In this document: positions 1-64,000 of the stretch, one piece after another | How positions within the stretch are numbered: position 1 is the stretch's first letter | How the letters are laid out: each line of letters begins with the position of its first letter | Made by a program: the position numbers and the translations under genes | The notes under the pieces: generated by a model | The model's database searches: none | What the model was told of the DNA's origin: nothing | Seen by the model: the letters and a program-made list of their open reading frames with translations, nothing else | Assembly (NCBI GenBank): GCA_947503305.1 | Contig: CANNDF010000001.1 | Location: 1 to 64,000 of the forward strand | Direction: 5' to 3' | DNA: 64,000 nucleotides | Origin: an uncultured Dokdonia sp. | Lineage (GTDB): Bacteria > Bacteroidota > Bacteroidia > Flavobacteriales > Flavobacteriaceae

Positions 1-2366
1 TCCATCACATCCTGCTCTGGGGTTACCGTTACTACTACCGTAGCCGTCTCTGTCGTCGTACTACCATCTGGATTGGTTACCGTTACGGTATAATCAAAGG
101 TATCGGTACCATTAAAATCAGGATCTGGTGTATAGGTTACCGTGCCATCAGGGTTGATCGTTACCGTGCCATTGGCAGGATCGGTGACCTCAGTGACGTC
201 AAAATCGGTACCAAGAGAACCTTGAATATCATCATTGTCTAATACATCAATATTTACAGGGGTATCTTCTGGAGTTGTCGCTGTATCATCTTGTAATGAG
301 ACACAAGCAGAATTATCATTAGGATCTGTAACCGCTGAAGTAGTTGCTTGAGGGCTTCCAGCTATTGTGGGAACTCCATCAGTACCTACACCACTTATTA
401 ATTGGCCATTAGCCGTATTTATGCTCCCTATGTCAAAACTTCCTGCAGCTTCTATTGCATCAAAACAACCATCATTATCACTATCTGGATCTAGATGATC
501 TGCGATACCATCACCATCCGTATCTCGAACTGTTGTACTTACGGGATTTATAAAATTAGTAAGACAATCAAACTCTACATTATGTTGTCTTCCTCCGGAA
601 GATGCTCCTGCGACTCGTGCAACAACTCCTAATCGAATTGTGTAAGAAGATTTATTTTCATGTTGCGTAGAATAATTAACTTGAGGAAAGTTATTTGTTA
701 CATTAGGAAATTCATTTGTTCCAGACGTTCCTATAATAAAATCATTTTGATTTGAAATTGTTAATTCTGTAGGGGTATCTACGGTAAAGCCTATAGGTAA
801 TTGAGACCAATTTTGCTCACCAAAACTTGTATTCCCATCAACATCATTGAAGTTGGCAAAAAATTCTGGAATAATGACATCATTTACACCTATAACACCT
901 CCCGTAGTCACAAAAGAGAATTGAAACTCAGTATATGCTTGATCTCCAGCAGACGCAAGATTAAATGCTGATTGAGGTTGAAAAGATGCAGGATTAGAGC
1001 TATTATCATCTAAAGTAGGAAGTGTTGTCCCGTTTAATTCTACAATCGTTACCAATGCATCTATTCCTGGAGATACATTTGAATAACGAAAAACTTCTCC
1101 TTCTGAAAAAGTTGTTGTATTACCATCATTTGTAGGTTCCTCAGAAAAAGGACCTGTAAAATCTAATATTGTTTGAGAACCACATACTGGTCCTGTAGTG
1201 GTAGTTACCAGACCTTCATTAATATCTAAAATACCATCGTTATCATCATCATCATCACAACCATCAGGAACTGAATCTCCATCGTTATTTGCATTGTCAT
1301 CAAAACCATTACATATATCTGAAGTATTTGCTACACCATCTCCATCATCATCAGCAGGGTCAAAGCCCGAAGCAGTAACAAATGATCCTAGTGAACCATG
1401 TATATCTGCACCTGTTGATGTATTATCTGGAAAAGTAGTAGGATCCAATAAGTTGTCAGAATCTACTACATCGTCTCCAAAAAATGATAATCCATAAATG
1501 GTTTGACCTGCAGTCACTCCTAAATCAGAGAAGGTAATTAAACTAAATCCAACTCGTTCTGAACTGCCTCCTACTCGTGTGGGAAAATTATCACTATTGG
1601 AATCTTCATTAAAAGAATATAATCTTAGTGGATTAAAACTATTATCAATGGGTTCTCCATATGAAGTGTTTGCCACAATAGTTACCAAATTACCATATGA
1701 GGTAGGATTTCCAGCAACATCTATTGTAAGTATTGCTGCTGCTTTGTAGGTATTATTCCCATTTTTTTCAGAAGCCAAAAATCCATTAAGGTCCAAATCA
1801 CCAGCATTATCTATTCTCAATGCAGGAAAAACAACATCAACTCTTTCTATATTAGAAGGCCCTTCATCTCCTCCATTTGTACCTTGGTTTCTAAAAACAT
1901 CTAAAGCTCCTCTATTAATTATAGGTTCTTTAAGTATTGTTTCTAAATCAATATCACCGCCTGTGCCCGGTAAGCTTGGTCCATAAATAAAATTTGATGC
2001 CCCTGCTCTTTCATAGAAGATACTAGCTTTATCTCCAATAACGGCTACAGATTGAGCGTTTGAATTAATATCAACTCTTCTGAACAAGTAAAATTGACTT
2101 GCAAAGGGAATAGTATAGGTATTCCCATTCCAAGTAATAGACTCTATAGTAACCTCATCTCCTTCTCCATATTCATATATTTGACCGCTTACATTATAAT
2201 TATCTTGATCAGTTGCTGCCTGAGTTGATATTGTCCAACTATCTACAGGATTCTGTGCTATTAATGCATTACTTAAAACAAGTGATAATCCCATAAAAAT
2301 TATACTATGTATAGATAGTAGTAGTGGTCTTTTTATTGAATTTGAACACTTAGTAAAGATTTTCAT
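1..2366 (-). CDS. Large secreted adhesin-like protein, N-terminal part (3' end outside window)
   Basis: An uninterrupted minus-strand frame runs from an ATG at 2366 to the window edge, about 788 codons, with no stop seen. The N-terminus has a basic then hydrophobic signal sequence ending near ALIAQ; a second ATG at 2294 would give a more typical short signal peptide, so the start is uncertain. Two Asp-rich thrombospondin type-3-like calcium-binding stretches lie near residues 335-380 and 612-632 (DDDGDGV, DTDGDGI patterns). From about residue 690 a cadherin/Ig-like tandem module begins (VLDNDD, DGTVTYTPDPDFNGTD). Such proteins are exported surface adhesins, often with a type IX sorting tail, which would lie beyond the edge here. 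The last 250 bases are visibly richer in G+C than the rest, as is common in recently expanded tandem modules. Confidence 0.85.
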   Translation of the reverse strand, partial: MKIFTKCSNSIKRPLLLSIHSIIFMGLSLVLSNALIAQNPVDSWTISTQAATDQDNYNVSGQIYEYGEGDEVTIESITWNGNTYTIPFASQFYLFRRVDINSNAQSVAVIGDKASIFYERAGASNFIYGPSLPGTGGDIDLETILKEPIINRGALDVFRNQGTNGGDEGPSNIERVDVVFPALRIDNAGDLDLNGFLASEKNGNNTYKAAAILTIDVAGNPTSYGNLVTIVANTSYGEPIDNSFNPLRLYSFNEDSNSDNFPTRVGGSSERVGFSLITFSDLGVTAGQTIYGLSFFGDDVVDSDNLLDPTTFPDNTSTGADIHGSLGSFVTASGFDPADDDGDGVANTSDICNGFDDNANNDGDSVPDGCDDDDDNDGILDINEGLVTTTTGPVCGSQTILDFTGPFSEEPTNDGNTTTFSEGEVFRYSNVSPGIDALVTIVELNGTTLPTLDDNSSNPASFQPQSAFNLASAGDQAYTEFQFSFVTTGGVIGVNDVIIPEFFANFNDVDGNTSFGEQNWSQLPIGFTVDTPTELTISNQNDFIIGTSGTNEFPNVTNNFPQVNYSTQHENKSSYTIRLGVVARVAGASSGGRQHNVEFDCLTNFINPVSTTVRDTDGDGIADHLDPDSDNDGCFDAIEAAGSFDIGSINTANGQLISGVGTDGVPTIAGSPQATTSAVTDPNDNSACVSLQDDTATTPEDTPVNIDVLDNDDIQGSLGTDFDVTEVTDPANGTVTINPDGTVTYTPDPDFNGTDTFDYTVTVTNPDGSTTTETATVVVTVTPEQDVM

Positions 2367-2841
2367 ACGCTTCTGTTTTTAAGCTTGGATACAACAAGCT
2401 TTTGTTAGATTGGGAAGTAGTTTCTATGTAGCTAAAAAAAGAGTAGATCTCTCCTTTGATACTTTTTATTTTGATTGTTCTATATGAATTATACAAAACA
2501 AAGCATGACAGTTTAGTCATAATTATGTCATAAATAAGATGTAAGAAAAATAGGTTTTTAGTGAGTAAACCATTTTTATGACTCATGATTTGAGTCATAG
2601 ATTTATAGAGATAAGAACCCTCATAGACTTCTATAAGAGATTTAAAAATAGCACCTATACGAATGGTATAGGTGCTATTTTTAGTGTTAAAAAATTTTTG
2701 GATTGCACTAGCAAATGTGTCTGGTCGAACTACCTTCTCACTTACTGCATGTAAATAAGATTCTATAGATATTTTATCACACAATACATAAACCATCAGA
2801 CATATGAATGCCTGATCACTTTTTTGGCTAGTATTACTCAT
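2350..2841 (-). CDS. Doubtful ORF, 163 aa, unknown
   Basis: Open frame starting MSNTSQKSDQ and ending ENLY, overlapping the start of the large adhesin gene by 17 bases. I recognise no family. The first 60 residues read like a plausible soluble protein, but the rest is irregular and hydrophobic. A perfect 18-bp-arm hairpin lies inside the frame, which is unusual for coding DNA. It may be a decayed gene or simply the leader of the adhesin gene. Confidence 0.25.
   Translation of the reverse strand: MSNTSQKSDQAFICLMVYVLCDKISIESYLHAVSEKVVRPDTFASAIQKFFNTKNSTYTIRIGAIFKSLIEVYEGSYLYKSMTQIMSHKNGLLTKNLFFLHLIYDIIMTKLSCFVLYNSYRTIKIKSIKGEIYSFFSYIETTSQSNKSLLYPSLKTEAYENLY
2643..2683. terminator. Strong symmetrical hairpin, likely bidirectional terminator
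   Basis: Arms taaaaatagcacctatac (2643-2660) and its exact reverse complement (2666-2683) flank the 5-base loop gaatg. A-rich and T-rich ends on both sides give a U-tract in either direction, the form of an intrinsic terminator. It lies inside the doubtful 163-aa frame, which argues against that frame being translated along its whole length. Confidence 0.55.
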
Positions 2842-3150
2842 TATATTTTAATTATAGGGGGTCTTAAAATATTTGTTATTTGATGATATTGAGTATTCAT
2901 TGTAAAAATAAAATTATACCATTAACTCATTTTTAACTAAAAATTAATAATCTATAATTCTATGAAATACACAAAAACATCGACAAAATACATAATTTTT
3001 TATTTTTTTGTACTATAAAAACTTTTTTTATTACGTAAAAACCGTAGTCTATGTGAATATTTACGTAAAAAAGTAAAGTTTAGATCTGTAAGAACTATTA
3101 CTATATGTAATAGCTAGTAATAAATTATAATAAAATGAGGTAGTGTATTT
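2842..3150. other. Intergenic region, very AT-rich
   Basis: No gene is seen. The stretch holds two copies of tacgtaaaaa (3032-3041 and 3062-3071) exactly 30 bases apart. The second sits in a perfect palindrome tttacgtaaa (3060-3069). These could be regulator sites, but nothing else supports that. Confidence 0.5.
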
Positions 3151-3711
3151 TTACAACCAAGTACTCTTTTGTTCGATAGCGATCCTCGAAGTTTCATTGG
3201 ACGCTATTTCTTTATAATAGCCTAAATAAAAAAATCCTAGGCATTTTTCGCCTTGATCCAAATCAAAGAATTCGTGCATATACTTGATCAATCCTGGAGA
3301 ACTCCAATATGCTCCCAAACCAAGTTCCGTAGCGAGTAGCCACATATTCTGTACTGCCATTGCAGTAGCCGCGATTTCTTCCCATTCTGGAATACGCTCC
3401 TTGGGATCTCTCTGCATACATATAGCAATAATTGCCCCTGCTTTTGAAGGATTTTTTAAAAGTTTTGAGCTTTTAAAATCAGAAAACTTTTCTGTTGGTG
3501 TGGTTCGTTTATAGGTTTCTGAAAGAAATTTTCCTAATGAAAGTAGCGCATCTCCCTGTAAAATCTTAAAACGCCACGGTTCTGTCTTTTTATGAGTGGG
3601 AGCCCTATTTGCAGCTTCTAATAACTGAATGATTGTATCTTTAGAAATTTCTTCTTCCGTATATTGATCTGGAAAGATCGATCGTCTTTGATGTATTATC
3701 TTTTCAATCAT
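3151..3711 (-). CDS. Nitroreductase family protein
   Basis: A 186-aa protein of the FMN-dependent nitroreductase family, YdjA-like short type. The N-terminal RRS motif (residues 9-11), the APTHKKTEPWRF segment (near 37-48) and a C-terminal GLGAYW segment match the FMN-binding pattern of the family, which reduces nitro compounds or quinones with NAD(P)H in the cytoplasm. The physiological substrate cannot be told. It lies downstream of rseP on the same strand with about 47 bases between, a gap that carries one copy of the GCTTTCGCGAAAGC palindrome. Confidence 0.85.
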   Translation of the reverse strand: MIEKIIHQRRSIFPDQYTEEEISKDTIIQLLEAANRAPTHKKTEPWRFKILQGDALLSLGKFLSETYKRTTPTEKFSDFKSSKLLKNPSKAGAIIAICMQRDPKERIPEWEEIAATAMAVQNMWLLATELGLGAYWSSPGLIKYMHEFFDLDQGEKCLGFFYLGYYKEIASNETSRIAIEQKSTWL

Positions 3712-3734
3712 CAGATGCTTATGTTTATAAGTAT

Positions 3735-3748
3735 GCTTTCGCGAAAGC
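3735..3748. repeat. Iterated palindrome GCTTTCGCGAAAGC, copy 1
   Basis: Exact 14-bp palindrome, intergenic, 10 bases after the rseP stop codon and before the nitroreductase start. Confidence 0.9.
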
Positions 3749-3758
3749 GAACTTTCTA

Positions 3759-5069
3759 TTATTTAAACAAGTTCCAAATGTCATTTCCAAAAACCACAAG
3801 CATTAAGCCCATTACAATTATAAATCCTATAATCTGCCCCCGCTCTAAGGTCTTTTCTGATGGTTTTTTTCCTGTAATCATTTCATATAACAAAAACATG
3901 ACATGACCCCCATCCAGGGCAGGAATAGGAAGAATATTTACAAAAGCTAACCACACAGAAAACATTGCTGTAAAACCCCAGAAATGACCCCAATCCCATG
4001 TAGGAGACATCATTTCTACGATTCCTATTGGACCTTTTACTTGCTTATATCCTTGCACTTCACTGTTAAAAATTAGTTTGAACTGTCTCACCTGTTTTGT
4101 GAGAACACTTATCGTGCGATTCCATCCAGCAGGAATAGAGGAAAATATTCCATATTCATCTTTAACAAGAAGTTCATCTATATCTGAGGCAATTCCTACA
4201 GCTCCGCCTTTCTCAATAGGAAAAGATTTGGTAAGCATCGTTCCGTTTCTTTCTAAAGTAATCGAAACGATCCCTCCTTTTACAGGTTCTAATAATTCTT
4301 TAAATTGTCCCCAATAGGTAACTTCTTGCTCATTTACTTTTACTATTCTATCGCCTATTTCAAAACCGTTTTGTGCTGCTATAGAATTAGGGTCTATCAA
4401 CCCAATTGCGTTACTTCGACGGGCTTCAAGAAAAGGGCCTTCTTTACTAGCTAAGACTGCTTTCTTTCCTTGATCACTTATAGGAAAACTAACTTCTTTA
4501 CCATCTCTCAATACGACTGCTGATTCGCCAAGTAATACATCAAATAGTACATCTGAACTAAACTTACGTAGTGGTTTCCCATCTATAGAAAGAATTTTAT
4601 CCCCATCTTCAAAACCAAGAATTTCTCCTTCCTTTGTTACATCGATACCATATTTCATATTGTCTGCCGGGATATAGGTATCTCCATTTATCACAAGCAT
4701 TGTACTATAGATGATCCATGCAAGTAATACATTTACAGTAACACCTCCTACCATAACAATCAAACGTTGCCATGCTGGTTTTGATCTAAACTCCCAGGGT
4801 TGTGCTGGTTGTGCCATTTGCTCCTTATCCATACTCTCATCTATCATCCCTGCAATTTTTACGTACCCTCCTAATGGTAACCAACCCACTCCATAGACCG
4901 TTTCTCCTATTTTCTTTTTGAATAGTGCAAACTTTACATCAAAAAATAAAAAGAACTTCTCTACTTTAATTCCAAACCATCTCGCAGGCAAAAAATGCCC
5001 AAACTCGTGTAGGATCACTAAAATAGAAATAGAAAGGACAAATTGTGATATCTGTATGAAAAGCTCCAT
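3759..5069 (-). CDS. rseP: RIP metalloprotease RseP (site-2 protease, M50)
   Basis: A 436-aa inner-membrane zinc protease. The first membrane segment carries the HEFGH zinc motif at residues 21-25, and the C-terminal segment carries NILPIPALDGGH near 380-391, which provides the third ligand. Between them lie periplasmic PDZ-type repeats (GFEDGDKILSIDGKPL; GFEIGDRIVKVNEQ). In the family it performs the second, intramembrane cut of anti-sigma factors or cleaves remnant signal peptides. The length fits Bacteroidota RseP. The gene is divergent from the SCO1 gene across about 155 bases. Confidence 0.95.
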   Translation of the reverse strand: MELFIQISQFVLSISILVILHEFGHFLPARWFGIKVEKFFLFFDVKFALFKKKIGETVYGVGWLPLGGYVKIAGMIDESMDKEQMAQPAQPWEFRSKPAWQRLIVMVGGVTVNVLLAWIIYSTMLVINGDTYIPADNMKYGIDVTKEGEILGFEDGDKILSIDGKPLRKFSSDVLFDVLLGESAVVLRDGKEVSFPISDQGKKAVLASKEGPFLEARRSNAIGLIDPNSIAAQNGFEIGDRIVKVNEQEVTYWGQFKELLEPVKGGIVSITLERNGTMLTKSFPIEKGGAVGIASDIDELLVKDEYGIFSSIPAGWNRTISVLTKQVRQFKLIFNSEVQGYKQVKGPIGIVEMMSPTWDWGHFWGFTAMFSVWLAFVNILPIPALDGGHVMFLLYEMITGKKPSEKTLERGQIIGFIIVMGLMLVVFGNDIWNLFK

Positions 5070-5225
5070 GTGTGCTGTATGTCAAAATTTAAAACGCACA
5101 AAAGTAATCTTTTCGCATCGTATAATAAAGTAATTCGATCACAGTCCCTTTCTTTTCACTTTTTTTTAAGGGAAAATTACTAGACACCTCAACTTCCTGC
5201 CGTAATTTTGTAAAAAATTGCACCT

Positions 5226-5894
5226 ATGTTTCGCTTTTTTAAACGGTATACTTTTTTTGCCATCGTAATGACAATACTCTCTGTTATTATTATTTCCATT
5301 ATCTATCAACTTCTAGATGTCCCTCCTAAGTTACCTATATATCAACCTACCATGGTGAATAATGAGATGGTCGATAGTACCATTCAGTACAAAAAAAAAT
5401 ACCATAAAATTGCTCCATTTACGCTTGTAAATCAAAATAATGATACGATCACAGAAGATTACTATAATAATAAAATCTATATAGCTGATTTCTTTTTTAC
5501 TACATGTCAAACTATATGCCCAATTATGACTGAGCATATGGTAGAGATTCAAAAAGAATTGAGAGAGGATACTGATATATTGTTGCTATCTCATTCTGTC
5601 ATTCCAGAATACGATACTCCAGAAGTCTTAAAAGCATATGCACTTAAAAAAGGGGTGAATGACTCAAAATGGAATCTTGTGACTGGCTCTAGAAAAGAGA
5701 TATATACGCTTGCGCGAAAAAGTTATCTTGCCGTAAAAGATATTCCAGGCGAAGAAGATGCTATGGTCCATACAGAAAATTTTATGCTTATTGACAAAAA
5801 AAAGCAAATAAGAGGGTATTATGATGGTACAAATCCTGATGAAATAAATCGCTTACTCAAAGAAATTGAAATTCTAAAATTAGAATATCAATAA
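5226..5894 (+). CDS. SCO1/SenC-type copper chaperone (thioredoxin fold)
   Basis: A 222-aa protein with one N-terminal membrane anchor (residues 9-30) and a periplasmic SCO domain. The copper ligands are visible: TCQTIC with C94 and C98, and H182 in the VHTENF segment. SCO proteins deliver copper or reduce the cysteines of the CuA site of cytochrome oxidase. An upstream TAATTTTG box at 5203-5210 fits the Bacteroidota -7 element, though I see no clear -33 partner. No oxidase genes are adjacent in this window. Confidence 0.9.
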   Translation: MFRFFKRYTFFAIVMTILSVIIISIIYQLLDVPPKLPIYQPTMVNNEMVDSTIQYKKKYHKIAPFTLVNQNNDTITEDYYNNKIYIADFFFTTCQTICPIMTEHMVEIQKELREDTDILLLSHSVIPEYDTPEVLKAYALKKGVNDSKWNLVTGSRKEIYTLARKSYLAVKDIPGEEDAMVHTENFMLIDKKKQIRGYYDGTNPDEINRLLKEIEILKLEYQ

Positions 5895-6003
5895 TCTTAT
5901 AGTCCTACTATTATTTTTAATGACTCACTAGAAGTAAAAAAATCTTTTCTCTTTAGTTCAAATGCTGTATTTTTGCCTTGTTTAAATTTAATCTAAATAA
6001 GCA

Positions 6004-6234
6004 TTGAAAAAAACAGTAGCCCATTTGCAAAAAGGAGAGAAAGCTATTATTTTAGATATAGCCACAGACCAAGTCCCTCTTAAGCTCTTAGAAATGGGTT
6101 GTCTTCCTGGTAATGAAGTAGAGCTTTTACAACTCGCTCCTTTTGCCGATCCTATGTATATTAATGTAAACGGTTCTCATCTTGCCATACGAAAAGAAAC
6201 CGCATTACATATTGTAATTGAAACGCCATCCTAA
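6004..6234 (+). CDS. feoA: FeoA, ferrous iron transport accessory protein
   Basis: A 76-aa SH3-like FeoA-domain protein, the usual length. It begins at a TTG (6004); I see no in-frame ATG before the conserved region, so TTG is the best start. The typical LLEMGCLPGNEVELL core is at residues 28-42. It sits immediately upstream of feoB, whose ATG follows the feoA stop by one base. FeoA binds the cytoplasmic part of FeoB and is needed for Fe2+ uptake. A weak TTTAG-type half site lies just upstream (about 5980-5997), but it matches the metal operators found at 13634 and 16619 only poorly. Confidence 0.9.
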   Translation: MKKTVAHLQKGEKAIILDIATDQVPLKLLEMGCLPGNEVELLQLAPFADPMYINVNGSHLAIRKETALHIVIETPS

Positions 6235-6235
6235 T

Positions 6236-8335
6236 ATGGCAAAACAACTTAATGTAGCACTTATAGGAAATCCTAACACAGGTAAGACCTCTGTATTTAA
6301 TCATCTTACAGGTCTTAATCAACAAGTAGGTAATTATCCCGGAATCACTGTCGAAAAAAAAGAAGGGATTTGTAAACTTGCAAGAGGTATAAAGGCACAT
6401 ATATTAGACTTACCTGGCACATATAGTCTCAATGCTTCTTCTCTCGATGAAAATGTTGTCATTGAATTATTACTTAATAAAAATGACAAAGATTTTCCCG
6501 ACGTTGCTGTTGTAGTCTCTGATGTAGAAAACCTAAAGAGAAACCTTCTTTTATTTACTCAAATTAAAGATCTTGGAATTCCTACTATACTTGCTATTAA
6601 TATGGCAGATCGTATGAAAAGGAAGGCTATAAGCCTAGACATTCCTGCCTTGGAAAAGCATTTACATACCAAAATTGCTCTTATTAGTAGTAGAAAAAAT
6701 CAAGGGATAGATCGACTCAAAGAGCTTATTACTGAGTATAAAAATATCCCTACTGAGCCATGTGTTAATGCATCAATTATCGCTCCTGATTATTTTGAAA
6801 GACTTCGTAAAGCCTTTCCAAATCAGGACTTATATAAATTATGGCTTGTCATTACTCAAGATGTCAATTTTGGAAAGATTGAACGTCAAGAAATGAATAC
6901 GATTGCTTCTTTTAAAACCGAATCCGTAAGCAATCTTAAACGTTTACAGCAAAGAGAAACTATTGTACGTTATAAATTTATAAATGATGTTTTAAAAGAA
7001 ACATTAACAATAGATACTACAAATGCTAAAGATTTACGCTCTCGTCTTGATCGTGTCTTAACTCATAAAGTATGGGGGTATGTGATTTTCTTTGCCATCC
7101 TAATGCTCATTTTCCAAGTTATTTATGATTGGTCTAGCTACCCAATGGATTTTATAGATAACTCTTTTGCTAGTTTAAGTGAATGGATCAAAAACACATT
7201 ACCGGAAGGTACACTAACAAATCTCATTGCAGAAGGTATCATAGCTGGATTAGGAGGAATTGTAATTTTCATACCACAAATTGCCTTTTTATTTTTATTT
7301 ATATCCATACTTGAGGAAAGTGGATATATGAGTCGTGTTGTTTTTCTAATGGATCGTGTAATGCGACGTTTTGGATTAAGTGGTAAAAGTGTTGTGCCTT
7401 TAGTATCTGGTACTGCATGTGCTATCCCAGCAATAATGGCAACTCGTAATATAGAGAGTTGGAAAGAACGACTTATTACTATACTTGTCACTCCTTTTAC
7501 TACCTGCTCTGCAAGACTTCCCGTTTATTTAATCATTATAGCCCTAGTAATTCCTGATAAGAAATTTTTGATTTTTAATTTGCAAGGACTTACTTTAATG
7601 CTCTTATATTTAATAGGTTTTGGAACTGCTATAGGCTCTGCATGGTTATTGAATAAAATTTTAAAAATAAGAAGTAAGACATTCTTTGTGATAGAAATGC
7701 CTAATTATAAGCTTCCTTTATTTAAGAATGTTGCTATCAATGTTATTGAAAAAACAAAAGCTTTTGTTGTAGATGCAGGTAAAATTATCCTTGCAATTTC
7801 TATTGTATTATGGGTATTGGCATCTTATGGCCCAGGACAAGATTTTTCAAATGCCGAAGAAATTGTAACAGCCCGTATGGAAGAGGGTGCTTTTGCTAAA
7901 GCTGACCTAGAAAAACAAATTGCTTCTTATCAATTAGAAAAGAGTTATATAGGATATCTCGGAAAATTTATAGAACCTGTTGTAGAACCTTTAGGTTATG
8001 ATTGGAAAATAGGGATAGCTATTATTACATCATTTGCAGCTCGTGAAGTATTTGTAGGCACACTGGCGACAATTTATAGTGTGGGTGATGATGAAGAAGA
8101 AACTATAAAAAATAGAATGGCGGCAGAGACAAATTTGATAGTAGGGAAACCTCGATATAACCTCGCGAGTGGAATATCTCTTTTATTATTTTATGCTTTT
8201 GCTATGCAGTGTATGAGTACTCTGGCTATTGTAAAAAGAGAAACCAATAGCTGGAAATGGCCTTTGCTACAATTAGGAGTCATGAGTGCATTTGCATATC
8301 TCGTTGCCTTAATAGCCTATCAAGTTTTAAAATAA
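6236..8335 (+). CDS. feoB: FeoB, ferrous iron transporter
   Basis: A 699-aa inner-membrane Fe2+ transporter with an N-terminal G domain: G1 GNPNTGKT (11-18), G3 DLPG (58-61), G4 NMAD (122-125). A helical spacer and a polytopic domain with two Gate regions follow (FIPQIAFLFLFISILEESGYM; VVPLVSGTACAIPA with its Cys). I chose the ATG at 6236 because it gives the canonical start MAKQLNVALIGN and lies one base after feoA. An in-frame TTG at 6218 would overlap feoA and add six residues. Forms an operon with feoA and the small Cys-rich gene that follows. Confidence 0.95.
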   Translation: MAKQLNVALIGNPNTGKTSVFNHLTGLNQQVGNYPGITVEKKEGICKLARGIKAHILDLPGTYSLNASSLDENVVIELLLNKNDKDFPDVAVVVSDVENLKRNLLLFTQIKDLGIPTILAINMADRMKRKAISLDIPALEKHLHTKIALISSRKNQGIDRLKELITEYKNIPTEPCVNASIIAPDYFERLRKAFPNQDLYKLWLVITQDVNFGKIERQEMNTIASFKTESVSNLKRLQQRETIVRYKFINDVLKETLTIDTTNAKDLRSRLDRVLTHKVWGYVIFFAILMLIFQVIYDWSSYPMDFIDNSFASLSEWIKNTLPEGTLTNLIAEGIIAGLGGIVIFIPQIAFLFLFISILEESGYMSRVVFLMDRVMRRFGLSGKSVVPLVSGTACAIPAIMATRNIESWKERLITILVTPFTTCSARLPVYLIIIALVIPDKKFLIFNLQGLTLMLLYLIGFGTAIGSAWLLNKILKIRSKTFFVIEMPNYKLPLFKNVAINVIEKTKAFVVDAGKIILAISIVLWVLASYGPGQDFSNAEEIVTARMEEGAFAKADLEKQIASYQLEKSYIGYLGKFIEPVVEPLGYDWKIGIAIITSFAAREVFVGTLATIYSVGDDEEETIKNRMAAETNLIVGKPRYNLASGISLLLFYAFAMQCMSTLAIVKRETNSWKWPLLQLGVMSAFAYLVALIAYQVLK

Positions 8336-8392
8336 GGAAGACTTCCATTTTACGACTAGTAAAAAATAGTTTTTCAATTTATAATACATATT

Positions 8393-8533
8393 ATGGAACA
8401 ATTTCAAAATATCGCTGTTCTCGCTATTTTTCTTATAGCTTTAGGATATCTTATCTCAAAGTTTGTATGGAAACCAGCTTTCTTAAAAAAGAAATCCAAG
8501 GGCGGTTGTAGTGATGGCCATTGCGGGTGTTAA
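8393..8533 (+). CDS. FeoB-associated Cys-rich membrane protein, 46 aa
   Basis: A 46-codon gene 57 bases after feoB. It has one hydrophobic helix (residues 7-23), a basic linker, then GGCSDGHCGC with C39, C44 and C46. Size, position and architecture match the FeoB-associated Cys-rich membrane proteins (PF12669-like). Its role is unproven, perhaps in handling Fe2+ or in Feo complex assembly. The stop codon overlaps the stop of the convergent gene on the other strand. Confidence 0.85.
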   Translation: MEQFQNIAVLAIFLIALGYLISKFVWKPAFLKKKSKGGCSDGHCGC

Positions 8534-8952
8534 TCCTGTTTTACCTCTTGTAATAAAAGGATATATTCTCTTTCTGCAACAGTATTATTTGTTTGGGGAT
8601 ACGGCATTACTTCAAGAGCATTAATACTCTTAACATCTGAACTATATACTATTTTATCATCCTTTGAGGTCGGGCTGAATATTATATTTTTTTGTGTAGA
8701 TGTCCTATTCTTTTCCTCAATTTTCAACTGTACTTTGATTTGTCCAGCCCAAACACATTGCACATCTTTTGGACATCGAGAATCTTCCAATACCTTTTCA
8801 AAAGTAATAGTCACGTCATCTAGTTGAATTGATTTACCAAGTGCCAACTTAATTCCAATTGTAGGAGATTGTACAGATGGTGATGGGGTCTCTTGTGCTT
8901 TCGCGAAAGCGGAGAAAAAAGCAATAACTATTAGCGTATAAATCGTTTTCAT
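8530..8952 (-). CDS. Secreted protein of unknown function with CxxxxxC motif
   Basis: 140 aa from the ATG at 8952, which begins a clean signal peptide (MKTIYTLIVIAFFSAFAKA); an upstream in-frame start would add 8 residues before the signal and is less likely. The mature part has a RCPKDVQCVWAG segment with C60 and C66, a motif I know only from uncharacterised Bacteroidota secreted proteins. The GCTTTCGCGAAAGC palindrome is built into the signal peptide as residues 15-19 (AFAKA). It is convergent with the Feo operon, with overlapping stop codons, and lies downstream of the metal ABC operon. Confidence 0.75.
   Translation of the reverse strand: MKTIYTLIVIAFFSAFAKAQETPSPSVQSPTIGIKLALGKSIQLDDVTITFEKVLEDSRCPKDVQCVWAGQIKVQLKIEEKNRTSTQKNIIFSPTSKDDKIVYSSDVKSINALEVMPYPQTNNTVAEREYILLLQEVKQD
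8897..8910. repeat. Iterated palindrome GCTTTCGCGAAAGC, copy 2
   Basis: Exact copy inside a signal peptide, read in frame 1 as AFAKA. Confidence 0.9.
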
Positions 8953-8999
8953 GGTATTAAGATTTATTATAAACATCCCAAAAAAGATGCCATCTTACA

Positions 9000-10160
9000 T
9001 TATCCTCTAAAAAGAAAGAAATCATCTTTCATATGCTCTATCTTTTCATCTTTATTAGTTACTATATATTCCAGGGCAAGATCTGTAAATTCTTTTCCTT
9101 TTGGAGTTAATGTAACAATACTATTTACAATAGTAATCATATTATTTTTTTGAGCAAGATCTAAAACTGTCTTAGAGCGAACTCTTTGCCAGTTAATATG
9201 TTCCTGTAAATGATTTATGTGTCTTTCACTCTCTTCCGTGTGATTATTTAAATGTAGTAAGAATGTAAGTAACGATACCTCTGTACGTTGTTGTTTCTGT
9301 CGATACATGACTGCTATCAACCCTTTATTAGGTGCAAAAAGGTATACGACTAAAAAAACAACCCCTAATACTGTTGTCATTGATCCAGAAATAGACGCGT
9401 CTAATAGATGTGCCATCCAGTACCCTATAATAGCAGAACTCACTCCGAATATAATGGAGAGCATTAACATCTTTTTTAAATCTGAAGTTAGCAAGTATGC
9501 TGTAGCTGCAGGCGCGATCATTAATGCAACAACCAGCACAGCACCTACTGCATCAAAAGCTCCTACTACGGTTACAGATGACACAGACATTAAACCATAA
9601 TGTAATACGACTGGAGAAAATCCTAGAGCTGATGACAATCCTGCATCAAATGTACTTACTTTTAATTCTTTGAAGAATGCGATTAGTAATCCTATGGTTA
9701 TACTTAAAATCAAACTCATTACCCATAAGGATTTTGGTCCAACGTCTATTCCAGCAATCAAAAGACGATCAAAAGGAGCAAATGCGAGCTCTCCAAGCAA
9801 TACAGCATCTACATCAAGGTGGACATCATTTGCGTTTTTAGCAATTAGAATAACCCCTATACTAAACAATGCTGGAAATACAAGTCCTATAGCGGTATCT
9901 TCTTTTACCAATCCAGTTTTTTGAATAGCTTCTACTAGAATTACTGTGATCACACCGGTAATAGCTGCTAATAAAATAAGTAAAGGAGAATTTAAATCTT
10001 CTGTTAAGAAAAAACCAATTACAATTCCTGGCAAAATAGAATGGCTTATAGCATCACTGATAAGTGCCATCTTGCGCAATACCAAAAACACCCCTGGAAT
10101 AGCGCACGCTATGGCTACTATTGCTGCTATTAATTGAATTTCTATTTGAGGTGCTGACAT
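9000..10160 (-). CDS. Metal ABC transporter permease with C-terminal winged-helix-like extension
   Basis: 386 aa. Residues 1 to about 285 form the ABC-3 (ZnuB/TroD/MntB) permease with about eight membrane helices and the conserved SDAISHSILPG segment. The last 95 residues form a soluble cytoplasmic tail (HLQEHINWQRVRSKTV...VTLTPKGKEFTDLALE) that resembles a winged helix of the DtxR type, so the protein is longer than a plain permease. Its ATG overlaps the stop of the upstream permease by one base, showing tight translational coupling. It imports Mn2+, Fe2+ or Zn2+ together with the sister permease, the ATPase and the binding protein; the metal is not certain. Confidence 0.88.
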   Translation of the reverse strand: MSAPQIEIQLIAAIVAIACAIPGVFLVLRKMALISDAISHSILPGIVIGFFLTEDLNSPLLILLAAITGVITVILVEAIQKTGLVKEDTAIGLVFPALFSIGVILIAKNANDVHLDVDAVLLGELAFAPFDRLLIAGIDVGPKSLWVMSLILSITIGLLIAFFKELKVSTFDAGLSSALGFSPVVLHYGLMSVSSVTVVGAFDAVGAVLVVALMIAPAATAYLLTSDLKKMLMLSIIFGVSSAIIGYWMAHLLDASISGSMTTVLGVVFLVVYLFAPNKGLIAVMYRQKQQRTEVSLLTFLLHLNNHTEESERHINHLQEHINWQRVRSKTVLDLAQKNNMITIVNSIVTLTPKGKEFTDLALEYIVTNKDEKIEHMKDDFFLFRG

Positions 10161-11272
10161 TATTCTTGTGTATATAAATTTTTAGCTACAGTATACCCAT
10201 CATGAGTTAGTGACCATTTTTGACCTTCTACTTCTACCCAATTTTTTTCTTCCATTTTTTTTAAAGATCCCTTTGTATACCCTTGAAAATTATTTAATAT
10301 TTTGATGGCATGCGGATGTGATATATCCTCATGTCCCTTTGCAATATCAAACATAAATTGCAGTGTTTTTTGTAGTTTTAAATCTCTTCTATTTTGCCAA
10401 AATCTAATTTGCTTAAATAAGATCCCTCTTCCTGGAGAAAAAATAAATGATATAAATACAAATACCGCGGCTACAAGCACAATCACGGGTCCTGTAGAAA
10501 GATTGTTTTGGCTTGCACTTATAGCAGTTCCAAAAACTCCTGAAAAAGCACCAAAAATAGCAGCAAGAAAAATCATTACACTTAGTTTATTGGTCCATTG
10601 TCTTGCTGCAGCTGCAGGGGCTAGCAACATAGCGCTCATTAAAACAACCCCTACTGTCTGAAGCCCTAAGACAATAGCTAATACAATGAAAAAAGTAATA
10701 AGGATATCTATAAAACGGGTATTAAACCCTAGCGTTTTTGTATAATCTGCATCAAAAAGTAATATTTTAAATTCTTTCCAAAAAAGGAGCATGATAATTA
10801 AACACATACCCGTTACAATAGCCATAAGTGTTACGTCTTTTTCAACTAATGTGGCTGCTTGTCCAAATAAGTACTTATCGAGTCCTGCTTGATTGGCATT
10901 AGGTTGTTTTTGAATAAATGTGAGTAATAACATTCCAAAACCAAAAAACAAAGACAGAACTAAGCCTAATGCGGTATCGCTTTTAAGATGTGTTTTTGTA
11001 ATCATACCCCGTATCCAAAAAGTGCCTATCAATCCACTCACTAAGGCTCCCAATAATAGAAGATTGGTATCTTTTGTTCCCGTAATCATAAAGGCTAAAG
11101 CGATACCTGGCAACGCAGCATGAGAGATTGCATCTCCTAGTAGGCTTTGTTTTCTAAGTACTGCAAAACTTCCAAGCATTCCGCATATAGCTCCCAGAAT
11201 TGCTGTCCCTAACGTAATAGTACGTAAGGTATAATCTGAAAATACTAAACTAAAATACTCTTGAATATCCAT
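10160..11272 (-). CDS. Metal ABC transporter permease (second subunit) with C-terminal extension
   Basis: 370 aa, ABC-3 family, TroC/ZnuB-like, with about eight hydrophobic helices and the LLGDAISHAALPG segment near residue 45. After residue 285 a soluble tail ends in KKMEEKNWVEVEGQKWSLTHDGYTVA, again resembling a winged-helix domain of a metal regulator. Start and stop codons overlap the neighbouring genes by one base on each side. Two different permeases in one importer are typical of TroCD/MntCD/SitCD-type systems and favour Mn2+/Fe2+ over Zn2+. Confidence 0.88.
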   Translation of the reverse strand: MDIQEYFSLVFSDYTLRTITLGTAILGAICGMLGSFAVLRKQSLLGDAISHAALPGIALAFMITGTKDTNLLLLGALVSGLIGTFWIRGMITKTHLKSDTALGLVLSLFFGFGMLLLTFIQKQPNANQAGLDKYLFGQAATLVEKDVTLMAIVTGMCLIIMLLFWKEFKILLFDADYTKTLGFNTRFIDILITFFIVLAIVLGLQTVGVVLMSAMLLAPAAAARQWTNKLSVMIFLAAIFGAFSGVFGTAISASQNNLSTGPVIVLVAAVFVFISFIFSPGRGILFKQIRFWQNRRDLKLQKTLQFMFDIAKGHEDISHPHAIKILNNFQGYTKGSLKKMEEKNWVEVEGQKWSLTHDGYTVAKNLYTQE

Positions 11273-12009
11273 TATTGATTTACAGCTACTTTATAATTAA
11301 TACCATAGGTTTTTGTGAGATTATCATCATTAAAAATATCCTTTACGGGTCCTGTGGCTATTTTCTTTACGTTTAAAAAAGTTACCCAATCAAAATACTC
11401 AGGTACAGTTTGTAAATCGTGGTGTACAACGACGACTGTTTTTCCTGCTTTACGCAACTCTTTTAAGATATTTATAATGGCTATTTCTGTCGTAGCATCT
11501 ACCCCTTGAAAAGGTTCATCCATAAAATAAATTGCAGCGTTCTGTACCAGAGCTCTTGCTAAGAAAACACGCTGTTGTTGTCCTCCACTTAACTGACTAA
11601 TCTGTCTGTTTTTAAAAGGAAGCATCCCAACTTTTTCTAAAGCTTCTAGAGCTGCTTTTTTTTCTTTCTGACCAGGACGTTTGATCCATCCTAATTTTCC
11701 ATAAGTCCCCATCATAACAACATCTAGTGCAGTAGTTGGAAAATCCCAATCCACACTTCCTTTTTGTGGAACATAAGCTACTAGTTTCCGTTGTTTTACA
11801 TATGGCTTGTCATATATAGAAACACTACCTGCAATAGGGTCTATAATTCCTAATATTGATTTTATAAGAGTAGATTTTCCAGCTCCATTAGGACCAACGA
11901 TCGCCATTAAAACCCCTTCAGGAATTGTTAAATCAATGTCCCATAAAACAGGTTTATAATTATAAGCAACTGTCAAATCATCTACGCGAATGGCTATCTT
12001 CTCTTCCAT
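11272..12009 (-). CDS. Metal ABC transporter ATP-binding protein
   Basis: 245-aa ABC ATPase with Walker [10 protein letters not shown] (39-47), signature LSGGQQQR (140-147), Walker B YFMDEP (161-166) and a switch His in VVVHHD. It resembles TroB/ZnuC/MntA. It lies 5 bases after the binding-protein gene and overlaps the next permease by one base. It powers metal import by the complex encoded at 9000-12938. Confidence 0.92.
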
Positions 12010-12014
12010 AGTTT

Positions 12015-12938
12015 CTATTTAAGTGAACTCACTATTGTATTCACGTTATACGTAAACATTCCTATATATGTTCCTTCTACAGTACCCGCATTTCCAAGAG
12101 CATCACTATATAAAGAACCTCCTATAACTACTTCGTGGCCTTTTGCTTTTACAGCAGCTTCTAAAGCTTCTATAGTACGTCTAGGGACTGAACTTTCTAT
12201 AAAAATAGCTTTTACATCGTTATCTATTATAAATTGAGATAACCGTTGTACATCCTTTACTCCAGCTTCTGTAGCAGTAGATAGTCCTTGTAAGCCTACT
12301 ACATTAAAATCATAGCTCTTCCCAAAATAATTAAACGCATCATGAGCAGTAACAAGAATGCGTTTCTCTTTAGGCAAGGTTTCTATAACTCCTTTTATAT
12401 CCCTATCTAGGAGATCTAATTTTTCTATATAAGCATCTCCATTTGCTTTATAATTTGCACTATTTTTTGGGTCTTTTTCCGAAAGAGTAGATACAACAAT
12501 ATGTACAAATTGCTTAAAATACTGAATATTGAACCATACGTGTGGATCATAATTTGAAGCAAAGTAATCAGAGCCAATAAGTGTATTTTTATCCAGATTT
12601 TCCCCTAAAGCGACTTGAGTTTTTGTAGCAGATTGCATCTTCTCAAAAACTTCAACAAGCTTCCCTTCTAAGTGAAGTCCATTGTAAAAAATGATATCTG
12701 CTCCTGAGAGTTTGGTTACATCTCCTGCACTTGCTTTATATAAATGAGGATCAACTCCTGCTCCCATTAAGCCTTGCACCTCTATTAGATCCTCTCCTAC
12801 ATTTTTTACAAGATCTGTTATCATAGTCGTGGTAGTGACTACAGTAAGCCTTTCATCTTTAGTTTTTGTATCGTTTTTACAGCTGTATATACTTACTACA
12901 AAAAGGAGAACGAGTATATTTTTTAGTATGCTTTTCAT
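12015..12938 (-). CDS. Metal ABC transporter substrate-binding lipoprotein (TroA/ZnuA family)
   Basis: 307 aa. The N-terminus is a lipoprotein signal with lipobox IYSC (C20). Cluster A-I features are visible: His in VDPHLY, His in [16 protein letters not shown] and IFIESS, which together give the usual His/His/His(Glu)/Asp metal site. There is no long His-rich loop of the kind seen in many ZnuA proteins, so Mn or Fe is more likely than Zn; this is inference. Seven bases separate it from the upstream regulator. Confidence 0.9.
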
Positions 12939-12945
12939 TTTTATC

Positions 12946-13599
12946 TTATATATGTATAAATAGATTTTCAGCGATTTTTTTTGAAATAAAGAATTGCTCT
13001 TTTTGCACTTGAATAATCATAGAACCATCAAAAAACTCTTTCCCAATTACTTTTATAGGAGTACCTATAGCAATACGGCGTTTATCAAGGTATTTTAAAA
13101 AATCTGTATTTGTTTCTTTTACTCCCACGAGGATCCCCTGCTCTTTTTTATTAAGTTCTGACAGCAATTTCTTTTCAAGTCGTTTTATATTTCCATTTTT
13201 ATCGGGAATGGGATCTCCATGGGGGTCATATTGAGGATTCCCAAGAAATGTATCTAATCTATTGATAAGCTCTTCTGATTTAATATGTTCTAGTTGTTCG
13301 GCAATCTCATGTACCTCATCCCATTGAAAGTCTAATGTTTCTAAAAGGAAAACTTCCCAAATACGGTGCTTTCTAATAATTCCAAGTGCTGTCTTCTTCC
13401 CTTTTTCTGTAAGAGTTGTCCCTTGGTATTTTACATAGTTCACTAGACCTTTATCCGCAAGTTTTTTCACCATGTCAGTTACCGAAGAAGGTTTGGTTTC
13501 CATTTCTCCAGCAATCCCATTTGTACTCACTCCGTGCTTAGCAATTGACTCAAGATGGTAAATCGCTTTCAAATAATTTTCTTCAGACTTACTATACAT
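12946..13599 (-). CDS. DtxR/MntR-family metal-dependent transcriptional regulator
   Basis: 217 aa. It has an N-terminal winged helix (residues 1-65, SEENYLKAIYHLES...GEMETKPSSVTDMVKKLADKGL), a dimerisation/metal domain (70-140, EVFLLETLDFQWDEVHEIAEQLEHI) and a C-terminal FeoA/SH3-like domain (145-217). It is the first gene of the importer operon, so it likely represses its own operon when metal is plentiful. A 20-bp inverted repeat 35 bases upstream (13634-13653) is a good operator candidate, and the same element stands before the TonB receptor gene. Confidence 0.92.
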   Translation of the reverse strand: MYSKSEENYLKAIYHLESIAKHGVSTNGIAGEMETKPSSVTDMVKKLADKGLVNYVKYQGTTLTEKGKKTALGIIRKHRIWEVFLLETLDFQWDEVHEIAEQLEHIKSEELINRLDTFLGNPQYDPHGDPIPDKNGNIKRLEKKLLSELNKKEQGILVGVKETNTDFLKYLDKRRIAIGTPIKVIGKEFFDGSMIIQVQKEQFFISKKIAENLFIHI

Positions 13600-13633
13600 G
13601 TTTTTAAAAAGGTATTTTATACGTTACATTTCA

Positions 13634-13653
13634 ATTTTAGACATAACTAAAAT
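13634..13653. promoter_or_regulatory. Candidate DtxR/MntR operator upstream of the regulator-importer operon
   Basis: ATTTTAGACATAACTAAAAT: 7-bp inverted arms around a 6-bp centre, 35 bases before the regulator ATG. It is 16/20 identical to the element at 16619-16638; differences lie at the outer ends and in the centre. Confidence 0.6.
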
Positions 13654-13689
13654 AATAATTTATCGCCTTTAGCTTTTGCCAAAGCATTC

Positions 13690-14172
13690 TTATTCAACAA
13701 ACACTTCAAGCATTTTTTTGGGAGATAGATATTCAAAATATCTCGAAGTAATCTTGAAGGATTTGTCTAAAACTACGACGACGGGCAATGAAAAAGCACG
13801 CCCTTCTCGTGAGCCTAATAGTAATGCAATTTCATGGGTTGCATTACGTCTTAAACCTAGTTCTTTATTTATATAGTTTTGATTTCCAAAAGAAACTGTA
13901 TCTGCAGTTTCTGCATTCATTTTTACAGCATAATAATTTTTATTAATACGTTGTATCACCTCTTTATTTTTAAATCCAACTTTGTCCATTTTTTTGCAGA
14001 AAGAACACCAGTCGGCATAAAAATCTATAATTACTTTTTTAGGCATTACTTCCAGCGAATCTTCCAGTTGTTCGAACGTAAGCCACTGTATTTGGTCCGA
14101 TGATGACTGCGCATTCATTACAGATATAAATCCAATGAGTAGTATCGTACTTATGTATTGAAATATGTTCAT
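13690..14172 (-). CDS. Secreted thioredoxin-fold protein (CxxC)
   Basis: 160 aa from the ATG at 14172, one base after the stop of the TonB receptor gene; an earlier in-frame start inside the receptor gene is unlikely. It has a signal peptide (MNIFQYISTILLIGFISVMNAQ) and a thioredoxin domain with FYADWCSFCKKM (C56, C59). The later LPVVVVLDKS segment supplies the cis-Pro region. It resembles periplasmic DsbD-gamma/DUF255-like thioredoxins. Coupled expression with a metal-regulated TonB receptor suggests it keeps a cysteine or metal centre reduced in the periplasm. Confidence 0.85.
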   Translation of the reverse strand: MNIFQYISTILLIGFISVMNAQSSSDQIQWLTFEQLEDSLEVMPKKVIIDFYADWCSFCKKMDKVGFKNKEVIQRINKNYYAVKMNAETADTVSFGNQNYINKELGLRRNATHEIALLLGSREGRAFSLPVVVVLDKSFKITSRYFEYLSPKKMLEVFVE

Positions 14173-14173
14173 C

Positions 14174-16546
14174 TTAATGAAATTTACCAAGTTTTATTCC
14201 TACAAATACAGACCGTGGAGAATTAGGGCCATAGATATAGTCTGAATCCCGTAAAGGGCCTATATCAAAGTCGTCTTGGTAACTATTAAATATATTCTTC
14301 ATTCCTCCGGATAGGGTCACCATAAAGCTGTCATTAAAATCAAAATGTGTTTCAAATTTCAAATTGAGATCAAAAAAGTCTGTAACACGATTTAGTTCTA
14401 AAAACCCTGTTTCACTTACTACTCTGGGTACTATCATTTCTCCTGTATAGGTTCCTGTAAGATTAATAGTAAAGGTTTCATTGGGTGTCCAAGTGGCATT
14501 AAGATATCCATACACATCAGGAGTTCTTGTAAACTCATTTACAGAAATATCAGACTCTCCCTGAGTACCGTCTGATTCAAAAAGAAGCTGAGGTTCGTCA
14601 TACTGATTTTTTTGAACGGTACCCCCCAACTGAAATTGCCACTTTACCGATGGTGATACTCCAAATTCAAAATTAAGACCATATACATCGGCTCCAGATC
14701 CATTACGCACCTCTTCCAGAATAGAACCATTTTCAAATACTGCTCCTGTACTCACGATCGCAAATGGATTTTCAAGTGTCGTATAAAACCCTTCTGCCAA
14801 AAAATCCAATTGTAAAAGATTTACAGTCCGACTGTAATTAAGGGAAGCTGTATATGCATTTGAAAACTCTGTTTCTAAATCATTGGAAAGAATTACAAAT
14901 TGAGGTTCTCCTCCTACACTGGAGATATGAAGATCTTCATTAAAAGCTTGTGGAGCTCTGAAACCACGAGCATAACCTCCCCGAAACTTTAATTCATTTG
15001 TCAATTTATAAGATATCGTTAAACGCGGAGATAGCGCCGTTTGATTGACATCCACAACTCTTCGTATATCCCCAACAGTAAAATCGCCTTCCGAATCTAC
15101 ATTGTCTAATCGCGTTCCTAGCAATGCTATAAATTTTTCTGTAGGTTTCCATTCATATTGAGCATATCCCCCTAAGGTTCTTGTACGTTGGTCAATAATT
15201 CGATTATAACCGGGAATTTGATCTTCTGTATCATTGACTGTAAGTTCTGTTCCTACGGTTAGTACATCCTGATTTTTGAAGTTTTTAGTGTATTGAGCTC
15301 CATATACAAGTGCAAGATCTTTTGTCGTTCCAAATGCATTGTTTGCAAGTAAACTGTCTTGTCTGGTTCTTCCTCCGCCTAATCCTCCGTAATAACTATC
15401 TCTATCTGTTACAGAAGCCGAAGTATATAACTGAATTTTATGAGAATAATCTTTACTATTAATTTCATAATCAACACCTCCTATAAAAGTATCGTGATCC
15501 AACTCTTCTGTAGTATCTGTGAATTGCGGCGAAAGATCCAGTCTATCTCCTCCTCGTCGATACTCTCTAATCGCATTGAGATTAAGAGAAATACGACTTT
15601 CATCACTGGGCTTAAAAAAAGCTTTTCCGCCAATAGTAGTATTACGTAATTCTACAATTTCTGTAAACCCATCATCATTATTATCATACGAATCTCTATT
15701 CCTATAAACTCCAAAAAGTGTAAATCCACTATTCAAATCATCAGAAACCTGGGAAGTATTAAAATTAACCACACGATCTAATGCATCTCCATCGATTAAA
15801 GAAAAATTAGAGCCTACCTCCCACGTATTTAGTATGGGGTCTTTTGTGATGATATTTACGGTTCCTGCAATCGCATTTGAACCAAATAAGGCAGAACCAC
15901 CACTTCGAACAACCTCTACTCGTTCGATAGTATTTGTCGGGATCTGCTCCAGACCATAGACGCCTATTAATGAGGTAAAAACGGCACGGCTATTTAAAAG
16001 AACTTGTGTATATGCTCCATCTAATCCATTAAGACGTACTTGGGTAAACCCACAATTCTGACAATTGGTCTCTACGCGAACTCCCGGCGCATAATTTAAA
16101 CCATCTGCCAGAGTAATAGATTGTGTTGCTGTGAGAAGTTTTGGTTTTAAAGTAGATACAATTACTGGTGTTTTTTTACGTTCAACTCTATTTCTTGTAC
16201 TACTCACTACTACTTCATCTAGGCCAAGTATATCTTCTATCAGTACAAAATTGATAATCCTATCTTTATTCTTAACTACTTCAACATTCTGGCTTAAGGT
16301 CCTATAACCTTGTGCAACTACTTTTAATTGATAGGCTCCTTTTGGCAATGTCAATGTATAATTGCCATCTATATCTGTGACTGTCTTCAATAAACCTGGG
16401 GTGGCTGAAACCGTTGCATATGGAATTGTACGTTCTCCCGAAGCCACTACTCCCGTAATCTTAGTTTGCTCTTCTTGAGCAAGGACTACTGCGCTCGAAA
16501 AAAGATATAATACGAGGGCAACTATTTTCTTTAAATACTTTCTCAT
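14174..16546 (-). CDS. TonB-dependent outer-membrane receptor, likely metal-related
   Basis: 790 aa. It has a signal peptide (to about residue 23, VLAQ), a CarboxypepD_reg-like domain (28-105, ITGVVASGERTIPYATVSATP), a plug domain (115-235) and a beta-barrel ending in the aromatic-terminated strand VFVGIKLGKFH. A conserved CQNC pair (C162, C165) sits in the plug. Barrel and plug resemble siderophore/colicin-type receptors (CirA/BtuB-like). The upstream inverted repeat (16619-16638) shared with the DtxR operon, plus a TACTTTTG -7 box (16583-16590), place it in the same metal regulon. The ligand is unknown. Confidence 0.88.
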   Translation of the reverse strand: MRKYLKKIVALVLYLFSSAVVLAQEEQTKITGVVASGERTIPYATVSATPGLLKTVTDIDGNYTLTLPKGAYQLKVVAQGYRTLSQNVEVVKNKDRIINFVLIEDILGLDEVVVSSTRNRVERKKTPVIVSTLKPKLLTATQSITLADGLNYAPGVRVETNCQNCGFTQVRLNGLDGAYTQVLLNSRAVFTSLIGVYGLEQIPTNTIERVEVVRSGGSALFGSNAIAGTVNIITKDPILNTWEVGSNFSLIDGDALDRVVNFNTSQVSDDLNSGFTLFGVYRNRDSYDNNDDGFTEIVELRNTTIGGKAFFKPSDESRISLNLNAIREYRRGGDRLDLSPQFTDTTEELDHDTFIGGVDYEINSKDYSHKIQLYTSASVTDRDSYYGGLGGGRTRQDSLLANNAFGTTKDLALVYGAQYTKNFKNQDVLTVGTELTVNDTEDQIPGYNRIIDQRTRTLGGYAQYEWKPTEKFIALLGTRLDNVDSEGDFTVGDIRRVVDVNQTALSPRLTISYKLTNELKFRGGYARGFRAPQAFNEDLHISSVGGEPQFVILSNDLETEFSNAYTASLNYSRTVNLLQLDFLAEGFYTTLENPFAIVSTGAVFENGSILEEVRNGSGADVYGLNFEFGVSPSVKWQFQLGGTVQKNQYDEPQLLFESDGTQGESDISVNEFTRTPDVYGYLNATWTPNETFTINLTGTYTGEMIVPRVVSETGFLELNRVTDFFDLNLKFETHFDFNDSFMVTLSGGMKNIFNSYQDDFDIGPLRDSDYIYGPNSPRSVFVGIKLGKFH

Positions 16547-16582
16547 TGTTTAATTTACCTTCTGGTAATTATAAAAACAATA

Positions 16583-16590
16583 CAAAAGTA
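16583..16590 (-). promoter_or_regulatory. -7 box of the TonB receptor promoter
   Basis: TACTTTTG on the minus strand matches TAnnTTTG, 37 bases before the ATG. The candidate operator lies about 28 bases further upstream, where a bound repressor would cover the -33 region. No clear -33 TTG is seen. Confidence 0.45.
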
Positions 16591-16618
16591 ATTATTATTT
16601 TTTGTTTATTAAATTATA

Positions 16619-16638
16619 TTTTTAGTCTTAACTAAAAA
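16619..16638. promoter_or_regulatory. Candidate DtxR/MntR operator upstream of the TonB receptor
   Basis: TTTTTAGTCTTAACTAAAAA, an inverted repeat sharing TTTTAG-n-C-n-TAA-CTAAAA with the element before the DtxR-family gene. Confidence 0.6.
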
Positions 16639-16715
16639 ATAAGAAATTATTCTTCGTAATTCTATAACTGTTACTCTCGAAAGTGATTAAGATACTTTCA
16701 AGATGGCATTATTAT

Positions 16716-17195
16716 TTAGGGTATTAATTCTTTTACTTTATCATACACAAGATTTCCTTCCCACCCTCTATACAATAAGTAATCAGCGAGCTTTTTCCTT
16801 TTTTTAAATTTGTTTTTTTCTTGTTGAAGTTGCTCATTTCGCTTTCGCGAAAGCATATCAAAAACACTAATATATGATTCTTCAGTAATTTCTAAAAGCC
16901 CTATTTTAATATTAAAAGTTGAAATCTGACGTTGTTTTAACTCTCCAATAAGACGCTGTTTCCCCCAGAATTTATGATTGAATTTTCCTCTAACAAATGC
17001 CTTGGCAAAACGTTCTTCATTTAAAAAATCATGTTCAAGGAGATGTACAATAATCTCATCTATTGCTTGCGGAATCATACGCATTTCAAAAAGTTTCTTA
17101 CGTACTTCCTCATGACAACGCTCTTGATAGGCACAATAACGTTCTATCCTGCGTTTTGCTTCTTCTAGGGTATATGTTTTTACAATGGATCTCAT
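16716..17195 (-). CDS. recX: Regulatory protein RecX
   Basis: A 159-aa RecX-family protein built of three-helix repeats: YTLEEAKRRIERYCAYQERCHEEVRKKL at the N-terminus, then HDFLNEERFAKAFVRGKFNHKFWG, the most conserved part of the family. RecX binds RecA filaments and limits recombination. The length is normal. The GCTTTCGCGAAAGC palindrome lies in the coding sequence, read as LSRKR from residue 115. recA is not in this window. Confidence 0.92.
   Translation of the reverse strand: MRSIVKTYTLEEAKRRIERYCAYQERCHEEVRKKLFEMRMIPQAIDEIIVHLLEHDFLNEERFAKAFVRGKFNHKFWGKQRLIGELKQRQISTFNIKIGLLEITEESYISVFDMLSRKRNEQLQQEKNKFKKRKKLADYLLYRGWEGNLVYDKVKELIP
16841..16854. repeat. Iterated palindrome GCTTTCGCGAAAGC, copy 3
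   Basis: Exact copy inside recX, read in frame 2 (LSRKR). Confidence 0.9.
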
Positions 17196-17264
17196 TTACA
17201 AACAAGCGCAAAAATAGTGTTTTAAATTGCTTACAAAAATGTTTATTATCTAATAATAATGCAT

Positions 17265-17300
17265 AAAAAAAGCCCCGTTTCATTACTGAAACAGGGCCTT
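17265..17300 (-). terminator. Intrinsic terminator of rng
   Basis: On the minus strand, directly after the rng stop, AAGGCCCTGTTTC pairs with GAAACGGGGCTT across a 6-base loop and is followed by a T-tract. One G-T wobble. Confidence 0.8.
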
Positions 17301-17303
17301 AGT

Positions 17304-18851
17304 TTATTCTACTTTTATTTCCTTACCGCTTTGATCTGTAAAGCGATATTCAAGATACGTGTAAGCGTCTCTGGGCATAATTTTTACCCATTTTTTGTGT
17401 TCTAAAAACCATTTAGAACGTATAGATGGAAACCCTTTGGTTAGAAAGGCAGCAACAAAAGGATGCGCATGTAGCGTCACTTTTTTATTACCGTTTTTAA
17501 GTATTTTATCGAGTTTTCCTTGCATTTTTTGCACCATAACAATAGGCGCTTCTATCTCTCCTTTTGATCCATTAGGGTCAATTTCTCGAGTTTTAATGTT
17601 CATTTCAGGACGAACTCTCTGCCTTGTAATTTGAATTAAACCAAATTTACTAGGCGGTAAGATTTTGTGTTTTGCGCGATCCACTTTCATCTCATCTTTG
17701 AGATGATTAAAGAGTTTTCTACGGTTATCAGCATTATTCATATCAATAAAATCGATAACAATAATCCCTCCCATATCTCGAAGGCTTAACTGGCGTGCAA
17801 TTTCCGAGGCAGCGATCATATTTACTTCAAGTGCAGTATCTTCCTGACTCTTTGCTTTATTTGATCTATTACCACTATTTACATCTACCACATGTAATGC
17901 TTCTGTATGTTCTATAACAAGGTAAGCTCCTTTACTCATAGATACGGTTTTTCCGAAAGATGTTTTAATCTGACGTTCTACACCGAACTTTTCGAAAATA
18001 GGAGTTGAACTCTTATGTAGTTTTACAATGCTCTCTTTTTTAGGAGCAATTTCGCTTAAGTATTCTTTAATTTGATAATAGAGCGTTTCATCATCTACAG
18101 TTATTCCTGTAAAGCTATCATTGAAGATATCTCTTAGAATAGAAGATGCTCGGTTCATCTCTCCTAGAATTTTACTAGGGTGATGTGCTCCTTGTATTTT
18201 TTTACTCATGGTAGCCCATTTGTCTACCAAATTTTGCAGGTCCTTATCTAGTTCTGCAACCTTTACCCCTTGTGCAACGGTACGTACTATAACACCAAAT
18301 CCTTTAGGACGGATGCTTTGTACTAATCGCTTAAGACGTGCTTTTTCTTCTTTACTTTCTATTTTTTGTGATATAGAAATTCGATCAGAAAAAGGCACGA
18401 GAACAATATATCTACCAGCTATGGATAGCTCACTGCTTATCCTAGGTCCTTTTGTAGAAATAGGTTCTTTTGCTATTTGCACTAATACACTTTGTTTTGA
18501 CTTTAAGACATCGGATATTTTTCCGTTTTTATCTATGTCTTTTTCAAAGGGAAAGTTTTTTAAGGAATAGTCTTTTAATTTACCTGTGCTTACACGTTTT
18601 ATATAACTAAGAAGTGTTGGAAGCTTTGGACCTAAATCATGATAATGCAAAAATGCATCTTTTTCATAACCTACATTTACAAATGCAGCATTGAGTCCTG
18701 AAACTGTTTTTCTAATGTTAGCAATATAAATATCACCTACATTAAACTTATTTCCATCTTCTTCTTTATGAAGTTCTATAAGTTTTCCATCTTTTAGTAA
18801 GGCAAAATCAACTACTGAGGAACTAGATCTTATAATTAATTCTTTATTCAC
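17304..18851 (-). CDS. rng: Ribonuclease E/G family endoribonuclease (RNase G)
   Basis: 515 aa, starting at a GTG. It has an N-terminal S1-like RNA-binding domain (about 38-125, GDIYIANIRKTVSGLNAAFVNVG) and a catalytic core with D323 in VVDVNSG and D367 in VIDFIDM, the two Mg2+-binding aspartates of the family. The protein ends shortly after the Zn-link region, without the long degradosome tail of RNase E. It processes rRNA and turns over mRNA. The neighbourhood rng - small basic gene - HU - mutY is one I associate with Flavobacteriia. Confidence 0.93.
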   Translation of the reverse strand: MNKELIIRSSSSVVDFALLKDGKLIELHKEEDGNKFNVGDIYIANIRKTVSGLNAAFVNVGYEKDAFLHYHDLGPKLPTLLSYIKRVSTGKLKDYSLKNFPFEKDIDKNGKISDVLKSKQSVLVQIAKEPISTKGPRISSELSIAGRYIVLVPFSDRISISQKIESKEEKARLKRLVQSIRPKGFGVIVRTVAQGVKVAELDKDLQNLVDKWATMSKKIQGAHHPSKILGEMNRASSILRDIFNDSFTGITVDDETLYYQIKEYLSEIAPKKESIVKLHKSSTPIFEKFGVERQIKTSFGKTVSMSKGAYLVIEHTEALHVVDVNSGNRSNKAKSQEDTALEVNMIAASEIARQLSLRDMGGIIVIDFIDMNNADNRRKLFNHLKDEMKVDRAKHKILPPSKFGLIQITRQRVRPEMNIKTREIDPNGSKGEIEAPIVMVQKMQGKLDKILKNGNKKVTLHAHPFVAAFLTKGFPSIRSKWFLEHKKWVKIMPRDAYTYLEYRFTDQSGKEIKVE

Positions 18852-19024
18852 TCTTTAGTAATTTTTATCCATCACGCTTGTTGCGTAACAAATGGATTAT
18901 ACAATAATTTATCACAGGTACGATAAAGTATACGTTTGTATACGAAATGTAATAAATACGTTGCAATATATATACACCTCAAGGTATTAGGGTGTTTTAT
19001 ACTATTGCGATGTCAAAGAACAGC

Positions 19025-19059
19025 AAAAGAAAAAGTAGTCTAAGACTACTTTTTCTTTT
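19025..19059. terminator. Bidirectional terminator overlapping the end of the small basic gene
   Basis: Perfect 16-bp arms (aaaagaaaaagtagtc, 19025-19040, and its complement, 19044-19059) around the loop taa. The stem contains the last Lys codons and stop codon of the 30-aa gene on the minus strand. No other gene ends here. Confidence 0.7.
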
Positions 19060-19138
19060 TGTGGCGATTAGCTCTACGTCTTTTCTTACGTTTGTGCGTA
19101 GCTACCTTGTGTCTTTTTCTTTTTTTACCACTTGGCAT
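19046..19138 (-). CDS. 30-aa Lys/Arg-rich protein, AURKAIP1/COX24-domain type
   Basis: A 30-codon gene, MPSGKKRKRHKVATHKRKKR then RRANRHKKKK. More than half of its residues are Lys, Arg or His. It matches the tiny conserved Bacteroidota protein annotated as AURKAIP1/COX24 domain-containing; the eukaryotic relative is the mitochondrial small-subunit ribosomal protein mS38, so a ribosomal location is likely. The start is fixed by the MPSGKKRKRHK pattern. It lies between rng and the HU gene on the same strand, and its 3' end is also the stem of a terminator. Confidence 0.85.
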   Translation of the reverse strand: MPSGKKRKRHKVATHKRKKRRRANRHKKKK

Positions 19139-19167
19139 AAAATGATTCTTTAAATAGGTTACTTAAT

Positions 19168-19455
19168 TTATACAGTAACGTTCGTTTTTACACCTTCCAC
19201 AAATACTTTGGCAGGCTTGAACGCTGGTATGTTGTGTGCCGGGATTTTGATAGTCGTATTCTTAGAAATGTTTCTACCTGTTTTCTCAGCTCTCGTCTTA
19301 ATAATAAAGCTTCCGAATCCTCTAAGATAAACATTATCTCCTCCTTCTAAAGAAGTTTTTACCTCATCCATAAATGATTCGATAGTTGCTTGTACATCAT
19401 TCTTTTCGATACCTAACTTTTCAGATATCTTTGCTACAATATCAGCTTTTGTCAT
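19168..19455 (-). CDS. HU/IHF family DNA-binding protein
   Basis: A 95-aa histone-like protein. It shows the MTKADIVAKISEKLGI helix, the GFGSFIIKTRAEKTGRNISKN segment leading into the beta-arm and the IPAHNIPAFKPAKVF arm with its intercalating Pro, all as in HU. It is a dimer that bends and packs DNA. Its promoter (TTG-N21-TATATTTG) lies within about 70 bases upstream, and mutY diverges on the other side. Confidence 0.95.
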   Translation of the reverse strand: MTKADIVAKISEKLGIEKNDVQATIESFMDEVKTSLEGGDNVYLRGFGSFIIKTRAEKTGRNISKNTTIKIPAHNIPAFKPAKVFVEGVKTNVTV

Positions 19456-19492
19456 TGTTATTAATTATTTAGGGGTTAAAATTTCAAGTGCG

Positions 19493-19524
19493 CAAATATA
19501 AGGATTATAATTTCAAACTTTCAA
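19493..19524 (-). promoter_or_regulatory. Promoter of the HU gene
   Basis: Minus strand: TTG (19522-19524), 21-base spacer, TATATTTG (19493-19500). This fits the Bacteroidota TTG...TAnnTTTG pattern. Transcription would begin about 30 bases before the ATG. Confidence 0.6.
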
Positions 19525-19584
19525 GCATAATCTTTTAAAATATAACGAGATAAGGCATAATTTAGCAGAAAGTACTATTTACTC

Positions 19585-20619
19585 TTGGAATTTTCTAATA
19601 AACTCATAACGTGGTATTTATCAAACAAGCGAGATATGCCATGGCGTAAAACAACTGATCCGTATCGTATTTGGCTATCAGAAATAATCCTCCAGCAAAC
19701 ACGGGTGGCGCAGGGTTTGCCCTATTATATTAAGTTTACAGAAACGTTTCCTACAGTTTATGACCTTGCCCGAGCCACCGAAGAAGAGGTTCTTAAATTA
19801 TGGCAAGGATTGGGTTATTACTCCCGAGGGAGAAACCTGCACGCTGCTGCCAAATATATTGTAGATGAATGTGATGGTGTTTTCCCAAATACTTACGAGA
19901 AACTTCTCAAGCTAAAAGGGGTAGGCGATTATACGGCCAGTGCCATAGCCAGCATAAGCTTTAATGAACCTACTGCTGTCGTCGATGGAAATGTATACCG
20001 AGTATTATCTCGTGTTTATGGAATTGACACGCCTATAAATAGTACTGCTGGCATTAAAGAATTTAAGGCCCTTGCCCAAGAACTTATCGATCCTAAACAG
20101 CCTGCAAATTTTAATCAGGCACTTATGGAATTTGGAGCTATACAATGTAAGCCTCAAAATCCATATTGTTTGCACTGTGTTTTTAATGATATATGCGTAG
20201 CACTACAAAAAAACAAGATAGATACACTACCAGTAAAATTGAAGAAAACTAAGATTAGGAAACGTTATTTTCAATATCTCGTATTTTATTCAAAAAATGG
20301 GAAAACAATATTACAACAACGTACGGGTAAAGGGATATGGCAAGGTCTCTATGAATTTCCTATAATCGAAGAGGAGATAGACAGTATACGCTTTCGCGAA
20401 AGCGATGCTTTCCTGAAAAAAACAGCGCCTTATACCATCCTAGATATACAGCAGTATAACACAACGCCTGTTTTACATAAATTATCCCATCAGCATTTGT
20501 ATGCTACTTTTTGGATTATTGAGGTAGAGGAACTTCAAGAAAATGCTATAGAAATTACAACACTACCATCGTATCCAGTTCCTGTTCTTATTGAACGGTT
20601 TATAGAAACCTATTTTTAA
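19585..20619 (+). CDS. mutY: A/G-specific adenine glycosylase MutY
   Basis: 344 aa from a TTG start; the next in-frame ATG would delete conserved sequence. E33 in the LSEIILQQT segment and D134 in AVVDGNV are the catalytic residues, and the helix-hairpin-helix is LKGVGDYTA (110-118). The 4Fe-4S loop is C188-x6-C195-x2-C198-x5-C204. The C-terminal NUDIX-like domain (about 229-344) recognises 8-oxoG. The protein removes adenine paired with 8-oxoG. The palindrome is read as RFRES at residues 269-273, in the linker-like C-terminal part. Its stop overlaps the stop of the convergent AraC gene. Confidence 0.95.
   Translation: MEFSNKLITWYLSNKRDMPWRKTTDPYRIWLSEIILQQTRVAQGLPYYIKFTETFPTVYDLARATEEEVLKLWQGLGYYSRGRNLHAAAKYIVDECDGVFPNTYEKLLKLKGVGDYTASAIASISFNEPTAVVDGNVYRVLSRVYGIDTPINSTAGIKEFKALAQELIDPKQPANFNQALMEFGAIQCKPQNPYCLHCVFNDICVALQKNKIDTLPVKLKKTKIRKRYFQYLVFYSKNGKTILQQRTGKGIWQGLYEFPIIEEEIDSIRFRESDAFLKKTAPYTILDIQQYNTTPVLHKLSHQHLYATFWIIEVEELQENAIEITTLPSYPVPVLIERFIETYF
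20390..20403. repeat. Iterated palindrome GCTTTCGCGAAAGC, copy 4
   Basis: Exact copy inside mutY, read in frame 3 (RFRES). Confidence 0.9.
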
Positions 20620-21488
20620 TCTAATATGGTTTGAATCTGTTTTCTATAGGCAGACGGGCTTTGTCCAGTAAATGCCTTGAATCTCTTATTAAAATGAGAG
20701 AAATTATTAAACCCACTTTCATGACATACCTCGGTAATACTTATGGCATTCTCTGAGAGTAATTTGGAAGCATGTACCAAACGGTATTCGTTGACAAACT
20801 GTGTAAATGTCTTATTGGTAATTTTTTTGAAATAGCGGCAAAAAGAAGGAATAGTCATATACGTCAATTCCGCCATCTGTCCAAGCGGTATTTCTTCCTT
20901 AAAATGCGTTTTTACATAATTGAAAACCAAGTTAATCCGATCATTGTCATTAATAGTAGATAACAACGCAAAACCATCGGCATTGAGAATTCTAAACTCC
21001 TTAGTAGTCGCTAGTCGGTTAAGTATATTCAAATATGATAGTAAACGCTCAAAATCTGTCTGCTCGTCCATTTCTTCCATAAGCGCTCCTACTTCGATTT
21101 TTGTAACCCCAGAGAAGACCACCCCTCGTTTTGAAACTTGTAAAAGTCTCTTGATGTGTGACATTTCAGGAATATTAAAAAAATCATCTCCTAAAAAATC
21201 GGCTTTCATTTGTATCACTGTTTCATACTTATTGCCGGTTTGATGATCTGTAAAACCACAATGGGGTAAATTACTTCCTATTAATATCAATGTCCCCCAG
21301 GTATAATAAGAAAGATTACTACCCACTAAGCGTCTGCCCGTTCCACCGTTTACATAAACTAGCTCTAACTCAGGGTGGTAATGCCATATTGTATTGTCAT
21401 TCCTATTCTCCTTGCTAAATTTTTGATACAAGAACGAATTTCCAAAATTGGGAGTAATTGATTCTAGCGTAGGTTTCTGTAAAATCAT
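20616..21488 (-). CDS. AraC-family transcriptional regulator
   Basis: 290 aa. The N-terminal cupin-like sensor domain (residues 30-110, IWHYHPELELVYVNGGTG) is followed by a two-HTH AraC domain (about 185-285) ending in the signature FNNFSHFNKRFKAFTGQSPSAYRK. This architecture is typical of regulators of sugar uptake and use. It stands alone on the minus strand between mutY and ssb, with no obvious target gene beside it other than the small secreted protein divergent from it. Confidence 0.92.
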   Translation of the reverse strand: MILQKPTLESITPNFGNSFLYQKFSKENRNDNTIWHYHPELELVYVNGGTGRRLVGSNLSYYTWGTLILIGSNLPHCGFTDHQTGNKYETVIQMKADFLGDDFFNIPEMSHIKRLLQVSKRGVVFSGVTKIEVGALMEEMDEQTDFERLLSYLNILNRLATTKEFRILNADGFALLSTINDNDRINLVFNYVKTHFKEEIPLGQMAELTYMTIPSFCRYFKKITNKTFTQFVNEYRLVHASKLLSENAISITEVCHESGFNNFSHFNKRFKAFTGQSPSAYRKQIQTILD

Positions 21489-21656
21489 AGCTGTCTTTTT
21501 TAAGGATAAAGTTAATAACGCTTCTGAATTTATAATGTTGGAAATTTACCCTAAATCTGTACTATATTAACCTTAATAATATCTTAAAATTTTATTAAAG
21601 ATAATTTAGAACATAAATATGAGAATATGGCAATAGCATCCTATACATCTTGAACG

Positions 21657-21664
21657 TATGTTTG
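21657..21664 (+). promoter_or_regulatory. -7 box upstream of the small secreted protein gene
   Basis: TATGTTTG matches TAnnTTTG, 42 bases before the ATG. No clear -33 element. Confidence 0.4.
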
Positions 21665-21705
21665 CACCATAATAAATTAGTTATCAATCTTTTAAATCGA
21701 ACATT

Positions 21706-22065
21706 ATGAAAAGCACGTTAAAATTATCACTCGTACTTGCACTTTTAACAGTGAGTGTACAAGCAAATGCATCTGAGTATAAGACTCCTGTAAACACCAC
21801 TGAAGCATACTCTTTAAACATAGATGACACCTATGTGATTCAGGAAAAAGACGGAAAAGTATCTGTAAATCTTTTAAATCTAGATTTAAATCCTATTAAA
21901 ATAATTATTAGAGATGGTTTGGGTCGAATCGTATTTTCTGAAACTATTAGTGATAATAATGCCATTCACAAGTCATTCAATTTTACGAATGCGTATCAAG
22001 GAAGTTATAGTATCAAAGTAAAAGATGGTTCTAGAACCTATAATAAAGAAATAGAAATCATCTAA
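21706..22065 (+). CDS. Small secreted protein, DUF3244-like beta-sandwich
   Basis: 119 aa with a clear signal peptide (MKSTLKLSLVLALLTVSVQANA). The mature part, about 95 residues, has alternating hydrophobic beta-strands (VSVNLLNLDLNPIKIIIRDGLGRIVFSE... GSYSIKVKDG) and resembles the DUF3244 / type IX sorting-domain-like fold, but stands alone. No active-site motif is seen. It has its own promoter-like box upstream and a strong terminator downstream, so it is a single-gene unit. Confidence 0.8.
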   Translation: MKSTLKLSLVLALLTVSVQANASEYKTPVNTTEAYSLNIDDTYVIQEKDGKVSVNLLNLDLNPIKIIIRDGLGRIVFSETISDNNAIHKSFNFTNAYQGSYSIKVKDGSRTYNKEIEII

Positions 22066-22103
22066 AACTCCTATCTCTTTTATAGAGTTTAGTCTGCTTA
22101 GTT

Positions 22104-22147
22104 AAAGTCTCTTATAGAAAATTCTATAAGAGACTTTTCTTTTTGCA
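22104..22147 (+). terminator. Intrinsic terminator of the small secreted protein gene
   Basis: Arms aaagtctcttatagaa (22104-22119) and the exact complement (22122-22137), followed by a T-rich tract to 22145. It lies 39 bases after the stop codon. Confidence 0.8.
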
Positions 22148-22250
22148 GTAAGATAGAGCTCCTTCCAGTACTTATCATTTTATGGATCTCAAGCGTTTTT
22201 AATTATCAGTTCTTATCTACAACTTTATAGAATACAGCTTAATATTTTCT

Positions 22251-22258
22251 TATATTTG
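22251..22258 (+). promoter_or_regulatory. -7 box of ssb, implying a very short leader
   Basis: TATATTTG matches TAnnTTTG and ends 5 bases before the ssb ATG at 22264. If used, the transcript would be almost leaderless. No clear -33 TTG. Confidence 0.4.
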
Positions 22259-22263
22259 ATATT

Positions 22264-22704
22264 ATGGCAGGTACTATAAATAAAGTGATCTTAATCGGTC
22301 ACACTGGAGATGAGGTAAAGATGCACTATTTTGAAGGTGGTAATAGCATAGGACGATTCCCTCTTGCAACAAATGAAGAATATACAAATCGAACTACAGG
22401 GGAACGTGTTAGTAATACAGAATGGCATAATATTGTTGTTCGTAACAAAGCTGCCGAAATCTGTGAAAAATACTTAAAAAAAGGAGATAAAGTCTATATA
22501 GAAGGGCGTCTTAAAACACGTAAATGGACTGATGATAAAGGCTTAGAGCGCTATAGCACTGAAATACAATGCACCGATTTTACTTTTCTCACTCCAAAAT
22601 CTGAGAATCAGCAATCTGTGCCTAGCACTCAACCTAAAACAGTTCAACCAGATACTTCTCAACCTACTACAGGTGTAGGAGATGTAGATGATCTCCCTTT
22701 TTAA
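22264..22704 (+). CDS. ssb: Single-stranded DNA-binding protein
   Basis: A 146-aa SSB with an OB fold (residues 1-110, AGTINKVILIGHTGDEV, ...TEWHNIVVRNKAAEICEKYLKKGDKVYIEGRL), a disordered Gln/Thr/Pro linker and the acidic tip DDLPF that recruits repair proteins. Normal length. It lies 27 bases upstream of gldE, the order expected in Flavobacteria. Confidence 0.95.
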   Translation: MAGTINKVILIGHTGDEVKMHYFEGGNSIGRFPLATNEEYTNRTTGERVSNTEWHNIVVRNKAAEICEKYLKKGDKVYIEGRLKTRKWTDDKGLERYSTEIQCTDFTFLTPKSENQQSVPSTQPKTVQPDTSQPTTGVGDVDDLPF

Positions 22705-22731
22705 TGTAATGTTTAATTAACTTTTATACGA

Positions 22732-24057
22732 TTGGATCCTGATCCTGAACCATTATTTATACTCTTATTAGCACTTGATCCTGCTACTATTCTTTCTATT
22801 GCAATCCTCTTTATTTTATTGCTATGTTCTGCATTGATCAGTGGTGCCGAAGTAGCTTTCTTTTCATTAATCCCATCCGATCTTGAATCTCCTGAAGCAG
22901 AAGAAAAACAGGATCCAAGATTAAAGATTGTATCTAAACTGTTAGACAAGCCCAAAAAATTACTTGCAACCATTCTTGTTGCAAATAATACTATAAATAT
23001 TGCTATTGTATTATTATTTGCAAGTTTAGGCGAAACGCTATTTGGAGATATAAAAACAACCTTCTTTGGAATGAATGTACGATTCATTCTTGAAGTTGTG
23101 GTTATCACATTTTTAATCTTATTATTTGGAGAAATTTTACCTAAGATTTATGCGAGCCGAAATAATAAAAAGTTTGCTGGTTTTATGGCCTATCCTTTAC
23201 GCTTTATAGAGGTAATAGTAACGCCATTTAGCGTACCTATGCAACGTATAACTAGCTGGATACATTCTAAGTTAGGAGATCAGAAATCTAATTTTAATGT
23301 AGATCAACTCTCGCAAGCTTTAGAATTAACCAGCGAAGATGACACCACTAAAGAAGAGCAAAAAATATTACAAGGTATTGTTGCTTTTGGAAATACAGAT
23401 ACAAAACAAGTAATGCGACCTCGCATGGATGTATTTGCACTCAATCAAGATGATGCGTATACCGATATTTTACCTCAAATCACAAAGAATGGATATTCCC
23501 GCATCCCTGTTTATAAAGAAAGTATAGATACTATCACAGGTATCTTATATGTAAAAGATCTACTACCACATTTATCCGACAAAAACTTTAACTGGACGGC
23601 ATTACTTAGGCCTCCTAACTTTGTTCCTGAAAACAAAAAACTAGATAATCTCCTTGCCGAATTTAAAGAAAAGAAAAACCACCTTGCAATTGTTGTAGAT
23701 GAATACGGTGGTACTAGTGGCATTATCACTCTAGAAGACATTATAGAAGAGATTGTAGGAGATATAAGTGATGAGTTTGATGATGAAGACATTATTTATT
23801 CCAAACTTGATGATCATAATTATATCTTTGATGGAAAAACCTCCCTTAAAGACTTTTACCGTATTATTCAATTAGAAGACGACAGTGGTTTTGAAAACCA
23901 AAAAGGAGAAGCCGAAACTATTGCTGGATTTATACTAGAAATATCGGGAGGGTTCCCTAGAAAAAATGAAGTAATAAACTATGATCGCTATGCGTTTACC
24001 GTAGAGGCAATAGACAAAAAGCGCATTAAACAAATCAAATTTACTATAAAGTTGTGA
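22732..24057 (+). CDS. gldE: Gliding motility-associated protein GldE (CNNM/CBS membrane protein)
   Basis: 441 aa, starting at a TTG that gives the characteristic MDPDPEP N-terminus. It has a DUF21/CNNM membrane domain (about 10-190), paired CBS domains (about 205-330, VMRPRMDVFALNQDD; NHLAIVVDEYGGTSGIITLEDIIEEIVG) and a C-terminal CorC/HlyC transporter-associated domain (350-441). GldE is the hemolysin-C-like partner of GldD in gliding motility and type IX secretion. It overlaps gldD by three bases. Confidence 0.92.
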   Translation: MDPDPEPLFILLLALDPATILSIAILFILLLCSALISGAEVAFFSLIPSDLESPEAEEKQDPRLKIVSKLLDKPKKLLATILVANNTINIAIVLLFASLGETLFGDIKTTFFGMNVRFILEVVVITFLILLFGEILPKIYASRNNKKFAGFMAYPLRFIEVIVTPFSVPMQRITSWIHSKLGDQKSNFNVDQLSQALELTSEDDTTKEEQKILQGIVAFGNTDTKQVMRPRMDVFALNQDDAYTDILPQITKNGYSRIPVYKESIDTITGILYVKDLLPHLSDKNFNWTALLRPPNFVPENKKLDNLLAEFKEKKNHLAIVVDEYGGTSGIITLEDIIEEIVGDISDEFDDEDIIYSKLDDHNYIFDGKTSLKDFYRIIQLEDDSGFENQKGEAETIAGFILEISGGFPRKNEVINYDRYAFTVEAIDKKRIKQIKFTIKL

Positions 24058-24614
24058 GTATCCGATATTCTATATTCTTACTTATTTTAAGCACCTTCTT
24101 GATTTCTTGTGGAGATGACGTATTGCCCAAACCACAAGCTTATCTAAGCTTAGAGTATCCCAAAGCTGTATATACAGATATCGAACCACAGTGTGATTAT
24201 ATGTTTAAGAAAAATACACTTGGTTCTGTTCGTTTTAGAGATAACTGTTCTGCAGTAATAAACTATCCAGCACTTAACGGCACTTTATTTCTTACCTACA
24301 GGCGGGTAAATGGAGATATAACCTCCCTCCTAAAAGATGCTCAAAAATTAACCTACGAGCATGTCATTAAGGCTGATGATATTATTGAAGAAAAATATAT
24401 CAATGAACAACAGAATGTATATGGTATGTTCTACGATGTAAGAGGTAATGCAGCTTCTCAATCTCAATTTTATGTAACAGACAGTCTTAAACACTTTATT
24501 ACGGGCTCTATCTATTTTAATGCAAAACCTAATTATGATAGCATATATCCTGCCGCTGTATATCTTAAAAATGACATTCGGCATTTAATGGAAACTATAG
24601 AATGGGCAAAATAA
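24054..24614 (+). CDS. gldD: Gliding motility lipoprotein GldD
   Basis: 186 aa, starting at a GTG that overlaps the gldE stop (GTGA). It has a lipoprotein signal with lipobox LISC (C19), then PKPQAYLSLEYPKAVYTDIE, typical of GldD. GldD is needed for gliding and the type IX secretion machinery; its exact biochemical role is not known. One palindrome copy lies 25 bases after the stop. Confidence 0.9.
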   Translation: MSIRYSIFLLILSTFLISCGDDVLPKPQAYLSLEYPKAVYTDIEPQCDYMFKKNTLGSVRFRDNCSAVINYPALNGTLFLTYRRVNGDITSLLKDAQKLTYEHVIKADDIIEEKYINEQQNVYGMFYDVRGNAASQSQFYVTDSLKHFITGSIYFNAKPNYDSIYPAAVYLKNDIRHLMETIEWAK

Positions 24615-24639
24615 GTTCTTTTTAGTAAACTTATTTTAT

Positions 24640-24653
24640 GCTTTCGCGAAAGC
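24640..24653. repeat. Iterated palindrome GCTTTCGCGAAAGC, copy 5
   Basis: Exact copy, intergenic, 25 bases after the gldD stop. Confidence 0.9.
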
Positions 24654-24723
24654 GTATAAATCCCAAAAATCAACGATTAAAATCAAAATATTATCCCCAA
24701 CTTTGTGTGCTTAAATTTTTGTA

Positions 24724-25620
24724 ATGCAAAACAGCACACTAAAATGGATTTATCTCGTTGTTTTATCCATTATCTGGGGGAGCTCATTTATCTTAATTAA
24801 GAAAGGACTTATAGGGCTTACTCCCATTCAATTAGGAGCTTTACGAATCCTTTTTACAGCCTTCTTTTTACTTCTTATAGGCTGGAAAAGTTTACAGACC
24901 ATCAAAAAAAAAGAATGGAAATGGGTCATTATATCTGGGGTCTTAGGAACAGGACTTCCTGTTTTTCTTTTTGCCTATGCCGAAACTGAAATAGACAGCG
25001 CTATTGCTGCTATTTTAAATTCTGGTGTTCCCCTTCTAGCTTTATTATTAGGCCTTACTTTTTTTGGAGCGCGTTTCTTAAAACGACAACTACTTGGGGT
25101 ATTAATAGGTCTATTAGGAGCAACAGCACTTATACTAATTGGAGCCCAAATTAATCCAGATCAAAACTATCTTTATGCATTACTGGTTATTCTTGCAGGT
25201 GTTCTATATGCATTCAATGTAAACATTATTAAACACTATATGCAAGACATTTCTGCCATTGCGATAGCTACAGGAAATTTTATTTTTTTAATCCCACCTG
25301 CTATCTATCTCTTATTTTCTTCTGGTTTTTTTAACTCAGAATTTTTGGCAATTCCTGAAGTACAAATATCGCTAGGTTATACATTAGTATTGGCTCTTTT
25401 TGGTACTGCAATTGCAAAAGTTATGTTTAATAAACTTGTTCAAATAAGCGATCCTGTTTTTGCCTCTTCTGTGACATACCTTATGCCTATTATTTCTGTC
25501 ATATGGGGCATCCTGGATGATGAGAAGTTTACAGGAATGCAATTTATAGCCTCACTCATTATTATAGGGGGCGTCTATCTAGTAAATAAAAAGCCAAAGG
25601 CACATCATCTTAAAAAATGA
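24724..25620 (+). CDS. EamA/DMT-family transporter
   Basis: 298 aa with ten hydrophobic helices in two EamA repeats: IWGSSFILIKKGL at the start of repeat 1 and YAFNVNIIKHYM at the start of repeat 2. It is an inner-membrane drug/metabolite exporter type; the substrate cannot be read. It is convergent with pckA; the last Lys codons lie in the T-tract of the pckA terminator on the other strand. Confidence 0.88.
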   Translation: MQNSTLKWIYLVVLSIIWGSSFILIKKGLIGLTPIQLGALRILFTAFFLLLIGWKSLQTIKKKEWKWVIISGVLGTGLPVFLFAYAETEIDSAIAAILNSGVPLLALLLGLTFFGARFLKRQLLGVLIGLLGATALILIGAQINPDQNYLYALLVILAGVLYAFNVNIIKHYMQDISAIAIATGNFIFLIPPAIYLLFSSGFFNSEFLAIPEVQISLGYTLVLALFGTAIAKVMFNKLVQISDPVFASSVTYLMPIISVIWGILDDEKFTGMQFIASLIIIGGVYLVNKKPKAHHLKK

Positions 25621-25651
25621 AAGCGATTCATGTAACATGAACCGCCTTTCA
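25612..25651 (-). terminator. Intrinsic terminator of pckA
   Basis: On the minus strand a hairpin with one bulge and one mismatch (GAAAGGCGG-TTCATG / CATGAA-T-CGCTTTC, 3-base loop) is followed by TTTTTT (25613-25618). It lies about 48 bases after the pckA stop. Confidence 0.65.
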
Positions 25652-25698
25652 CCCCTAAATAACTAATGGTATAGAGCCAATAGTATCTTATATATGGA

Positions 25699-27312
25699 CT
25701 ATCCTAATGGAGGTTGTCCATTCATAATTTCTTCACTAGCATATGCTTCAAATTTTTTGAAGTTTTCTTTAAATGATTTGGCTAGTTTATGTGCTGTTTC
25801 ATAATATCCTTCATCATTATTCCAAGTGGCTCTGGATGACAATACCTCGGTAGGAACGCCAGGGCAGCTACGTGGTTGTGCAACGCCAAATACTGAGTGT
25901 ATATGATAATTTTCATGAGTGATTTCTGATGGAAGTTCTCCATTCATTGCTGCCGAAATCATAGCACGTGTATATTTTAATTTCATACGAGTTCCTACTC
26001 CATAAGGACCTCCTGTCCATCCTGTATTTATTAACCATACATTAACCCCAGCCTCTTGCATTTTCTCACTTAACATCTCAGCATACTTAGTAGGGTGTAA
26101 TGGCATAAAAGGAGCTCCAAAACAAGCAGAAAATGACGGTTGTGGTTCCGTAACTCCTGCTTCAGTTCCTGCAACTTTTGCAGTATATCCACTTATAAAA
26201 TGATAGGCCGCCTGACCAGGTGTCAATTTTGAAATAGGAGGCAATACTCCAAAAGCATCTGCTGTTAAGAAAAATATATTCTTAGGGTTTTCAGCAAGTG
26301 ATGGTGTTTGTATATTCTGAATATGATTTATAGGATAGCTTACCCTTGTATTTTGTGTAATAGATATATCTTTATAATCTACATTCCCTTGATCATCCAT
26401 AATAACATTTTCCAGAATAGCACCTGACTTTATTGCATTATAAATATCTGGTTCGTTCTCTGCAGAAAGGTTAATCACTTTTGCATAACACCCTCCTTCA
26501 AAATTAAAGATAGTATTCTCTGCAGTCCATCCATGTTCATCATCTCCAATTAACTTACGAGCAGGATCTGCAGAAAGTGTGGTCTTCCCAGTACCTGATA
26601 ATCCAAAAAAGATAGCCGTTTCTCCATTGTCTCCTACATTTGCAGAGCAGTGCATCGGTAAGGTGTTTTTTTCTACAGGAAGTATAAAATTCAATGCAGA
26701 AAAAATTCCTTTTTTAATTTCTCCTGTATAACCTGTCCCTCCTATTATAATGGTTTTCTCTGTAAAACTTAGTATTGCAAAATTAGATTGACGAGTACCA
26801 TCTATAGCTGGATCTGCTAGAAATCCTGGTGCATTAAGAATGGTCCATTCAGGAATAAAAGATTCTAGCTCTTCTTCTGTAGGTCTTAAAAACATATTAT
26901 GAGCAAACATATTTGACCATGGATACTCATTGATTACTCTAATAGTCAGTTTATATTTTTGATCTGCACAGGCATAACTATCTCTTACATATAGTTCTTT
27001 ATTTGATAGATAATCTGTGATTTTTGTTTTTAACTTTCCAAAAGCTTCTGCTTCAAAAGGAATATTAATATCACCCCACCAAACGAGATCTTTTGTTTTT
27101 TCGTCTTTTACAATAAAACGATCAAGAGGAGAACGCCCTGTAAAGGTGCCTGTATTAATAGCAAGTGCTCCGCTAGAAGCTGTTTTTCCCATTTTATTTT
27201 TTACAGAAATGTCATGTAATTCCTGAGGTTCTAATTGATAATGGGCGGTTGCGTTACTGATTCCATAGGGTTTTAACGAAATCGTTTTCGTAACTAAAGG
27301 ATAAGAAGCCAT
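25699..27312 (-). CDS. pckA: Phosphoenolpyruvate carboxykinase (ATP)
   Basis: 537 aa from the ATG at 27312 (MASYPLVTK). An in-frame start at 27375 would lie upstream of the TACATTTG -7 box (27346-27353), so the shorter form is preferred. It carries the kinase loop GLSGTGKTTLS, the metal site GDDEHGW and the substrate segment TGRSPLDRF of ATP-type PEPCK. It makes PEP from oxaloacetate for gluconeogenesis, or fixes CO2 in the reverse direction. A terminator follows, so it is its own unit. Confidence 0.95.
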   Translation of the reverse strand: MASYPLVTKTISLKPYGISNATAHYQLEPQELHDISVKNKMGKTASSGALAINTGTFTGRSPLDRFIVKDEKTKDLVWWGDINIPFEAEAFGKLKTKITDYLSNKELYVRDSYACADQKYKLTIRVINEYPWSNMFAHNMFLRPTEEELESFIPEWTILNAPGFLADPAIDGTRQSNFAILSFTEKTIIIGGTGYTGEIKKGIFSALNFILPVEKNTLPMHCSANVGDNGETAIFFGLSGTGKTTLSADPARKLIGDDEHGWTAENTIFNFEGGCYAKVINLSAENEPDIYNAIKSGAILENVIMDDQGNVDYKDISITQNTRVSYPINHIQNIQTPSLAENPKNIFFLTADAFGVLPPISKLTPGQAAYHFISGYTAKVAGTEAGVTEPQPSFSACFGAPFMPLHPTKYAEMLSEKMQEAGVNVWLINTGWTGGPYGVGTRMKLKYTRAMISAAMNGELPSEITHENYHIHSVFGVAQPRSCPGVPTEVLSSRATWNNDEGYYETAHKLAKSFKENFKKFEAYASEEIMNGQPPLG

Positions 27313-27345
27313 AAAAATGGTGTTTGTTGTTGTGTTTTTATAGTG

Positions 27346-27353
27346 CAAATGTA
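27346..27353 (-). promoter_or_regulatory. -7 box of pckA
   Basis: TACATTTG on the minus strand, 33 bases before the chosen ATG. It helps decide that ATG. No clear -33 TTG at the expected distance. Confidence 0.45.
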
Positions 27354-27386
27354 AAAAATACACTACAGTTGACACGTAAATTTATG

Positions 27387-27776
27387 TTATTTCTGAGTCT
27401 TTAATTGAAAGAATTTAACAACAAGCACCCCCCATGCTATTATCAAAAGGGTTCCGCCTAAAGGGGTTAGCAATGCGATCTTTGTAAAATCAAATCCTGT
27501 AAGCGCATTTGTGGCTAAACCATATATAGATCCTGAGAAAAATAAAGTCCCTGTAATAATTAAAATCAAAAGAGTCCGTTTTATTTTTTCGCTTAAAGCG
27601 AAAACAGAAATGAGCATCAACAAAAATGCATGGTACATTTGATATTTTACCCCTGTTTCAAAAGTCACTAATGCTTCTGTATTTATAGACTCTTTAAGTC
27701 CATGTGCCCCAAAAGCACCAATCAAAACTCCCATAAGCCCAAATATACTTCCCGTAACAAGCAATTTTTTATTCAT
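27387..27776 (-). CDS. DUF423 family membrane protein
   Basis: 129 aa from the ATG at 27776 (MNKKLLVTGSIFGLMGVLIGAFGAHGLK); an upstream in-frame start adds a non-conserved stretch. Four membrane helices and the GAFGAHGLK and FETGVKYQMYHAFLLM motifs define DUF423 (YgdD-like). Function unknown. It is divergent from the saccharopine-dehydrogenase-like gene; a TAGATTTG box lies between them on the minus strand (27836-27843). Confidence 0.88.
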   Translation of the reverse strand: MNKKLLVTGSIFGLMGVLIGAFGAHGLKESINTEALVTFETGVKYQMYHAFLLMLISVFALSEKIKRTLLILIITGTLFFSGSIYGLATNALTGFDFTKIALLTPLGGTLLIIAWGVLVVKFFQLKTQK

Positions 27777-27849
27777 ACTAATTTCTTTTAAAAACGAAAG
27801 CCAAATACGTACTTTAGCCTCCAAACAAATCTACAAAACTATTGAGTCC

Positions 27850-29220
27850 ATGCGAACAATTTTAGTCATAGGTGCAGGAAAATCTGCTTCTCAACTTATT
27901 AACTATTTATTAGACAAGTCTGTTACAGAAGATTTACAAATTATCGTAGGAGATATTTCTCAACAAAATGCACAAAATATTGTGGGAAGTCACCGTAATG
28001 GTAAAGCAATACAACTCGATGTTTTTAATAAATCACAACGCCAAGATGCTATCAAAAATGCTACGATTGTAATTTCTATGCTTCCAGCTCGTTTTCATAT
28101 AGAAGTCGCTAGAGATTGTGTAACTTATGAAAAATCTATGGTAACAGCATCGTATATTTCTAAAGAAATGCAGGAACTCGATCAAGCTGTTAAAGCAAAA
28201 GGCCTTGTTTTTATGAATGAAATAGGGTTAGATCCTGGAATCGATCATATGAGTGCAATGCAAGTCATAGATCGTGTACGAGATAATGGTGGAAAAATGC
28301 TATTGTTTGAGTCTTTTACAGGAGGCCTTGTCGCCCCAGAAAGTGATACGAACCTTTGGAATTATAAATTTACTTGGAATCCCCGTAATGTGGTTCTTGC
28401 TGGTCAAGGTGGAGCTGCAGAATTTATTCAGGAAGGGACCTATAAATATATCCCTTATCAACGCCTTTTTAGAAGAACTGAATTTTTACAAATAGAAGGA
28501 TATGGGCGTTTTGAAGGATATGCAAATCGCAATAGCCTTAAATATAGAAGCATTTATGGCTTAGATGACATCCTAACACTCTATAGAGGTACTATCCGTC
28601 GTGTAGGATTTTCAAAAGCATGGCATATTTTTGTGATGATGGGGATGACAGACGATAGCTATACGCTTCAAGAAACAGAGAATATGAGTTATCGCGATTT
28701 TATAAATTTATTTCTCCCCTATTCCCCTACAGATTCTGTAGAATTAAAACTACGTCACTATCTCAAAATTGATCAAGATGATTTACTCTGGGACAAGCTT
28801 ATTGAGCTAGATATTTTTAATCACAATAAAAAAATAGGACTTATAAATGCTACCCCTGCAAAATGCTTACAACGCATTTTAGAAGATAAATGGACGCTTG
28901 CTCCAGAAGATAAAGATATGATTGTTATGTATCATAAGTTTGGATATGAACTTAATGGAGAACGAAAACAAATTGATGCAACGATGGTAAGTGTAGGAAC
29001 CGATCAAGTTAATACAGCCATGGCAAAAACTGTAGGCCTTCCAGTGGCGATAGCTACTTTACGTATCCTTAATGGGGATATTACTACCTCAGGCGTACAA
29101 CTTCCGATTACAAAAGAAGTATATGAGCCCATTTTAAAAGAACTTGAAGATTTTGGGATTACTTTTAAAGAGTATGATGTCCCTTATTTGGGTTATAATC
29201 CAGATAATGTAGGAGGCTAA
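27850..29220 (+). CDS. Saccharopine dehydrogenase-family protein (LYS9-like)
   Basis: 456 aa. It has an N-terminal Rossmann fold with ILVIGAGKSASQLINYL (residues 4-20) and the long C-terminal catalytic domain of the saccharopine dehydrogenase family (GLDPGIDHMSAM, SFTGGLVAPES, NPRNVVLAGQGG). The family includes NAD(P)-linked saccharopine, carboxynorspermidine and related dehydrogenases. With no lysine or polyamine genes adjacent, the substrate is left open, but lysine breakdown is the usual assignment in Flavobacteria. Confidence 0.85.
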   Translation: MRTILVIGAGKSASQLINYLLDKSVTEDLQIIVGDISQQNAQNIVGSHRNGKAIQLDVFNKSQRQDAIKNATIVISMLPARFHIEVARDCVTYEKSMVTASYISKEMQELDQAVKAKGLVFMNEIGLDPGIDHMSAMQVIDRVRDNGGKMLLFESFTGGLVAPESDTNLWNYKFTWNPRNVVLAGQGGAAEFIQEGTYKYIPYQRLFRRTEFLQIEGYGRFEGYANRNSLKYRSIYGLDDILTLYRGTIRRVGFSKAWHIFVMMGMTDDSYTLQETENMSYRDFINLFLPYSPTDSVELKLRHYLKIDQDDLLWDKLIELDIFNHNKKIGLINATPAKCLQRILEDKWTLAPEDKDMIVMYHKFGYELNGERKQIDATMVSVGTDQVNTAMAKTVGLPVAIATLRILNGDITTSGVQLPITKEVYEPILKELEDFGITFKEYDVPYLGYNPDNVGG

Positions 29221-29259
29221 CTTGTTACAATACATAGTTTTTAGTACTTTAATTTGCTC
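29221..29259 (+). repeat. Duplicated upstream element, copy A
   Basis: This 39-base stretch matches 31126-31164 at 38/39 positions. Both copies begin exactly 53 bases before the ATG of their FG-GAP gene, so promoter and gene were duplicated together. Confidence 0.85.
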
Positions 29260-29273
29260 TAAACTATTTTGTG

Positions 29274-31025
29274 ATGAATCGTTTTTTTGTCATTATATGT
29301 CTTATCCTTTCGCATAACCTCTTTGGACAGATCTCATTTGAAGATATGGAGCCGCTACTTTTTGATAGTGAAACCATTTACGGCACAAGTATCTTAGGTC
29401 CAAGTATTTCTTTTTTTGATTATGATAATGATGGGTGGGATGATATTACCATTCCTGCTTCTGATTCTAATGATTTTCAATTTTTTAAAAATGTTCAAGG
29501 ATCATTTGAAAAACAAAACTTATCAATTACAAGTAATGGCAGTCAGGTTAGACAAGCCATTTGGGTAGATTTTGACAATGATGGAGATAATGATTTTTTT
29601 GCAACAAGTGATGTCGAAGAAAGAACATGGTTGTATAGAAATGATGGGGATAATAATTTTGTAGATATTACTTCTGAGTCAGGACTCTCTCAAGAAAGTG
29701 TACCTTATTGGGGGGCATCATGGGGAGATTATGACAATGATAGCTTTTTAGATGTTTTTATCAGTATACGAGATATCACTCAAGAATTAGGAAATTTTCT
29801 TTTTCGCAATAATGGGAATGGGACATTTACAAATGTTACTGTAAGTTCGGGAATATCTACAGAAGGTCAGATCTCTTTTTGTTCTTCCTTTTTTGATTAT
29901 GATAATGACGGAGATCAAGATATCTATATTGCAAATGATAAAGATGTCAGTCCTAATGTACTTTATAAAAATAATGGAGATGGAACATTTTCAGATTTTA
30001 GCATAGTTTCTGGTACAAATCTGGCCATGAGTGCAATGTCTACAACTATTGAGGATTATAATAATGATGGATGGTTAGACATTTATATTACAAATGTATT
30101 TCCACCATTTTTGGAGGATGCTACTATAGGTAATGCCTTCTTACATAACAATGGAGACGGAACCTTTACAAATATTGCTTTAGAAAATGGAACTCGATTT
30201 GATAGTATTGGATGGGGAGCTGTTTTTTTAGATGTTTCTAATAATACTCACAAAGATTTATATGTAAGTGGAAGCGAAATTGTAGACTCTGGAACTTTAT
30301 CAGCAGCTTTATATGTAAATGATGGGCAAGGAAATTTTACAATTCCTTCAAATATAGGATTTGAAGAAGATTACTATAATAGTTATTCTAATGCAATAGG
30401 CGATATCGAAAATGATGGTCTTCAAGATATTGTAGTTATTAACGCGACCAATACACCTATCTCATTATGGAATAATAAAACTGTAACTAGTAATAACTGG
30501 ATTAAAATAAAGCTTGAAGGGACGACAAGTAATCGTATGGGAATAGGGTCAACCATAAAAGTAGGTGCTGGTGATAATGTGTACTATGCCTATACTTTAT
30601 GTGGCGAAGGTTATATGGGCCAGAATAGTGGTACAGAATTTTTTGGGTTAGATCAAAATACCATTGTAGATTATATTGAAGTTACCTGGCTTAGTGGCAT
30701 TACCGATCGCATTGAAAATATAGATATAAATCAAACCATTACAATAATAGAAGGTTCAAATCCTCTAGATATAGAATCGTTTAGTAATGAATCCTTTATT
30801 ATTTATCCTAATCCTACTACAAATCAAGTTACTATAGAAACTAGTGAAATCCCACAGAGAGCAAATCTCACTATCTTAAATATGAATGGTAATGTAATTA
30901 AAACATATGATTTTGATAATTTCCAATCTCAAATGATCGATGTTTCAAATTTAAGTACTGGAATGTATTTTATACAGTTTGAGACACGAGATAAGGCCGT
31001 TTCTAAAAAAATGATCATACGCTAG
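29274..31025 (+). CDS. Secreted FG-GAP/VCBS-repeat protein with ASPIC/UnbV domain and type IX sorting tail (paralogue 1)
   Basis: 583 aa from the ATG at 29274; a GTG three bases earlier is possible, but the paralogue supports the ATG. It has a signal peptide (to about residue 19), then about seven FG-GAP repeats with calcium-binding loops (FFDYDNDGWDD, DFDNDGDNDFF, DYNNDGWLDIY), an ASPIC/UnbV domain (about 405-490, NWIKIKLEGTTSNRMGIGS) and a C-terminal type A sorting domain (YPNPTTNQVTIE...STGMYFIQF...KKMIIR). It is exported by the type IX system to the cell surface; the ligand is unknown. Confidence 0.88.
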   Translation: MNRFFVIICLILSHNLFGQISFEDMEPLLFDSETIYGTSILGPSISFFDYDNDGWDDITIPASDSNDFQFFKNVQGSFEKQNLSITSNGSQVRQAIWVDFDNDGDNDFFATSDVEERTWLYRNDGDNNFVDITSESGLSQESVPYWGASWGDYDNDSFLDVFISIRDITQELGNFLFRNNGNGTFTNVTVSSGISTEGQISFCSSFFDYDNDGDQDIYIANDKDVSPNVLYKNNGDGTFSDFSIVSGTNLAMSAMSTTIEDYNNDGWLDIYITNVFPPFLEDATIGNAFLHNNGDGTFTNIALENGTRFDSIGWGAVFLDVSNNTHKDLYVSGSEIVDSGTLSAALYVNDGQGNFTIPSNIGFEEDYYNSYSNAIGDIENDGLQDIVVINATNTPISLWNNKTVTSNNWIKIKLEGTTSNRMGIGSTIKVGAGDNVYYAYTLCGEGYMGQNSGTEFFGLDQNTIVDYIEVTWLSGITDRIENIDINQTITIIEGSNPLDIESFSNESFIIYPNPTTNQVTIETSEIPQRANLTILNMNGNVIKTYDFDNFQSQMIDVSNLSTGMYFIQFETRDKAVSKKMIIR

Positions 31026-31125
31026 AGCGATATTTATAACTGATGCGTCTTAAAATTAAAACACGTATAACTGTTAAATACTCCTAAGCTAGATAACATA
31101 ACTAATAATTAATATAGTTCTTAAA

Positions 31126-31164
31126 CTTGTTACAATACATAGTTTTTAGTACTTTACTTTGCTC
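31126..31164 (+). repeat. Duplicated upstream element, copy B
   Basis: 38/39 match to 29221-29259, again 53 bases before the ATG. Confidence 0.85.
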
Positions 31165-31178
31165 AAAATACTCCACTT

Positions 31179-32930
31179 ATGAATCGTTTTTTTATACTCC
31201 TAGCTTGTATCATTTCTCAGAGTATTCTAGGACAGGTACTGTTTGAAAATAAAGAATCTACACTATTTGATAATGAAACGATCTATGGGACTAGTGTTTT
31301 AGGCCCCAGTATCTCTTTTTTTGATTATGATAATGACGGTTGGGATGATATTACAATTCCTGCTTCAGGTTCTAGAGACTTTCAGTTTTTTAAAAATATT
31401 GAAGGCCTTTTTGAAAAGCAAGATTTACCAATCACAAGTAATGGTATTCAAGCTAGGCAGGCAATTTGGGTAGATATGGATAATGATGGTGATAATGATT
31501 TTTTTGCTACCAGCGATCTAGGGAGAACATGGCTCTACCGTAATGAGGGGGGTTCTGTATTCACAGATATTACGGATACTTCTGGATTATCTGATGATGA
31601 TATCCCATACTGGGGAGCGTCATGGGGAGATTATGATAATGATGGTTTTTTAGATGTTTTTTTAAGCATACGAGATGCTACTCAGGAATACGGCAATATG
31701 CTTTTCAAAAACAATGGAGATGGGACTTTTCTCAACACGACACTAAGTGCAGGGATAGACGCACAAGGATATATTTCATTTTGCTCTTCATTTTTTGATT
31801 ATGATAATGATGGAGATTTAGATATTTATACAGCAAACGACAAATGTATAACTCCTAATACCTTATATAAAAATAATGGAGACGGGACTTTTGATGATGT
31901 AAGTGTAGAAGCAGGAGTAGATCTTTATATGAGTGCTATGTCTACAACTATTGAAGATTATAATAATGATGGTTGGTTAGACATATATGTAACTAACTTC
32001 TACCCCCCTTTTGAAGAAGATGTTACCGTTGGTAATGCTTTTTTAATCAATAATGGAGATGGTACGTTTACCAATATAGCTCTCGAAAATGGAACTCGAT
32101 TTGATAGTATAGGATGGGGAGCCGTATTTCTAGATGTTGCAAATAATACACACAAAGATCTATATGTAAGTGGTAGTGTAGATGGCGATGATGAGAGGCT
32201 ATCTGCCGCTTTATACCTAAATGATGGAGGTGGAAATTATAATATCCCCGCTAATGTTGGGTTTGATGATGATATACTTATAAGCTATTCAAACGCAATA
32301 GGTGACATTCAGAACAATGGCCTTCAGGACATTGTTGTTATTAATTCACAAAATGCGCCTATACTACTATGGGATAATCTCACTTCAACAGATAATAACT
32401 GGATTAAAATAAAACTAGAAGGCACCATAAGTAACCGCATGGGAGTAGGCTCAAAAATAAAAGTAGGAGTAGATGATCAAGTGTATTATGCATATACCCT
32501 ATGTGGCGAAGGCTATATAAGTCAGAACACTCATTCAGAATTCTTTGGTCTAGGACAAGCGTCTACTATCGATTATATAGAAGTTATCTGGTTAAGTGGC
32601 ATTGTAGATCGTATAGAAAATGTAGACAGTAATCAAACCATTACCATTTTAGAGGGTTCAAGCCCTCTAACTACAGAGACAGAACCTGAAACATTATTTT
32701 CTATTTATCCCAATCCAGCTACTGATCAAATCAATATAACATTTACAAATACACTATCATCTCTTAAAATGGATATTATAGATATCCATGGAAAAATGAT
32801 TAAAACTCTAGCTATGTCACCCTCTGAATCAACACAATCGATAGATGTTTCGTCCATGGCTTCAGGTGTCTATTTTATAAAATTAGAGGATAGTACTAAC
32901 ACAACGGTCAAGAAGATTGTAATAAAATAG
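31179..32930 (+). CDS. Secreted FG-GAP/VCBS-repeat protein with ASPIC/UnbV domain and type IX sorting tail (paralogue 2)
   Basis: 583 aa, the same length and domain order as the preceding gene and very similar over most of its length (e.g. ISFFDYDNDGWDDITIPAS is shared). The signal peptide and the sorting tail (IYPNPATDQINITF... ASGVYFIKLED...KKIVIK) have diverged more than the repeats. Conserved upstream DNA shows a tandem duplication. recQ begins 15 bases after its stop. Confidence 0.88.
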   Translation: MNRFFILLACIISQSILGQVLFENKESTLFDNETIYGTSVLGPSISFFDYDNDGWDDITIPASGSRDFQFFKNIEGLFEKQDLPITSNGIQARQAIWVDMDNDGDNDFFATSDLGRTWLYRNEGGSVFTDITDTSGLSDDDIPYWGASWGDYDNDGFLDVFLSIRDATQEYGNMLFKNNGDGTFLNTTLSAGIDAQGYISFCSSFFDYDNDGDLDIYTANDKCITPNTLYKNNGDGTFDDVSVEAGVDLYMSAMSTTIEDYNNDGWLDIYVTNFYPPFEEDVTVGNAFLINNGDGTFTNIALENGTRFDSIGWGAVFLDVANNTHKDLYVSGSVDGDDERLSAALYLNDGGGNYNIPANVGFDDDILISYSNAIGDIQNNGLQDIVVINSQNAPILLWDNLTSTDNNWIKIKLEGTISNRMGVGSKIKVGVDDQVYYAYTLCGEGYISQNTHSEFFGLGQASTIDYIEVIWLSGIVDRIENVDSNQTITILEGSSPLTTETEPETLFSIYPNPATDQINITFTNTLSSLKMDIIDIHGKMIKTLAMSPSESTQSIDVSSMASGVYFIKLEDSTNTTVKKIVIK

Positions 32931-32945
32931 CTTTTATAGCTACCT

Positions 32946-35030
32946 ATGATCCTAGAAAAAGAAAGACTACAAAACCTCCTTAAAACTCATTTTGGATATG
33001 ATCGCTTTCGCGAAAGCCAACTAGAGATTATTCAAAGTATCCTCGCTGGAGATGATGCTGTTGTCATCATGCCTACCGGAGGTGGAAAATCGTTATGTTT
33101 TCAATTACCTGCATTAGCGCTTGAAGGGACAGCTCTTGTGATTTCACCTTTAATTGCTTTGATGAAAGATCAAGTAGATGCGCTAAGAGCAAATGGTATT
33201 AAAGCTGCTTATTATAATAGTACACAACCTCAAGAAGAGATACAACAAGTAATCGAAGATTTACAAAACGGACGTTTAGATTTAATTTATATAGCACCAG
33301 AAAGCCTTCCATTATTAGATAGTACATTACAAAATTGCCTTATAAGTCTCATAGCAATAGATGAGGCTCACTGTATTTCATCATGGGGGCATGATTTTAG
33401 GCCTGCATATACACGATTAGGATATCTTAAAAAACAATATCCTGATGTCCCGCTTATAGCCCTTACTGCTACTGCAGACACATCTACTCAAGATGATATT
33501 GCCGAACAACTGTCTATCTATGACGCAAAACGATATGTATCCTCTTTTGATCGCCCTAATCTCTTTTTAGATATACGCCCTGGACAAGATAGAATCAAAC
33601 AGATCTTACAATTTTTAGATACTCATCCTTTTGAAAGTGGGATTATTTATTGTCTAAGCCGTAAAAGCACAGAACAACTAGCAGAAAAATTACGTGCGTC
33701 AGGATATACTGCAAAAGCTTATCACGCTGGGATGACTGCTATTGACCGCTCGCATGTACAGGAAGAGTTTGTGAGTGACAAAACACCTATTATCGTTGCA
33801 ACTATTGCATTTGGGATGGGTATAGACAAGAGTAACGTACGATGGGTCATCCACTATAATATGCCTAAAAATATAGAAGGGTATTATCAAGAAATAGGAC
33901 GTGCAGGAAGAGATGGATTGCCCTCCCATACACTCCTTTTTTATAGTTATGCAGATATTATACAGCTACGTAAATTTATAGAAGGTAGCCCCAATGCAGA
34001 TTATCAGATAGCAAAGCTAGAACGTATGCAACAATATACTGAAGCGTTAAGTTGCAGACGAAAGGCTTTATTAAACTATTTTGGCGAACTACAAATAAAG
34101 GATTGTGGTTATTGTGATATTTGTAAAAATCCCCCTGAGTATTTTGATGGAACAGAACTTGCTCAAAAGGTACTCTCTGCTGTTGTACGCCTTAAAGAAC
34201 AAGAAGCATTGGGAATGGTGATAGATGTTTTGAGAGGAGCTCAGAACGCTCAAGTATATGACAAAGGGCATCAACATATTAAAACATATGGAGTTGCAAA
34301 AAATGTTGCCTGGCGAGATCTGCAACAATACATTATACAAATGATTAATCAGGGGTTGTTAGAAATCCGCTTTCGCGAAAGCGGACGCCTTATCCTTACG
34401 CCATTAGCCAAAGATGTTTTGTTTAAAAACGCTACAGTACAGCTAGCAACTCTTTTACAACCGATCGCAGAAATAAAAAAAGAGCGCAAACCCTCCAAAC
34501 CTAAAGGTACACTTTTTGAAAAACTTCGAACACTACGCAATGAACTGGCCAGAGATGAAAATGTCCCTGCCTATATTATTTTTAGTGATGCAAGTCTTAA
34601 AGAAATGGAAGATCAGGAACCCGTAACCAAAACCGATTTTTTAGAAATAAGCGGTGTTGGTCAAGCAAAATTAGAGCGATACGCTCCAGACTTCATCAAG
34701 GTAATTAAAGCACATAAAACTCCTAACCTATCTAAAGGAAAAACTTATGATGCTACGCGTTTATTATTAGAAGAAGGGCATACCATAGAAGAAATTGCAC
34801 AACAGCGAGGCCTCTCTATCGGAACCATTTACAACCATATTATTAAATTATATGAAAATGGAAATCCTATCGATTTTTATACACATATCTCTCAAGAAGA
34901 AGTTGAGCAAATAGCAACTGCTAAAACAAAAGTAACCGAACCAGAACTTCTAAAATCTTACTTTGACTTTTTTGAAGAAAAAATACCTTACTGGAAAATC
35001 AAAATGGGATTATATATAGAAACACTATAA
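32946..35030 (+). CDS. recQ: ATP-dependent DNA helicase RecQ
   Basis: 694 aa. Walker A PTGGGKS is at 43-49 and DEAH at 139-142, followed by the aromatic-rich loop HCISSWGHDFRPAY. The RecQ zinc site is CRRKALLNYFGE...CGYCDIC, followed by a winged helix. The C-terminus holds an HRDC-like domain and a further HTH segment (GHTIEEIAQQRGLSIGTIYNHI). It unwinds 3'-5' in repair and recombination. It contains two copies of the palindrome, both read as RFRES (codons 20-24 and 475-479). Confidence 0.95.
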   Translation: MILEKERLQNLLKTHFGYDRFRESQLEIIQSILAGDDAVVIMPTGGGKSLCFQLPALALEGTALVISPLIALMKDQVDALRANGIKAAYYNSTQPQEEIQQVIEDLQNGRLDLIYIAPESLPLLDSTLQNCLISLIAIDEAHCISSWGHDFRPAYTRLGYLKKQYPDVPLIALTATADTSTQDDIAEQLSIYDAKRYVSSFDRPNLFLDIRPGQDRIKQILQFLDTHPFESGIIYCLSRKSTEQLAEKLRASGYTAKAYHAGMTAIDRSHVQEEFVSDKTPIIVATIAFGMGIDKSNVRWVIHYNMPKNIEGYYQEIGRAGRDGLPSHTLLFYSYADIIQLRKFIEGSPNADYQIAKLERMQQYTEALSCRRKALLNYFGELQIKDCGYCDICKNPPEYFDGTELAQKVLSAVVRLKEQEALGMVIDVLRGAQNAQVYDKGHQHIKTYGVAKNVAWRDLQQYIIQMINQGLLEIRFRESGRLILTPLAKDVLFKNATVQLATLLQPIAEIKKERKPSKPKGTLFEKLRTLRNELARDENVPAYIIFSDASLKEMEDQEPVTKTDFLEISGVGQAKLERYAPDFIKVIKAHKTPNLSKGKTYDATRLLLEEGHTIEEIAQQRGLSIGTIYNHIIKLYENGNPIDFYTHISQEEVEQIATAKTKVTEPELLKSYFDFFEEKIPYWKIKMGLYIETL
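33004..33017. repeat. Iterated palindrome GCTTTCGCGAAAGC, copy 6
   Basis: Exact copy near the start of recQ, frame 3 (RFRES). Confidence 0.9.
34369..34382. repeat. Iterated palindrome GCTTTCGCGAAAGC, copy 7
   Basis: Exact copy in recQ, frame 3 (RFRES), 1365 bases after copy 6. Flanking bases extend the palindrome to tccGCTTTCGCGAAAGCgga. Confidence 0.9.
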
Positions 35031-35175
35031 TCTATTAGAAAGATCCATATGATTCTATAAATAGGTAACTCATTTTTTATATCTTTAAGATCTAACTACG
35101 TAAAATATATTATCATTTCTTCATTTTTTTAATACTAAAGTGTCGTGACAAGTAACTTTACAGAATTAATTGCTA

Positions 35176-35204
35176 TTTGTTAAATAAGTAATTAATTACA
35201 TTTG
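35176..35204 (+). promoter_or_regulatory. Promoter of the Crp/Fnr gene and probably the Rieske array
   Basis: TTTG (35176-35179), 17-base spacer, TACATTTG (35197-35204): the best match to the Bacteroidota consensus in this window. The expected start of transcription, near 35211, leaves about 20 bases before the TTG start codon at 35230. Confidence 0.65.
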
Positions 35205-35229
35205 AAGAGTAACCAAACCATCAAACCTC

Positions 35230-35913
35230 TTGAATACTCTTACAAAATACTGGTTTTTAGAAGGCTTTAATCTCTTTAATAAACTAGGCCGACTTAAAAT
35301 GATTCGAATGTGTGAAATCCTAGAAATGGATAATATAGATAAAGGATCTATTATTGAATTAATAAATAAAGAAGAGAAAAGTCTTTTCTTTTTAAAAAAA
35401 GGGACTGTAAAAATTGTAGACACTAAAAATGACAGTGTCAAATACATCGTAAAAAAAGGAAATATATTTGGAGAATTATCTCTTTATAATGAAGAGTATG
35501 CGCGCCAAGAACAAGCAATAGCTCTTGAAGACTGCATTGTTTGCTATATAGAAGCAGATCGGATGGACCGTATTATGGAAAAAAACAAATCCCTTAAAAA
35601 TGGTATTCTTAAAATATATGGTACACGTATTCAAAAACTTGAGCGTCGGTTACAAGATCTTATTTATAAAGATAGTAGCACTCGTATTTATGATTTTATT
35701 ATAGATTATGTTACAGAATTTGGTGTTCATAAAGAAGATAGATGTGTGGCAAAAAACTTATTGTCACATAAAGATATCGCAAGTCTTACCAACACCTCTA
35801 GACAGACAGTTAGCAATACATTAAGTACCCTTAGAAGAGAAAAAATTATTAATTATAACACTAGCTTTATCTCTATCAAAAATAAAGCCTTAGAAAAACA
35901 TAAAATAAACTAG
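35230..35913 (+). CDS. Crp/Fnr-family transcriptional regulator
   Basis: 227 aa from a TTG start that fits the promoter position; an ATG at 35300 would shorten the sensor domain. The N-terminal cyclic-nucleotide-binding-type fold (about 20-120, FFLKKGTVKIVDTKNDSV, GNIFGELSLYNEE) and C-terminal HTH (about 150-225, LLSHKDIASLTNTSRQTVSNTLSTLRREKII) are clear. No N-terminal Cys cluster of the Fnr type is present; there is one Cys near the sensor start (RMCEIL). It is the first gene of a plus-strand array, 20 bases before the Rieske-glutamate-synthase gene, so it likely controls that array. Confidence 0.9.
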   Translation: MNTLTKYWFLEGFNLFNKLGRLKMIRMCEILEMDNIDKGSIIELINKEEKSLFFLKKGTVKIVDTKNDSVKYIVKKGNIFGELSLYNEEYARQEQAIALEDCIVCYIEADRMDRIMEKNKSLKNGILKIYGTRIQKLERRLQDLIYKDSSTRIYDFIIDYVTEFGVHKEDRCVAKNLLSHKDIASLTNTSRQTVSNTLSTLRREKIINYNTSFISIKNKALEKHKIN

Positions 35914-35933
35914 CCTAAAAACCCTATAACCAA

Positions 35934-37541
35934 ATGAAGCAACCCATCAAAATTGCTCAAGTAAGCAAGTTAGAAAACAAAATACCTTCACATGCAATAG
36001 TAAACGACCTTGATCTAGTAATTATAAAATACGATACAGAAGTTTCTGTACTCTATGGAAGATGTTTACATCGAGGTGCACTTATGTCTGATGGGCATAT
36101 AGAAGGACATAATCTTATTTGCGGAGTTCATGGTTGGGATTATAGATATGATACAGGAGTATCTGAGTATAACAATAAGGAAGTACTCCATAAATTTACT
36201 ACAAAAATAGAAGGGGACGATCTTTATGTAGACGAAGCAGAAATCAACACATATCTTACAAATCAACCACAGCCCTTTAATAGAGATCAATATTTAGGAG
36301 CATATGCAGATACGCATCCTGAAGAAACAGAACCTTATACAGGTTACATTAAAGAACTCGCGCAAAATGGTTTGAAAAATATTGGGCATCATGGGTTTTC
36401 TGCATCTATGGGAGTAGACCGTACTACATTGCCTCAATGGAATGATATTCAGTTTTTGCCTGCTCAACTTGCCTCCAGACCTCTTTTAGACGAAGAAGAT
36501 GTAGCCACAAAAGTAACCATAGGCTCAAAAGCAAAAAAACCTCTTATATTAGATATTCCTCTATTTGTTAGTGACATGAGTTTTGGGGCCTTATCTCGTG
36601 AAGCTAAAATTGCACTATCAAAAGGAGCTCAAATGGCAGGTACCGGAATTTGCTCAGGAGAAGGCGGTATGTTACCCCAAGAACAAGAAAATAATAGTAG
36701 GTATTTTTATGAGCTAGCTTCGGCTCAATTTGGGTTTTCCTGGGATAAACTTGATAATGTACAAGCCTTTCATTTTAAAGGAGGACAAGGGGCTAAGACA
36801 GGAACAGGAGGTCATTTACCAGGAAGTAAAGTAAGCAAAGAAATTGCCGAAGTACGTGGTTTAGAGCAGGGGCAAACAGCAATTTCACCAGCAACCTTTC
36901 CAGATTTTCATGGTGTAGATGATTTTAAAGCCTTTGCAAAAAAAGTAAGAGAGCGTACCGGAGGTATTCCGATTGGTTTTAAAATAGCTGCTAGCCATAT
37001 AGAAAAGGATATACAGTTTGCACTAGATGTAGGAGTAGATTATATTATTCTTGACGGCCGTGGAGGAGGAACTGGGTCAGCGCCTACTATTTTAAGAGAC
37101 CATATTAACGTCCCTACCATTCCTGCACTCGCTAGAGCTCGAAAATATCTTGATAAAGTAGGTGCATCAGATGTAACACTTATCATTACAGGAGGACTTC
37201 GTGTTGCAGAAGATTTTTCAAAAGCCTTAATGTTAGGGGCCGATGCTATCGCCGTTTCAAATAGTGCATTACAAGCAATAGGGTGTTTAGGAATGCGAGC
37301 ATGCGGAAGTAATAACTGTCCCGTGGGAATTGCTACTCAAAAAGAATCGCTTCGTAGTAGGTTAATAATAGATTCTTCTGCAAAACAATTACATAACTAT
37401 TTTGATGCTACAAACCACCTTATTAAGGTCGTTGCAAGAGCATGTGGTCATGATAATATTACAAAGTTTAACCATAATGACCTATCTACGTATGATTATG
37501 ATATGCATCGATTAACTGGTATTTCATATGCAGGTGTTTAA
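35934..37541 (+). CDS. Fusion of Rieske [2Fe-2S] domain and FMN-binding glutamate-synthase-like domain
   Basis: 535 aa. Residues 1-110 form a Rieske domain with all four ligands: C44-x-H46 in CLHRG and C63-x2-H66 in CGVHG. Residues 120-535 form a GltS/FMN-type glutamate synthase domain: SDMSFGALSREAKIALSKGA, DGRGGGTGSAP and a 3Fe-4S motif C451-x5-C457-x4-C462. The glutaminase domain of true glutamate synthase is absent, so the chemistry is an FMN oxidoreductase of unknown substrate, with the Rieske cluster feeding or draining electrons. First enzyme after the Crp/Fnr gene. Confidence 0.9.
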   Translation: MKQPIKIAQVSKLENKIPSHAIVNDLDLVIIKYDTEVSVLYGRCLHRGALMSDGHIEGHNLICGVHGWDYRYDTGVSEYNNKEVLHKFTTKIEGDDLYVDEAEINTYLTNQPQPFNRDQYLGAYADTHPEETEPYTGYIKELAQNGLKNIGHHGFSASMGVDRTTLPQWNDIQFLPAQLASRPLLDEEDVATKVTIGSKAKKPLILDIPLFVSDMSFGALSREAKIALSKGAQMAGTGICSGEGGMLPQEQENNSRYFYELASAQFGFSWDKLDNVQAFHFKGGQGAKTGTGGHLPGSKVSKEIAEVRGLEQGQTAISPATFPDFHGVDDFKAFAKKVRERTGGIPIGFKIAASHIEKDIQFALDVGVDYIILDGRGGGTGSAPTILRDHINVPTIPALARARKYLDKVGASDVTLIITGGLRVAEDFSKALMLGADAIAVSNSALQAIGCLGMRACGSNNCPVGIATQKESLRSRLIIDSSAKQLHNYFDATNHLIKVVARACGHDNITKFNHNDLSTYDYDMHRLTGISYAGV

Positions 37542-37648
37542 AAACATAGTCCCTCTTTTATCTATTGCTTTTTTATGCACTACGAGCACCCTAAAAGCCT
37601 AAGAAGAATTTATAGGCATCAATTATATCATTAAAAAAGAACAAAAAA

Positions 37649-38383
37649 ATGATAGAACAAATACATTTAGCTATACAGTATCTAGCAACAGCGGCTATTA
37701 GTTTTATAGATAAAAAAGAAGATGATAGTCATACCAATCTTGGTTTTTCTATAGCATCAAAAACAATGAGTACTCGCCCACTTTCTGAAAAAGGAGAATC
37801 GCTATCATTTAGTTATGATCATTTTGCATTAACATGGAAAAATACCCATGAAGAAAAATCTATATCACTGGATGGGAAAACACATCTTCAAATTCTACAA
37901 TGGTTAGAAAAAACAACCGCTCATCTATCAAAAACATATCATTACGACTTACATTACGATTTGCCTTATAGCATTGATCATAATTATACATACTATCGTA
38001 AAGACCAAAATCGTTTAAACGAATTATCACAGCTTCGTACACTTGCCCAAGATACATTTGAAAATTTCTTAGACGATCAAGTCCTTGTTTCAGAAATACG
38101 AGTATGGCCTCATCATTTTGATACAGGTGGGTTTGTTATATTAGAAAACGGAATAGGAGTAGGGTTCGGACTTGGAATTCCAGATGATGTACATGATGAT
38201 TACTATTTTTACATAGGTGGATATCAAGGACATGATGCTATAGACCCAAAAAAATTCCCTCCACTTACGCATGGACACTGGGTAAATACAGGCTTCAAAG
38301 GAGGTATATTATCTGTTGTTGGAGTAGACAAACAGAAGAGCTTATCATTTTTAAATGAAGCAATTACCAGCTATAAAAAATAA
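37649..38383 (+). CDS. Unrecognised protein, 244 aa
   Basis: I do not recognise the family with confidence. No signal peptide or membrane helix is seen, so it is probably cytoplasmic. Notable features are an aromatic/His-rich middle (YHYDLHYDLPYSIDHNYTYY) and a VWPHHFDTGG segment followed by GVGFGLGIPDDVHDDYYFYIGGY, which could bind metal or a cofactor. The WPHHFD pattern recalls some DUF5996-type proteins, but that link is weak. It lies between two Rieske-fusion genes, 26 bases upstream of the second, so it probably works with them. Confidence 0.75.
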   Translation: MIEQIHLAIQYLATAAISFIDKKEDDSHTNLGFSIASKTMSTRPLSEKGESLSFSYDHFALTWKNTHEEKSISLDGKTHLQILQWLEKTTAHLSKTYHYDLHYDLPYSIDHNYTYYRKDQNRLNELSQLRTLAQDTFENFLDDQVLVSEIRVWPHHFDTGGFVILENGIGVGFGLGIPDDVHDDYYFYIGGYQGHDAIDPKKFPPLTHGHWVNTGFKGGILSVVGVDKQKSLSFLNEAITSYKK

Positions 38384-38409
38384 ACATATAACAACCTAAA
38401 AAACAACCC

Positions 38410-40365
38410 ATGACTCAAAAAAAAGAAACTGTATGGTATAAAGTTCTCGATAATAAAGATAGACTTCCCGAGGGTAGAGTTCAAACCGTAACTGCAGGGC
38501 ATCAAGGAGTTTGTCTAACACATTTTGAGGGAAAGTATTCAGCGTTAGATAATAGATGTCCACATCAAGGAGGGCCTTTAGGAGAGGGGTCTATAGAAAA
38601 TGGAATGTTACGATGTCCGTGGCACGGATGGGATTTTCATCCATGTACTGGAATGCCTCCAGGAGGTTTTGATGATGGGGTTACTACATTTGAAGTAAAA
38701 GAGGAAGGAGATGCCATTTATGTAGGTATTCCCGAAGAACCAGCCCATGAAGAAACAATATCTGATGTAATGGTCGAAACGATGGTGAATTGGGGAGTTA
38801 ATACAGTTTTTGGAATGGTAGGCCATAGTAATTTAGGTGTAGCAGATGCTATGCGTAGGCAAGAAAGCGAAGGGAAACTTCGTTATTTTGGTATACGTCA
38901 TGAAGGCGCTGCTTCTTTTGCTGCTTCTGGATATGCAAAACTTACAGGAAAACCAGCAGCATGTTTTGGAATTGCAGGTCCTGGAGCTACAAATATGTAT
39001 ACAGGAATGTGGGATGCAAAAGTAGACAGAGCCCCTCTTCTTGCACTTTCAGGACAAGTAAATACGCAAGTTGTAGGAACAGGTGCCTTTCAAGAAGTAG
39101 ATCTCGTAAAAGCATTTGATAGTGTCACTGTTTTTAATCATGCTGTTCACCTTAATGCAAATCATAGTGAACTGATGTCTCTGGCTATAAAGCATGCATT
39201 GATACAGAGGGACGTCGTTCATTTAACATTTCCTGATGAAGTTGCTTTTACCAAAAAGCCTAAGAAAGCTAAAGCTCAAACTCCAGAAAATAGAATTACA
39301 CAGTTTGGAATTGCTCCTCCTAAAGAAATGGTGGATAAAGCAAGTGATCTCATCATAGGATCTCAAAGGCCTGCTATTATTGTAGGGCATGGAGCTCGTT
39401 TTCAGATGGAAGCCATTACTGCTTTCGCGAAAGCGTTAAACTGTCCCGTTATTACAACATTTAAAGGGAAAGGTCTTATCGCAGATGGTCATGAACTAGG
39501 TTGTGGAGTCCTAGGAAGAAGTGGAACTCCTATAGCTTCGTGGTTTATGAATGAAAGTGATCTCCTTATTGTTTTTGGAGCTTCTTTCTCAAATCATACT
39601 GGAATTACTCCAAAAAAACCTATCATTCAAGTTGACTTCGATCCAATGGCATTGAGTAAATTTCATAAAGTAGATTGTGCTTTATGGGGTGAGATTTCGG
39701 AAACTCTCGCAATTCTAACAGAAAGGACTCTAGGAAAAATAAACACGGTAGATCAACGACCAGAAATTGCAAGCCGATGGAATATATGGCGAGAAGAAAA
39801 AGAGAGTAGATTACAGGATTCTAGCAGTAAAGGACTGAGTTCAATAGCTGTCTTTGACGCAATGAATAAAGTAACACCTGCAGATGCTGTAATTGCTGTA
39901 GATGTTGGTAATAACACCTATTCCTTTGGGCGGTATTTTGAGCCAAAAAATCAATCTGTATTAATGTCAGGTTATCTTGGATCTATAGGTTTTGCATTAC
40001 CTGCAGCCATGGGTGCATGGGCTGCACAAGGAGATCAAAGACCAATATGGTCTGTCTCTGGAGATGGAGGACTCGGACAATACTTATCTGAAATCACAAC
40101 CTTAGTAAAGTATAATATGAATATTAAACATATTGTACTTAATAACTCTGAGCTAGGAAAAATTTCTAAAGAACAACGTGCTGCCGAACTAGATGTATGG
40201 CAAACAAGTCTACGTAATCCAAGTTTTGCTTTGTATGCAGAAAACTGCGGTGCTTTAGGTATACGTGTAGAAAAACTAGAAGATCTAATTCCGGCAATGA
40301 AAAAACTCAGAGATCATGATGGTCCTGCACTACTTGAAGTAATAACAGATGTAAACCTTATTTAA
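38410..40365 (+). CDS. Fusion of Rieske [2Fe-2S] domain and thiamine-diphosphate enzyme (pyruvate oxidase/acetolactate synthase-like)
   Basis: 651 aa. The N-terminal Rieske domain (1-110) has C50-x-H52 (CPHQGG) and C69-x2-H72 (CPWHG). Then comes a full three-domain ThDP enzyme: pyrimidine domain with the catalytic Glu E165 (RHEGAAS), a central domain (GFGARF-like segment, VGHGARFQ), and the ThDP/Mg motif GDG (551-553) ... NN (578-579). Overall it looks like pyruvate oxidase or acetolactate synthase; the substrate is unknown. The fused [2Fe-2S] centre suggests electrons from 2-oxoacid oxidation go to an acceptor. One palindrome copy encodes AFAKA from codon 338. Confidence 0.9.
   Translation: MTQKKETVWYKVLDNKDRLPEGRVQTVTAGHQGVCLTHFEGKYSALDNRCPHQGGPLGEGSIENGMLRCPWHGWDFHPCTGMPPGGFDDGVTTFEVKEEGDAIYVGIPEEPAHEETISDVMVETMVNWGVNTVFGMVGHSNLGVADAMRRQESEGKLRYFGIRHEGAASFAASGYAKLTGKPAACFGIAGPGATNMYTGMWDAKVDRAPLLALSGQVNTQVVGTGAFQEVDLVKAFDSVTVFNHAVHLNANHSELMSLAIKHALIQRDVVHLTFPDEVAFTKKPKKAKAQTPENRITQFGIAPPKEMVDKASDLIIGSQRPAIIVGHGARFQMEAITAFAKALNCPVITTFKGKGLIADGHELGCGVLGRSGTPIASWFMNESDLLIVFGASFSNHTGITPKKPIIQVDFDPMALSKFHKVDCALWGEISETLAILTERTLGKINTVDQRPEIASRWNIWREEKESRLQDSSSKGLSSIAVFDAMNKVTPADAVIAVDVGNNTYSFGRYFEPKNQSVLMSGYLGSIGFALPAAMGAWAAQGDQRPIWSVSGDGGLGQYLSEITTLVKYNMNIKHIVLNNSELGKISKEQRAAELDVWQTSLRNPSFALYAENCGALGIRVEKLEDLIPAMKKLRDHDGPALLEVITDVNLI
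39421..39434. repeat. Iterated palindrome GCTTTCGCGAAAGC, copy 8
   Basis: Exact copy inside the Rieske-ThDP gene, frame 1 (AFAKA). Confidence 0.9.
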
Positions 40366-40366
40366 A

Positions 40367-40585
40367 ATGGAAATAGTCATTCAAGTATTTTTAATTTTCC
40401 TAGGTATATATGCAGGTATTGGACTTTTGTTTGGTATTTACTTTTTTGTAAAAGGCGCTTCTCAATTAGACCCTTTGATTAAAGACAGTAAGTGGACTGT
40501 TAGACTATTACTCTTTCCTGGAGCAGTTGGATTATGGCCTATAGTACTCTTAAAAATAATCAACCTTCAAAAGATACAGCCATGA
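40367..40585 (+). CDS. Small membrane protein, 72 aa
   Basis: Two hydrophobic helices (about 3-28 and 47-65) joined by a short polar loop (KGASQLDPLIKDSKW). No recognised family. The ATG lies one base after the stop of the Rieske-ThDP gene and its stop overlaps the next ATG (ATGA), so it is translated with its neighbours. It may be a membrane partner or anchor of the Rieske enzymes; this is inference from position. Confidence 0.8.
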   Translation: MEIVIQVFLIFLGIYAGIGLLFGIYFFVKGASQLDPLIKDSKWTVRLLLFPGAVGLWPIVLLKIINLQKIQP

Positions 40586-40974
40586 TAACTTCATTGAGAA
40601 AAACACATAAAATCCTCTGGATGCTATTGGCAATTGTAATGCCTTTATTAATTGTACTTTCTATAGGGAGTATCAAAAAGGTATTACTTACAGATAGTGA
40701 TGTGATTGTTAATTCTACCTCTGGAAATACCTTATTAGAAAATCAACAATTTACTATTTCTATACATAAAACAAATAACACACTTATTTTACATGTTGTT
40801 CTTAAAAAGCCTCTTAAAAATGCATCTTCATTAGTCTATAGTACTCCTAATGATATACTTATAGGTACAATAACAAAAAAAGGGATTTATGATTTTGAAC
40901 TGCCTTCTGGATCGAATGGCATCCGAATTTATGATGAGATAAAAGAAATAGATATACTAAATATAGCACTATAA
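40582..40974 (+). CDS. Membrane-anchored protein of unknown function, 130 aa
   Basis: 130 aa from the ATG at 40582, which overlaps the upstream stop as ATGA; an in-frame start 48 bases earlier would lie inside the previous gene. One membrane helix (about 11-31) is followed by a predicted extracytoplasmic beta-rich domain of about 95 residues (LLENQQFTISIHKTNNTLILHVVLKK). No cysteine or cofactor motif is seen. The stop overlaps the next ATG by one base. Confidence 0.75.
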   Translation: MITSLRKTHKILWMLLAIVMPLLIVLSIGSIKKVLLTDSDVIVNSTSGNTLLENQQFTISIHKTNNTLILHVVLKKPLKNASSLVYSTPNDILIGTITKKGIYDFELPSGSNGIRIYDEIKEIDILNIAL

Positions 40975-42005
40975 TGGGATTAGATTACCAAACTGTATTA
41001 TGGAATAAGCAAAAAAAGACATATGATAAATGGATTGCTATAACTATGCTTATTTATCTCATATGCTTTATAGGAATTACGATACTAACAAATCCTGAAA
41101 CCAGTATAGAGACTTTAATTATAAGAGCCTTTGGGACACTAGCCATCGCTTTATTACATATCATACTTGCTATAGGCCCCTTAACTAGACTAAACCCTAA
41201 GTTTCTACCTATATTATACAATAGGAGGCATTTAGGTGTAAGTATGTTTCTGGCAGCTTTAGTTCATGGAGGATTTTCTATATTTCAATTTCATTCACTA
41301 GGAACTACAAATCCCATTTATGCATTATTTACTTCCAATATAGAGTACAATTCATTCACTAATTTTCCATTTCAAGTACTTGGCTTTTTTGCATTAATTA
41401 TTTTATTCTTAATGGCAGCGACAAGTCATGATTTTTGGCTCAAAAATTTATCTCCAAAAACATGGAAACGTCTCCATATGATGGTATACATAGCCTATGG
41501 GTTAATTATTTTACATATTTTCCTTGGGGCGTTACAACAACAGCCATCATGGGGAAGTATTGGAGTCTTAAGTCTCGGTTTTATTGTTATTACATCATTA
41601 CACCTCTCTACAGCTTTTAAAGAAAGTAAACTAGATAAAAGTAAAACATCACATGTAGACGACGGATGGGAATATGTATGTACTACTGATGAAATTCCAG
41701 AAGACAGAGCAAAAATTTTTATAGTAGACAAAGAACGTATTGCTATCTTTAAATACGACCAAAAACTTTCTGCAATTTCTAATGTATGTAAACATCAAGG
41801 AGGGCCTTTAGGAGAAGGAAAAATAGTTGATGGTTGCATAACTTGCCCATGGCATGGATATCAATACCTCCCGCATAATGGACAATCTCCTCCCCCATTT
41901 ACAGAAAAAGTAAGTACCTATCGACTGCGATTAATTGGCAAAAAAATATATGTACTCCCAAAAGCCCTGGCCGAGGGAACTGCTGTTGAACCTGTTATAC
42001 TATAA
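40974..42005 (+). CDS. Ferric-reductase-like heme membrane domain fused to a C-terminal Rieske domain
   Basis: 343 aa. Six hydrophobic helices span about 17-220 and contain His in LLHIIL, LVHGG, RLHMM and ILHIFL, the pattern of heme-ligating ferric-reductase/MsrQ-like membrane proteins. The last 120 residues form a Rieske domain with C272-x-H274 (CKHQGG) and C291-x2-H294 (CPWHG), whose sequence is close to that of the Rieske-ThDP gene (QGGPLGEG in both). It likely moves electrons between the [2Fe-2S] centre, membrane heme and perhaps quinone. Third Rieske fusion of the array. Confidence 0.88.
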   Translation: MGLDYQTVLWNKQKKTYDKWIAITMLIYLICFIGITILTNPETSIETLIIRAFGTLAIALLHIILAIGPLTRLNPKFLPILYNRRHLGVSMFLAALVHGGFSIFQFHSLGTTNPIYALFTSNIEYNSFTNFPFQVLGFFALIILFLMAATSHDFWLKNLSPKTWKRLHMMVYIAYGLIILHIFLGALQQQPSWGSIGVLSLGFIVITSLHLSTAFKESKLDKSKTSHVDDGWEYVCTTDEIPEDRAKIFIVDKERIAIFKYDQKLSAISNVCKHQGGPLGEGKIVDGCITCPWHGYQYLPHNGQSPPPFTEKVSTYRLRLIGKKIYVLPKALAEGTAVEPVIL

Positions 42006-42011
42006 ATCTAT

Positions 42012-42809
42012 ATGGAAGAGAATAAAGACGAATTTTATATCGGTTATCTAGATGAAGTCCCTGTTAAAACTAAAAAAAGCATAAAACGTTTTGTACTTTT
42101 TTCTATAGGAGTCATTATCATCATTGCTACTGTGTTTTCATTAACACAAAATACATTTAAAAATAGTACGTTTGAGCTTACGACCAGTACTAAAATTATG
42201 GGTGTATACCATGAGATGCCCTATCCCATGCTGAAAGTCAAAACCTCCGAAAACACATTTAAAAATATCCTGTTACTTGGTTTTGGAAAATTGAGCGTTA
42301 ATCCATATTTAAACAAAATACGGAAGGAAGTCCCTGAACTCTCTGGAAGTATGTTAAGTATTGAAGGAAATCTTATTTATTACAATGGGAAAACACTTTT
42401 ACAAGTTACAAGTGATGAAAAAATAAACCTAATAGAAACAGCAAATTCAAAAAGATTACCTATTTCTAATATACTAGTAGAGGGCATTGAGCTCAAAGGA
42501 GAGGTCATAGATCCCAAATGTTATTTTGGTGTGATGAAACCTGGAAAAGGTAAAATACATAGAAGTTGTGCTGTATTATGTATTTCAGGAGGTATTCCCC
42601 CTGTACTAGCAACAACAGATGAAAATAATATTTCTGAGTATTATTTAATTACGGATCAACAAGGGCAACCTATTCACAAAGAGATTACTCCATATGTAGG
42701 AAAACCATCTTTACTCAAAGGAAATGTTGTACAGATAGAAGATTGGTATCAACTTAGAATTGATGTTAATACCATAAAAGATTTAGAATTACCCTCAAGG
42801 ATATACTGA
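42012..42809 (+). CDS. Membrane-anchored protein with Cys/His motif
   Basis: 265 aa. One membrane helix (about 24-44) follows a charged N-terminal tail; the rest is probably periplasmic. A compact motif near residue 170 reads DPKCYFGVMKPGKGK then HRSCAVLCISGG, placing C170, H183, C186 and C190 where they could bind a metal or cluster. I recognise no named family, but the motif looks strongly constrained compared with the rest. It starts 6 bases after the ferric-reductase/Rieske gene, so a role in the same electron-transfer system is likely. Confidence 0.8.
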   Translation: MEENKDEFYIGYLDEVPVKTKKSIKRFVLFSIGVIIIIATVFSLTQNTFKNSTFELTTSTKIMGVYHEMPYPMLKVKTSENTFKNILLLGFGKLSVNPYLNKIRKEVPELSGSMLSIEGNLIYYNGKTLLQVTSDEKINLIETANSKRLPISNILVEGIELKGEVIDPKCYFGVMKPGKGKIHRSCAVLCISGGIPPVLATTDENNISEYYLITDQQGQPIHKEITPYVGKPSLLKGNVVQIEDWYQLRIDVNTIKDLELPSRIY

Positions 42810-42820
42810 CCTATTAAATT

Positions 42821-43483
42821 ATGGACAGATTTGTAGCGTTTTTAAACACCTATAAGTACCTCATAGCTATTATTAGTGTGTTTAATTTTTTATTGACACC
42901 TATTTATGCTAGCATTTCTGAAATATATCCTGCTCATGTAGTTGTAATCAATTATACGCTATTAATTTTAGCCAGTTCCTTAATTGCATCAAACGCCAAA
43001 ACTAGGGCTAGATCCTATCTTTTGGGAGCATTTGCATTACTAAGCATTTGGCTTGAATTTTCAAGACCAGAGTCAGATATGATTATAATATGTAGACTTG
43101 TTTCTTCTTTTTTATTGTTTTTTTACTTCTGTTTATTATTAATACAACAGCTGCGTAAAATAGATGAAATCAATTTACAGTTTATACTCGGTCCTATATT
43201 AGGCTTCATATATCTCGGTATTCTAGGCGGTATTTTATTTGAGACTATCCATTTTATTGATCCAAATTCTTTTCATTTAAGGGGAGATTATTCTGGATAT
43301 GTATTCTATTATTTTAGTTTTATTAGTATTACAACCGTAGGGTATGGAGATATTACCCCTTTAACACCTCAGGCACAATCTATCACATTAGTATTAAATA
43401 TTATAGGGCAGTTTTACCTTGCTATTGTTATCGCGGTCTTTGTGGGAAAATATATTAATGTAAAACCTAATCAAAATGTTTGA
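42821..43483 (+). CDS. Two-pore-helix potassium channel (ion channel family)
   Basis: 220 aa with about six hydrophobic helices; the pore loop carries the K+ selectivity filter TVGYGD (172-177) before the last helix. The C-terminus is short, with no RCK/TrkA regulatory domain. It starts 11 bases after the Cys/His-motif gene and overlaps the following antiporter gene by 8 bases, so channel and antiporter are co-translated. Confidence 0.88.
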
Positions 43484-44717
43484 GTCATTCAGTATCGTAT
43501 TTACAATTGCCGTATTATTAAGCTTTATTAATTATAAATGGCTTAAACTACCCAGTACTATAGGTTTATTGATTCTAAGCCTTATTCTCGTAATTCCAAT
43601 AACATTAAGTGAGTCTCTTTTTCCAGATTTTTATCGGTTCTTTTGTGATATTATTGTCAATGCTGATTTTAAAACATTACTCTTAGATGGTATTTTAAGT
43701 TTCTTACTTTTTGCAGGAGCACTCCATGTGGATTTAGGCCTACTAGCCAAAGAAAAAAAATCCATCTTATTATTTGCCACTACTGGTGTTATTATTTCAA
43801 CATTTATTGTAGGAGGTTCTATATTTGGAATTGCCCAGTTATTAGATCTGGAGCTACCATTTATACATGCATTATTGTTTGGTGCTTTAATTTCTCCTAC
43901 AGATCCTATTGCTGTAATGGCTATTCTTAAAAAAGCAAATTTAGATAAGAAATTAGGGATAAAAATTGAAGGGGAATCGTTATTTAATGATGGTATAGGT
44001 GTCGTTGTATTCTCAGGCATCTTACTTATAGCCACAGCTATGGGAGAACATAGTAATTCTGAAATCGGTGCCGAAATTGGAACACTATTTTTAGAAGAAG
44101 CGATAGGTGGATTGGTATTTGGACTTGTTTTAGGGTTTATTGGGCTCAAACTTATTTTTTCATCAAAAGACAATCCACATTTAGCTGTAATGATAAGCCT
44201 AGCTATTGTTCTAGGAGGGTATGCAGGGTCTTTTATTTTACATGTATCTGGTCCTCTGGCTATGGTTGTTTCTGGGCTTATGATAGGAAACAAAATACAT
44301 ATTGGCGAGAATAAAAGTTTACTTCAAAAAACATTTAATGAATTTTGGGAAATACTAGATGATATTTTTAATGGTGTATTATTTGTATTAATTGGTCTTG
44401 CACTGCATTTATTAAAATTTAATGCTTCCTATTTACTATTAGGTATTATCGCTATTATTATTGTTTTATTAGCACGTTTTATTTCTGTGTATTTGCCATA
44501 CTCTTTATTAAAACATCAAGAAAGTAAACCTATTAAAACAGTAATTGTTTTAACATGGGGTGGATTACGTGGGGGTATTTCAATCGCATTAGCACTAAGT
44601 TTAACAGATGCTCTTTCGGGAAGCCTTATTTTATATATTACATATGTTGTAGTATTATTTTCTATTATAGTTCAAGGACTTAGTATAGGAAAACTTGTCA
44701 AAAAGCTTTTTGCATAA
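43476..44717 (+). CDS. Na+/H+ antiporter (CPA1/NhaP family)
   Basis: 413 aa with about 12 hydrophobic helices. Family motifs are visible: [19 protein letters not shown] (the ion-site TD) and [14 protein letters not shown] (the ND pair), plus the late [15 protein letters not shown] segment. There is no cytoplasmic regulatory tail. It exchanges Na+ or K+ for H+. It overlaps the K+ channel gene, suggesting joint control of ion balance and membrane potential in cells using the redox genes upstream. Confidence 0.92.
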
Positions 44718-44747
44718 TCCTTAATTACAAGCGACACTACTTTTATT

Positions 44748-45383
44748 ATGGAAAAAGACGAGAGACATCTAGGTAAAATAAAGGATAAGCTCCTCATGGA
44801 AGAACTCAATGTGAATAAAGATGAGCTAAAATCACTTAAAAAAAAACTGTCTAAAATAGAACCTAGACCCGAAAAAGGAGTAGAAACGTTATTTAGATTA
44901 CTCTCAAAAAATCAATATACACTTAATGCAATGATTGATAGAAAATCTAACATTCTTATTTCTATAAATGCATTGATCCTTTCTATAATTTTAGGCACTG
45001 TTTTAAACCAATTAGACAAAGATCCACACTTAATTTATCCTGCTATATTAATCCTATTGACAAATCTGGTCTCTATTGCGTATGCTGTTGTTGCTACTCG
45101 TCCTGAGTTAAAACACGGAGGGCGCAATACAAACAACTTAATGTTTTATGGGAACTTCTACGATATGGAAGAAACAGAATATGTTGGGAAAATTACAGCG
45201 CTTATGAACCAAGGTGATTAATTATACAAAACCATTGCAAAGGACACCTTTTATCTTGGAAAAACCATCGATCGAAAATTTAAACTATTGCGTAAATCAT
45301 TCAATATTTTTTTGATAGGGATTATCCTTTCTGTCATTGCTTTTCTTCTTTGCCATTTGCTTTTTGGAGGCTATTTTAGATAA
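44748..45383 (+). pseudogene. DUF5706/Pycsar-effector-like membrane protein interrupted by an in-frame TAA
   Basis: The frame from the ATG at 44748 reads 157 aa to a TAA at 45219-45221, then continues in the same frame for 53 codons to a TAA at 45381. The first part has a charged N-terminus, the family-like segment QYTLNAMIDRKSNILISINA, and two helices (about 67-86 and 96-115). The part after the stop (KDTFYLGKTIDRKFKLLRKS, then a third helix) looks like the normal C-terminal end of DUF5706 proteins, where a Tyr codon would stand in place of the stop. So the gene is either inactivated by one base change, or yields a short two-helix form. No frameshift is needed. Confidence 0.75.
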
Positions 45384-45454
45384 AAAGCATCCACCATAAG
45401 ATTCATTTTATTGTATTTTAATACTATAATTCTTTTCCGTAGTTTTAAAACCTA

Positions 45455-46897
45455 ATGAATGTATTTTCAATCTCAAAAAAAATAGGTTTCCTTGTTGGGC
45501 CATTGCTATTTTTCATCGTTTTAGCACTCCCATTTGATATTATAAATCCTGCCATAGATAAAGTAATATCTGTAGCTCTTTGGATGATTGTATGGTGGAT
45601 TACAGAAGCCGTTTCTATTTCAGTGACCGCTTTGATTCCTTTAGCACTATTCCCCTTATTAGGGGTCACAGATATTAAAAGTGTTGCAGGTAATTATGCA
45701 AATCCTATCGTCTATTTATTTTTTGGAGGTTTTGTAATTGCACTAGCTTTGGAAAATGTACAGCTTCATAAGCGTATTGCACTTTCTATTCTCAAAATTA
45801 CAGGGACCAAAGCAAACGGAATTATTCTTGGATTTATGATCGCTACGGCATTAATGAGCATGTGGATCTCTAATACAGCAAGTACTGTCGTAATGTTGCC
45901 TATTGCTGTCTCTGTTATTCAGTTATTAATAGATGATGCAGACGGATATACAAAAAACGATCGCAACTTTGCATTGTCTATTATGCTAGGGATTGCTTTC
46001 TCTGCAAATATTGGAGGGATGTCTACCTTAATTGGCACACCTCCTAATTCTGTAATGCTTGCATTCTTAAATGAAACTTATCAAATAGATATTGGCTTTT
46101 TCCAATGGATGAAAATGGGAGTTCCTTTTGCAATTCTTATGCTAATAATTACATACTTCTGTATTACTCGTATTTTTTTTAGAAATAATCTAGAGCATAT
46201 CGGAGGATCAGGAACTATAATACAAAACGAACTGGATAAACTAGGGACTATGCACAAAGGAGAGAAAGTAGTACTTTTTATATTTTTGTGTACTGCCGTG
46301 GCCTGGATGTTGCGTAGCTACCTCAACACCTTACTCCCTGCTATTACACTAACAGATACAACCATTAGTATCATCGCTGCTGTATTGATGTTTATCGTAC
46401 CTATAGATTTTAAATCTGGATCATTCCCATTGCAATGGGAAGATACTGCTCGTTTACCTTGGGGGATATTGATTCTCTTTGGAGGTGGACTTGCTCTGGC
46501 TTCTGGGCTTGCTCAATCTGGTTTTATTGATCTTATCGGAAACTATATCTCTTCCCAAGAAGATTGGAGTATATGGGTTGTAACTGCTGTCCTTATTTTT
46601 TTAATGCTCTTTATGACAGAATTAATGAGTAATGTAGCTCTAGTTACTATCCTTATTCCATTGGTTGTTGGAATTGCTATTGGGATGGATACCCCTATTT
46701 TACAGATGGTAATTCCAGTGACACTAGCTTCAAGTTGTGCCTTTATGCTTCCTATGGCAACGCCTCCTAATGCAATTGTATTTGCTAGTGGTCATGTGCG
46801 TGTAGATCAAATGGCGCGTATAGGGATTGTACTTAATCTAATTTCGGTAGGCTTGTTATTTGCATTGGCCTATTGGGTAGTTCCCTTGTTATTTTAG
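45455..46897 (+). CDS. SLC13/DASS-family sodium:anion symporter
   Basis: 480 aa with about 12 membrane segments. The two SNT-type motifs of the family are present: WISNTASTVVMLP and, in the second half, LMSNVALVTILIPL, together with SANIGGMSTLIGTPPN. It imports dicarboxylates (succinate, malate) or sulfate with Na+; the substrate is undecided. One palindrome copy lies 9 bases after the stop. Confidence 0.9.
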   Translation: MNVFSISKKIGFLVGPLLFFIVLALPFDIINPAIDKVISVALWMIVWWITEAVSISVTALIPLALFPLLGVTDIKSVAGNYANPIVYLFFGGFVIALALENVQLHKRIALSILKITGTKANGIILGFMIATALMSMWISNTASTVVMLPIAVSVIQLLIDDADGYTKNDRNFALSIMLGIAFSANIGGMSTLIGTPPNSVMLAFLNETYQIDIGFFQWMKMGVPFAILMLIITYFCITRIFFRNNLEHIGGSGTIIQNELDKLGTMHKGEKVVLFIFLCTAVAWMLRSYLNTLLPAITLTDTTISIIAAVLMFIVPIDFKSGSFPLQWEDTARLPWGILILFGGGLALASGLAQSGFIDLIGNYISSQEDWSIWVVTAVLIFLMLFMTELMSNVALVTILIPLVVGIAIGMDTPILQMVIPVTLASSCAFMLPMATPPNAIVFASGHVRVDQMARIGIVLNLISVGLLFALAYWVVPLLF

Positions 46898-46906
46898 GTT
46901 TTTTAC

Positions 46907-46920
46907 GCTTTCGCGAAAGC
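46907..46920. repeat. Iterated palindrome GCTTTCGCGAAAGC, copy 9
   Basis: Exact copy, intergenic, 9 bases after the SLC13 stop. Flanks extend the palindrome to 20 bases (TACGCTTTCGCGAAAGCGTA). Confidence 0.9.
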
Positions 46921-47028
46921 GTAATATCAAAACAATAATTCTTTTTAAATATTTAGTTAGTTACGATACCTCTCTGTACTTATCTATGTATTTTTATTGT
47001 ACTTTACAGTACCTAACTCAATCGATTT

Positions 47029-48117
47029 ATGAATAAAGAACTAAGGAAGTATCTTAAATACGTATCTCAATCGGTTGTTTTTTGGGCAATTGTACTGTTT
47101 TTATGGGGTATGTTTCGATTTTATGGTCTTGATACCATGGAAGGGATTCAGATTGATGAAGACTTCAAGGAAGTAATGCAAATGAAAAATTTGTTACGCC
47201 TATTTACAGTTTCTGGTGCTTTGATAGGTTTTGTTTTTGCTACGATAGAATTCTTTTTTGAAAAATTCACCTCCAACAGAGTACCTATTGGGGTCAGTAC
47301 ACTTACTAAAACTGTACTTTATTTACTTACTATTATTGTGATTTCTACAGGGGGGAAATATCTCGTTAATCAACGCTTTAGTTTGGATATTACAATCAAC
47401 CCTAGTCAATGGTGGGAGGATAAGCAGTTTATTATTACCATCGTTTATATCTTGCTAGTATCATTGGTATTTTCGTTTATTAAAATTGCAAACGAAAAAT
47501 TTGGGAAAGGTATATTTCTGAAAATGCTTATTGGTCGTTATAAAAAACCTCAAGAAGAGAAACGTATTTTTATGTTTCTGGATCTGAAATCCTCGACCAC
47601 TATTGCAGAGACTCTAGGACATTTTAAATATAGTCAACTCATCCAAGACTGTTTTTATGATCTTAATGATATTGTCCCTAAATATGCTGCCGAAATCTAC
47701 CAGTATGTAGGTGATGAGGCGGTATTGAGTTGGCCATATAAAAAAGGTCTGGTAAATAATAATTGTGTTGCTTTGTTTTTTATGTTCCAAAATATTCTTA
47801 CTCAGAAAGCTCATTATTATAAAGAAAAATATGGTTTGGTGCCAGAATTTAAAGCGGGCCTGCATGGTGGTAAGCTTATGGTCGCAGAAGTAGGCGTAGT
47901 AAAAAAAGAGTTGGCTTTTCATGGAGATGTGATCAATACCTCAGCAAGAATACAGGGAGAATGCAATACCTATAAAGTACCCATATTAATCTCAGAAGGT
48001 TTAAAAGATGCATTGCATGATGCTACTACTAGTTCTTATAGTACTAGACATATAGGAAAAGTACTTTTAAAAGGAAAGAATGAGAAACTTAATCTGTTTA
48101 CAATTCTTGAGAATTGA
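47029..48117 (+). CDS. Membrane-bound class III adenylate/guanylate cyclase
   Basis: 362 aa. Four membrane helices (about 13-31, 58-77, 91-111, 133-151) are followed by a class III cyclase domain (about 178-360). The metal-binding aspartates D185 (FLDLKSS) and D229 (GDEAVLSW) are present, as are the transition-state N303/R307 pair (NTSAR), so it should be active. A Lys in the KKELAFHGD segment and D300 suit adenine binding, so cAMP is the likely product. It is a single gene with no matched effector directly beside it. Confidence 0.88.
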   Translation: MNKELRKYLKYVSQSVVFWAIVLFLWGMFRFYGLDTMEGIQIDEDFKEVMQMKNLLRLFTVSGALIGFVFATIEFFFEKFTSNRVPIGVSTLTKTVLYLLTIIVISTGGKYLVNQRFSLDITINPSQWWEDKQFIITIVYILLVSLVFSFIKIANEKFGKGIFLKMLIGRYKKPQEEKRIFMFLDLKSSTTIAETLGHFKYSQLIQDCFYDLNDIVPKYAAEIYQYVGDEAVLSWPYKKGLVNNNCVALFFMFQNILTQKAHYYKEKYGLVPEFKAGLHGGKLMVAEVGVVKKELAFHGDVINTSARIQGECNTYKVPILISEGLKDALHDATTSSYSTRHIGKVLLKGKNEKLNLFTILEN

Positions 48118-48315
48118 AAAGTGTAGCTTAGTGTATACAATATATCAAAGTTATACCTTGATTCTATAAAACCATCTTGAGTCTTAAGGGTTTGATTTCT
48201 ATAGCCATTATTTGATCTCACCATTGAGTTTTATAACTATTATTAAAAAATATGTTTTAAGTGCAACGTTTTTAGTTTTTATAACGTCTATACATTAACA
48301 ATCAAAACGAAAACC

Positions 48316-49815
48316 ATGACCTTTACTCGTATATTCTTTAAAAATACATTGTATCTATATTGTATATGTCTCTTATACGTAGCTTGTACTACTACAGAAA
48401 GTAATACTCAAAAACAAGTTGATCACTTTAGAACAGAGTTAAACGAGTTAAAAGATTACTTCCATATCCCTGGAATGGCTGCTCTTATTCAAAAAGATGG
48501 AGAAATCATCTTTGAAGAATATATAGGTCTTGCAGATATTAAAAATAATGTCCCTGTAGATGCGCAAACCCCTTTTCCGATTGCATCTCTTACAAAAATG
48601 TATGCTAGCGTTGCAGTTATGCAGTTAGTAGAAAGTGGAAAAATCACCCTTGATGATCCTATAGCTCCCTATTTTCCTGGTTATGGAGTAGACAATACTA
48701 TCAAAATAAAGCATCTTCTTTCTCATACATCACAAGGTACTATCGGAGAGCAGTTCTATTATAGTTTTCGGTATGGAATGCTTACGAAGATCATAGAGGA
48801 TGCTTCTGGAAATTCTTTTGACGATGCTATAGACAAAGGTATATTCCAACCTTTACAGCTGTCTAATACATTTCTTTTAAAGGATTCTATTACGCTTTCT
48901 CACAAGCGTACTCCTATAGCACAACCCTATCTATTAAATGATGGTACTGAAGAAGGTTTTATAGATTATGGATTCTCGGCATCATCTGGAGTTGTTGCTA
49001 CCCCTAGAGATTTGGCTCTTTTTAATACAGCACTAAACAATAATACACTCGTAACTCAGGCTTCTAAAGAGCAAATGTTTACTCCTTTTAAAACACATTT
49101 ACCTTACGGATATGGTTTTTTTAGTGAGGTTTTTGAAGGACAAGAGTTAATTTGGACCTATGGGCAATATGACTGTTATTCTGCATTATTTTTAAAAATA
49201 CCTTCTCAAAAAATAACGCTTATTCTCTTAGCAAATAATAACTTGATGAGTGATCCTGCACGACTTATCTATGGGAATGCAACCTCTTCATTATTTGTAG
49301 TGAGCTTTCTAAAGAATTTTATAATCAATCAACCCGAATTACCTCTATTTGAGACTGAGGCTACACTTAAAAATACTCACTCCCCATCTACTTTGGGTCG
49401 AGAGAAACTAAGAGCACAAGCCATAGCTGCTTCTTTTATGGCTCGTTATAATGATGAAGAATTAAAAATGAGCGAGCAACTATTACATAAGTTATTTACA
49501 ACCTACCCCGATTATAAAAACTATGCAGATTTATCTCTACTCCATAATTTAAGTTTCTTAAAAGTTGTCTCTGCTCATAAAGAGTTAGGCCCTTTTACTG
49601 TATTTGATACAGAATTAGAATCCATAGGAAGTCAACTACTAGAAAAAGACTCTCAAAATCCATATGCAAATGTATATATGGGAGGGTTTTATGACACAAA
49701 GAATGATACGTTAAAGGCTCGTTACCATTATGAACAAATTATTAATGCTCAAAATTTTTCCCCTTTTTGGTATACTAATGAAGCAAAACAATGGTTAGAT
49801 TCACATCCAGAATAA
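48316..49815 (+). CDS. Serine hydrolase, beta-lactamase/DD-peptidase fold, lipoprotein
   Basis: 499 aa. The N-terminus looks like a lipoprotein signal (lipobox YVAC, C24). The serine beta-lactamase-like domain (about 40-340) has S91-x-x-K94 in ASLTK and HLLSHTSQ, with YSF as the likely Y-x-N equivalent. The C-terminal 150 residues are a helical, TPR-like extension (YPDYKNYADLSLLHNL). It is probably a periplasmic or surface esterase/peptidase rather than a true beta-lactamase. Confidence 0.85.
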   Translation: MTFTRIFFKNTLYLYCICLLYVACTTTESNTQKQVDHFRTELNELKDYFHIPGMAALIQKDGEIIFEEYIGLADIKNNVPVDAQTPFPIASLTKMYASVAVMQLVESGKITLDDPIAPYFPGYGVDNTIKIKHLLSHTSQGTIGEQFYYSFRYGMLTKIIEDASGNSFDDAIDKGIFQPLQLSNTFLLKDSITLSHKRTPIAQPYLLNDGTEEGFIDYGFSASSGVVATPRDLALFNTALNNNTLVTQASKEQMFTPFKTHLPYGYGFFSEVFEGQELIWTYGQYDCYSALFLKIPSQKITLILLANNNLMSDPARLIYGNATSSLFVVSFLKNFIINQPELPLFETEATLKNTHSPSTLGREKLRAQAIAASFMARYNDEELKMSEQLLHKLFTTYPDYKNYADLSLLHNLSFLKVVSAHKELGPFTVFDTELESIGSQLLEKDSQNPYANVYMGGFYDTKNDTLKARYHYEQIINAQNFSPFWYTNEAKQWLDSHPE

Positions 49816-49844
49816 AAAAGAATTTTGAAATTACATGTACAATT

Positions 49845-50114
49845 TCAATCCTGAATCTTCATGTTTTTTAAAAAATAAATTACTTTTTGAGCAGGCATTT
49901 CACAGGGTTTTAATAATTGAGAGGTGCTCGTTATATAATAATTAAGGCTTATAAAATCATTCCCTTGAAGTCTTTCTGCATATATCTTAAAAGATCTGGC
50001 ATTATTAAATGTAGTTTTAGTAAGTCCATATCTTTTATCTTTATAAACGACAGTACTATATCCCTCTGGAATAGCACAAATGATCTCTAGTAACACGGTA
50101 TCTTCAGAACTCAA
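49845..50114 (-). CDS. Small conserved hypothetical protein, 89 aa
   Basis: Starts at a TTG one base after the response-regulator stop; no ATG is available before the conserved part. The body (PEGYSTVVYKDKRYGLTKTTFNNARSFKIYAE, ISLNYY, LKPCEMPAQKVIYFLK) looks like a small Bacteroidota protein I have seen only as uncharacterised. No signal or membrane segment. Probably co-transcribed with the two-component genes. Confidence 0.65.
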   Translation of the reverse strand: MSSEDTVLLEIICAIPEGYSTVVYKDKRYGLTKTTFNNARSFKIYAERLQGNDFISLNYYITSTSQLLKPCEMPAQKVIYFLKNMKIQD

Positions 50115-50115
50115 T

Positions 50116-50805
50116 TTATTTTTTTAAAATAGTGAGTATTGCATCTTTATACATCCCCCCTATAGGAATCTCTACTTTCCTTATTTCAATATCATTATGA
50201 GTAAATGCTGTTACTTGACATATATTTACAATATACGATCTATGTACTCTCTTGAATAAAGAATCAGGTAATTGATTTTCAAAATGACTTATACGCTCTT
50301 TGATGACTAGTGTCTCATCTATCAAATGTATTTTGAGGTAATCTTTGATACTCTCTATATAGAGAATATCCCTTAACAACACTTTAATATGTTTTTTGTT
50401 TGAATAAACATAGATATGATCCTGTTGAGGAGTTTTTGTAATCTGGGGATTTGAAATTGGTACATTTAATTTTTTGACAGCCTGAAAAAAACGTGTGAAT
50501 GTAATAGGTTTTAAGAGGTAGTCTACCACTTGTAATTCATAGCTCTCTAATGCGTATTCACGATATGCTGTTGTAAAAATTATATTAGGTGGATTAGGTG
50601 TTGATTTTAAAAAATCAATCCCTGTAATCTTAGGCATTTGGATATCTAAAAAAATCAAATCTACTCTATTACTTACAAGAAAATCTGATGCTATAATAGC
50701 ATTTTTAAACGACCCTATATGTTCTAAAAAAGGGATATTAGCAATATGTCCTTCTATTAAAGAACGCGCTAGTGGTTCATCATCTACTACTATACATCTA
50801 ATCAT
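50116..50805 (-). CDS. LytTR-family response regulator
   Basis: 229 aa. The receiver domain (1-120) has the acidic pocket D8/D9 and phospho-acceptor D54 (FLDIQMPK). The C-terminal LytTR DNA-binding domain (about 130-229) shows KHIKVLLRDILYIESIKDYLKIH and KRVHRSYIVN. It overlaps the histidine-kinase gene by 8 bases and so forms a classical LytS/LytR-type pair. Confidence 0.92.
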   Translation of the reverse strand: MIRCIVVDDEPLARSLIEGHIANIPFLEHIGSFKNAIIASDFLVSNRVDLIFLDIQMPKITGIDFLKSTPNPPNIIFTTAYREYALESYELQVVDYLLKPITFTRFFQAVKKLNVPISNPQITKTPQQDHIYVYSNKKHIKVLLRDILYIESIKDYLKIHLIDETLVIKERISHFENQLPDSLFKRVHRSYIVNICQVTAFTHNDIEIRKVEIPIGGMYKDAILTILKK

Positions 50806-51895
50806 TTACTTTACTTGTATCTATACATAGATCAACACAATACCAGCCTCCTGTATTTAAAACCTCATAAGAATAATCAAGATATAAAAAAGACAATTGT
50901 TTTTTAATATTTGAAACGCCTATTCCTTTAGTATATGCTGTCTCATCTACTTGTTGTATATTATTTTTAGTGTTTTTTACTTTAAAATATAGTATTGCAT
51001 CTTCTTGCCGTATATCTATATGAATTTTTGGAGTGTCTATACTTCCGCTAGCACCATGTTTAAATGCGTTTTCTACAATAGACAACAGAATGAGAGGAGC
51101 TATTTGAAGTGGTTCTTGTATTTCTTTTTTGAATGTAATTTCTATCTCATCGCCATATCGTAACTGTTCTAACTCAATATAATTTTCTAATAATTCTATC
51201 TCTTTATCTAGTGACACGAGTTTATCATTACATTGATATAACATATAATCTAGCATGCTAGATAGTGTGGCCACAGTCTCTGGGGCTTTATCTGATTTTT
51301 GAAGTGTTAATGCATATAAGTTATTAAGAGTATTAAATAAAAAATGCGGATGTATCTGGGCTTTTAAGGCTCCTAACTCTGCTTTGTTCTTATCGCGCTC
51401 AAGCTGTATATTCTTCCTTGCAATTGTATTTTTTTGAGTTACTACTCTATCAAAAGTCATGGTAAAGGTTGCCATCAAGAGTGGGGAGAGATATCCAAAA
51501 AACAGAAAGTGTACATCCCTAAAAATTACTGCAATAGACTCTTGCTCAAAAGATCCTTCTCTGAATAAAGGTTCATATATATATACATTAATCACACGAT
51601 CCAAAGCACTCGCTATATAAAAAAGTAAGAGTGTTAATACTCCAAAAATTATATACTTCTTTCTAAAATAAAATCGAGGCAATAGCACATCATTAAAAAG
51701 ATATGCTGTAAATATCATTGCGGGAATTCGTTTAAAATTCTGAAGAAATATCACATATAATAGTTGATCATTGCCATCCTTAAAAAACTGTATGACGGCA
51801 AAACAGAGAATCAAAAGACCCCAAAAAAGAACTTCATTATATATTTTTTTACTTTTCAAGAACTGTAAGTTGTATTCCAGAAACAGTAATCTCAT
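50798..51895 (-). CDS. LytS/YehU-type sensor histidine kinase
   Basis: 365 aa. Four membrane helices (about 23-37, 45-70, 82-98, 128-147) are followed by a His_kinase domain with the H box AQIHPHFLFNTLNNLY (phospho-acceptor H184) and the N box ENAFKHG, and a short ATPase domain. Its ATG lies 47 bases inside the end of the upstream GTP cyclohydrolase-like gene, an unusually long overlap; a later start codon may be the real one. Pairs with the LytTR regulator downstream. Confidence 0.88.
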   Translation of the reverse strand: MRLLFLEYNLQFLKSKKIYNEVLFWGLLILCFAVIQFFKDGNDQLLYVIFLQNFKRIPAMIFTAYLFNDVLLPRFYFRKKYIIFGVLTLLLFYIASALDRVINVYIYEPLFREGSFEQESIAVIFRDVHFLFFGYLSPLLMATFTMTFDRVVTQKNTIARKNIQLERDKNKAELGALKAQIHPHFLFNTLNNLYALTLQKSDKAPETVATLSSMLDYMLYQCNDKLVSLDKEIELLENYIELEQLRYGDEIEITFKKEIQEPLQIAPLILLSIVENAFKHGASGSIDTPKIHIDIRQEDAILYFKVKNTKNNIQQVDETAYTKGIGVSNIKKQLSFLYLDYSYEVLNTGGWYCVDLCIDTSKVND

Positions 51896-52367
51896 AACGA
51901 GTTATTGTTTCTATTTTCTTAGCATTATTAGTAAGCATTACGATAGAAACTACGTTAAGATGTTTTAAAATCTTTGCTGCTGCTGAAAAATCACGCGCAT
52001 CTTTTTGAAATCCTACGGCTTCATAAGCATCGACTTGTGGCATCCCATCTTTTTTATAAGGTAGTGTATTAAGCAATGCATAATGCCCATTCCCTTTTCC
52101 TTCCTGTTCTAACCATATGACTATGCCACGTCCTTCTTTTTCTATAAGTTGTTGAGAAATCTCCATTTGTTCGCGACAATCACATTCTATACTATTAAAA
52201 TGATGTGCAAAAATACAAGAAGAGTGTATCCTACATAAGATATCTTCTCCATCTGTAATATCACCCATGATTAAGGCGTGAGATTCTTTAATCCCGTCAT
52301 AAAATAAAACCTCACGATACACCCCATATTTAGTTTGTATAGTCCCCTCTGCTAATTGAACAATCAT
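51849..52367 (-). CDS. GTP cyclohydrolase II homologue (RibA-like, stand-alone)
   Basis: 172 aa from the ATG at 52367 (an in-frame TTG three codons earlier is less likely). Zinc ligands C51 (IHSSC), C62 and C64 (ECDC) and the substrate loop LEQEGKGNG match GTP cyclohydrolase II, the first step of riboflavin synthesis. The conserved LTNN segment is also present (MLTNNAKK). It differs from housekeeping RibA: no fused DHBP synthase domain, shorter, and N in place of I-G in the loop. It overlaps the sensor kinase gene. Confidence 0.85.
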   Translation of the reverse strand: MIVQLAEGTIQTKYGVYREVLFYDGIKESHALIMGDITDGEDILCRIHSSCIFAHHFNSIECDCREQMEISQQLIEKEGRGIVIWLEQEGKGNGHYALLNTLPYKKDGMPQVDAYEAVGFQKDARDFSAAAKILKHLNVVSIVMLTNNAKKIETITRYEITVSGIQLTVLEK

Positions 52368-52555
52368 AGAAATCAAAATTAAAGTTTAGAGTCTTTAAAA
52401 TTACAGTTATTCGACCAATTAGAGATATCTCCAGCTTAAAATACGCTATACGGAGACAAACACTTTTATCTTCCCATGTCGCTTTTATGACTTTATAAAG
52501 TCAGGATCTGTCTACTTTTTATAAATCGTAACTACATACACTACAAATTTGTAAT

Positions 52556-53854
52556 ATGAAAAAAATAAAACTTACTAAAACCGGACGACGTTTCTTACGC
52601 ACTATAGGTGTATTATTTGCTATATGGATCGTATGGAGTATCTTTTATATAGCAAGTTGGACAAAATTCCCAGATCGTAAAAACGATCCTATTACTATAG
52701 GAGTAAATGACCCTAATTATAGTCATCAGATCAAAAAAGCTACTGCGCAACTCAAAGGTACTTCAGGACGAATTGATGTGCCTTCATTTTCTGTTGCGGT
52801 AGGTCATAAAGGTAAGATCATTTGGTCTGCCACAGAAGGTTATCAAGATGTAGATTCCTTATTGCCCGCGACTCCTAAAACACAATATCGCGTAGGTAGT
52901 ACTTCAAAATCTATTACAGCTACAGGCGTTGCCCGACAAGTATATGCTAAAAAGTTGAACCTGGATGCAATCATAGGAGATACGATTAATAACTGGCCTA
53001 AAAAAGAATGGGATTTTACGATGCGACAATTGTTAAGTCATACAGCAGGAGTAGGTAATTATAGTGATTTTGGAATAGCTTCTGGCAAATACACCTTATG
53101 TAATTGTTATCAATTTAATACCGCCTCAGAAGGGCTCAAAGTATTTAATAGATATGACCTTTTGTATGAGCCAGGAACTTCATTTGCCTATTCTTCATTT
53201 GATGTAAATCTTGCGAGTGTAGTTCTAGAACAAAGCGCTAGTATGCCATTTCTTGAATACATGAAAAAAGAAGTATTCCAACCACTAAATATGCAAGACA
53301 CCTATGGAGATCATTCTCAAGATAAAACACAGCATTTTGCTACATTTTATCAAATTGAAGATGAATACTATAGAGAGTTTAGAAACTTTGAGCAAGTATA
53401 TGACATCAATATGAGTTATAAATGGGCTGGCGGCGGTTTTATTTCTACACCTACAGACCTTGTCAAAATGGGAAATGCATATCTTAATGATTCTACTTTT
53501 TTAGACTCTAAAACTATACGTGAGTTTTGGACCCCTACCAAACTTACTAATGGAGATATAAATGTACAAGAGTATGCCGTTGGGTGGCGATCTTATCTTG
53601 AGTTCAAAAATGAACGCCTCATTAATAATGCTCCTATATGGATGGTACACCATGGAGGGGTAAGTAAGGGTTCTATGAATTTTTTAGTCATCTTTCCAGA
53701 ATATGATCTTGTTATAGATGCCTCTATTAATGCACGTGTTGAACCATTTAGTGATTTTTCAAAAGAAGTATATAAGATTGCCAATCACTTCCTAAAAGAC
53801 ATACAAAAAGAAGAACCGTTACTCTACAAAGAGATTAAAAAAAGGAGTGAGTGA
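52556..53854 (+). CDS. Serine hydrolase, class C beta-lactamase-like, membrane-anchored
   Basis: 432 aa. An N-terminal membrane anchor (about 14-34) precedes a serine beta-lactamase-like domain with the S-x-x-K motif in GSTSKSITATG, Y-S-S in FAYSSFDVNLAS and HHGG as the third motif. Such proteins act outside the cytoplasm as esterases or D-amino-acid peptidases; the substrate is unknown. One palindrome copy starts 6 bases after the stop. Confidence 0.87.
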   Translation: MKKIKLTKTGRRFLRTIGVLFAIWIVWSIFYIASWTKFPDRKNDPITIGVNDPNYSHQIKKATAQLKGTSGRIDVPSFSVAVGHKGKIIWSATEGYQDVDSLLPATPKTQYRVGSTSKSITATGVARQVYAKKLNLDAIIGDTINNWPKKEWDFTMRQLLSHTAGVGNYSDFGIASGKYTLCNCYQFNTASEGLKVFNRYDLLYEPGTSFAYSSFDVNLASVVLEQSASMPFLEYMKKEVFQPLNMQDTYGDHSQDKTQHFATFYQIEDEYYREFRNFEQVYDINMSYKWAGGGFISTPTDLVKMGNAYLNDSTFLDSKTIREFWTPTKLTNGDINVQEYAVGWRSYLEFKNERLINNAPIWMVHHGGVSKGSMNFLVIFPEYDLVIDASINARVEPFSDFSKEVYKIANHFLKDIQKEEPLLYKEIKKRSE

Positions 53855-53860
53855 GAGTAC

Positions 53861-53874
53861 GCTTTCGCGAAAGC
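53861..53874. repeat. Iterated palindrome GCTTTCGCGAAAGC, copy 10
   Basis: Exact copy, intergenic, 6 bases after the serine-hydrolase stop. Flanks extend it to the same 20-base palindrome as copy 9. Confidence 0.9.
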
Positions 53875-54124
53875 GTATATAAGAAAAGACAGTATGTATC
53901 CTATTACTATAGCTTTATAGCCTTTTAATAAGGTAAATGATAAAATACAAATCTTTATTTACATCGTTTCCTATTTTTAAATGGTGTGTGTTTATTAATA
54001 TTATCTTAGTGTTCATTGATTTAAAAAGTAAAAAATCTACCTTCGCACAATATTTACTATCCTATCTTGATAGGTTTTAACAGGCGTATCCATATAGTGA
54101 AGTCACGATATACTAAAACACATA

Positions 54125-55948
54125 ATGAGCTATATTAAAAAGTTATATCCATTCATTTTTCCATATAAGAAATATGCAATTCTAAATATTATATGTAATA
54201 TTTTTTATGCTTTATTTAGTACACTGGCTATGGTTTCTCTTATGCCAATGATCAATGTATTGTTTGGAGAAAGTAAGAAAATTACCGTTGAACCTGTATA
54301 TCTAGGGTTAAATAAGATAAAGCCTTATCTAGAAGATTCTTTAAATTATTTTATAACATCTGTCTCAACAGAAAAAGGCCCTCAATATGCGCTTATGTAT
54401 ATGATTATCTTAATCATAAGTCTATTTTTACTTAAAAATGTATTTAGCTACTTATCGATTTTCTTTATTACTTTTCTTAGGAATGGTGTTTTAAAAGATT
54501 TGAGAAATAGTATTTATGATAAAGTGATTCATCTTCCTATTTCGTATTATTCTGAAAAGAAAAAAGGAGATATTATCTCTCGTATTTCTGGGGATGTTGC
54601 AGAAGTTCAAAATTCTTTATTATCAGTTCTAGAACTTATTGTCAGAGAACCTCTTACGATTGCTTTTGCCATTATTACCATGTTTATTATTAGTGCAAAA
54701 CTCACATTGTTTGTCTTTTTATTCATTCCTATCGCAGGTTTTATTATCACATATATAGGGAAGAAATTAAAAAGGCATTCTCAAAAAGTACAGGAAGAGC
54801 AAGGGATTTTTCTCTCTACATTAGAAGAAACACTGGGAGGGCTTAAGGTGATTAAAGGGTTTAATGCTGAGCCTTATTTTAATCAAAAATTTGAAGCATC
54901 TACCAATAAATTTTTTCGTTTTTCAAATATTCTAGGTCATAGACAGAATCTCGCTTCACCTACCAGTGAATTTTTAGGTATTGTTACTATAGCTGTTTTA
55001 CTATGGTATGGAGGAACAATGGTACTTATAGATGGAACTTTATCTGGAGGTGCATTTATAGGATATATGGCACTTTCTTATCAGATTCTTACGCCTGCAA
55101 AGGCTATAAGCAAAGCAAGCTATAAGGTAAAGGCAGGAAATGCTGCTGCAGATCGTGTATTAGAAATTCTAGAAACCCCTTCTCCTTTAGAGGATAAACC
55201 AGATGCTATTGAAAAAGCAACATTTACTAATAATATCTCTTTTAAAAATGTCTTTTTTAAATATGAAGATGAATATATACTGAAAGATTTTTCTATCCAA
55301 ATTGAGAAAGGAAAAACCGTTGCATTAGTAGGACAATCTGGTAGTGGAAAATCTACTATCGCCAACCTTATTACACGATTTTATGATGTAAATGAAGGGA
55401 GTATTACTATTGATAACAAAAACATAAAAGACGTTACAAAAAGCTCACTGCGTAATCTATTAGGGTTAGTAACTCAAGATTCAATTTTATTTAACGATAC
55501 TGTAAAAAACAATGTGCTTTTAGGTAATGAGACGGCTACTGATGATGATGTTATAGATGCTTTAAAAATAGCCAATGCCTGGGATTTTGTAAAAGAATTA
55601 CCCAATGGTTTGAACACAAACATAGGAGATGCCGGTGGGAAGCTTTCTGGAGGTCAGAAACAACGCCTTAGTATTGCACGCGCTGTCCTTAAAAATCCAC
55701 CTATAATGATACTGGATGAGGCAACATCTGCTCTGGATACCGAAAGTGAACGCCTTGTTCAAGATGCTATAGAAAAAATGATGATGAATAGAACGTCTGT
55801 CGTTATTGCACATAGGTTATCTACGATTCAAAAAGCAGATACTATTATTGTTATGCAAAAAGGGCAAATTGTTGAGCAAGGAACTCACAAAGAGCTTCTT
55901 GCTGCAAATGGAACTTATAAAAAACTTGTAGATATGCAATCGCTATAA
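54125..55948 (+). CDS. ABC exporter, MsbA-like (fused permease and ATPase)
   Basis: 607 aa. Six-helix ABC membrane domain (1-330) and ATPase domain (about 360-600) with Walker A GQSGSGKST, signature LSGGQKQR and Walker B IMILDEATS. Half-transporter architecture, working as a homodimer that flips lipids, lipid-linked glycans or peptides. It stands directly beside a glycosyltransferase cluster on the opposite strand, with stops overlapping, so lipid-linked glycan or lipid A export is the likeliest role. Confidence 0.9.
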   Translation: MSYIKKLYPFIFPYKKYAILNIICNIFYALFSTLAMVSLMPMINVLFGESKKITVEPVYLGLNKIKPYLEDSLNYFITSVSTEKGPQYALMYMIILIISLFLLKNVFSYLSIFFITFLRNGVLKDLRNSIYDKVIHLPISYYSEKKKGDIISRISGDVAEVQNSLLSVLELIVREPLTIAFAIITMFIISAKLTLFVFLFIPIAGFIITYIGKKLKRHSQKVQEEQGIFLSTLEETLGGLKVIKGFNAEPYFNQKFEASTNKFFRFSNILGHRQNLASPTSEFLGIVTIAVLLWYGGTMVLIDGTLSGGAFIGYMALSYQILTPAKAISKASYKVKAGNAAADRVLEILETPSPLEDKPDAIEKATFTNNISFKNVFFKYEDEYILKDFSIQIEKGKTVALVGQSGSGKSTIANLITRFYDVNEGSITIDNKNIKDVTKSSLRNLLGLVTQDSILFNDTVKNNVLLGNETATDDDVIDALKIANAWDFVKELPNGLNTNIGDAGGKLSGGQKQRLSIARAVLKNPPIMILDEATSALDTESERLVQDAIEKMMMNRTSVVIAHRLSTIQKADTIIVMQKGQIVEQGTHKELLAANGTYKKLVDMQSL

Positions 55949-56725
55949 CTTAACGATTCCGTTTTTACATTGTATACGTTTCTTAGTTTGAGTTTCTATC
56001 TGAATAGCATCCCCTTGAGTCGTATCTCCTTTTATTGCTTCTCTATGATATATATGAAATTGGATAGCAGCATGTTTAATTCGTTTTGAAACAACACCAG
56101 AATGTAATAGCCGCTGTGCAAAATCAAAATCTTCATATCCCCAGCCTACAAAATCTTCATTATATCCATTAATTGTATACGCATCCTTCTTCCAATAGGA
56201 TATATTACAGCCTCTTAATTTACTAGAATTACGTGTAGCTGGTTTTCTAAATCTATTCAAAAAAGGAATGTAAACTGCTCTTGTTCTTCTTAATAGCCCG
56301 CTACTAAGCCATGAAATTCTAACTGCTTGTTTTTCTAGTACCGCTTTAGAACGTTTTTCATTCATAGATACCCTACTACCAAACAAATACGTGTTTTCTA
56401 GAGAATATTGGATATGATCCCTTACAAAATGTCTATGCAATATAACATCTCCATCTATTTGAATAATATACGGTGATGCAACTTCCTGAAGTGCTTTATT
56501 TAAAATAATTGTTTTTGTAAATCCTTTGTCTTCATGCCAAATATGCTTTACGCTACCTGAAAAAACAGATTTAAATTTAGAGATAACTGTCGCTGTTTCT
56601 TGAGTAGATCCATCATCAGCAATTACTACCTCATCTGGTATAACACTCTGTTGAGAAACACTTTTAAGCACTAACTGTAGTGCCTTAGGCCAGTTATATG
56701 TCGTAATAAGTAGTGTGACTTTCAT
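55943..56725 (-). CDS. Glycosyltransferase family 2
   Basis: 260 aa, GT-A fold. It has the N-terminal LLITTYNWPKALQLVLKSV, the UDP-sugar segment ADDGST, the metal site IDGDV and a GWGYEDFDFAQRL segment typical of the galactosyltransferase-like (Glyco_transf_7C) C-terminal part. No membrane helix. Last gene of the minus-strand glycan cluster, three bases after the preceding gene. Confidence 0.9.
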   Translation of the reverse strand: MKVTLLITTYNWPKALQLVLKSVSQQSVIPDEVVIADDGSTQETATVISKFKSVFSGSVKHIWHEDKGFTKTIILNKALQEVASPYIIQIDGDVILHRHFVRDHIQYSLENTYLFGSRVSMNEKRSKAVLEKQAVRISWLSSGLLRRTRAVYIPFLNRFRKPATRNSSKLRGCNISYWKKDAYTINGYNEDFVGWGYEDFDFAQRLLHSGVVSKRIKHAAIQFHIYHREAIKGDTTQGDAIQIETQTKKRIQCKNGIVKL

Positions 56726-56728
56726 GAC

Positions 56729-57706
56729 CTATTCATTAGTCTTATCTCCTAGATTAAATACGTTATTTACCCAGCTGGATATATGATAGCTATTCAAAAT
56801 CTCTGGAGCAATGTCTTGATAAGGGGTATTAAAAAAAGCTTCATCTATTTCTATATTGTTACTATCTACAACGGCAATATTATTGGGGTTATAAAAATCA
56901 TAATTTACAATATCTGTATTTGTTGTTATGATTTTTTTCTTGAGGCCAATACCTTCCATAATTCTAAAAGACAACCCTTTTTGATGAGGCCTTTGCATAT
57001 CTAGAAGTATATCACTCTTTGTTACAAAATCTAAGAAGACTGTTTTTAAAGGATATGCTTTATCTATAATCTCAACACCATTATCCTCAAGCTGTAAAAT
57101 ATCGCCTTTCTCATGACATGCAATCAGTTTATACTGTATATTATGCTCTTTAAAGTAGGCAACAAATTGAGGAATAAGTTGCGATCTTTTATGTAAGGAC
57201 CCTATATTAAAGATATTATATGAAGTCTTCTCTTTTACATAACGGCTCATATCAAAATAGATATAATTAGAGATAAATTCAAGGTCATACTTTTCTACAT
57301 CCTTCGAATCAAAAGAGTACACCTTATCAAAATAAGAATGAATTTTTTTCATTCTTGGGTATCTATCCATACTATCATTAAAAAAAGCAAACAACTCTTT
57401 GGTATTATTACGTAACATTTTAAGAGTTGGAACAGATAGATCATCTCCTTTAATCACTAAGATAACATCTTGCTTGTCTTGTTTTGAAACTAAAAGGTAC
57501 AGTAACCTATTAAGATGTAATCTCTTAAAGCTAAAATTAAAAAGAGTTTTTGTTATAAAATTTAATCCTTTGTGAAAATAGGTAGGATATTCGTACGTAA
57601 GCTTTGAATAATCTATATGCCTTGTTTTAATACCTCTTCTCTCAAGTTCTCTAACTATATATTTGTTATACCCCCATTTATCAAATCCAATTATAGTAAC
57701 CTTCAC
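56729..57706 (-). CDS. Putative glycosyltransferase (CgeB/GT-B-like)
   Basis: 325 aa, starting at a GTG. Rossmann-like N-terminus (KVTIIGFDKWGYNKYIVREL) and a C-terminal half containing QRPHQKGLSFRIMEGIGLKKKIITTN, like the donor-binding domain of GT-B enzymes of the CgeB/capsule type. Family assignment is from overall pattern only. Embedded among three GT2 genes, so a role in glycan assembly is likely. Confidence 0.7.
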   Translation of the reverse strand: MKVTIIGFDKWGYNKYIVRELERRGIKTRHIDYSKLTYEYPTYFHKGLNFITKTLFNFSFKRLHLNRLLYLLVSKQDKQDVILVIKGDDLSVPTLKMLRNNTKELFAFFNDSMDRYPRMKKIHSYFDKVYSFDSKDVEKYDLEFISNYIYFDMSRYVKEKTSYNIFNIGSLHKRSQLIPQFVAYFKEHNIQYKLIACHEKGDILQLEDNGVEIIDKAYPLKTVFLDFVTKSDILLDMQRPHQKGLSFRIMEGIGLKKKIITTNTDIVNYDFYNPNNIAVVDSNNIEIDEAFFNTPYQDIAPEILNSYHISSWVNNVFNLGDKTNE

Positions 57707-57715
57707 AGTTTTTAT

Positions 57716-58615
57716 TTACTTTAACGTAAAAAACAAATTTACCATTAATATAATCTTTTGGAAATCACCTTTTACAGAAATTTTTAACATTTCTTTCCGA
57801 TTCTTAAAAACAGTAATCAATCTTTTAAAATTAGAAAGCAATCCAGTATTATTATAAGCACTATTCATAGTCGAAATAATTTGTTTTTCTTTCATGAAAG
57901 TATCAGGACATTTTAAATAAAAATTTTCCATTCTACATTGCTTTTCATATTTTTTTTGAGCTTTTGTTTTCTTTACCCTATTTTTTGAAACAATCACATT
58001 AGAATCATGATGCCTATAATACACTAAAGCTTCATTAAGATATGATATCCCTTTCCCTAGTGTAGCATTATATGCCAGCCACCAGTCATGAGGGGTATAT
58101 ACTGGAAAAGGTATTGATGCTTCATAAAGTTTTCTTTTAAAAAGACATGCATGCCCAGAAACACAATTTTCTAGTAAAAAGTGTAATGGGTTACTGGAAG
58201 CAATCATATTCTTTTTTTGTGAAAAACGCACACCGATCTTTCGTAAGTTTTCATCTACAAATATAGAGTCACAGTATACCAAATCACTTTCGGATATAGT
58301 ATCCATTAAACGCTCTATTTTTGTAGGCACCCACCAATCATCTTGATCTGATAATGCGATATAATCTCCTCTACTAAGTGCAATCCCTCTCTCAAAATTT
58401 TTAATATATCCTACATTTTCTTTAAAATCATGAACGACTATATAATCATAAAGAGCCTCATATCGCTTAGCAATCGCTACAGTAGTATCTGTAGATCCAT
58501 CATCTACTATGACTACTTCCTTTTTTAGATACGTTTGACCTACAATACTCTGCAATTGTTCTTCTAAAAACTTTTCGCCATTATAAGTACAAACTACTAT
58601 TGATACTAGCTCCAT
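57716..58615 (-). CDS. Glycosyltransferase family 2
   Basis: 299 aa. N-terminal SIVVCTYNGEKFLEEQLQSI, VDDGSTDTT, and the metal-binding ALSDQDDWW segment, typical of rhamnosyl/GlcNAc-type GT2 enzymes (RfbF/WbbL-like). The C-terminal third is basic. The exact sugar cannot be told. Nine bases separate it from the next gene in the cluster. Confidence 0.9.
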   Translation of the reverse strand: MELVSIVVCTYNGEKFLEEQLQSIVGQTYLKKEVVIVDDGSTDTTVAIAKRYEALYDYIVVHDFKENVGYIKNFERGIALSRGDYIALSDQDDWWVPTKIERLMDTISESDLVYCDSIFVDENLRKIGVRFSQKKNMIASSNPLHFLLENCVSGHACLFKRKLYEASIPFPVYTPHDWWLAYNATLGKGISYLNEALVYYRHHDSNVIVSKNRVKKTKAQKKYEKQCRMENFYLKCPDTFMKEKQIISTMNSAYNNTGLLSNFKRLITVFKNRKEMLKISVKGDFQKIILMVNLFFTLK

Positions 58616-58677
58616 TTATTTTTAATTATTTGTTTAAAACAAATATGTATTCAATAATTGTTTTTAAAATATAGTAT

Positions 58678-58691
58678 GCTTTCGCGAAAGC
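58678..58691. repeat. Iterated palindrome GCTTTCGCGAAAGC, copy 11
   Basis: Exact copy, intergenic, 3 bases after the stop of the minus-strand GT2 gene at 58695-59732. Confidence 0.9.
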
Positions 58692-58694
58692 GTA

Positions 58695-59732
58695 CTACAC
58701 TTTATATCTCTTTTTGATTTTTTTATATCGAATTTTACACCACTTATATCGTAAATAACTATATCCCGATGTCATCCTATCTAGTATAAAGCTTTTAAGG
58801 TGTGATTGCTCATAAAAAGGAAATACATTTTCAAAACCATGCCTCTTATAGGAGTACATTACATAAAGGTTTTTAATTGCCATTACATGGCTTTTTGTAA
58901 CATATTTTTTTACGTCTTTAAAAATAGGGTTTACTAAAATATCATGACATATTTGAATTCTCTCAAAATATTGCACATACAAATACTTATAAAATGCCTT
59001 TGTATCCTCAGTATTTACCTCGTTATTCCTCATAGATTCTGAAGATCCATGTACTCTAAATCGTACTAGCTTATCAGGTATGAAAACAAAGGGTTTCATA
59101 AGGATATTATTTAAAATAAATATGTAGTCAATTAATTGCACATAATTGTCAGGAAAGTCTTTACGAGTATAGATATCTTTATTAAATAAAATAGTAGGAG
59201 GCTCTCCCATACAATTATTAAATACGTGCGGTGCTATTAATCGTGCAGATTCTTGAGGATCATATACTCTCTCTGAAGTAAATATTGTTTCTGTTTTTAT
59301 GAGTTTTTCTGTATAAAATCTTTTTATTTTGGGATCAAACCCATCTTCAAAAAAGTACTCCCGATTACAGACAACAAAATTTACATCATGTGTTAATGCT
59401 GTATGAATCATGTGGGTAACACAATGTTCTTCTAAGATATCATCTTGAAATAAGAATTTAACCCATTGCCCATTTGCTTTATTTATAGATTCACACCAGT
59501 TATTTACTAAGCCAAGATTTGTGTCATTTTTAAAGACCTTGATTCTCTTATCTCTTTTTGCATATGATTTACAGATGGCCACCGTCTGATCTGATGAGTG
59601 ATCATCTGTAATAATAATTTCAATATTTTGATATGTTTGATTAAGAGCACTGTTGAGAGTCTCCTCTATATATTTCTCACCATTATATGTAGGAATACAT
59701 ATAGAAATAAGTGGCGTATCTAATTTATTCAT
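58695..59732 (-). CDS. Glycosyltransferase family 2
   Basis: 345 aa. ISICIPTYNGEKYIEETLNSAL, TDDHSSDQT and LFQDDIL mark the GT-A catalytic domain; the C-terminal 120 residues are helical and basic (RYKWCKIRYKKIKKRYK) and may associate with the membrane. Same strand as the rest of the cluster; a palindrome copy lies 3 bases after its stop. Confidence 0.9.
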   Translation of the reverse strand: MNKLDTPLISICIPTYNGEKYIEETLNSALNQTYQNIEIIITDDHSSDQTVAICKSYAKRDKRIKVFKNDTNLGLVNNWCESINKANGQWVKFLFQDDILEEHCVTHMIHTALTHDVNFVVCNREYFFEDGFDPKIKRFYTEKLIKTETIFTSERVYDPQESARLIAPHVFNNCMGEPPTILFNKDIYTRKDFPDNYVQLIDYIFILNNILMKPFVFIPDKLVRFRVHGSSESMRNNEVNTEDTKAFYKYLYVQYFERIQICHDILVNPIFKDVKKYVTKSHVMAIKNLYVMYSYKRHGFENVFPFYEQSHLKSFILDRMTSGYSYLRYKWCKIRYKKIKKRYKV

Positions 59733-59795
59733 ATTATATAGCGCAATTTTATATAAGTTGATGTTTTATAGCAACATGATAAATCATAAATACGC

Positions 59796-60575
59796 TTATC
59801 CCCTTAAGTTAATTTTTTCTATAAGACTTTTACTATAATATATCATAGTCCCGCCTTCGGTCGTTGTATATAGCCCAAAATCATATCGGTCTAATGCTTT
59901 CATCACTGTAATAGAACATTGTGCAACCATTCTATCATGTGTCTCAATCATAATCACGTTAACTTTTGGGAGCCATTCTTCATAGTCAGAAGAAAACAAT
60001 GCTTTTTCTGCCCCTTCAATATCTATTTTTAAAAGATCTACAACTTGCCAGTTATACTCATGAATGATATCAGGTATGGTTATAGATTCTATATCATAAT
60101 CATCTTGCGTTGCTTCTTCCACAACATAACTATTAGTAGCATTAAATGTATCGTTTATTTTAAAATAGGTGTTGGTATTGTAGAGCCCTTTATTTAGAAT
60201 AGTAAGTCCGCTATAGCTTTTTAAATTTTTTTCTGCCTCCTTACTATTTTCTTGATCAACCTCTATCAAAATGACTTGACTCTCGGGGTATTTATGCTTA
60301 AAAAATCGCGAAGCCAGCCCTATGTTACCTCCAGCATCTATAATGGTTTTAGGATAAATATGTAGCGGGATATTGTAAATATTATCGATAAATATTTCTT
60401 TGAAAGTTTCATGGTCTTTGGTACCCTTCCTCAAAAAAATATCAGACTGTTTTGATAATTTAATTATTTCCCCTTCTTTTTTTAACACTCTTAAAACCTT
60501 AATAGCTTCCATAAACGAGAAGTGTTTTCTCAATAGATGAATTGTAAATGCGTTATGTAGAAGCCATGTTTTCAT
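59796..60575 (-). CDS. FkbM-family methyltransferase
   Basis: 259 aa. The SAM-binding segment TIIDAGGNIGLASRFF, the acidic VILIEVD and the LLKIDIEGAE motif are those of the FkbM family, which O-methylates sugars in glycans and antibiotics. In this cluster it probably methylates a sugar of the exported glycan. It lies 6 bases after the AlgX-like gene. Confidence 0.9.
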   Translation of the reverse strand: MKTWLLHNAFTIHLLRKHFSFMEAIKVLRVLKKEGEIIKLSKQSDIFLRKGTKDHETFKEIFIDNIYNIPLHIYPKTIIDAGGNIGLASRFFKHKYPESQVILIEVDQENSKEAEKNLKSYSGLTILNKGLYNTNTYFKINDTFNATNSYVVEEATQDDYDIESITIPDIIHEYNWQVVDLLKIDIEGAEKALFSSDYEEWLPKVNVIMIETHDRMVAQCSITVMKALDRYDFGLYTTTEGGTMIYYSKSLIEKINLRG

Positions 60576-60581
60576 GATGTT

Positions 60582-61646
60582 TTATGGAGTTTCACTTACC
60601 AATATAAAATCAATATCTCGTTCTGCAATTTCATACAAGATCACATCTGGTTTTTCAGATTCAATTAAGGTTTTATCAAATTTAAAATCCCATAGTAAAA
60701 GGGAAGTTCCAAAATTATTTACAAGGTATCTTCTCATATATCCAAAAAAAGAATCATTGATCGTCATTAACTTTAAATCGTTAATGGGACTATGGTATCT
60801 CAGTTCATAGAAGGATGGATCTTTATGGTATCCATTACGAATAGGTAGTGTTTTTTCAGATTGTGTCGTAGGTTGCGGGTCTTTAAATTCAAAATGACTC
60901 CAAGATTCACTTTTTTCTAACCGAAGCATTTCATTTAAATCTCCTATAGGATCTATAGTGGTATTGATATTCATATCATCTATAGTATAACGATTAAATG
61001 GAACATCAGGAAAATCTCTTTCAATATTTTTCATGACGGTTTCAAATGCAAAAAAACCAGCATAATCATTCCAATGTGAATCTGTTTTATGATATAATCG
61101 AATAGAATTATCTTTTGGAAAATCTTCTCCTAGATTAATAAAATTTACGCCTATCGTTTTACATAAAGAATCTAGTTGTTCTAGCTTGGTATTCCTCTCA
61201 TACTTCCTTATAGGAATCATATCCCCATAAATACTTAATTTATTGGGAGCTATACTTAGATAAAATGTAATATTTCTCTCCTTAAGCCATTCATTTCTCT
61301 CTTTTAAAATATGTTTAAGCGCTTCTAGTTCTGGTTTATTAAAAACGACAAGTCCTTTAGACTCTACAAAAGCATTACTGAATTCATCTCCCAAGAACTT
61401 CCATCCGTTATTAGCATCTACCACTTTTCCTTCTATAGGATCTTTCCCAAAAATATCTTTCTTAATAAAATAATACGTTTTAAACAGATCGGCTCTTAAA
61501 GGGAAGTTACGTCTAAAATTGAGACTTATTTCCTTTTCCATTTTATTTACAGGCTTCACTTTTATTTTTAAGATTGTAAAAACAAAAGGAATAGAAAGAA
61601 TTGTAAATGTTACAATAATAAAAGCCTTGGTAATTTTAGTTCTCAT
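60582..61646 (-). CDS. AlgX/AlgJ-like SGNH acetyltransferase/hydrolase
   Basis: 354 aa with an N-terminal signal anchor (about 8-28). Alginate-O-acetylation-like features: the KTDSHWNDYAGF segment with the catalytic Asp-x-His, and NDSFFGY as the Ser block (a GDS-type serine with Asn in place of Gly). Partners MBOAT AlgI-like proteins to acetylate exopolysaccharide in the periplasm. It lies 3 bases after the MBOAT gene. Confidence 0.88.
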   Translation of the reverse strand: MRTKITKAFIIVTFTILSIPFVFTILKIKVKPVNKMEKEISLNFRRNFPLRADLFKTYYFIKKDIFGKDPIEGKVVDANNGWKFLGDEFSNAFVESKGLVVFNKPELEALKHILKERNEWLKERNITFYLSIAPNKLSIYGDMIPIRKYERNTKLEQLDSLCKTIGVNFINLGEDFPKDNSIRLYHKTDSHWNDYAGFFAFETVMKNIERDFPDVPFNRYTIDDMNINTTIDPIGDLNEMLRLEKSESWSHFEFKDPQPTTQSEKTLPIRNGYHKDPSFYELRYHSPINDLKLMTINDSFFGYMRRYLVNNFGTSLLLWDFKFDKTLIESEKPDVILYEIAERDIDFILVSETP

Positions 61647-61649
61647 AAC

Positions 61650-63062
61650 TTAAAATCTAAAATAAATAAACGGATTATAGGAACCTGCAGCAATGTAGGT
61701 TATACATATTAATAACAACAGTATTAACCCAGAATACCTAAAAACTAAAAATAAAGGTGCTTTAAGTCTGCGCTCCAGATAAGGATACAAAGGCATTGAA
61801 AAAGCAATTGCTATAACAGACATAATAATCAACTCTTTACCACTATTAAAATACCCTATAAAATCATTAACAGATGGATTCCCATCGGTATACACAAACA
61901 TGGTCTGAAGGTATGTCATACTATGGGCTAGCGATTCAATTCTAAATAATGCCCAACCTACAGCAACAACTAATAATACATATATATGCTGAAATGGTTT
62001 CCATATTCTATGTAATATACGTAATAATCCCAGTTTTTCTATCACTATAAAAAGACCATGATATAACCCCCATAGAATAAAATTCCAAGAAGCTCCATGC
62101 CATAGCCCTGTGATAAAAAAGACAATTATTAGATTGATATATGTCCTGTTCTTGCCTTTTCTATTACCCCCTAAAGGGATGTATAAGTAATCTCTGAACC
62201 AACTAGAAAGAGAGATATGCCACCGCCTCCAAAATTCTTGAATGCTCTTAGAGATATAAGGATAGTTAAAATTTTCTAAGAAATTAAACCCAAACATTCT
62301 CCCTAGACCTATAGCCATATCAGAATAACCAGAAAAATCATAGTATATCTGGAAAGAGTATGCTATGACACCTAACCATGCGTAATAAGTAGATAAGCCT
62401 TCTCCGTTTTGGATAAAAATATTGTCTGCTATACTTGCAAAAGTATTGGCAATAATCAATTTTTTACCTAGTCCTAAAATAAAGCGCTCAAGGCCTTTTG
62501 AAAAATTAAAAAGGGTTACTTCTCTTTTTATAATCTCTTTATGTATATCTACATAACGTACAATAGGACCCGCTACTAATTGAGGAAACATCGTAACATA
62601 AGTAGCAAATTCTAGGAAATTTTTATTAGCCTTTACAGTGCCTCTATAGACATCTATAGTATAGGACATGGTCTGAAAAATATAGAAACTTATTCCAAGA
62701 GGTAGTGCTATTTCAGGAATTCCTAAGAGCCTTTCATTACTGACTCCCAATGCCTCTAAAATCATATATAGATTATCAACACCAAAATTAAAGTACTTAA
62801 ATACGCCAAGCGTAATAAGGTTAACAATGATAGAGATTCTAAGTCCAAGCTTGCGTTTCCCTTGATCAATCAATAACCCACACTTATAGTCTAACAGCGT
62901 AGAAAACACCATAATTAATACTAGGAGTTCCTCACCGTAGGCATAGAAATAAAGACTAGCAACAAGTAATACCAAATTTCTATACTTCTTTGGAACAATG
63001 AAATATAAGAATAGGGTTAGGGGTAAGAAAAGAAGTAAAAAATAGGCACCACTAAATACCAT
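61650..63062 (-). CDS. MBOAT-family O-acyltransferase (AlgI-like)
   Basis: 470 aa with about 11 membrane helices. The family signature is present: YSGYSDMAIGLGRMFGF, FWRRWHISLSSWFRDYLYIPLGG and the catalytic His in FFITGLWHGASWNFI. It moves acetyl groups across the inner membrane for glycan O-acetylation. Forms a pair with the AlgX-like gene downstream. Confidence 0.94.
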   Translation of the reverse strand: MVFSGAYFLLLFLPLTLFLYFIVPKKYRNLVLLVASLYFYAYGEELLVLIMVFSTLLDYKCGLLIDQGKRKLGLRISIIVNLITLGVFKYFNFGVDNLYMILEALGVSNERLLGIPEIALPLGISFYIFQTMSYTIDVYRGTVKANKNFLEFATYVTMFPQLVAGPIVRYVDIHKEIIKREVTLFNFSKGLERFILGLGKKLIIANTFASIADNIFIQNGEGLSTYYAWLGVIAYSFQIYYDFSGYSDMAIGLGRMFGFNFLENFNYPYISKSIQEFWRRWHISLSSWFRDYLYIPLGGNRKGKNRTYINLIIVFFITGLWHGASWNFILWGLYHGLFIVIEKLGLLRILHRIWKPFQHIYVLLVVAVGWALFRIESLAHSMTYLQTMFVYTDGNPSVNDFIGYFNSGKELIIMSVIAIAFSMPLYPYLERRLKAPLFLVFRYSGLILLLLICITYIAAGSYNPFIYFRF

Positions 63063-63236
63063 ATACGAGTATAGTTTTATACATAATGATTTCTAACTAA
63101 TGATAGCTATTCTAGTCTATAAAAAAGTATTGCCGGGTAGCAAAAATTCTATCTATTATATAAAATACTTTCATCTCAAAAGGAAAATACCATAGATACC
63201 ACAATTATCATGGTGGCAATATACTGCAAAAAGTAC

Positions 63237-63998
63237 TTAAATACTATTGTGTAATTTGTGTGTTTCTATAATCGCCCGTTCATTCTTTTCATCAATCCAT
63301 TGCTGTCCTTTGCGACGGCGCATAAAGTTATCAAAATGACGCATTATAAATATATTGTACAATGCATATCGTAAATGCTTAACCTTTCTAGGAAGAGCAC
63401 GTAAACTCATACTAAATCCGGGGGTTTCATATTTCATATAATGCCAATAGCCTTCTGGCATATACAATGTTTCCCCATGATTTAAATGGCAAATATAACC
63501 TTGTGCTTTTTTTAAAACAGGGAATTGCTCATAATCTGGATTATCAAAATCAATATCTTCTCTTGTAATTAAGGAGTATGGAACCTTATAGAGATTTTTG
63601 GTTTCATCTGGTGGAAAAAGAATACATTGCTTTCTACCTTCAAAATGAAAGTGTAAAATATTTGCCCAGTCAATATCATGATGCATAAATACTTTACTAT
63701 TCTCCCCTCCAAAAAACAACATTGGAATTTGTTTTAATAACCGTAATCCAATCTTAGGAAATTTAAAGTCGTGCTTTAAAGATGGCACCTCTTTCATAAG
63801 ATTATATAAAAAAATACGATAATTGGTAGGTTCTTTTTTGAGAAGCGATATATAATCACTCATTTTCATAGTAGCATGAGCTTCATTAAAACCTTCATCA
63901 TGTTTTACAGGGCGATCATCATATAAAGGGACCTCCTTTTCACCAGCAATCTCTTTAATATATTGTAATGACCATTTTTTATGTGCATCCCAATCCTC
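63237..63998 (-). CDS. Cupin/JmjC-like (cupin_8) protein, 5' end outside window
   Basis: The frame is open to the right edge; 253 residues are visible. An internal ATG at 63869 is not the start, because conserved-looking sequence (EDWDAHKKWSLQYIKEIAGE) precedes it. Fe(II)-ligand motif HHDIDWANILHFHFEGRKQ, then MPEGYWHYM, as in cupin-like JmjC hydroxylases. The predicted activity is 2-oxoglutarate-dependent hydroxylation of an unknown target. On the same strand as the glycan genes, 174 bases upstream of the MBOAT gene. Confidence 0.85.
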   Translation of the reverse strand, partial: EDWDAHKKWSLQYIKEIAGEKEVPLYDDRPVKHDEGFNEAHATMKMSDYISLLKKEPTNYRIFLYNLMKEVPSLKHDFKFPKIGLRLLKQIPMLFFGGENSKVFMHHDIDWANILHFHFEGRKQCILFPPDETKNLYKVPYSLITREDIDFDNPDYEQFPVLKKAQGYICHLNHGETLYMPEGYWHYMKYETPGFSMSLRALPRKVKHLRYALYNIFIMRHFDNFMRRRKGQQWIDEKNERAIIETHKLHNSI

Positions 63999-64000
63999 TA

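Follow-up and report, generated by a model that had tools for sequence, protein, structure and literature searches.

The closest described relatives of the proteins considered here belong to separate systems. Type 5 CISD proteins are described as a tandem of CDGSH motifs joined to a glutamate-synthase FMN domain (PMC3174974). For the pyruvate oxidase PoxB, residue Phe465 is reported to enhance electron transfer from TPP to FAD (PMC7245740), and Rieske is listed among the partner domains of the FRD in the ferric reductase domain superfamily (PMC3591440). Among the open-access literature matches listed, the titles and beginnings of abstracts describe neither a Rieske-ThDP fusion, nor a Rieske-glutamate-synthase fusion, nor an array combining them.

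Such an array is present in the window, a 64,000-nucleotide stretch of a contig from an uncultured Dokdonia sp., where eleven genes occupy positions 35230-45383, all on the plus strand. For comparison, a set of loci was assembled from the best 80 of at least 576 Rieske-ThDP relatives, picked by similarity to the ThDP protein. The genes, together with one probable gene relic, are:

35230..35913, + strand, Crp/Fnr-type regulator (cNMP_binding and HTH_Crp_2 in Pfam), left edge of the conserved array
35934..37541, + strand, Rieske-FMN enzyme, N-terminal Rieske and Glu_synthase FMN domain (Pfam)
37528..37662, + strand, probable outer-membrane beta-barrel gene relic, covering the 107-base gap
37649..38383, + strand, g244, soluble protein, unmatched in Pfam
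38410..40365, + strand, Rieske-ThDP enzyme, N-terminal Rieske and three TPP-enzyme domains (Pfam)
40367..40585, + strand, tm72, small protein, two membrane helices predicted, preceding FRR or p129-FRR
40582..40974, + strand, p129, single predicted membrane helix and a long second part
40974..42005, + strand, FRR (Rieske-haem), MsrQ/ferric-reductase-like haem membrane domain (Ferric_reduct in Pfam) and C-terminal Rieske
42012..42809, + strand, cysTM, large domain plus a single predicted membrane helix
42821..43483, + strand, K+ channel-like protein (Ion_trans_2 in Pfam), optional neighbour, 18/80 loci
43476..44717, + strand, Na+/H+ exchanger family antiporter (Pfam), frequent but optional neighbour, 51/80 loci
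44748..45221, + strand, PycTM (DUF5706) membrane protein shortened by an in-frame TAA, 15/80 loci

Intergenic gaps, in array order, are 20, 107, 26, 1, -4, -1, 6, 11, -8 and 30 bases, with the start of p129 set at an ATGA overlap. The tight same-strand spacing described in the original prediction is therefore confirmed, except for one long gap of 107 bases; three junctions are overlapping. The right border at 45383 needs correction, because the PycTM stop codon is located at 45219-45221 and 45383 is reached only across this in-frame TAA; aligned PycTM relatives continue to approximately its counterpart. Pairing of PycTM with a Pycsar cyclase was rejected, since the class III cyclase found at 47029-48117 occurs in 0/80 loci and PycTM in 15/80. 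The relic in the long gap is comprised of a signal-peptide-like start, a stop and an in-frame 16-residue match, which is weak (tblastn E 0.003 in a 1.1-kb target), and several relatives have a barrel-family gene between the FMN and g244 genes. Scans of positions 34900-47100 gave 48 promoter-like sites vs 54.5 in shuffled sequences and 8 terminator-like sites vs 6.3, and are thus uninformative on the transcript.

All three proposed Rieske fusions (FMN, ThDP and haem membrane protein) were verified by Pfam, with PF00355 scoring over its cut-off in each. A genome-wide search disclosed four Rieske domains in the whole 4.26-Mb genome, three of them in the array and within 5.95 kb, for which simulation with uniform placement gives a chance of about 2e-5. 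Ligand- and cofactor-type residues of the Rieske, 3Fe-4S-type, haem-type and Cys/His sites are invariant among aligned relatives. The nearly identical loop noted earlier in two of the fusions, HQGGPLGEG...CPWHG, is common to the ThDP and haem proteins, and the FMN protein carries a different one. Among 30 outgroup Rieske rows, the GPLGEG loop was observed only in L134, itself an FRR, so the loop is not generic. In pairwise comparisons, the ThDP and haem domains are 33% identical vs about 25%, which is some excess, while the FMN domain shows 19-20% identity to the other two and 20% to the outgroup. A recent common origin of the three domains is consequently unsupported by pairwise identity and by the tree with the 30 outgroup rows. 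The trees were built by a quick method, and the Rieske tree has few columns, many unresolved forks and long-branch warnings.

Rieske-FMN was found in 62 of the 80 loci, in 61 of these on the same strand as the ThDP gene. FRR, p129 and cysTM occupy the same 29 loci, always on the ThDP strand, with tm72 as a member of the group; FRR is absent from the remaining 51, some of which are short contigs. The Crp/Fnr-type regulator was matched by tblastn in 27/80 loci, g244 is present in 54/80, and flanking genes are rare (recQ 2, SLC13 0, cyclase 0, beta-lactamase-like 2). In a sample of 199 genera of the family, FRR is accompanied by Rieske-ThDP in 11/11 genomes and by FMN in 10/11, one of these FMN genes (G355) being a fragment, and ThDP is accompanied by FMN in 15/17 (p < 1e-9 for these co-occurrences, kinship ignored). 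For FMN, 23 genomes were counted, including G355 and G259, which has only a CDGSH-type match; in G355, FRR is also in two pieces. The family sample overlaps the 80-locus set in what are apparently the same records (G228 = L069, G311 = L050, G328 = L056). In a sample of 198 genomes of the phylum, FRR is present in eight, all with full-length Rieske-FMN and all with cysTM, which in G183 covers positions 4-197 of 263.

The smallest linked unit observed is comprised of Rieske-FMN, tm72, FRR, cysTM and g244, found in five genomes, four of them without Rieske-ThDP. Membership of p129 in this unit was ruled out, as five phylum-sample genomes have tm72 and FRR with no p129 between them, although p129 accompanies FRR in all 29 FRR loci among the best 80 Rieske-ThDP relatives. 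The fusions thus occur together and adjacent to each other far beyond chance. Since the array is recurrent, the scattering of orthologues that would speak against the original prediction was mostly not observed; it does apply to G183, where FMN, FRR and ThDP are each on a contig of their own, to G175, whose FMN gene is on a separate contig, and to G311, in which about 350 kb lie between FRR and ThDP.

Neighbours of stress type are frequent in the relatives: the antiporter in 51 of the 80 loci, YHS in 23, the K+ channel in 18 and NAD(P)HX epimerase in 8, with thioredoxin reductase-glutaredoxin (4), OsmC (3) and MscS (2) being rarer. The K+ channel and antiporter, initially counted as parts of the array, are indeed present, but as optional neighbours. 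These neighbours, the separate recruitment of the Rieske domains and the separability of the array parts agree with a stress-gene island, in which genes would be grouped for common redox, osmotic or pH regulation and each Rieske domain would serve its own protein. We consider this unlikely, given that three out of four Rieske domains in the genome fall within 6 kb, that FRR is found with FMN in 8/8 phylum-sample and with ThDP in 11/11 family-sample genomes, and that the reading frame of p129 runs into that of FRR in 29/29 loci. The chances appear about even that the array is a conserved locus of redox and stress type, headed by the Crp/Fnr regulator, with an electron relay as its core. As it recurs in many Flavobacteriaceae, it may help to handle redox, pH and salt stress.

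The Rieske-FMN enzyme has Rieske ligands C44, H46, C63 and H66 and a 3Fe-4S-type cysteine set (C451, C457, C462). Related FMN cores bear tandem CDGSH or rubredoxin in place of Rieske, indicating that the plug is exchangeable, and the modular Rieske adaptors of the original prediction are in this form supported, as exchangeable iron-sulfur adaptors. Six distant FMN cores (41-50%) are present in the phylum sample, among which G005, G071 and G087 were examined. Variation in the Fe-S type of the N-terminal plug, the Crp/Fnr regulator at the array head, and a second FMN copy in G182 whose Rieske-like N-terminus is kept but whose C/H ligands are gone could also be explained if Rieske domains were sensors of redox state or NO/O2 that turned these two enzymes (ThDP and FMN) on or off rather than conducting electrons. 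This explanation is highly improbable in our assessment. Rubredoxin, with which FMN cores are also paired, is usually a plain one-electron carrier, and the Rieske domain of FRR occupies the position of the electron-input domain in NOX/FRE proteins. In 10/80 loci, an FMN_red-family gene is found and Rieske-FMN is missing; at E 1e-60, Rieske-FMN is absent from 9/9 searchable genomes with an FMN_red-like gene (L008 left out), and the FMN branch is therefore dispensable or replaceable.

In the Rieske-ThDP enzyme, the Rieske ligands are C50, H52, C69 and H72, and PRK08611, a pyruvate oxidase, is the NCBIfam model that fits best (389 bits vs a cut-off of 742). K584, counted along the alignment, corresponds to F465 of PoxB. 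Lysine occupies this position in 90/90 fused rows (88 distinct) and in 0/22 unfused relatives, 11 of which are acetolactate synthase-like and which have Met in 18, Phe in 2 and Leu in 2 cases. Because Met is commoner than Phe in unfused relatives, Lys marks the fused family and the Phe device is not general. D409, a residue with a putative FAD role, is kept in 82/82 rows. The alignment pairs residue 646 (of 651) with PoxB residue 527 (of 572), so that the array enzyme ends about 40 residues before PoxB and lacks the C-terminal lipid-activation helix (E. coli 558-568). The substrate would be a 2-oxoacid, for instance pyruvate; a non-oxidative ThDP enzyme would likewise be compatible with the missing relay residue. 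G295 and G088 each have a single internal stop in their ThDP gene. A second ThDP gene in L016 was dismissed as the closest unfused relative, being outside the eight nearest unfused rows (best 31.8%).

FRR has six histidines invariant in 30 rows (H62, H86, H98, H152, H168, H181) and Rieske ligands C272, H274, C291 and H294, and hydropathy (five helices over threshold, TM3 below) places its Rieske domain on the K/R-rich side. In cysTM, D167, C170, H183, C186 and C190 are invariant, forming a set of three Cys and one His, and full-length cysTM was found only alongside FRR in the phylum sample. Profile comparison with solved structures gave weak and apparently unrelated matches, both for cysTM (best E 0.76) and for g244 (best E 0.26), the latter having Q10, D26, WPHH, D158, G174, D179, Y186 and Y188 invariant in 38 aligned rows. 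Co-occurrence of cysTM with FRR and its invariant residues could point to an outward reductase similar to MsrPQ, in which a cytosolic flavoprotein (Rieske-FMN or FMN_red-like) would feed FRR and keep cysTM in a reduced state for use in repair or in the handling of metals, with the ThDP enzyme as a side branch or extra donor. Units of FMN, tm72, FRR, cysTM and g244 without Rieske-ThDP in four genomes and the FMN_red-family gene in the 10 loci where Rieske-FMN is missing agree with this, as does a score of FRR with the MsrQ model (46.9 bits), although it is below the cut-off of 130. However, an MsrP-type molybdopterin protein (PF00174) has no match in the genome (the control matched in 9/14 genomes), and these two results led us to reject membership in MsrPQ. 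Furthermore, 7/10 FMN_red loci have no FRR within the locus, the region examined, so the FMN_red gene tracks the ThDP enzyme and not FRR. We consider an outward reductase unlikely.

Electron flow from soluble enzymes via Rieske centres to the membrane, as originally proposed, is plausible. In the relay that we put forward, the FMN/3Fe-4S enzyme and the pyruvate-oxidase-like ThDP enzyme would exchange single electrons with the Rieske domain of FRR, presumed cytosolic, through their [2Fe-2S] plugs. Haem histidines of FRR would pass them on, either into the quinone pool or to cysTM at its outer Cys/His domain, with tm72, and p129 where present, as probable partners of FRR in a membrane complex. 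On the ThDP branch, the Rieske plug may stand in for the PoxB exit (Phe465, FAD and the C-terminal lipid-responsive helix), and electrons would consequently reach a membrane protein with no membrane binding by the enzyme. This proposal builds on observed linkage and co-occurrence, on cluster and histidine ligands that are intact, on the fused-only Lys, on plug exchange and on the joint presence of FRR and cysTM; from these we infer cofactor binding, substrates, contacts between proteins, their orientation in the membrane and the direction of electron flow. We tentatively suggest, as a possibility rather than a probability, a new membrane-coupled module: ThDP and FMN/3Fe-4S enzymes that have lost direct quinone or ferredoxin coupling would discharge one-electron equivalents via plug-in [2Fe-2S] domains to a dedicated Rieske-haem complex of tm72, FRR, cysTM and often p129, whose outer Cys/His site for a metal or cluster would be new. 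If the relay is true, 2-oxoacid oxidation would be joined to the membrane without PoxB-type docking or soluble ferredoxin, and Rieske, CDGSH and rubredoxin would be swappable plugs on related flavin cores. Handles for further work are the Lys signature of fused ThDP enzymes, a membrane group gained and lost together, the new Cys/His domain and, linked to it, the conserved g244.

Compared with known systems, Rieske-FMN resembles type 5 CISD proteins in its Glu_synthase FMN core with 3Fe-4S-type cysteines, to which their core is 62-65% identical, and in the [2Fe-2S]-type plug at the N-terminus. It differs in having Rieske instead of the two N-terminal CDGSH motifs and in being located in the array, whereas the four CDGSH forms examined have no adjoining intact array gene. 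Next to one of these four, L112, a short ORF resembles both ends of Rieske-ThDP. The Rieske-ThDP enzyme shares with PoxB and PRK08611 the ThDP N, M and C domains, the catalytic-type Glu and the GDG...N motif, and differs from them in the N-terminal Rieske domain. FRR is similar to the ferric reductase domain superfamily in PF01794 and in conserved histidines in TM3 and TM5; in contrast to MsrQ and this superfamily, a C-terminal Rieske replaces the FAD/NAD domain, and its partners are tm72, cysTM and often p129. The second half of cysTM carries the same motif as small secreted-type Cys/His proteins (GEVVDxxCY...HxxCAxxC...G, with Asp changed to Glu in one of four), which are stand-alone and 127-167 aa long, while cysTM has a first domain and a membrane helix in addition.

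The array (35230-45383 in the window) comprises eleven genes, all on the + strand, in the order Crp/Fnr regulator, Rieske-FMN (a Glu_synthase-type enzyme with a 3Fe-4S-type Cys set), g244 (a soluble protein without a Pfam match), Rieske-ThDP (a pyruvate-oxidase-like enzyme), tm72, p129, FRR (a Rieske-haem membrane protein whose membrane domain is ferric-reductase-like), cysTM, K+ channel, antiporter, and PycTM (DUF5706). The genes tm72, p129, FRR, and cysTM are here called the membrane group. Gaps between successive genes are 20, 107, 26, 1, -4, -1, 6, 11, -8, and 30 bases, and promoter and terminator scans of the region were uninformative on the transcript. Whole-genome search disclosed four Rieske domains, three of them in the array (chance near 2e-5 under uniform placement). 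The original prediction of a Crp/Fnr-led array with three Rieske fusions is borne out. A single recent family of the three domains is not supported: their mean identities are 33% (ThDP-FRR), 20% (ThDP-FMN), and 19% (FRR-FMN), against 20-25% to outgroup rows. The nearest named relatives of the Rieske-ThDP gene are found in Aquimarina and other Flavobacteriaceae; the host genome is assigned to Bacteroidota.

To characterize the locus in relatives, Rieske-ThDP was used to scan one genome per species. At least 576 relatives were obtained, and the best 80 loci were retained. Gene families in these 80 include FMN in 62, g244 in 54, antiporter in 51, K+ channel in 18, and PycTM in 15, while FRR, p129, and cysTM occur in the same 29. 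The tblastn survey of the same loci gave equal numbers for FMN, g244, and antiporter, 29 each for FRR, cysTM, and tm72, 28 for p129, 27 for Crp/Fnr, 19 for the K+ channel, and 16 for PycTM. The window's flanking genes seldom or never accompany the array in relatives (recQ 2, beta-lactamase-like 2, SLC13 0, cyclase 0 of 80). The strand is shared with Rieske-ThDP by FMN in 61/62 and by FRR in 29/29 loci, and p129 and FRR reading frames overlap in all 29. Gene order varies and neighbours are kept: the membrane group follows ThDP in most of its loci, precedes it in three (L067, L068, L084), and stands after the antiporter in L036. FRR is absent from 51/80 loci, some of them short contigs.

Several further features were observed in the window. 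Between Rieske-FMN and g244 (37528-37662) lies what is probably the remnant of a gene for an outer-membrane beta-barrel, of a family present in 20/80 best related loci. The PycTM gene (44748-45383) carries an in-frame TAA at 45219-45221, where aligned relatives have no stop and continue. A class III nucleotide cyclase gene lies near it (47029-48117); since the cyclase accompanies the array in 0/80 best loci, the two are not evidently a Pycsar pair. Two tandem long proteins, alike and with a signal-like start, are encoded at 29271-32930.

Co-occurrence was also assessed in whole genomes. In the family sample (199 genomes, one per genus), 11 genomes encode FRR, 17 Rieske-ThDP, and 23 the FMN protein; all 11 FRR genomes have Rieske-ThDP, and FMN is present in 10/11 FRR genomes and in 15/17 Rieske-ThDP genomes (in G355 as a fragment), with chance values <1e-9 uncorrected for kinship. 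Of the 198 genomes in the phylum sample, 6 encode a full-length Rieske-ThDP, 33 a full-length Rieske-FMN, and 8 an FRR; Rieske-FMN accompanies FRR in all eight. The cysTM profile matches the same eight genomes (the G183 match spans positions 4-197 of 263), and four more yield only a small protein related to the second half of cysTM. The order FMN-tm72-FRR-cysTM-g244 characterizes G139, G191, G046, and G127, where the phylum-sample search found no Rieske-ThDP, and G077, where ThDP follows. In these five, the tm72-FRR spacing of 31-82 bases is too short for p129, and p129-family matches land on tm72. In G175, tm72, an unmatched 157-aa ORF, FRR, cysTM, and ThDP lie together. Physical linkage has exceptions: FMN, FRR, and ThDP occupy three contigs in G183, FRR and ThDP are about 350 kb apart in G311, and FMN is on a separate contig in G175.

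The iron-sulfur domain on the FMN core, here termed a plug, is exchanged among relatives, and the whole protein can be substituted:

L109:3906-5456, L110, L111:3823-5334, and L112:2216-3724, FMN core with tandem CDGSH in place of Rieske
L062:7141-7896 and nine further loci, and L113:5635-6393, FMN_red-like flavoprotein gene, in no locus with Rieske-FMN

In Shewanella, two genomes that have Rieske-ThDP encode an FMN protein (core 62% identical) with two N-terminal CDGSH motifs and no Rieske domain; this type is also present in G259 and as a second copy in G275. CDGSH-glutamate synthase proteins are known as type 5 CISDs (PMC3174974, PMC5859297). Three more distant cores (41-50% identical; L118, L119, L120) carry one or two N-terminal rubredoxin-type domains. 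In a quick tree of 88 cores (midpoint root, long-branch warnings), a starred clade unites the four CDGSH rows; it nests in a larger starred group together with four Rieske rows, and rubredoxin rows stand apart. Close to its CDGSH-FMN gene, L112 additionally harbours a free small CDGSH-type protein (4694-4933) and, directly alongside, a 56-aa ORF (4141-4311) resembling both start and end of Rieske-ThDP, perhaps a deletion remnant. In L095, a second copy of the FMN protein in G182, the Rieske-like N-terminus is devoid of Cys/His ligands.

Rieske-FMN is replaceable. The FMN_red-family gene (PF03358, assigned from one scanned member) occurs in 10/80 best loci, and Rieske-FMN is absent from all ten (Fisher 2e-8 over 81 loci including the window). 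Rieske-FMN was not found at E 1e-60 in any of the nine searched genomes of these loci. The cleanest replacement pair is L005 and L008, whose gene orders agree between f15 and the antiporter except that this single gene is swapped; in G236 the replacement coexists with the whole membrane group.

In FRR, H62, H86, H98, H152, H168, H181, and the four Rieske ligands are invariant in 30/30 sequences. Hydropathy indicates five helices above threshold, with the H86-H98 stretch counted as TM3 below it, and places K/R-rich segments and the C-terminal Rieske domain on the same side, which suggests a cytosolic location for this domain. A single predicted helix is located at the N-terminus of cysTM and of p129; D167, C170, H183, C186, and C190 of cysTM are invariant in 30/30, possibly constituting a site of three Cys and one His. 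The cysTM motif recurs in small proteins of secreted type (L159-L162). FRR matches the MsrQ model with a score under the cut-off, and no MsrP-type protein was found in the window's genome. An outward reductase of the MsrPQ type is unlikely, if the strongest competitor of the relay proposed below.

Linkage, invariant ligands, the Lys signature of Rieske-ThDP described below, plug exchange, and joint occurrence of FRR and cysTM are the observations behind an electron relay in the array core, to which we give an even chance. The ThDP enzyme and the FMN/3Fe-4S enzyme would discharge via their own [2Fe-2S] plugs to the Rieske domain and haems of FRR, and these would pass electrons to quinone or cysTM; substrates, direction, contacts, and bound cofactors are all presumed. 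Counting against the relay are the lack of a recent family uniting the three Rieske domains, the 51/80 loci that have no FRR, and the replaceability of Rieske-FMN. Stress-type neighbours in the best 80 loci (antiporter 51, YHS 23, K+ channel 18, NAD(P)HX epimerase 8, thioredoxin reductase-glutaredoxin 4, OsmC 3, MscS 2) fit a stress setting under the relay, the MsrPQ-type reductase, a stress island whose genes share no circuit, or Rieske domains acting as sensors. The island is rather doubtful and the sensors are highly improbable.

Array components belong to families already known, and a 2013 listing of FRD (ferric reductase domain) proteins includes some that carry Rieske (PMC3591440). Among the matches listed from open-access PMC literature, none describes the cluster, a fusion of Rieske with a ThDP enzyme, or a glutamate-synthase-like enzyme in the Rieske form. 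The best family model for Rieske-ThDP is pyruvate oxidase PRK08611, with a score under the cut-off, and the best solved-structure match is E. coli PoxB; the catalytic-type Glu, the GDG...N motif, and Rieske ligands are all kept. At the position of PoxB Phe465, which enhances TPP-to-FAD transfer (PMC7245740), the window enzyme has Lys584. Lys is present there in 90/90 Rieske-fused rows (88 distinct sequences), which as one family are not independent. In 22 unfused relatives (21 from phylum-sample genomes, the window's own among them, and one from L016) this position is Met in 18, Phe in 2, Leu in 2, and Lys in none, and the next motif position is Trp in 11, as in acetolactate synthases, and Glu in 11, as in PoxB. 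The L016 locus has a second, unfused ThDP gene (14245-16005), with Phe at this position, near its Rieske-ThDP gene. Whereas PoxB ends in a lipid-activation helix, the window enzyme is about 40 residues shorter at the C-terminus; together with Lys in place of Phe465, this describes a fused enzyme that lacks both PoxB devices and has gained a Rieske domain.
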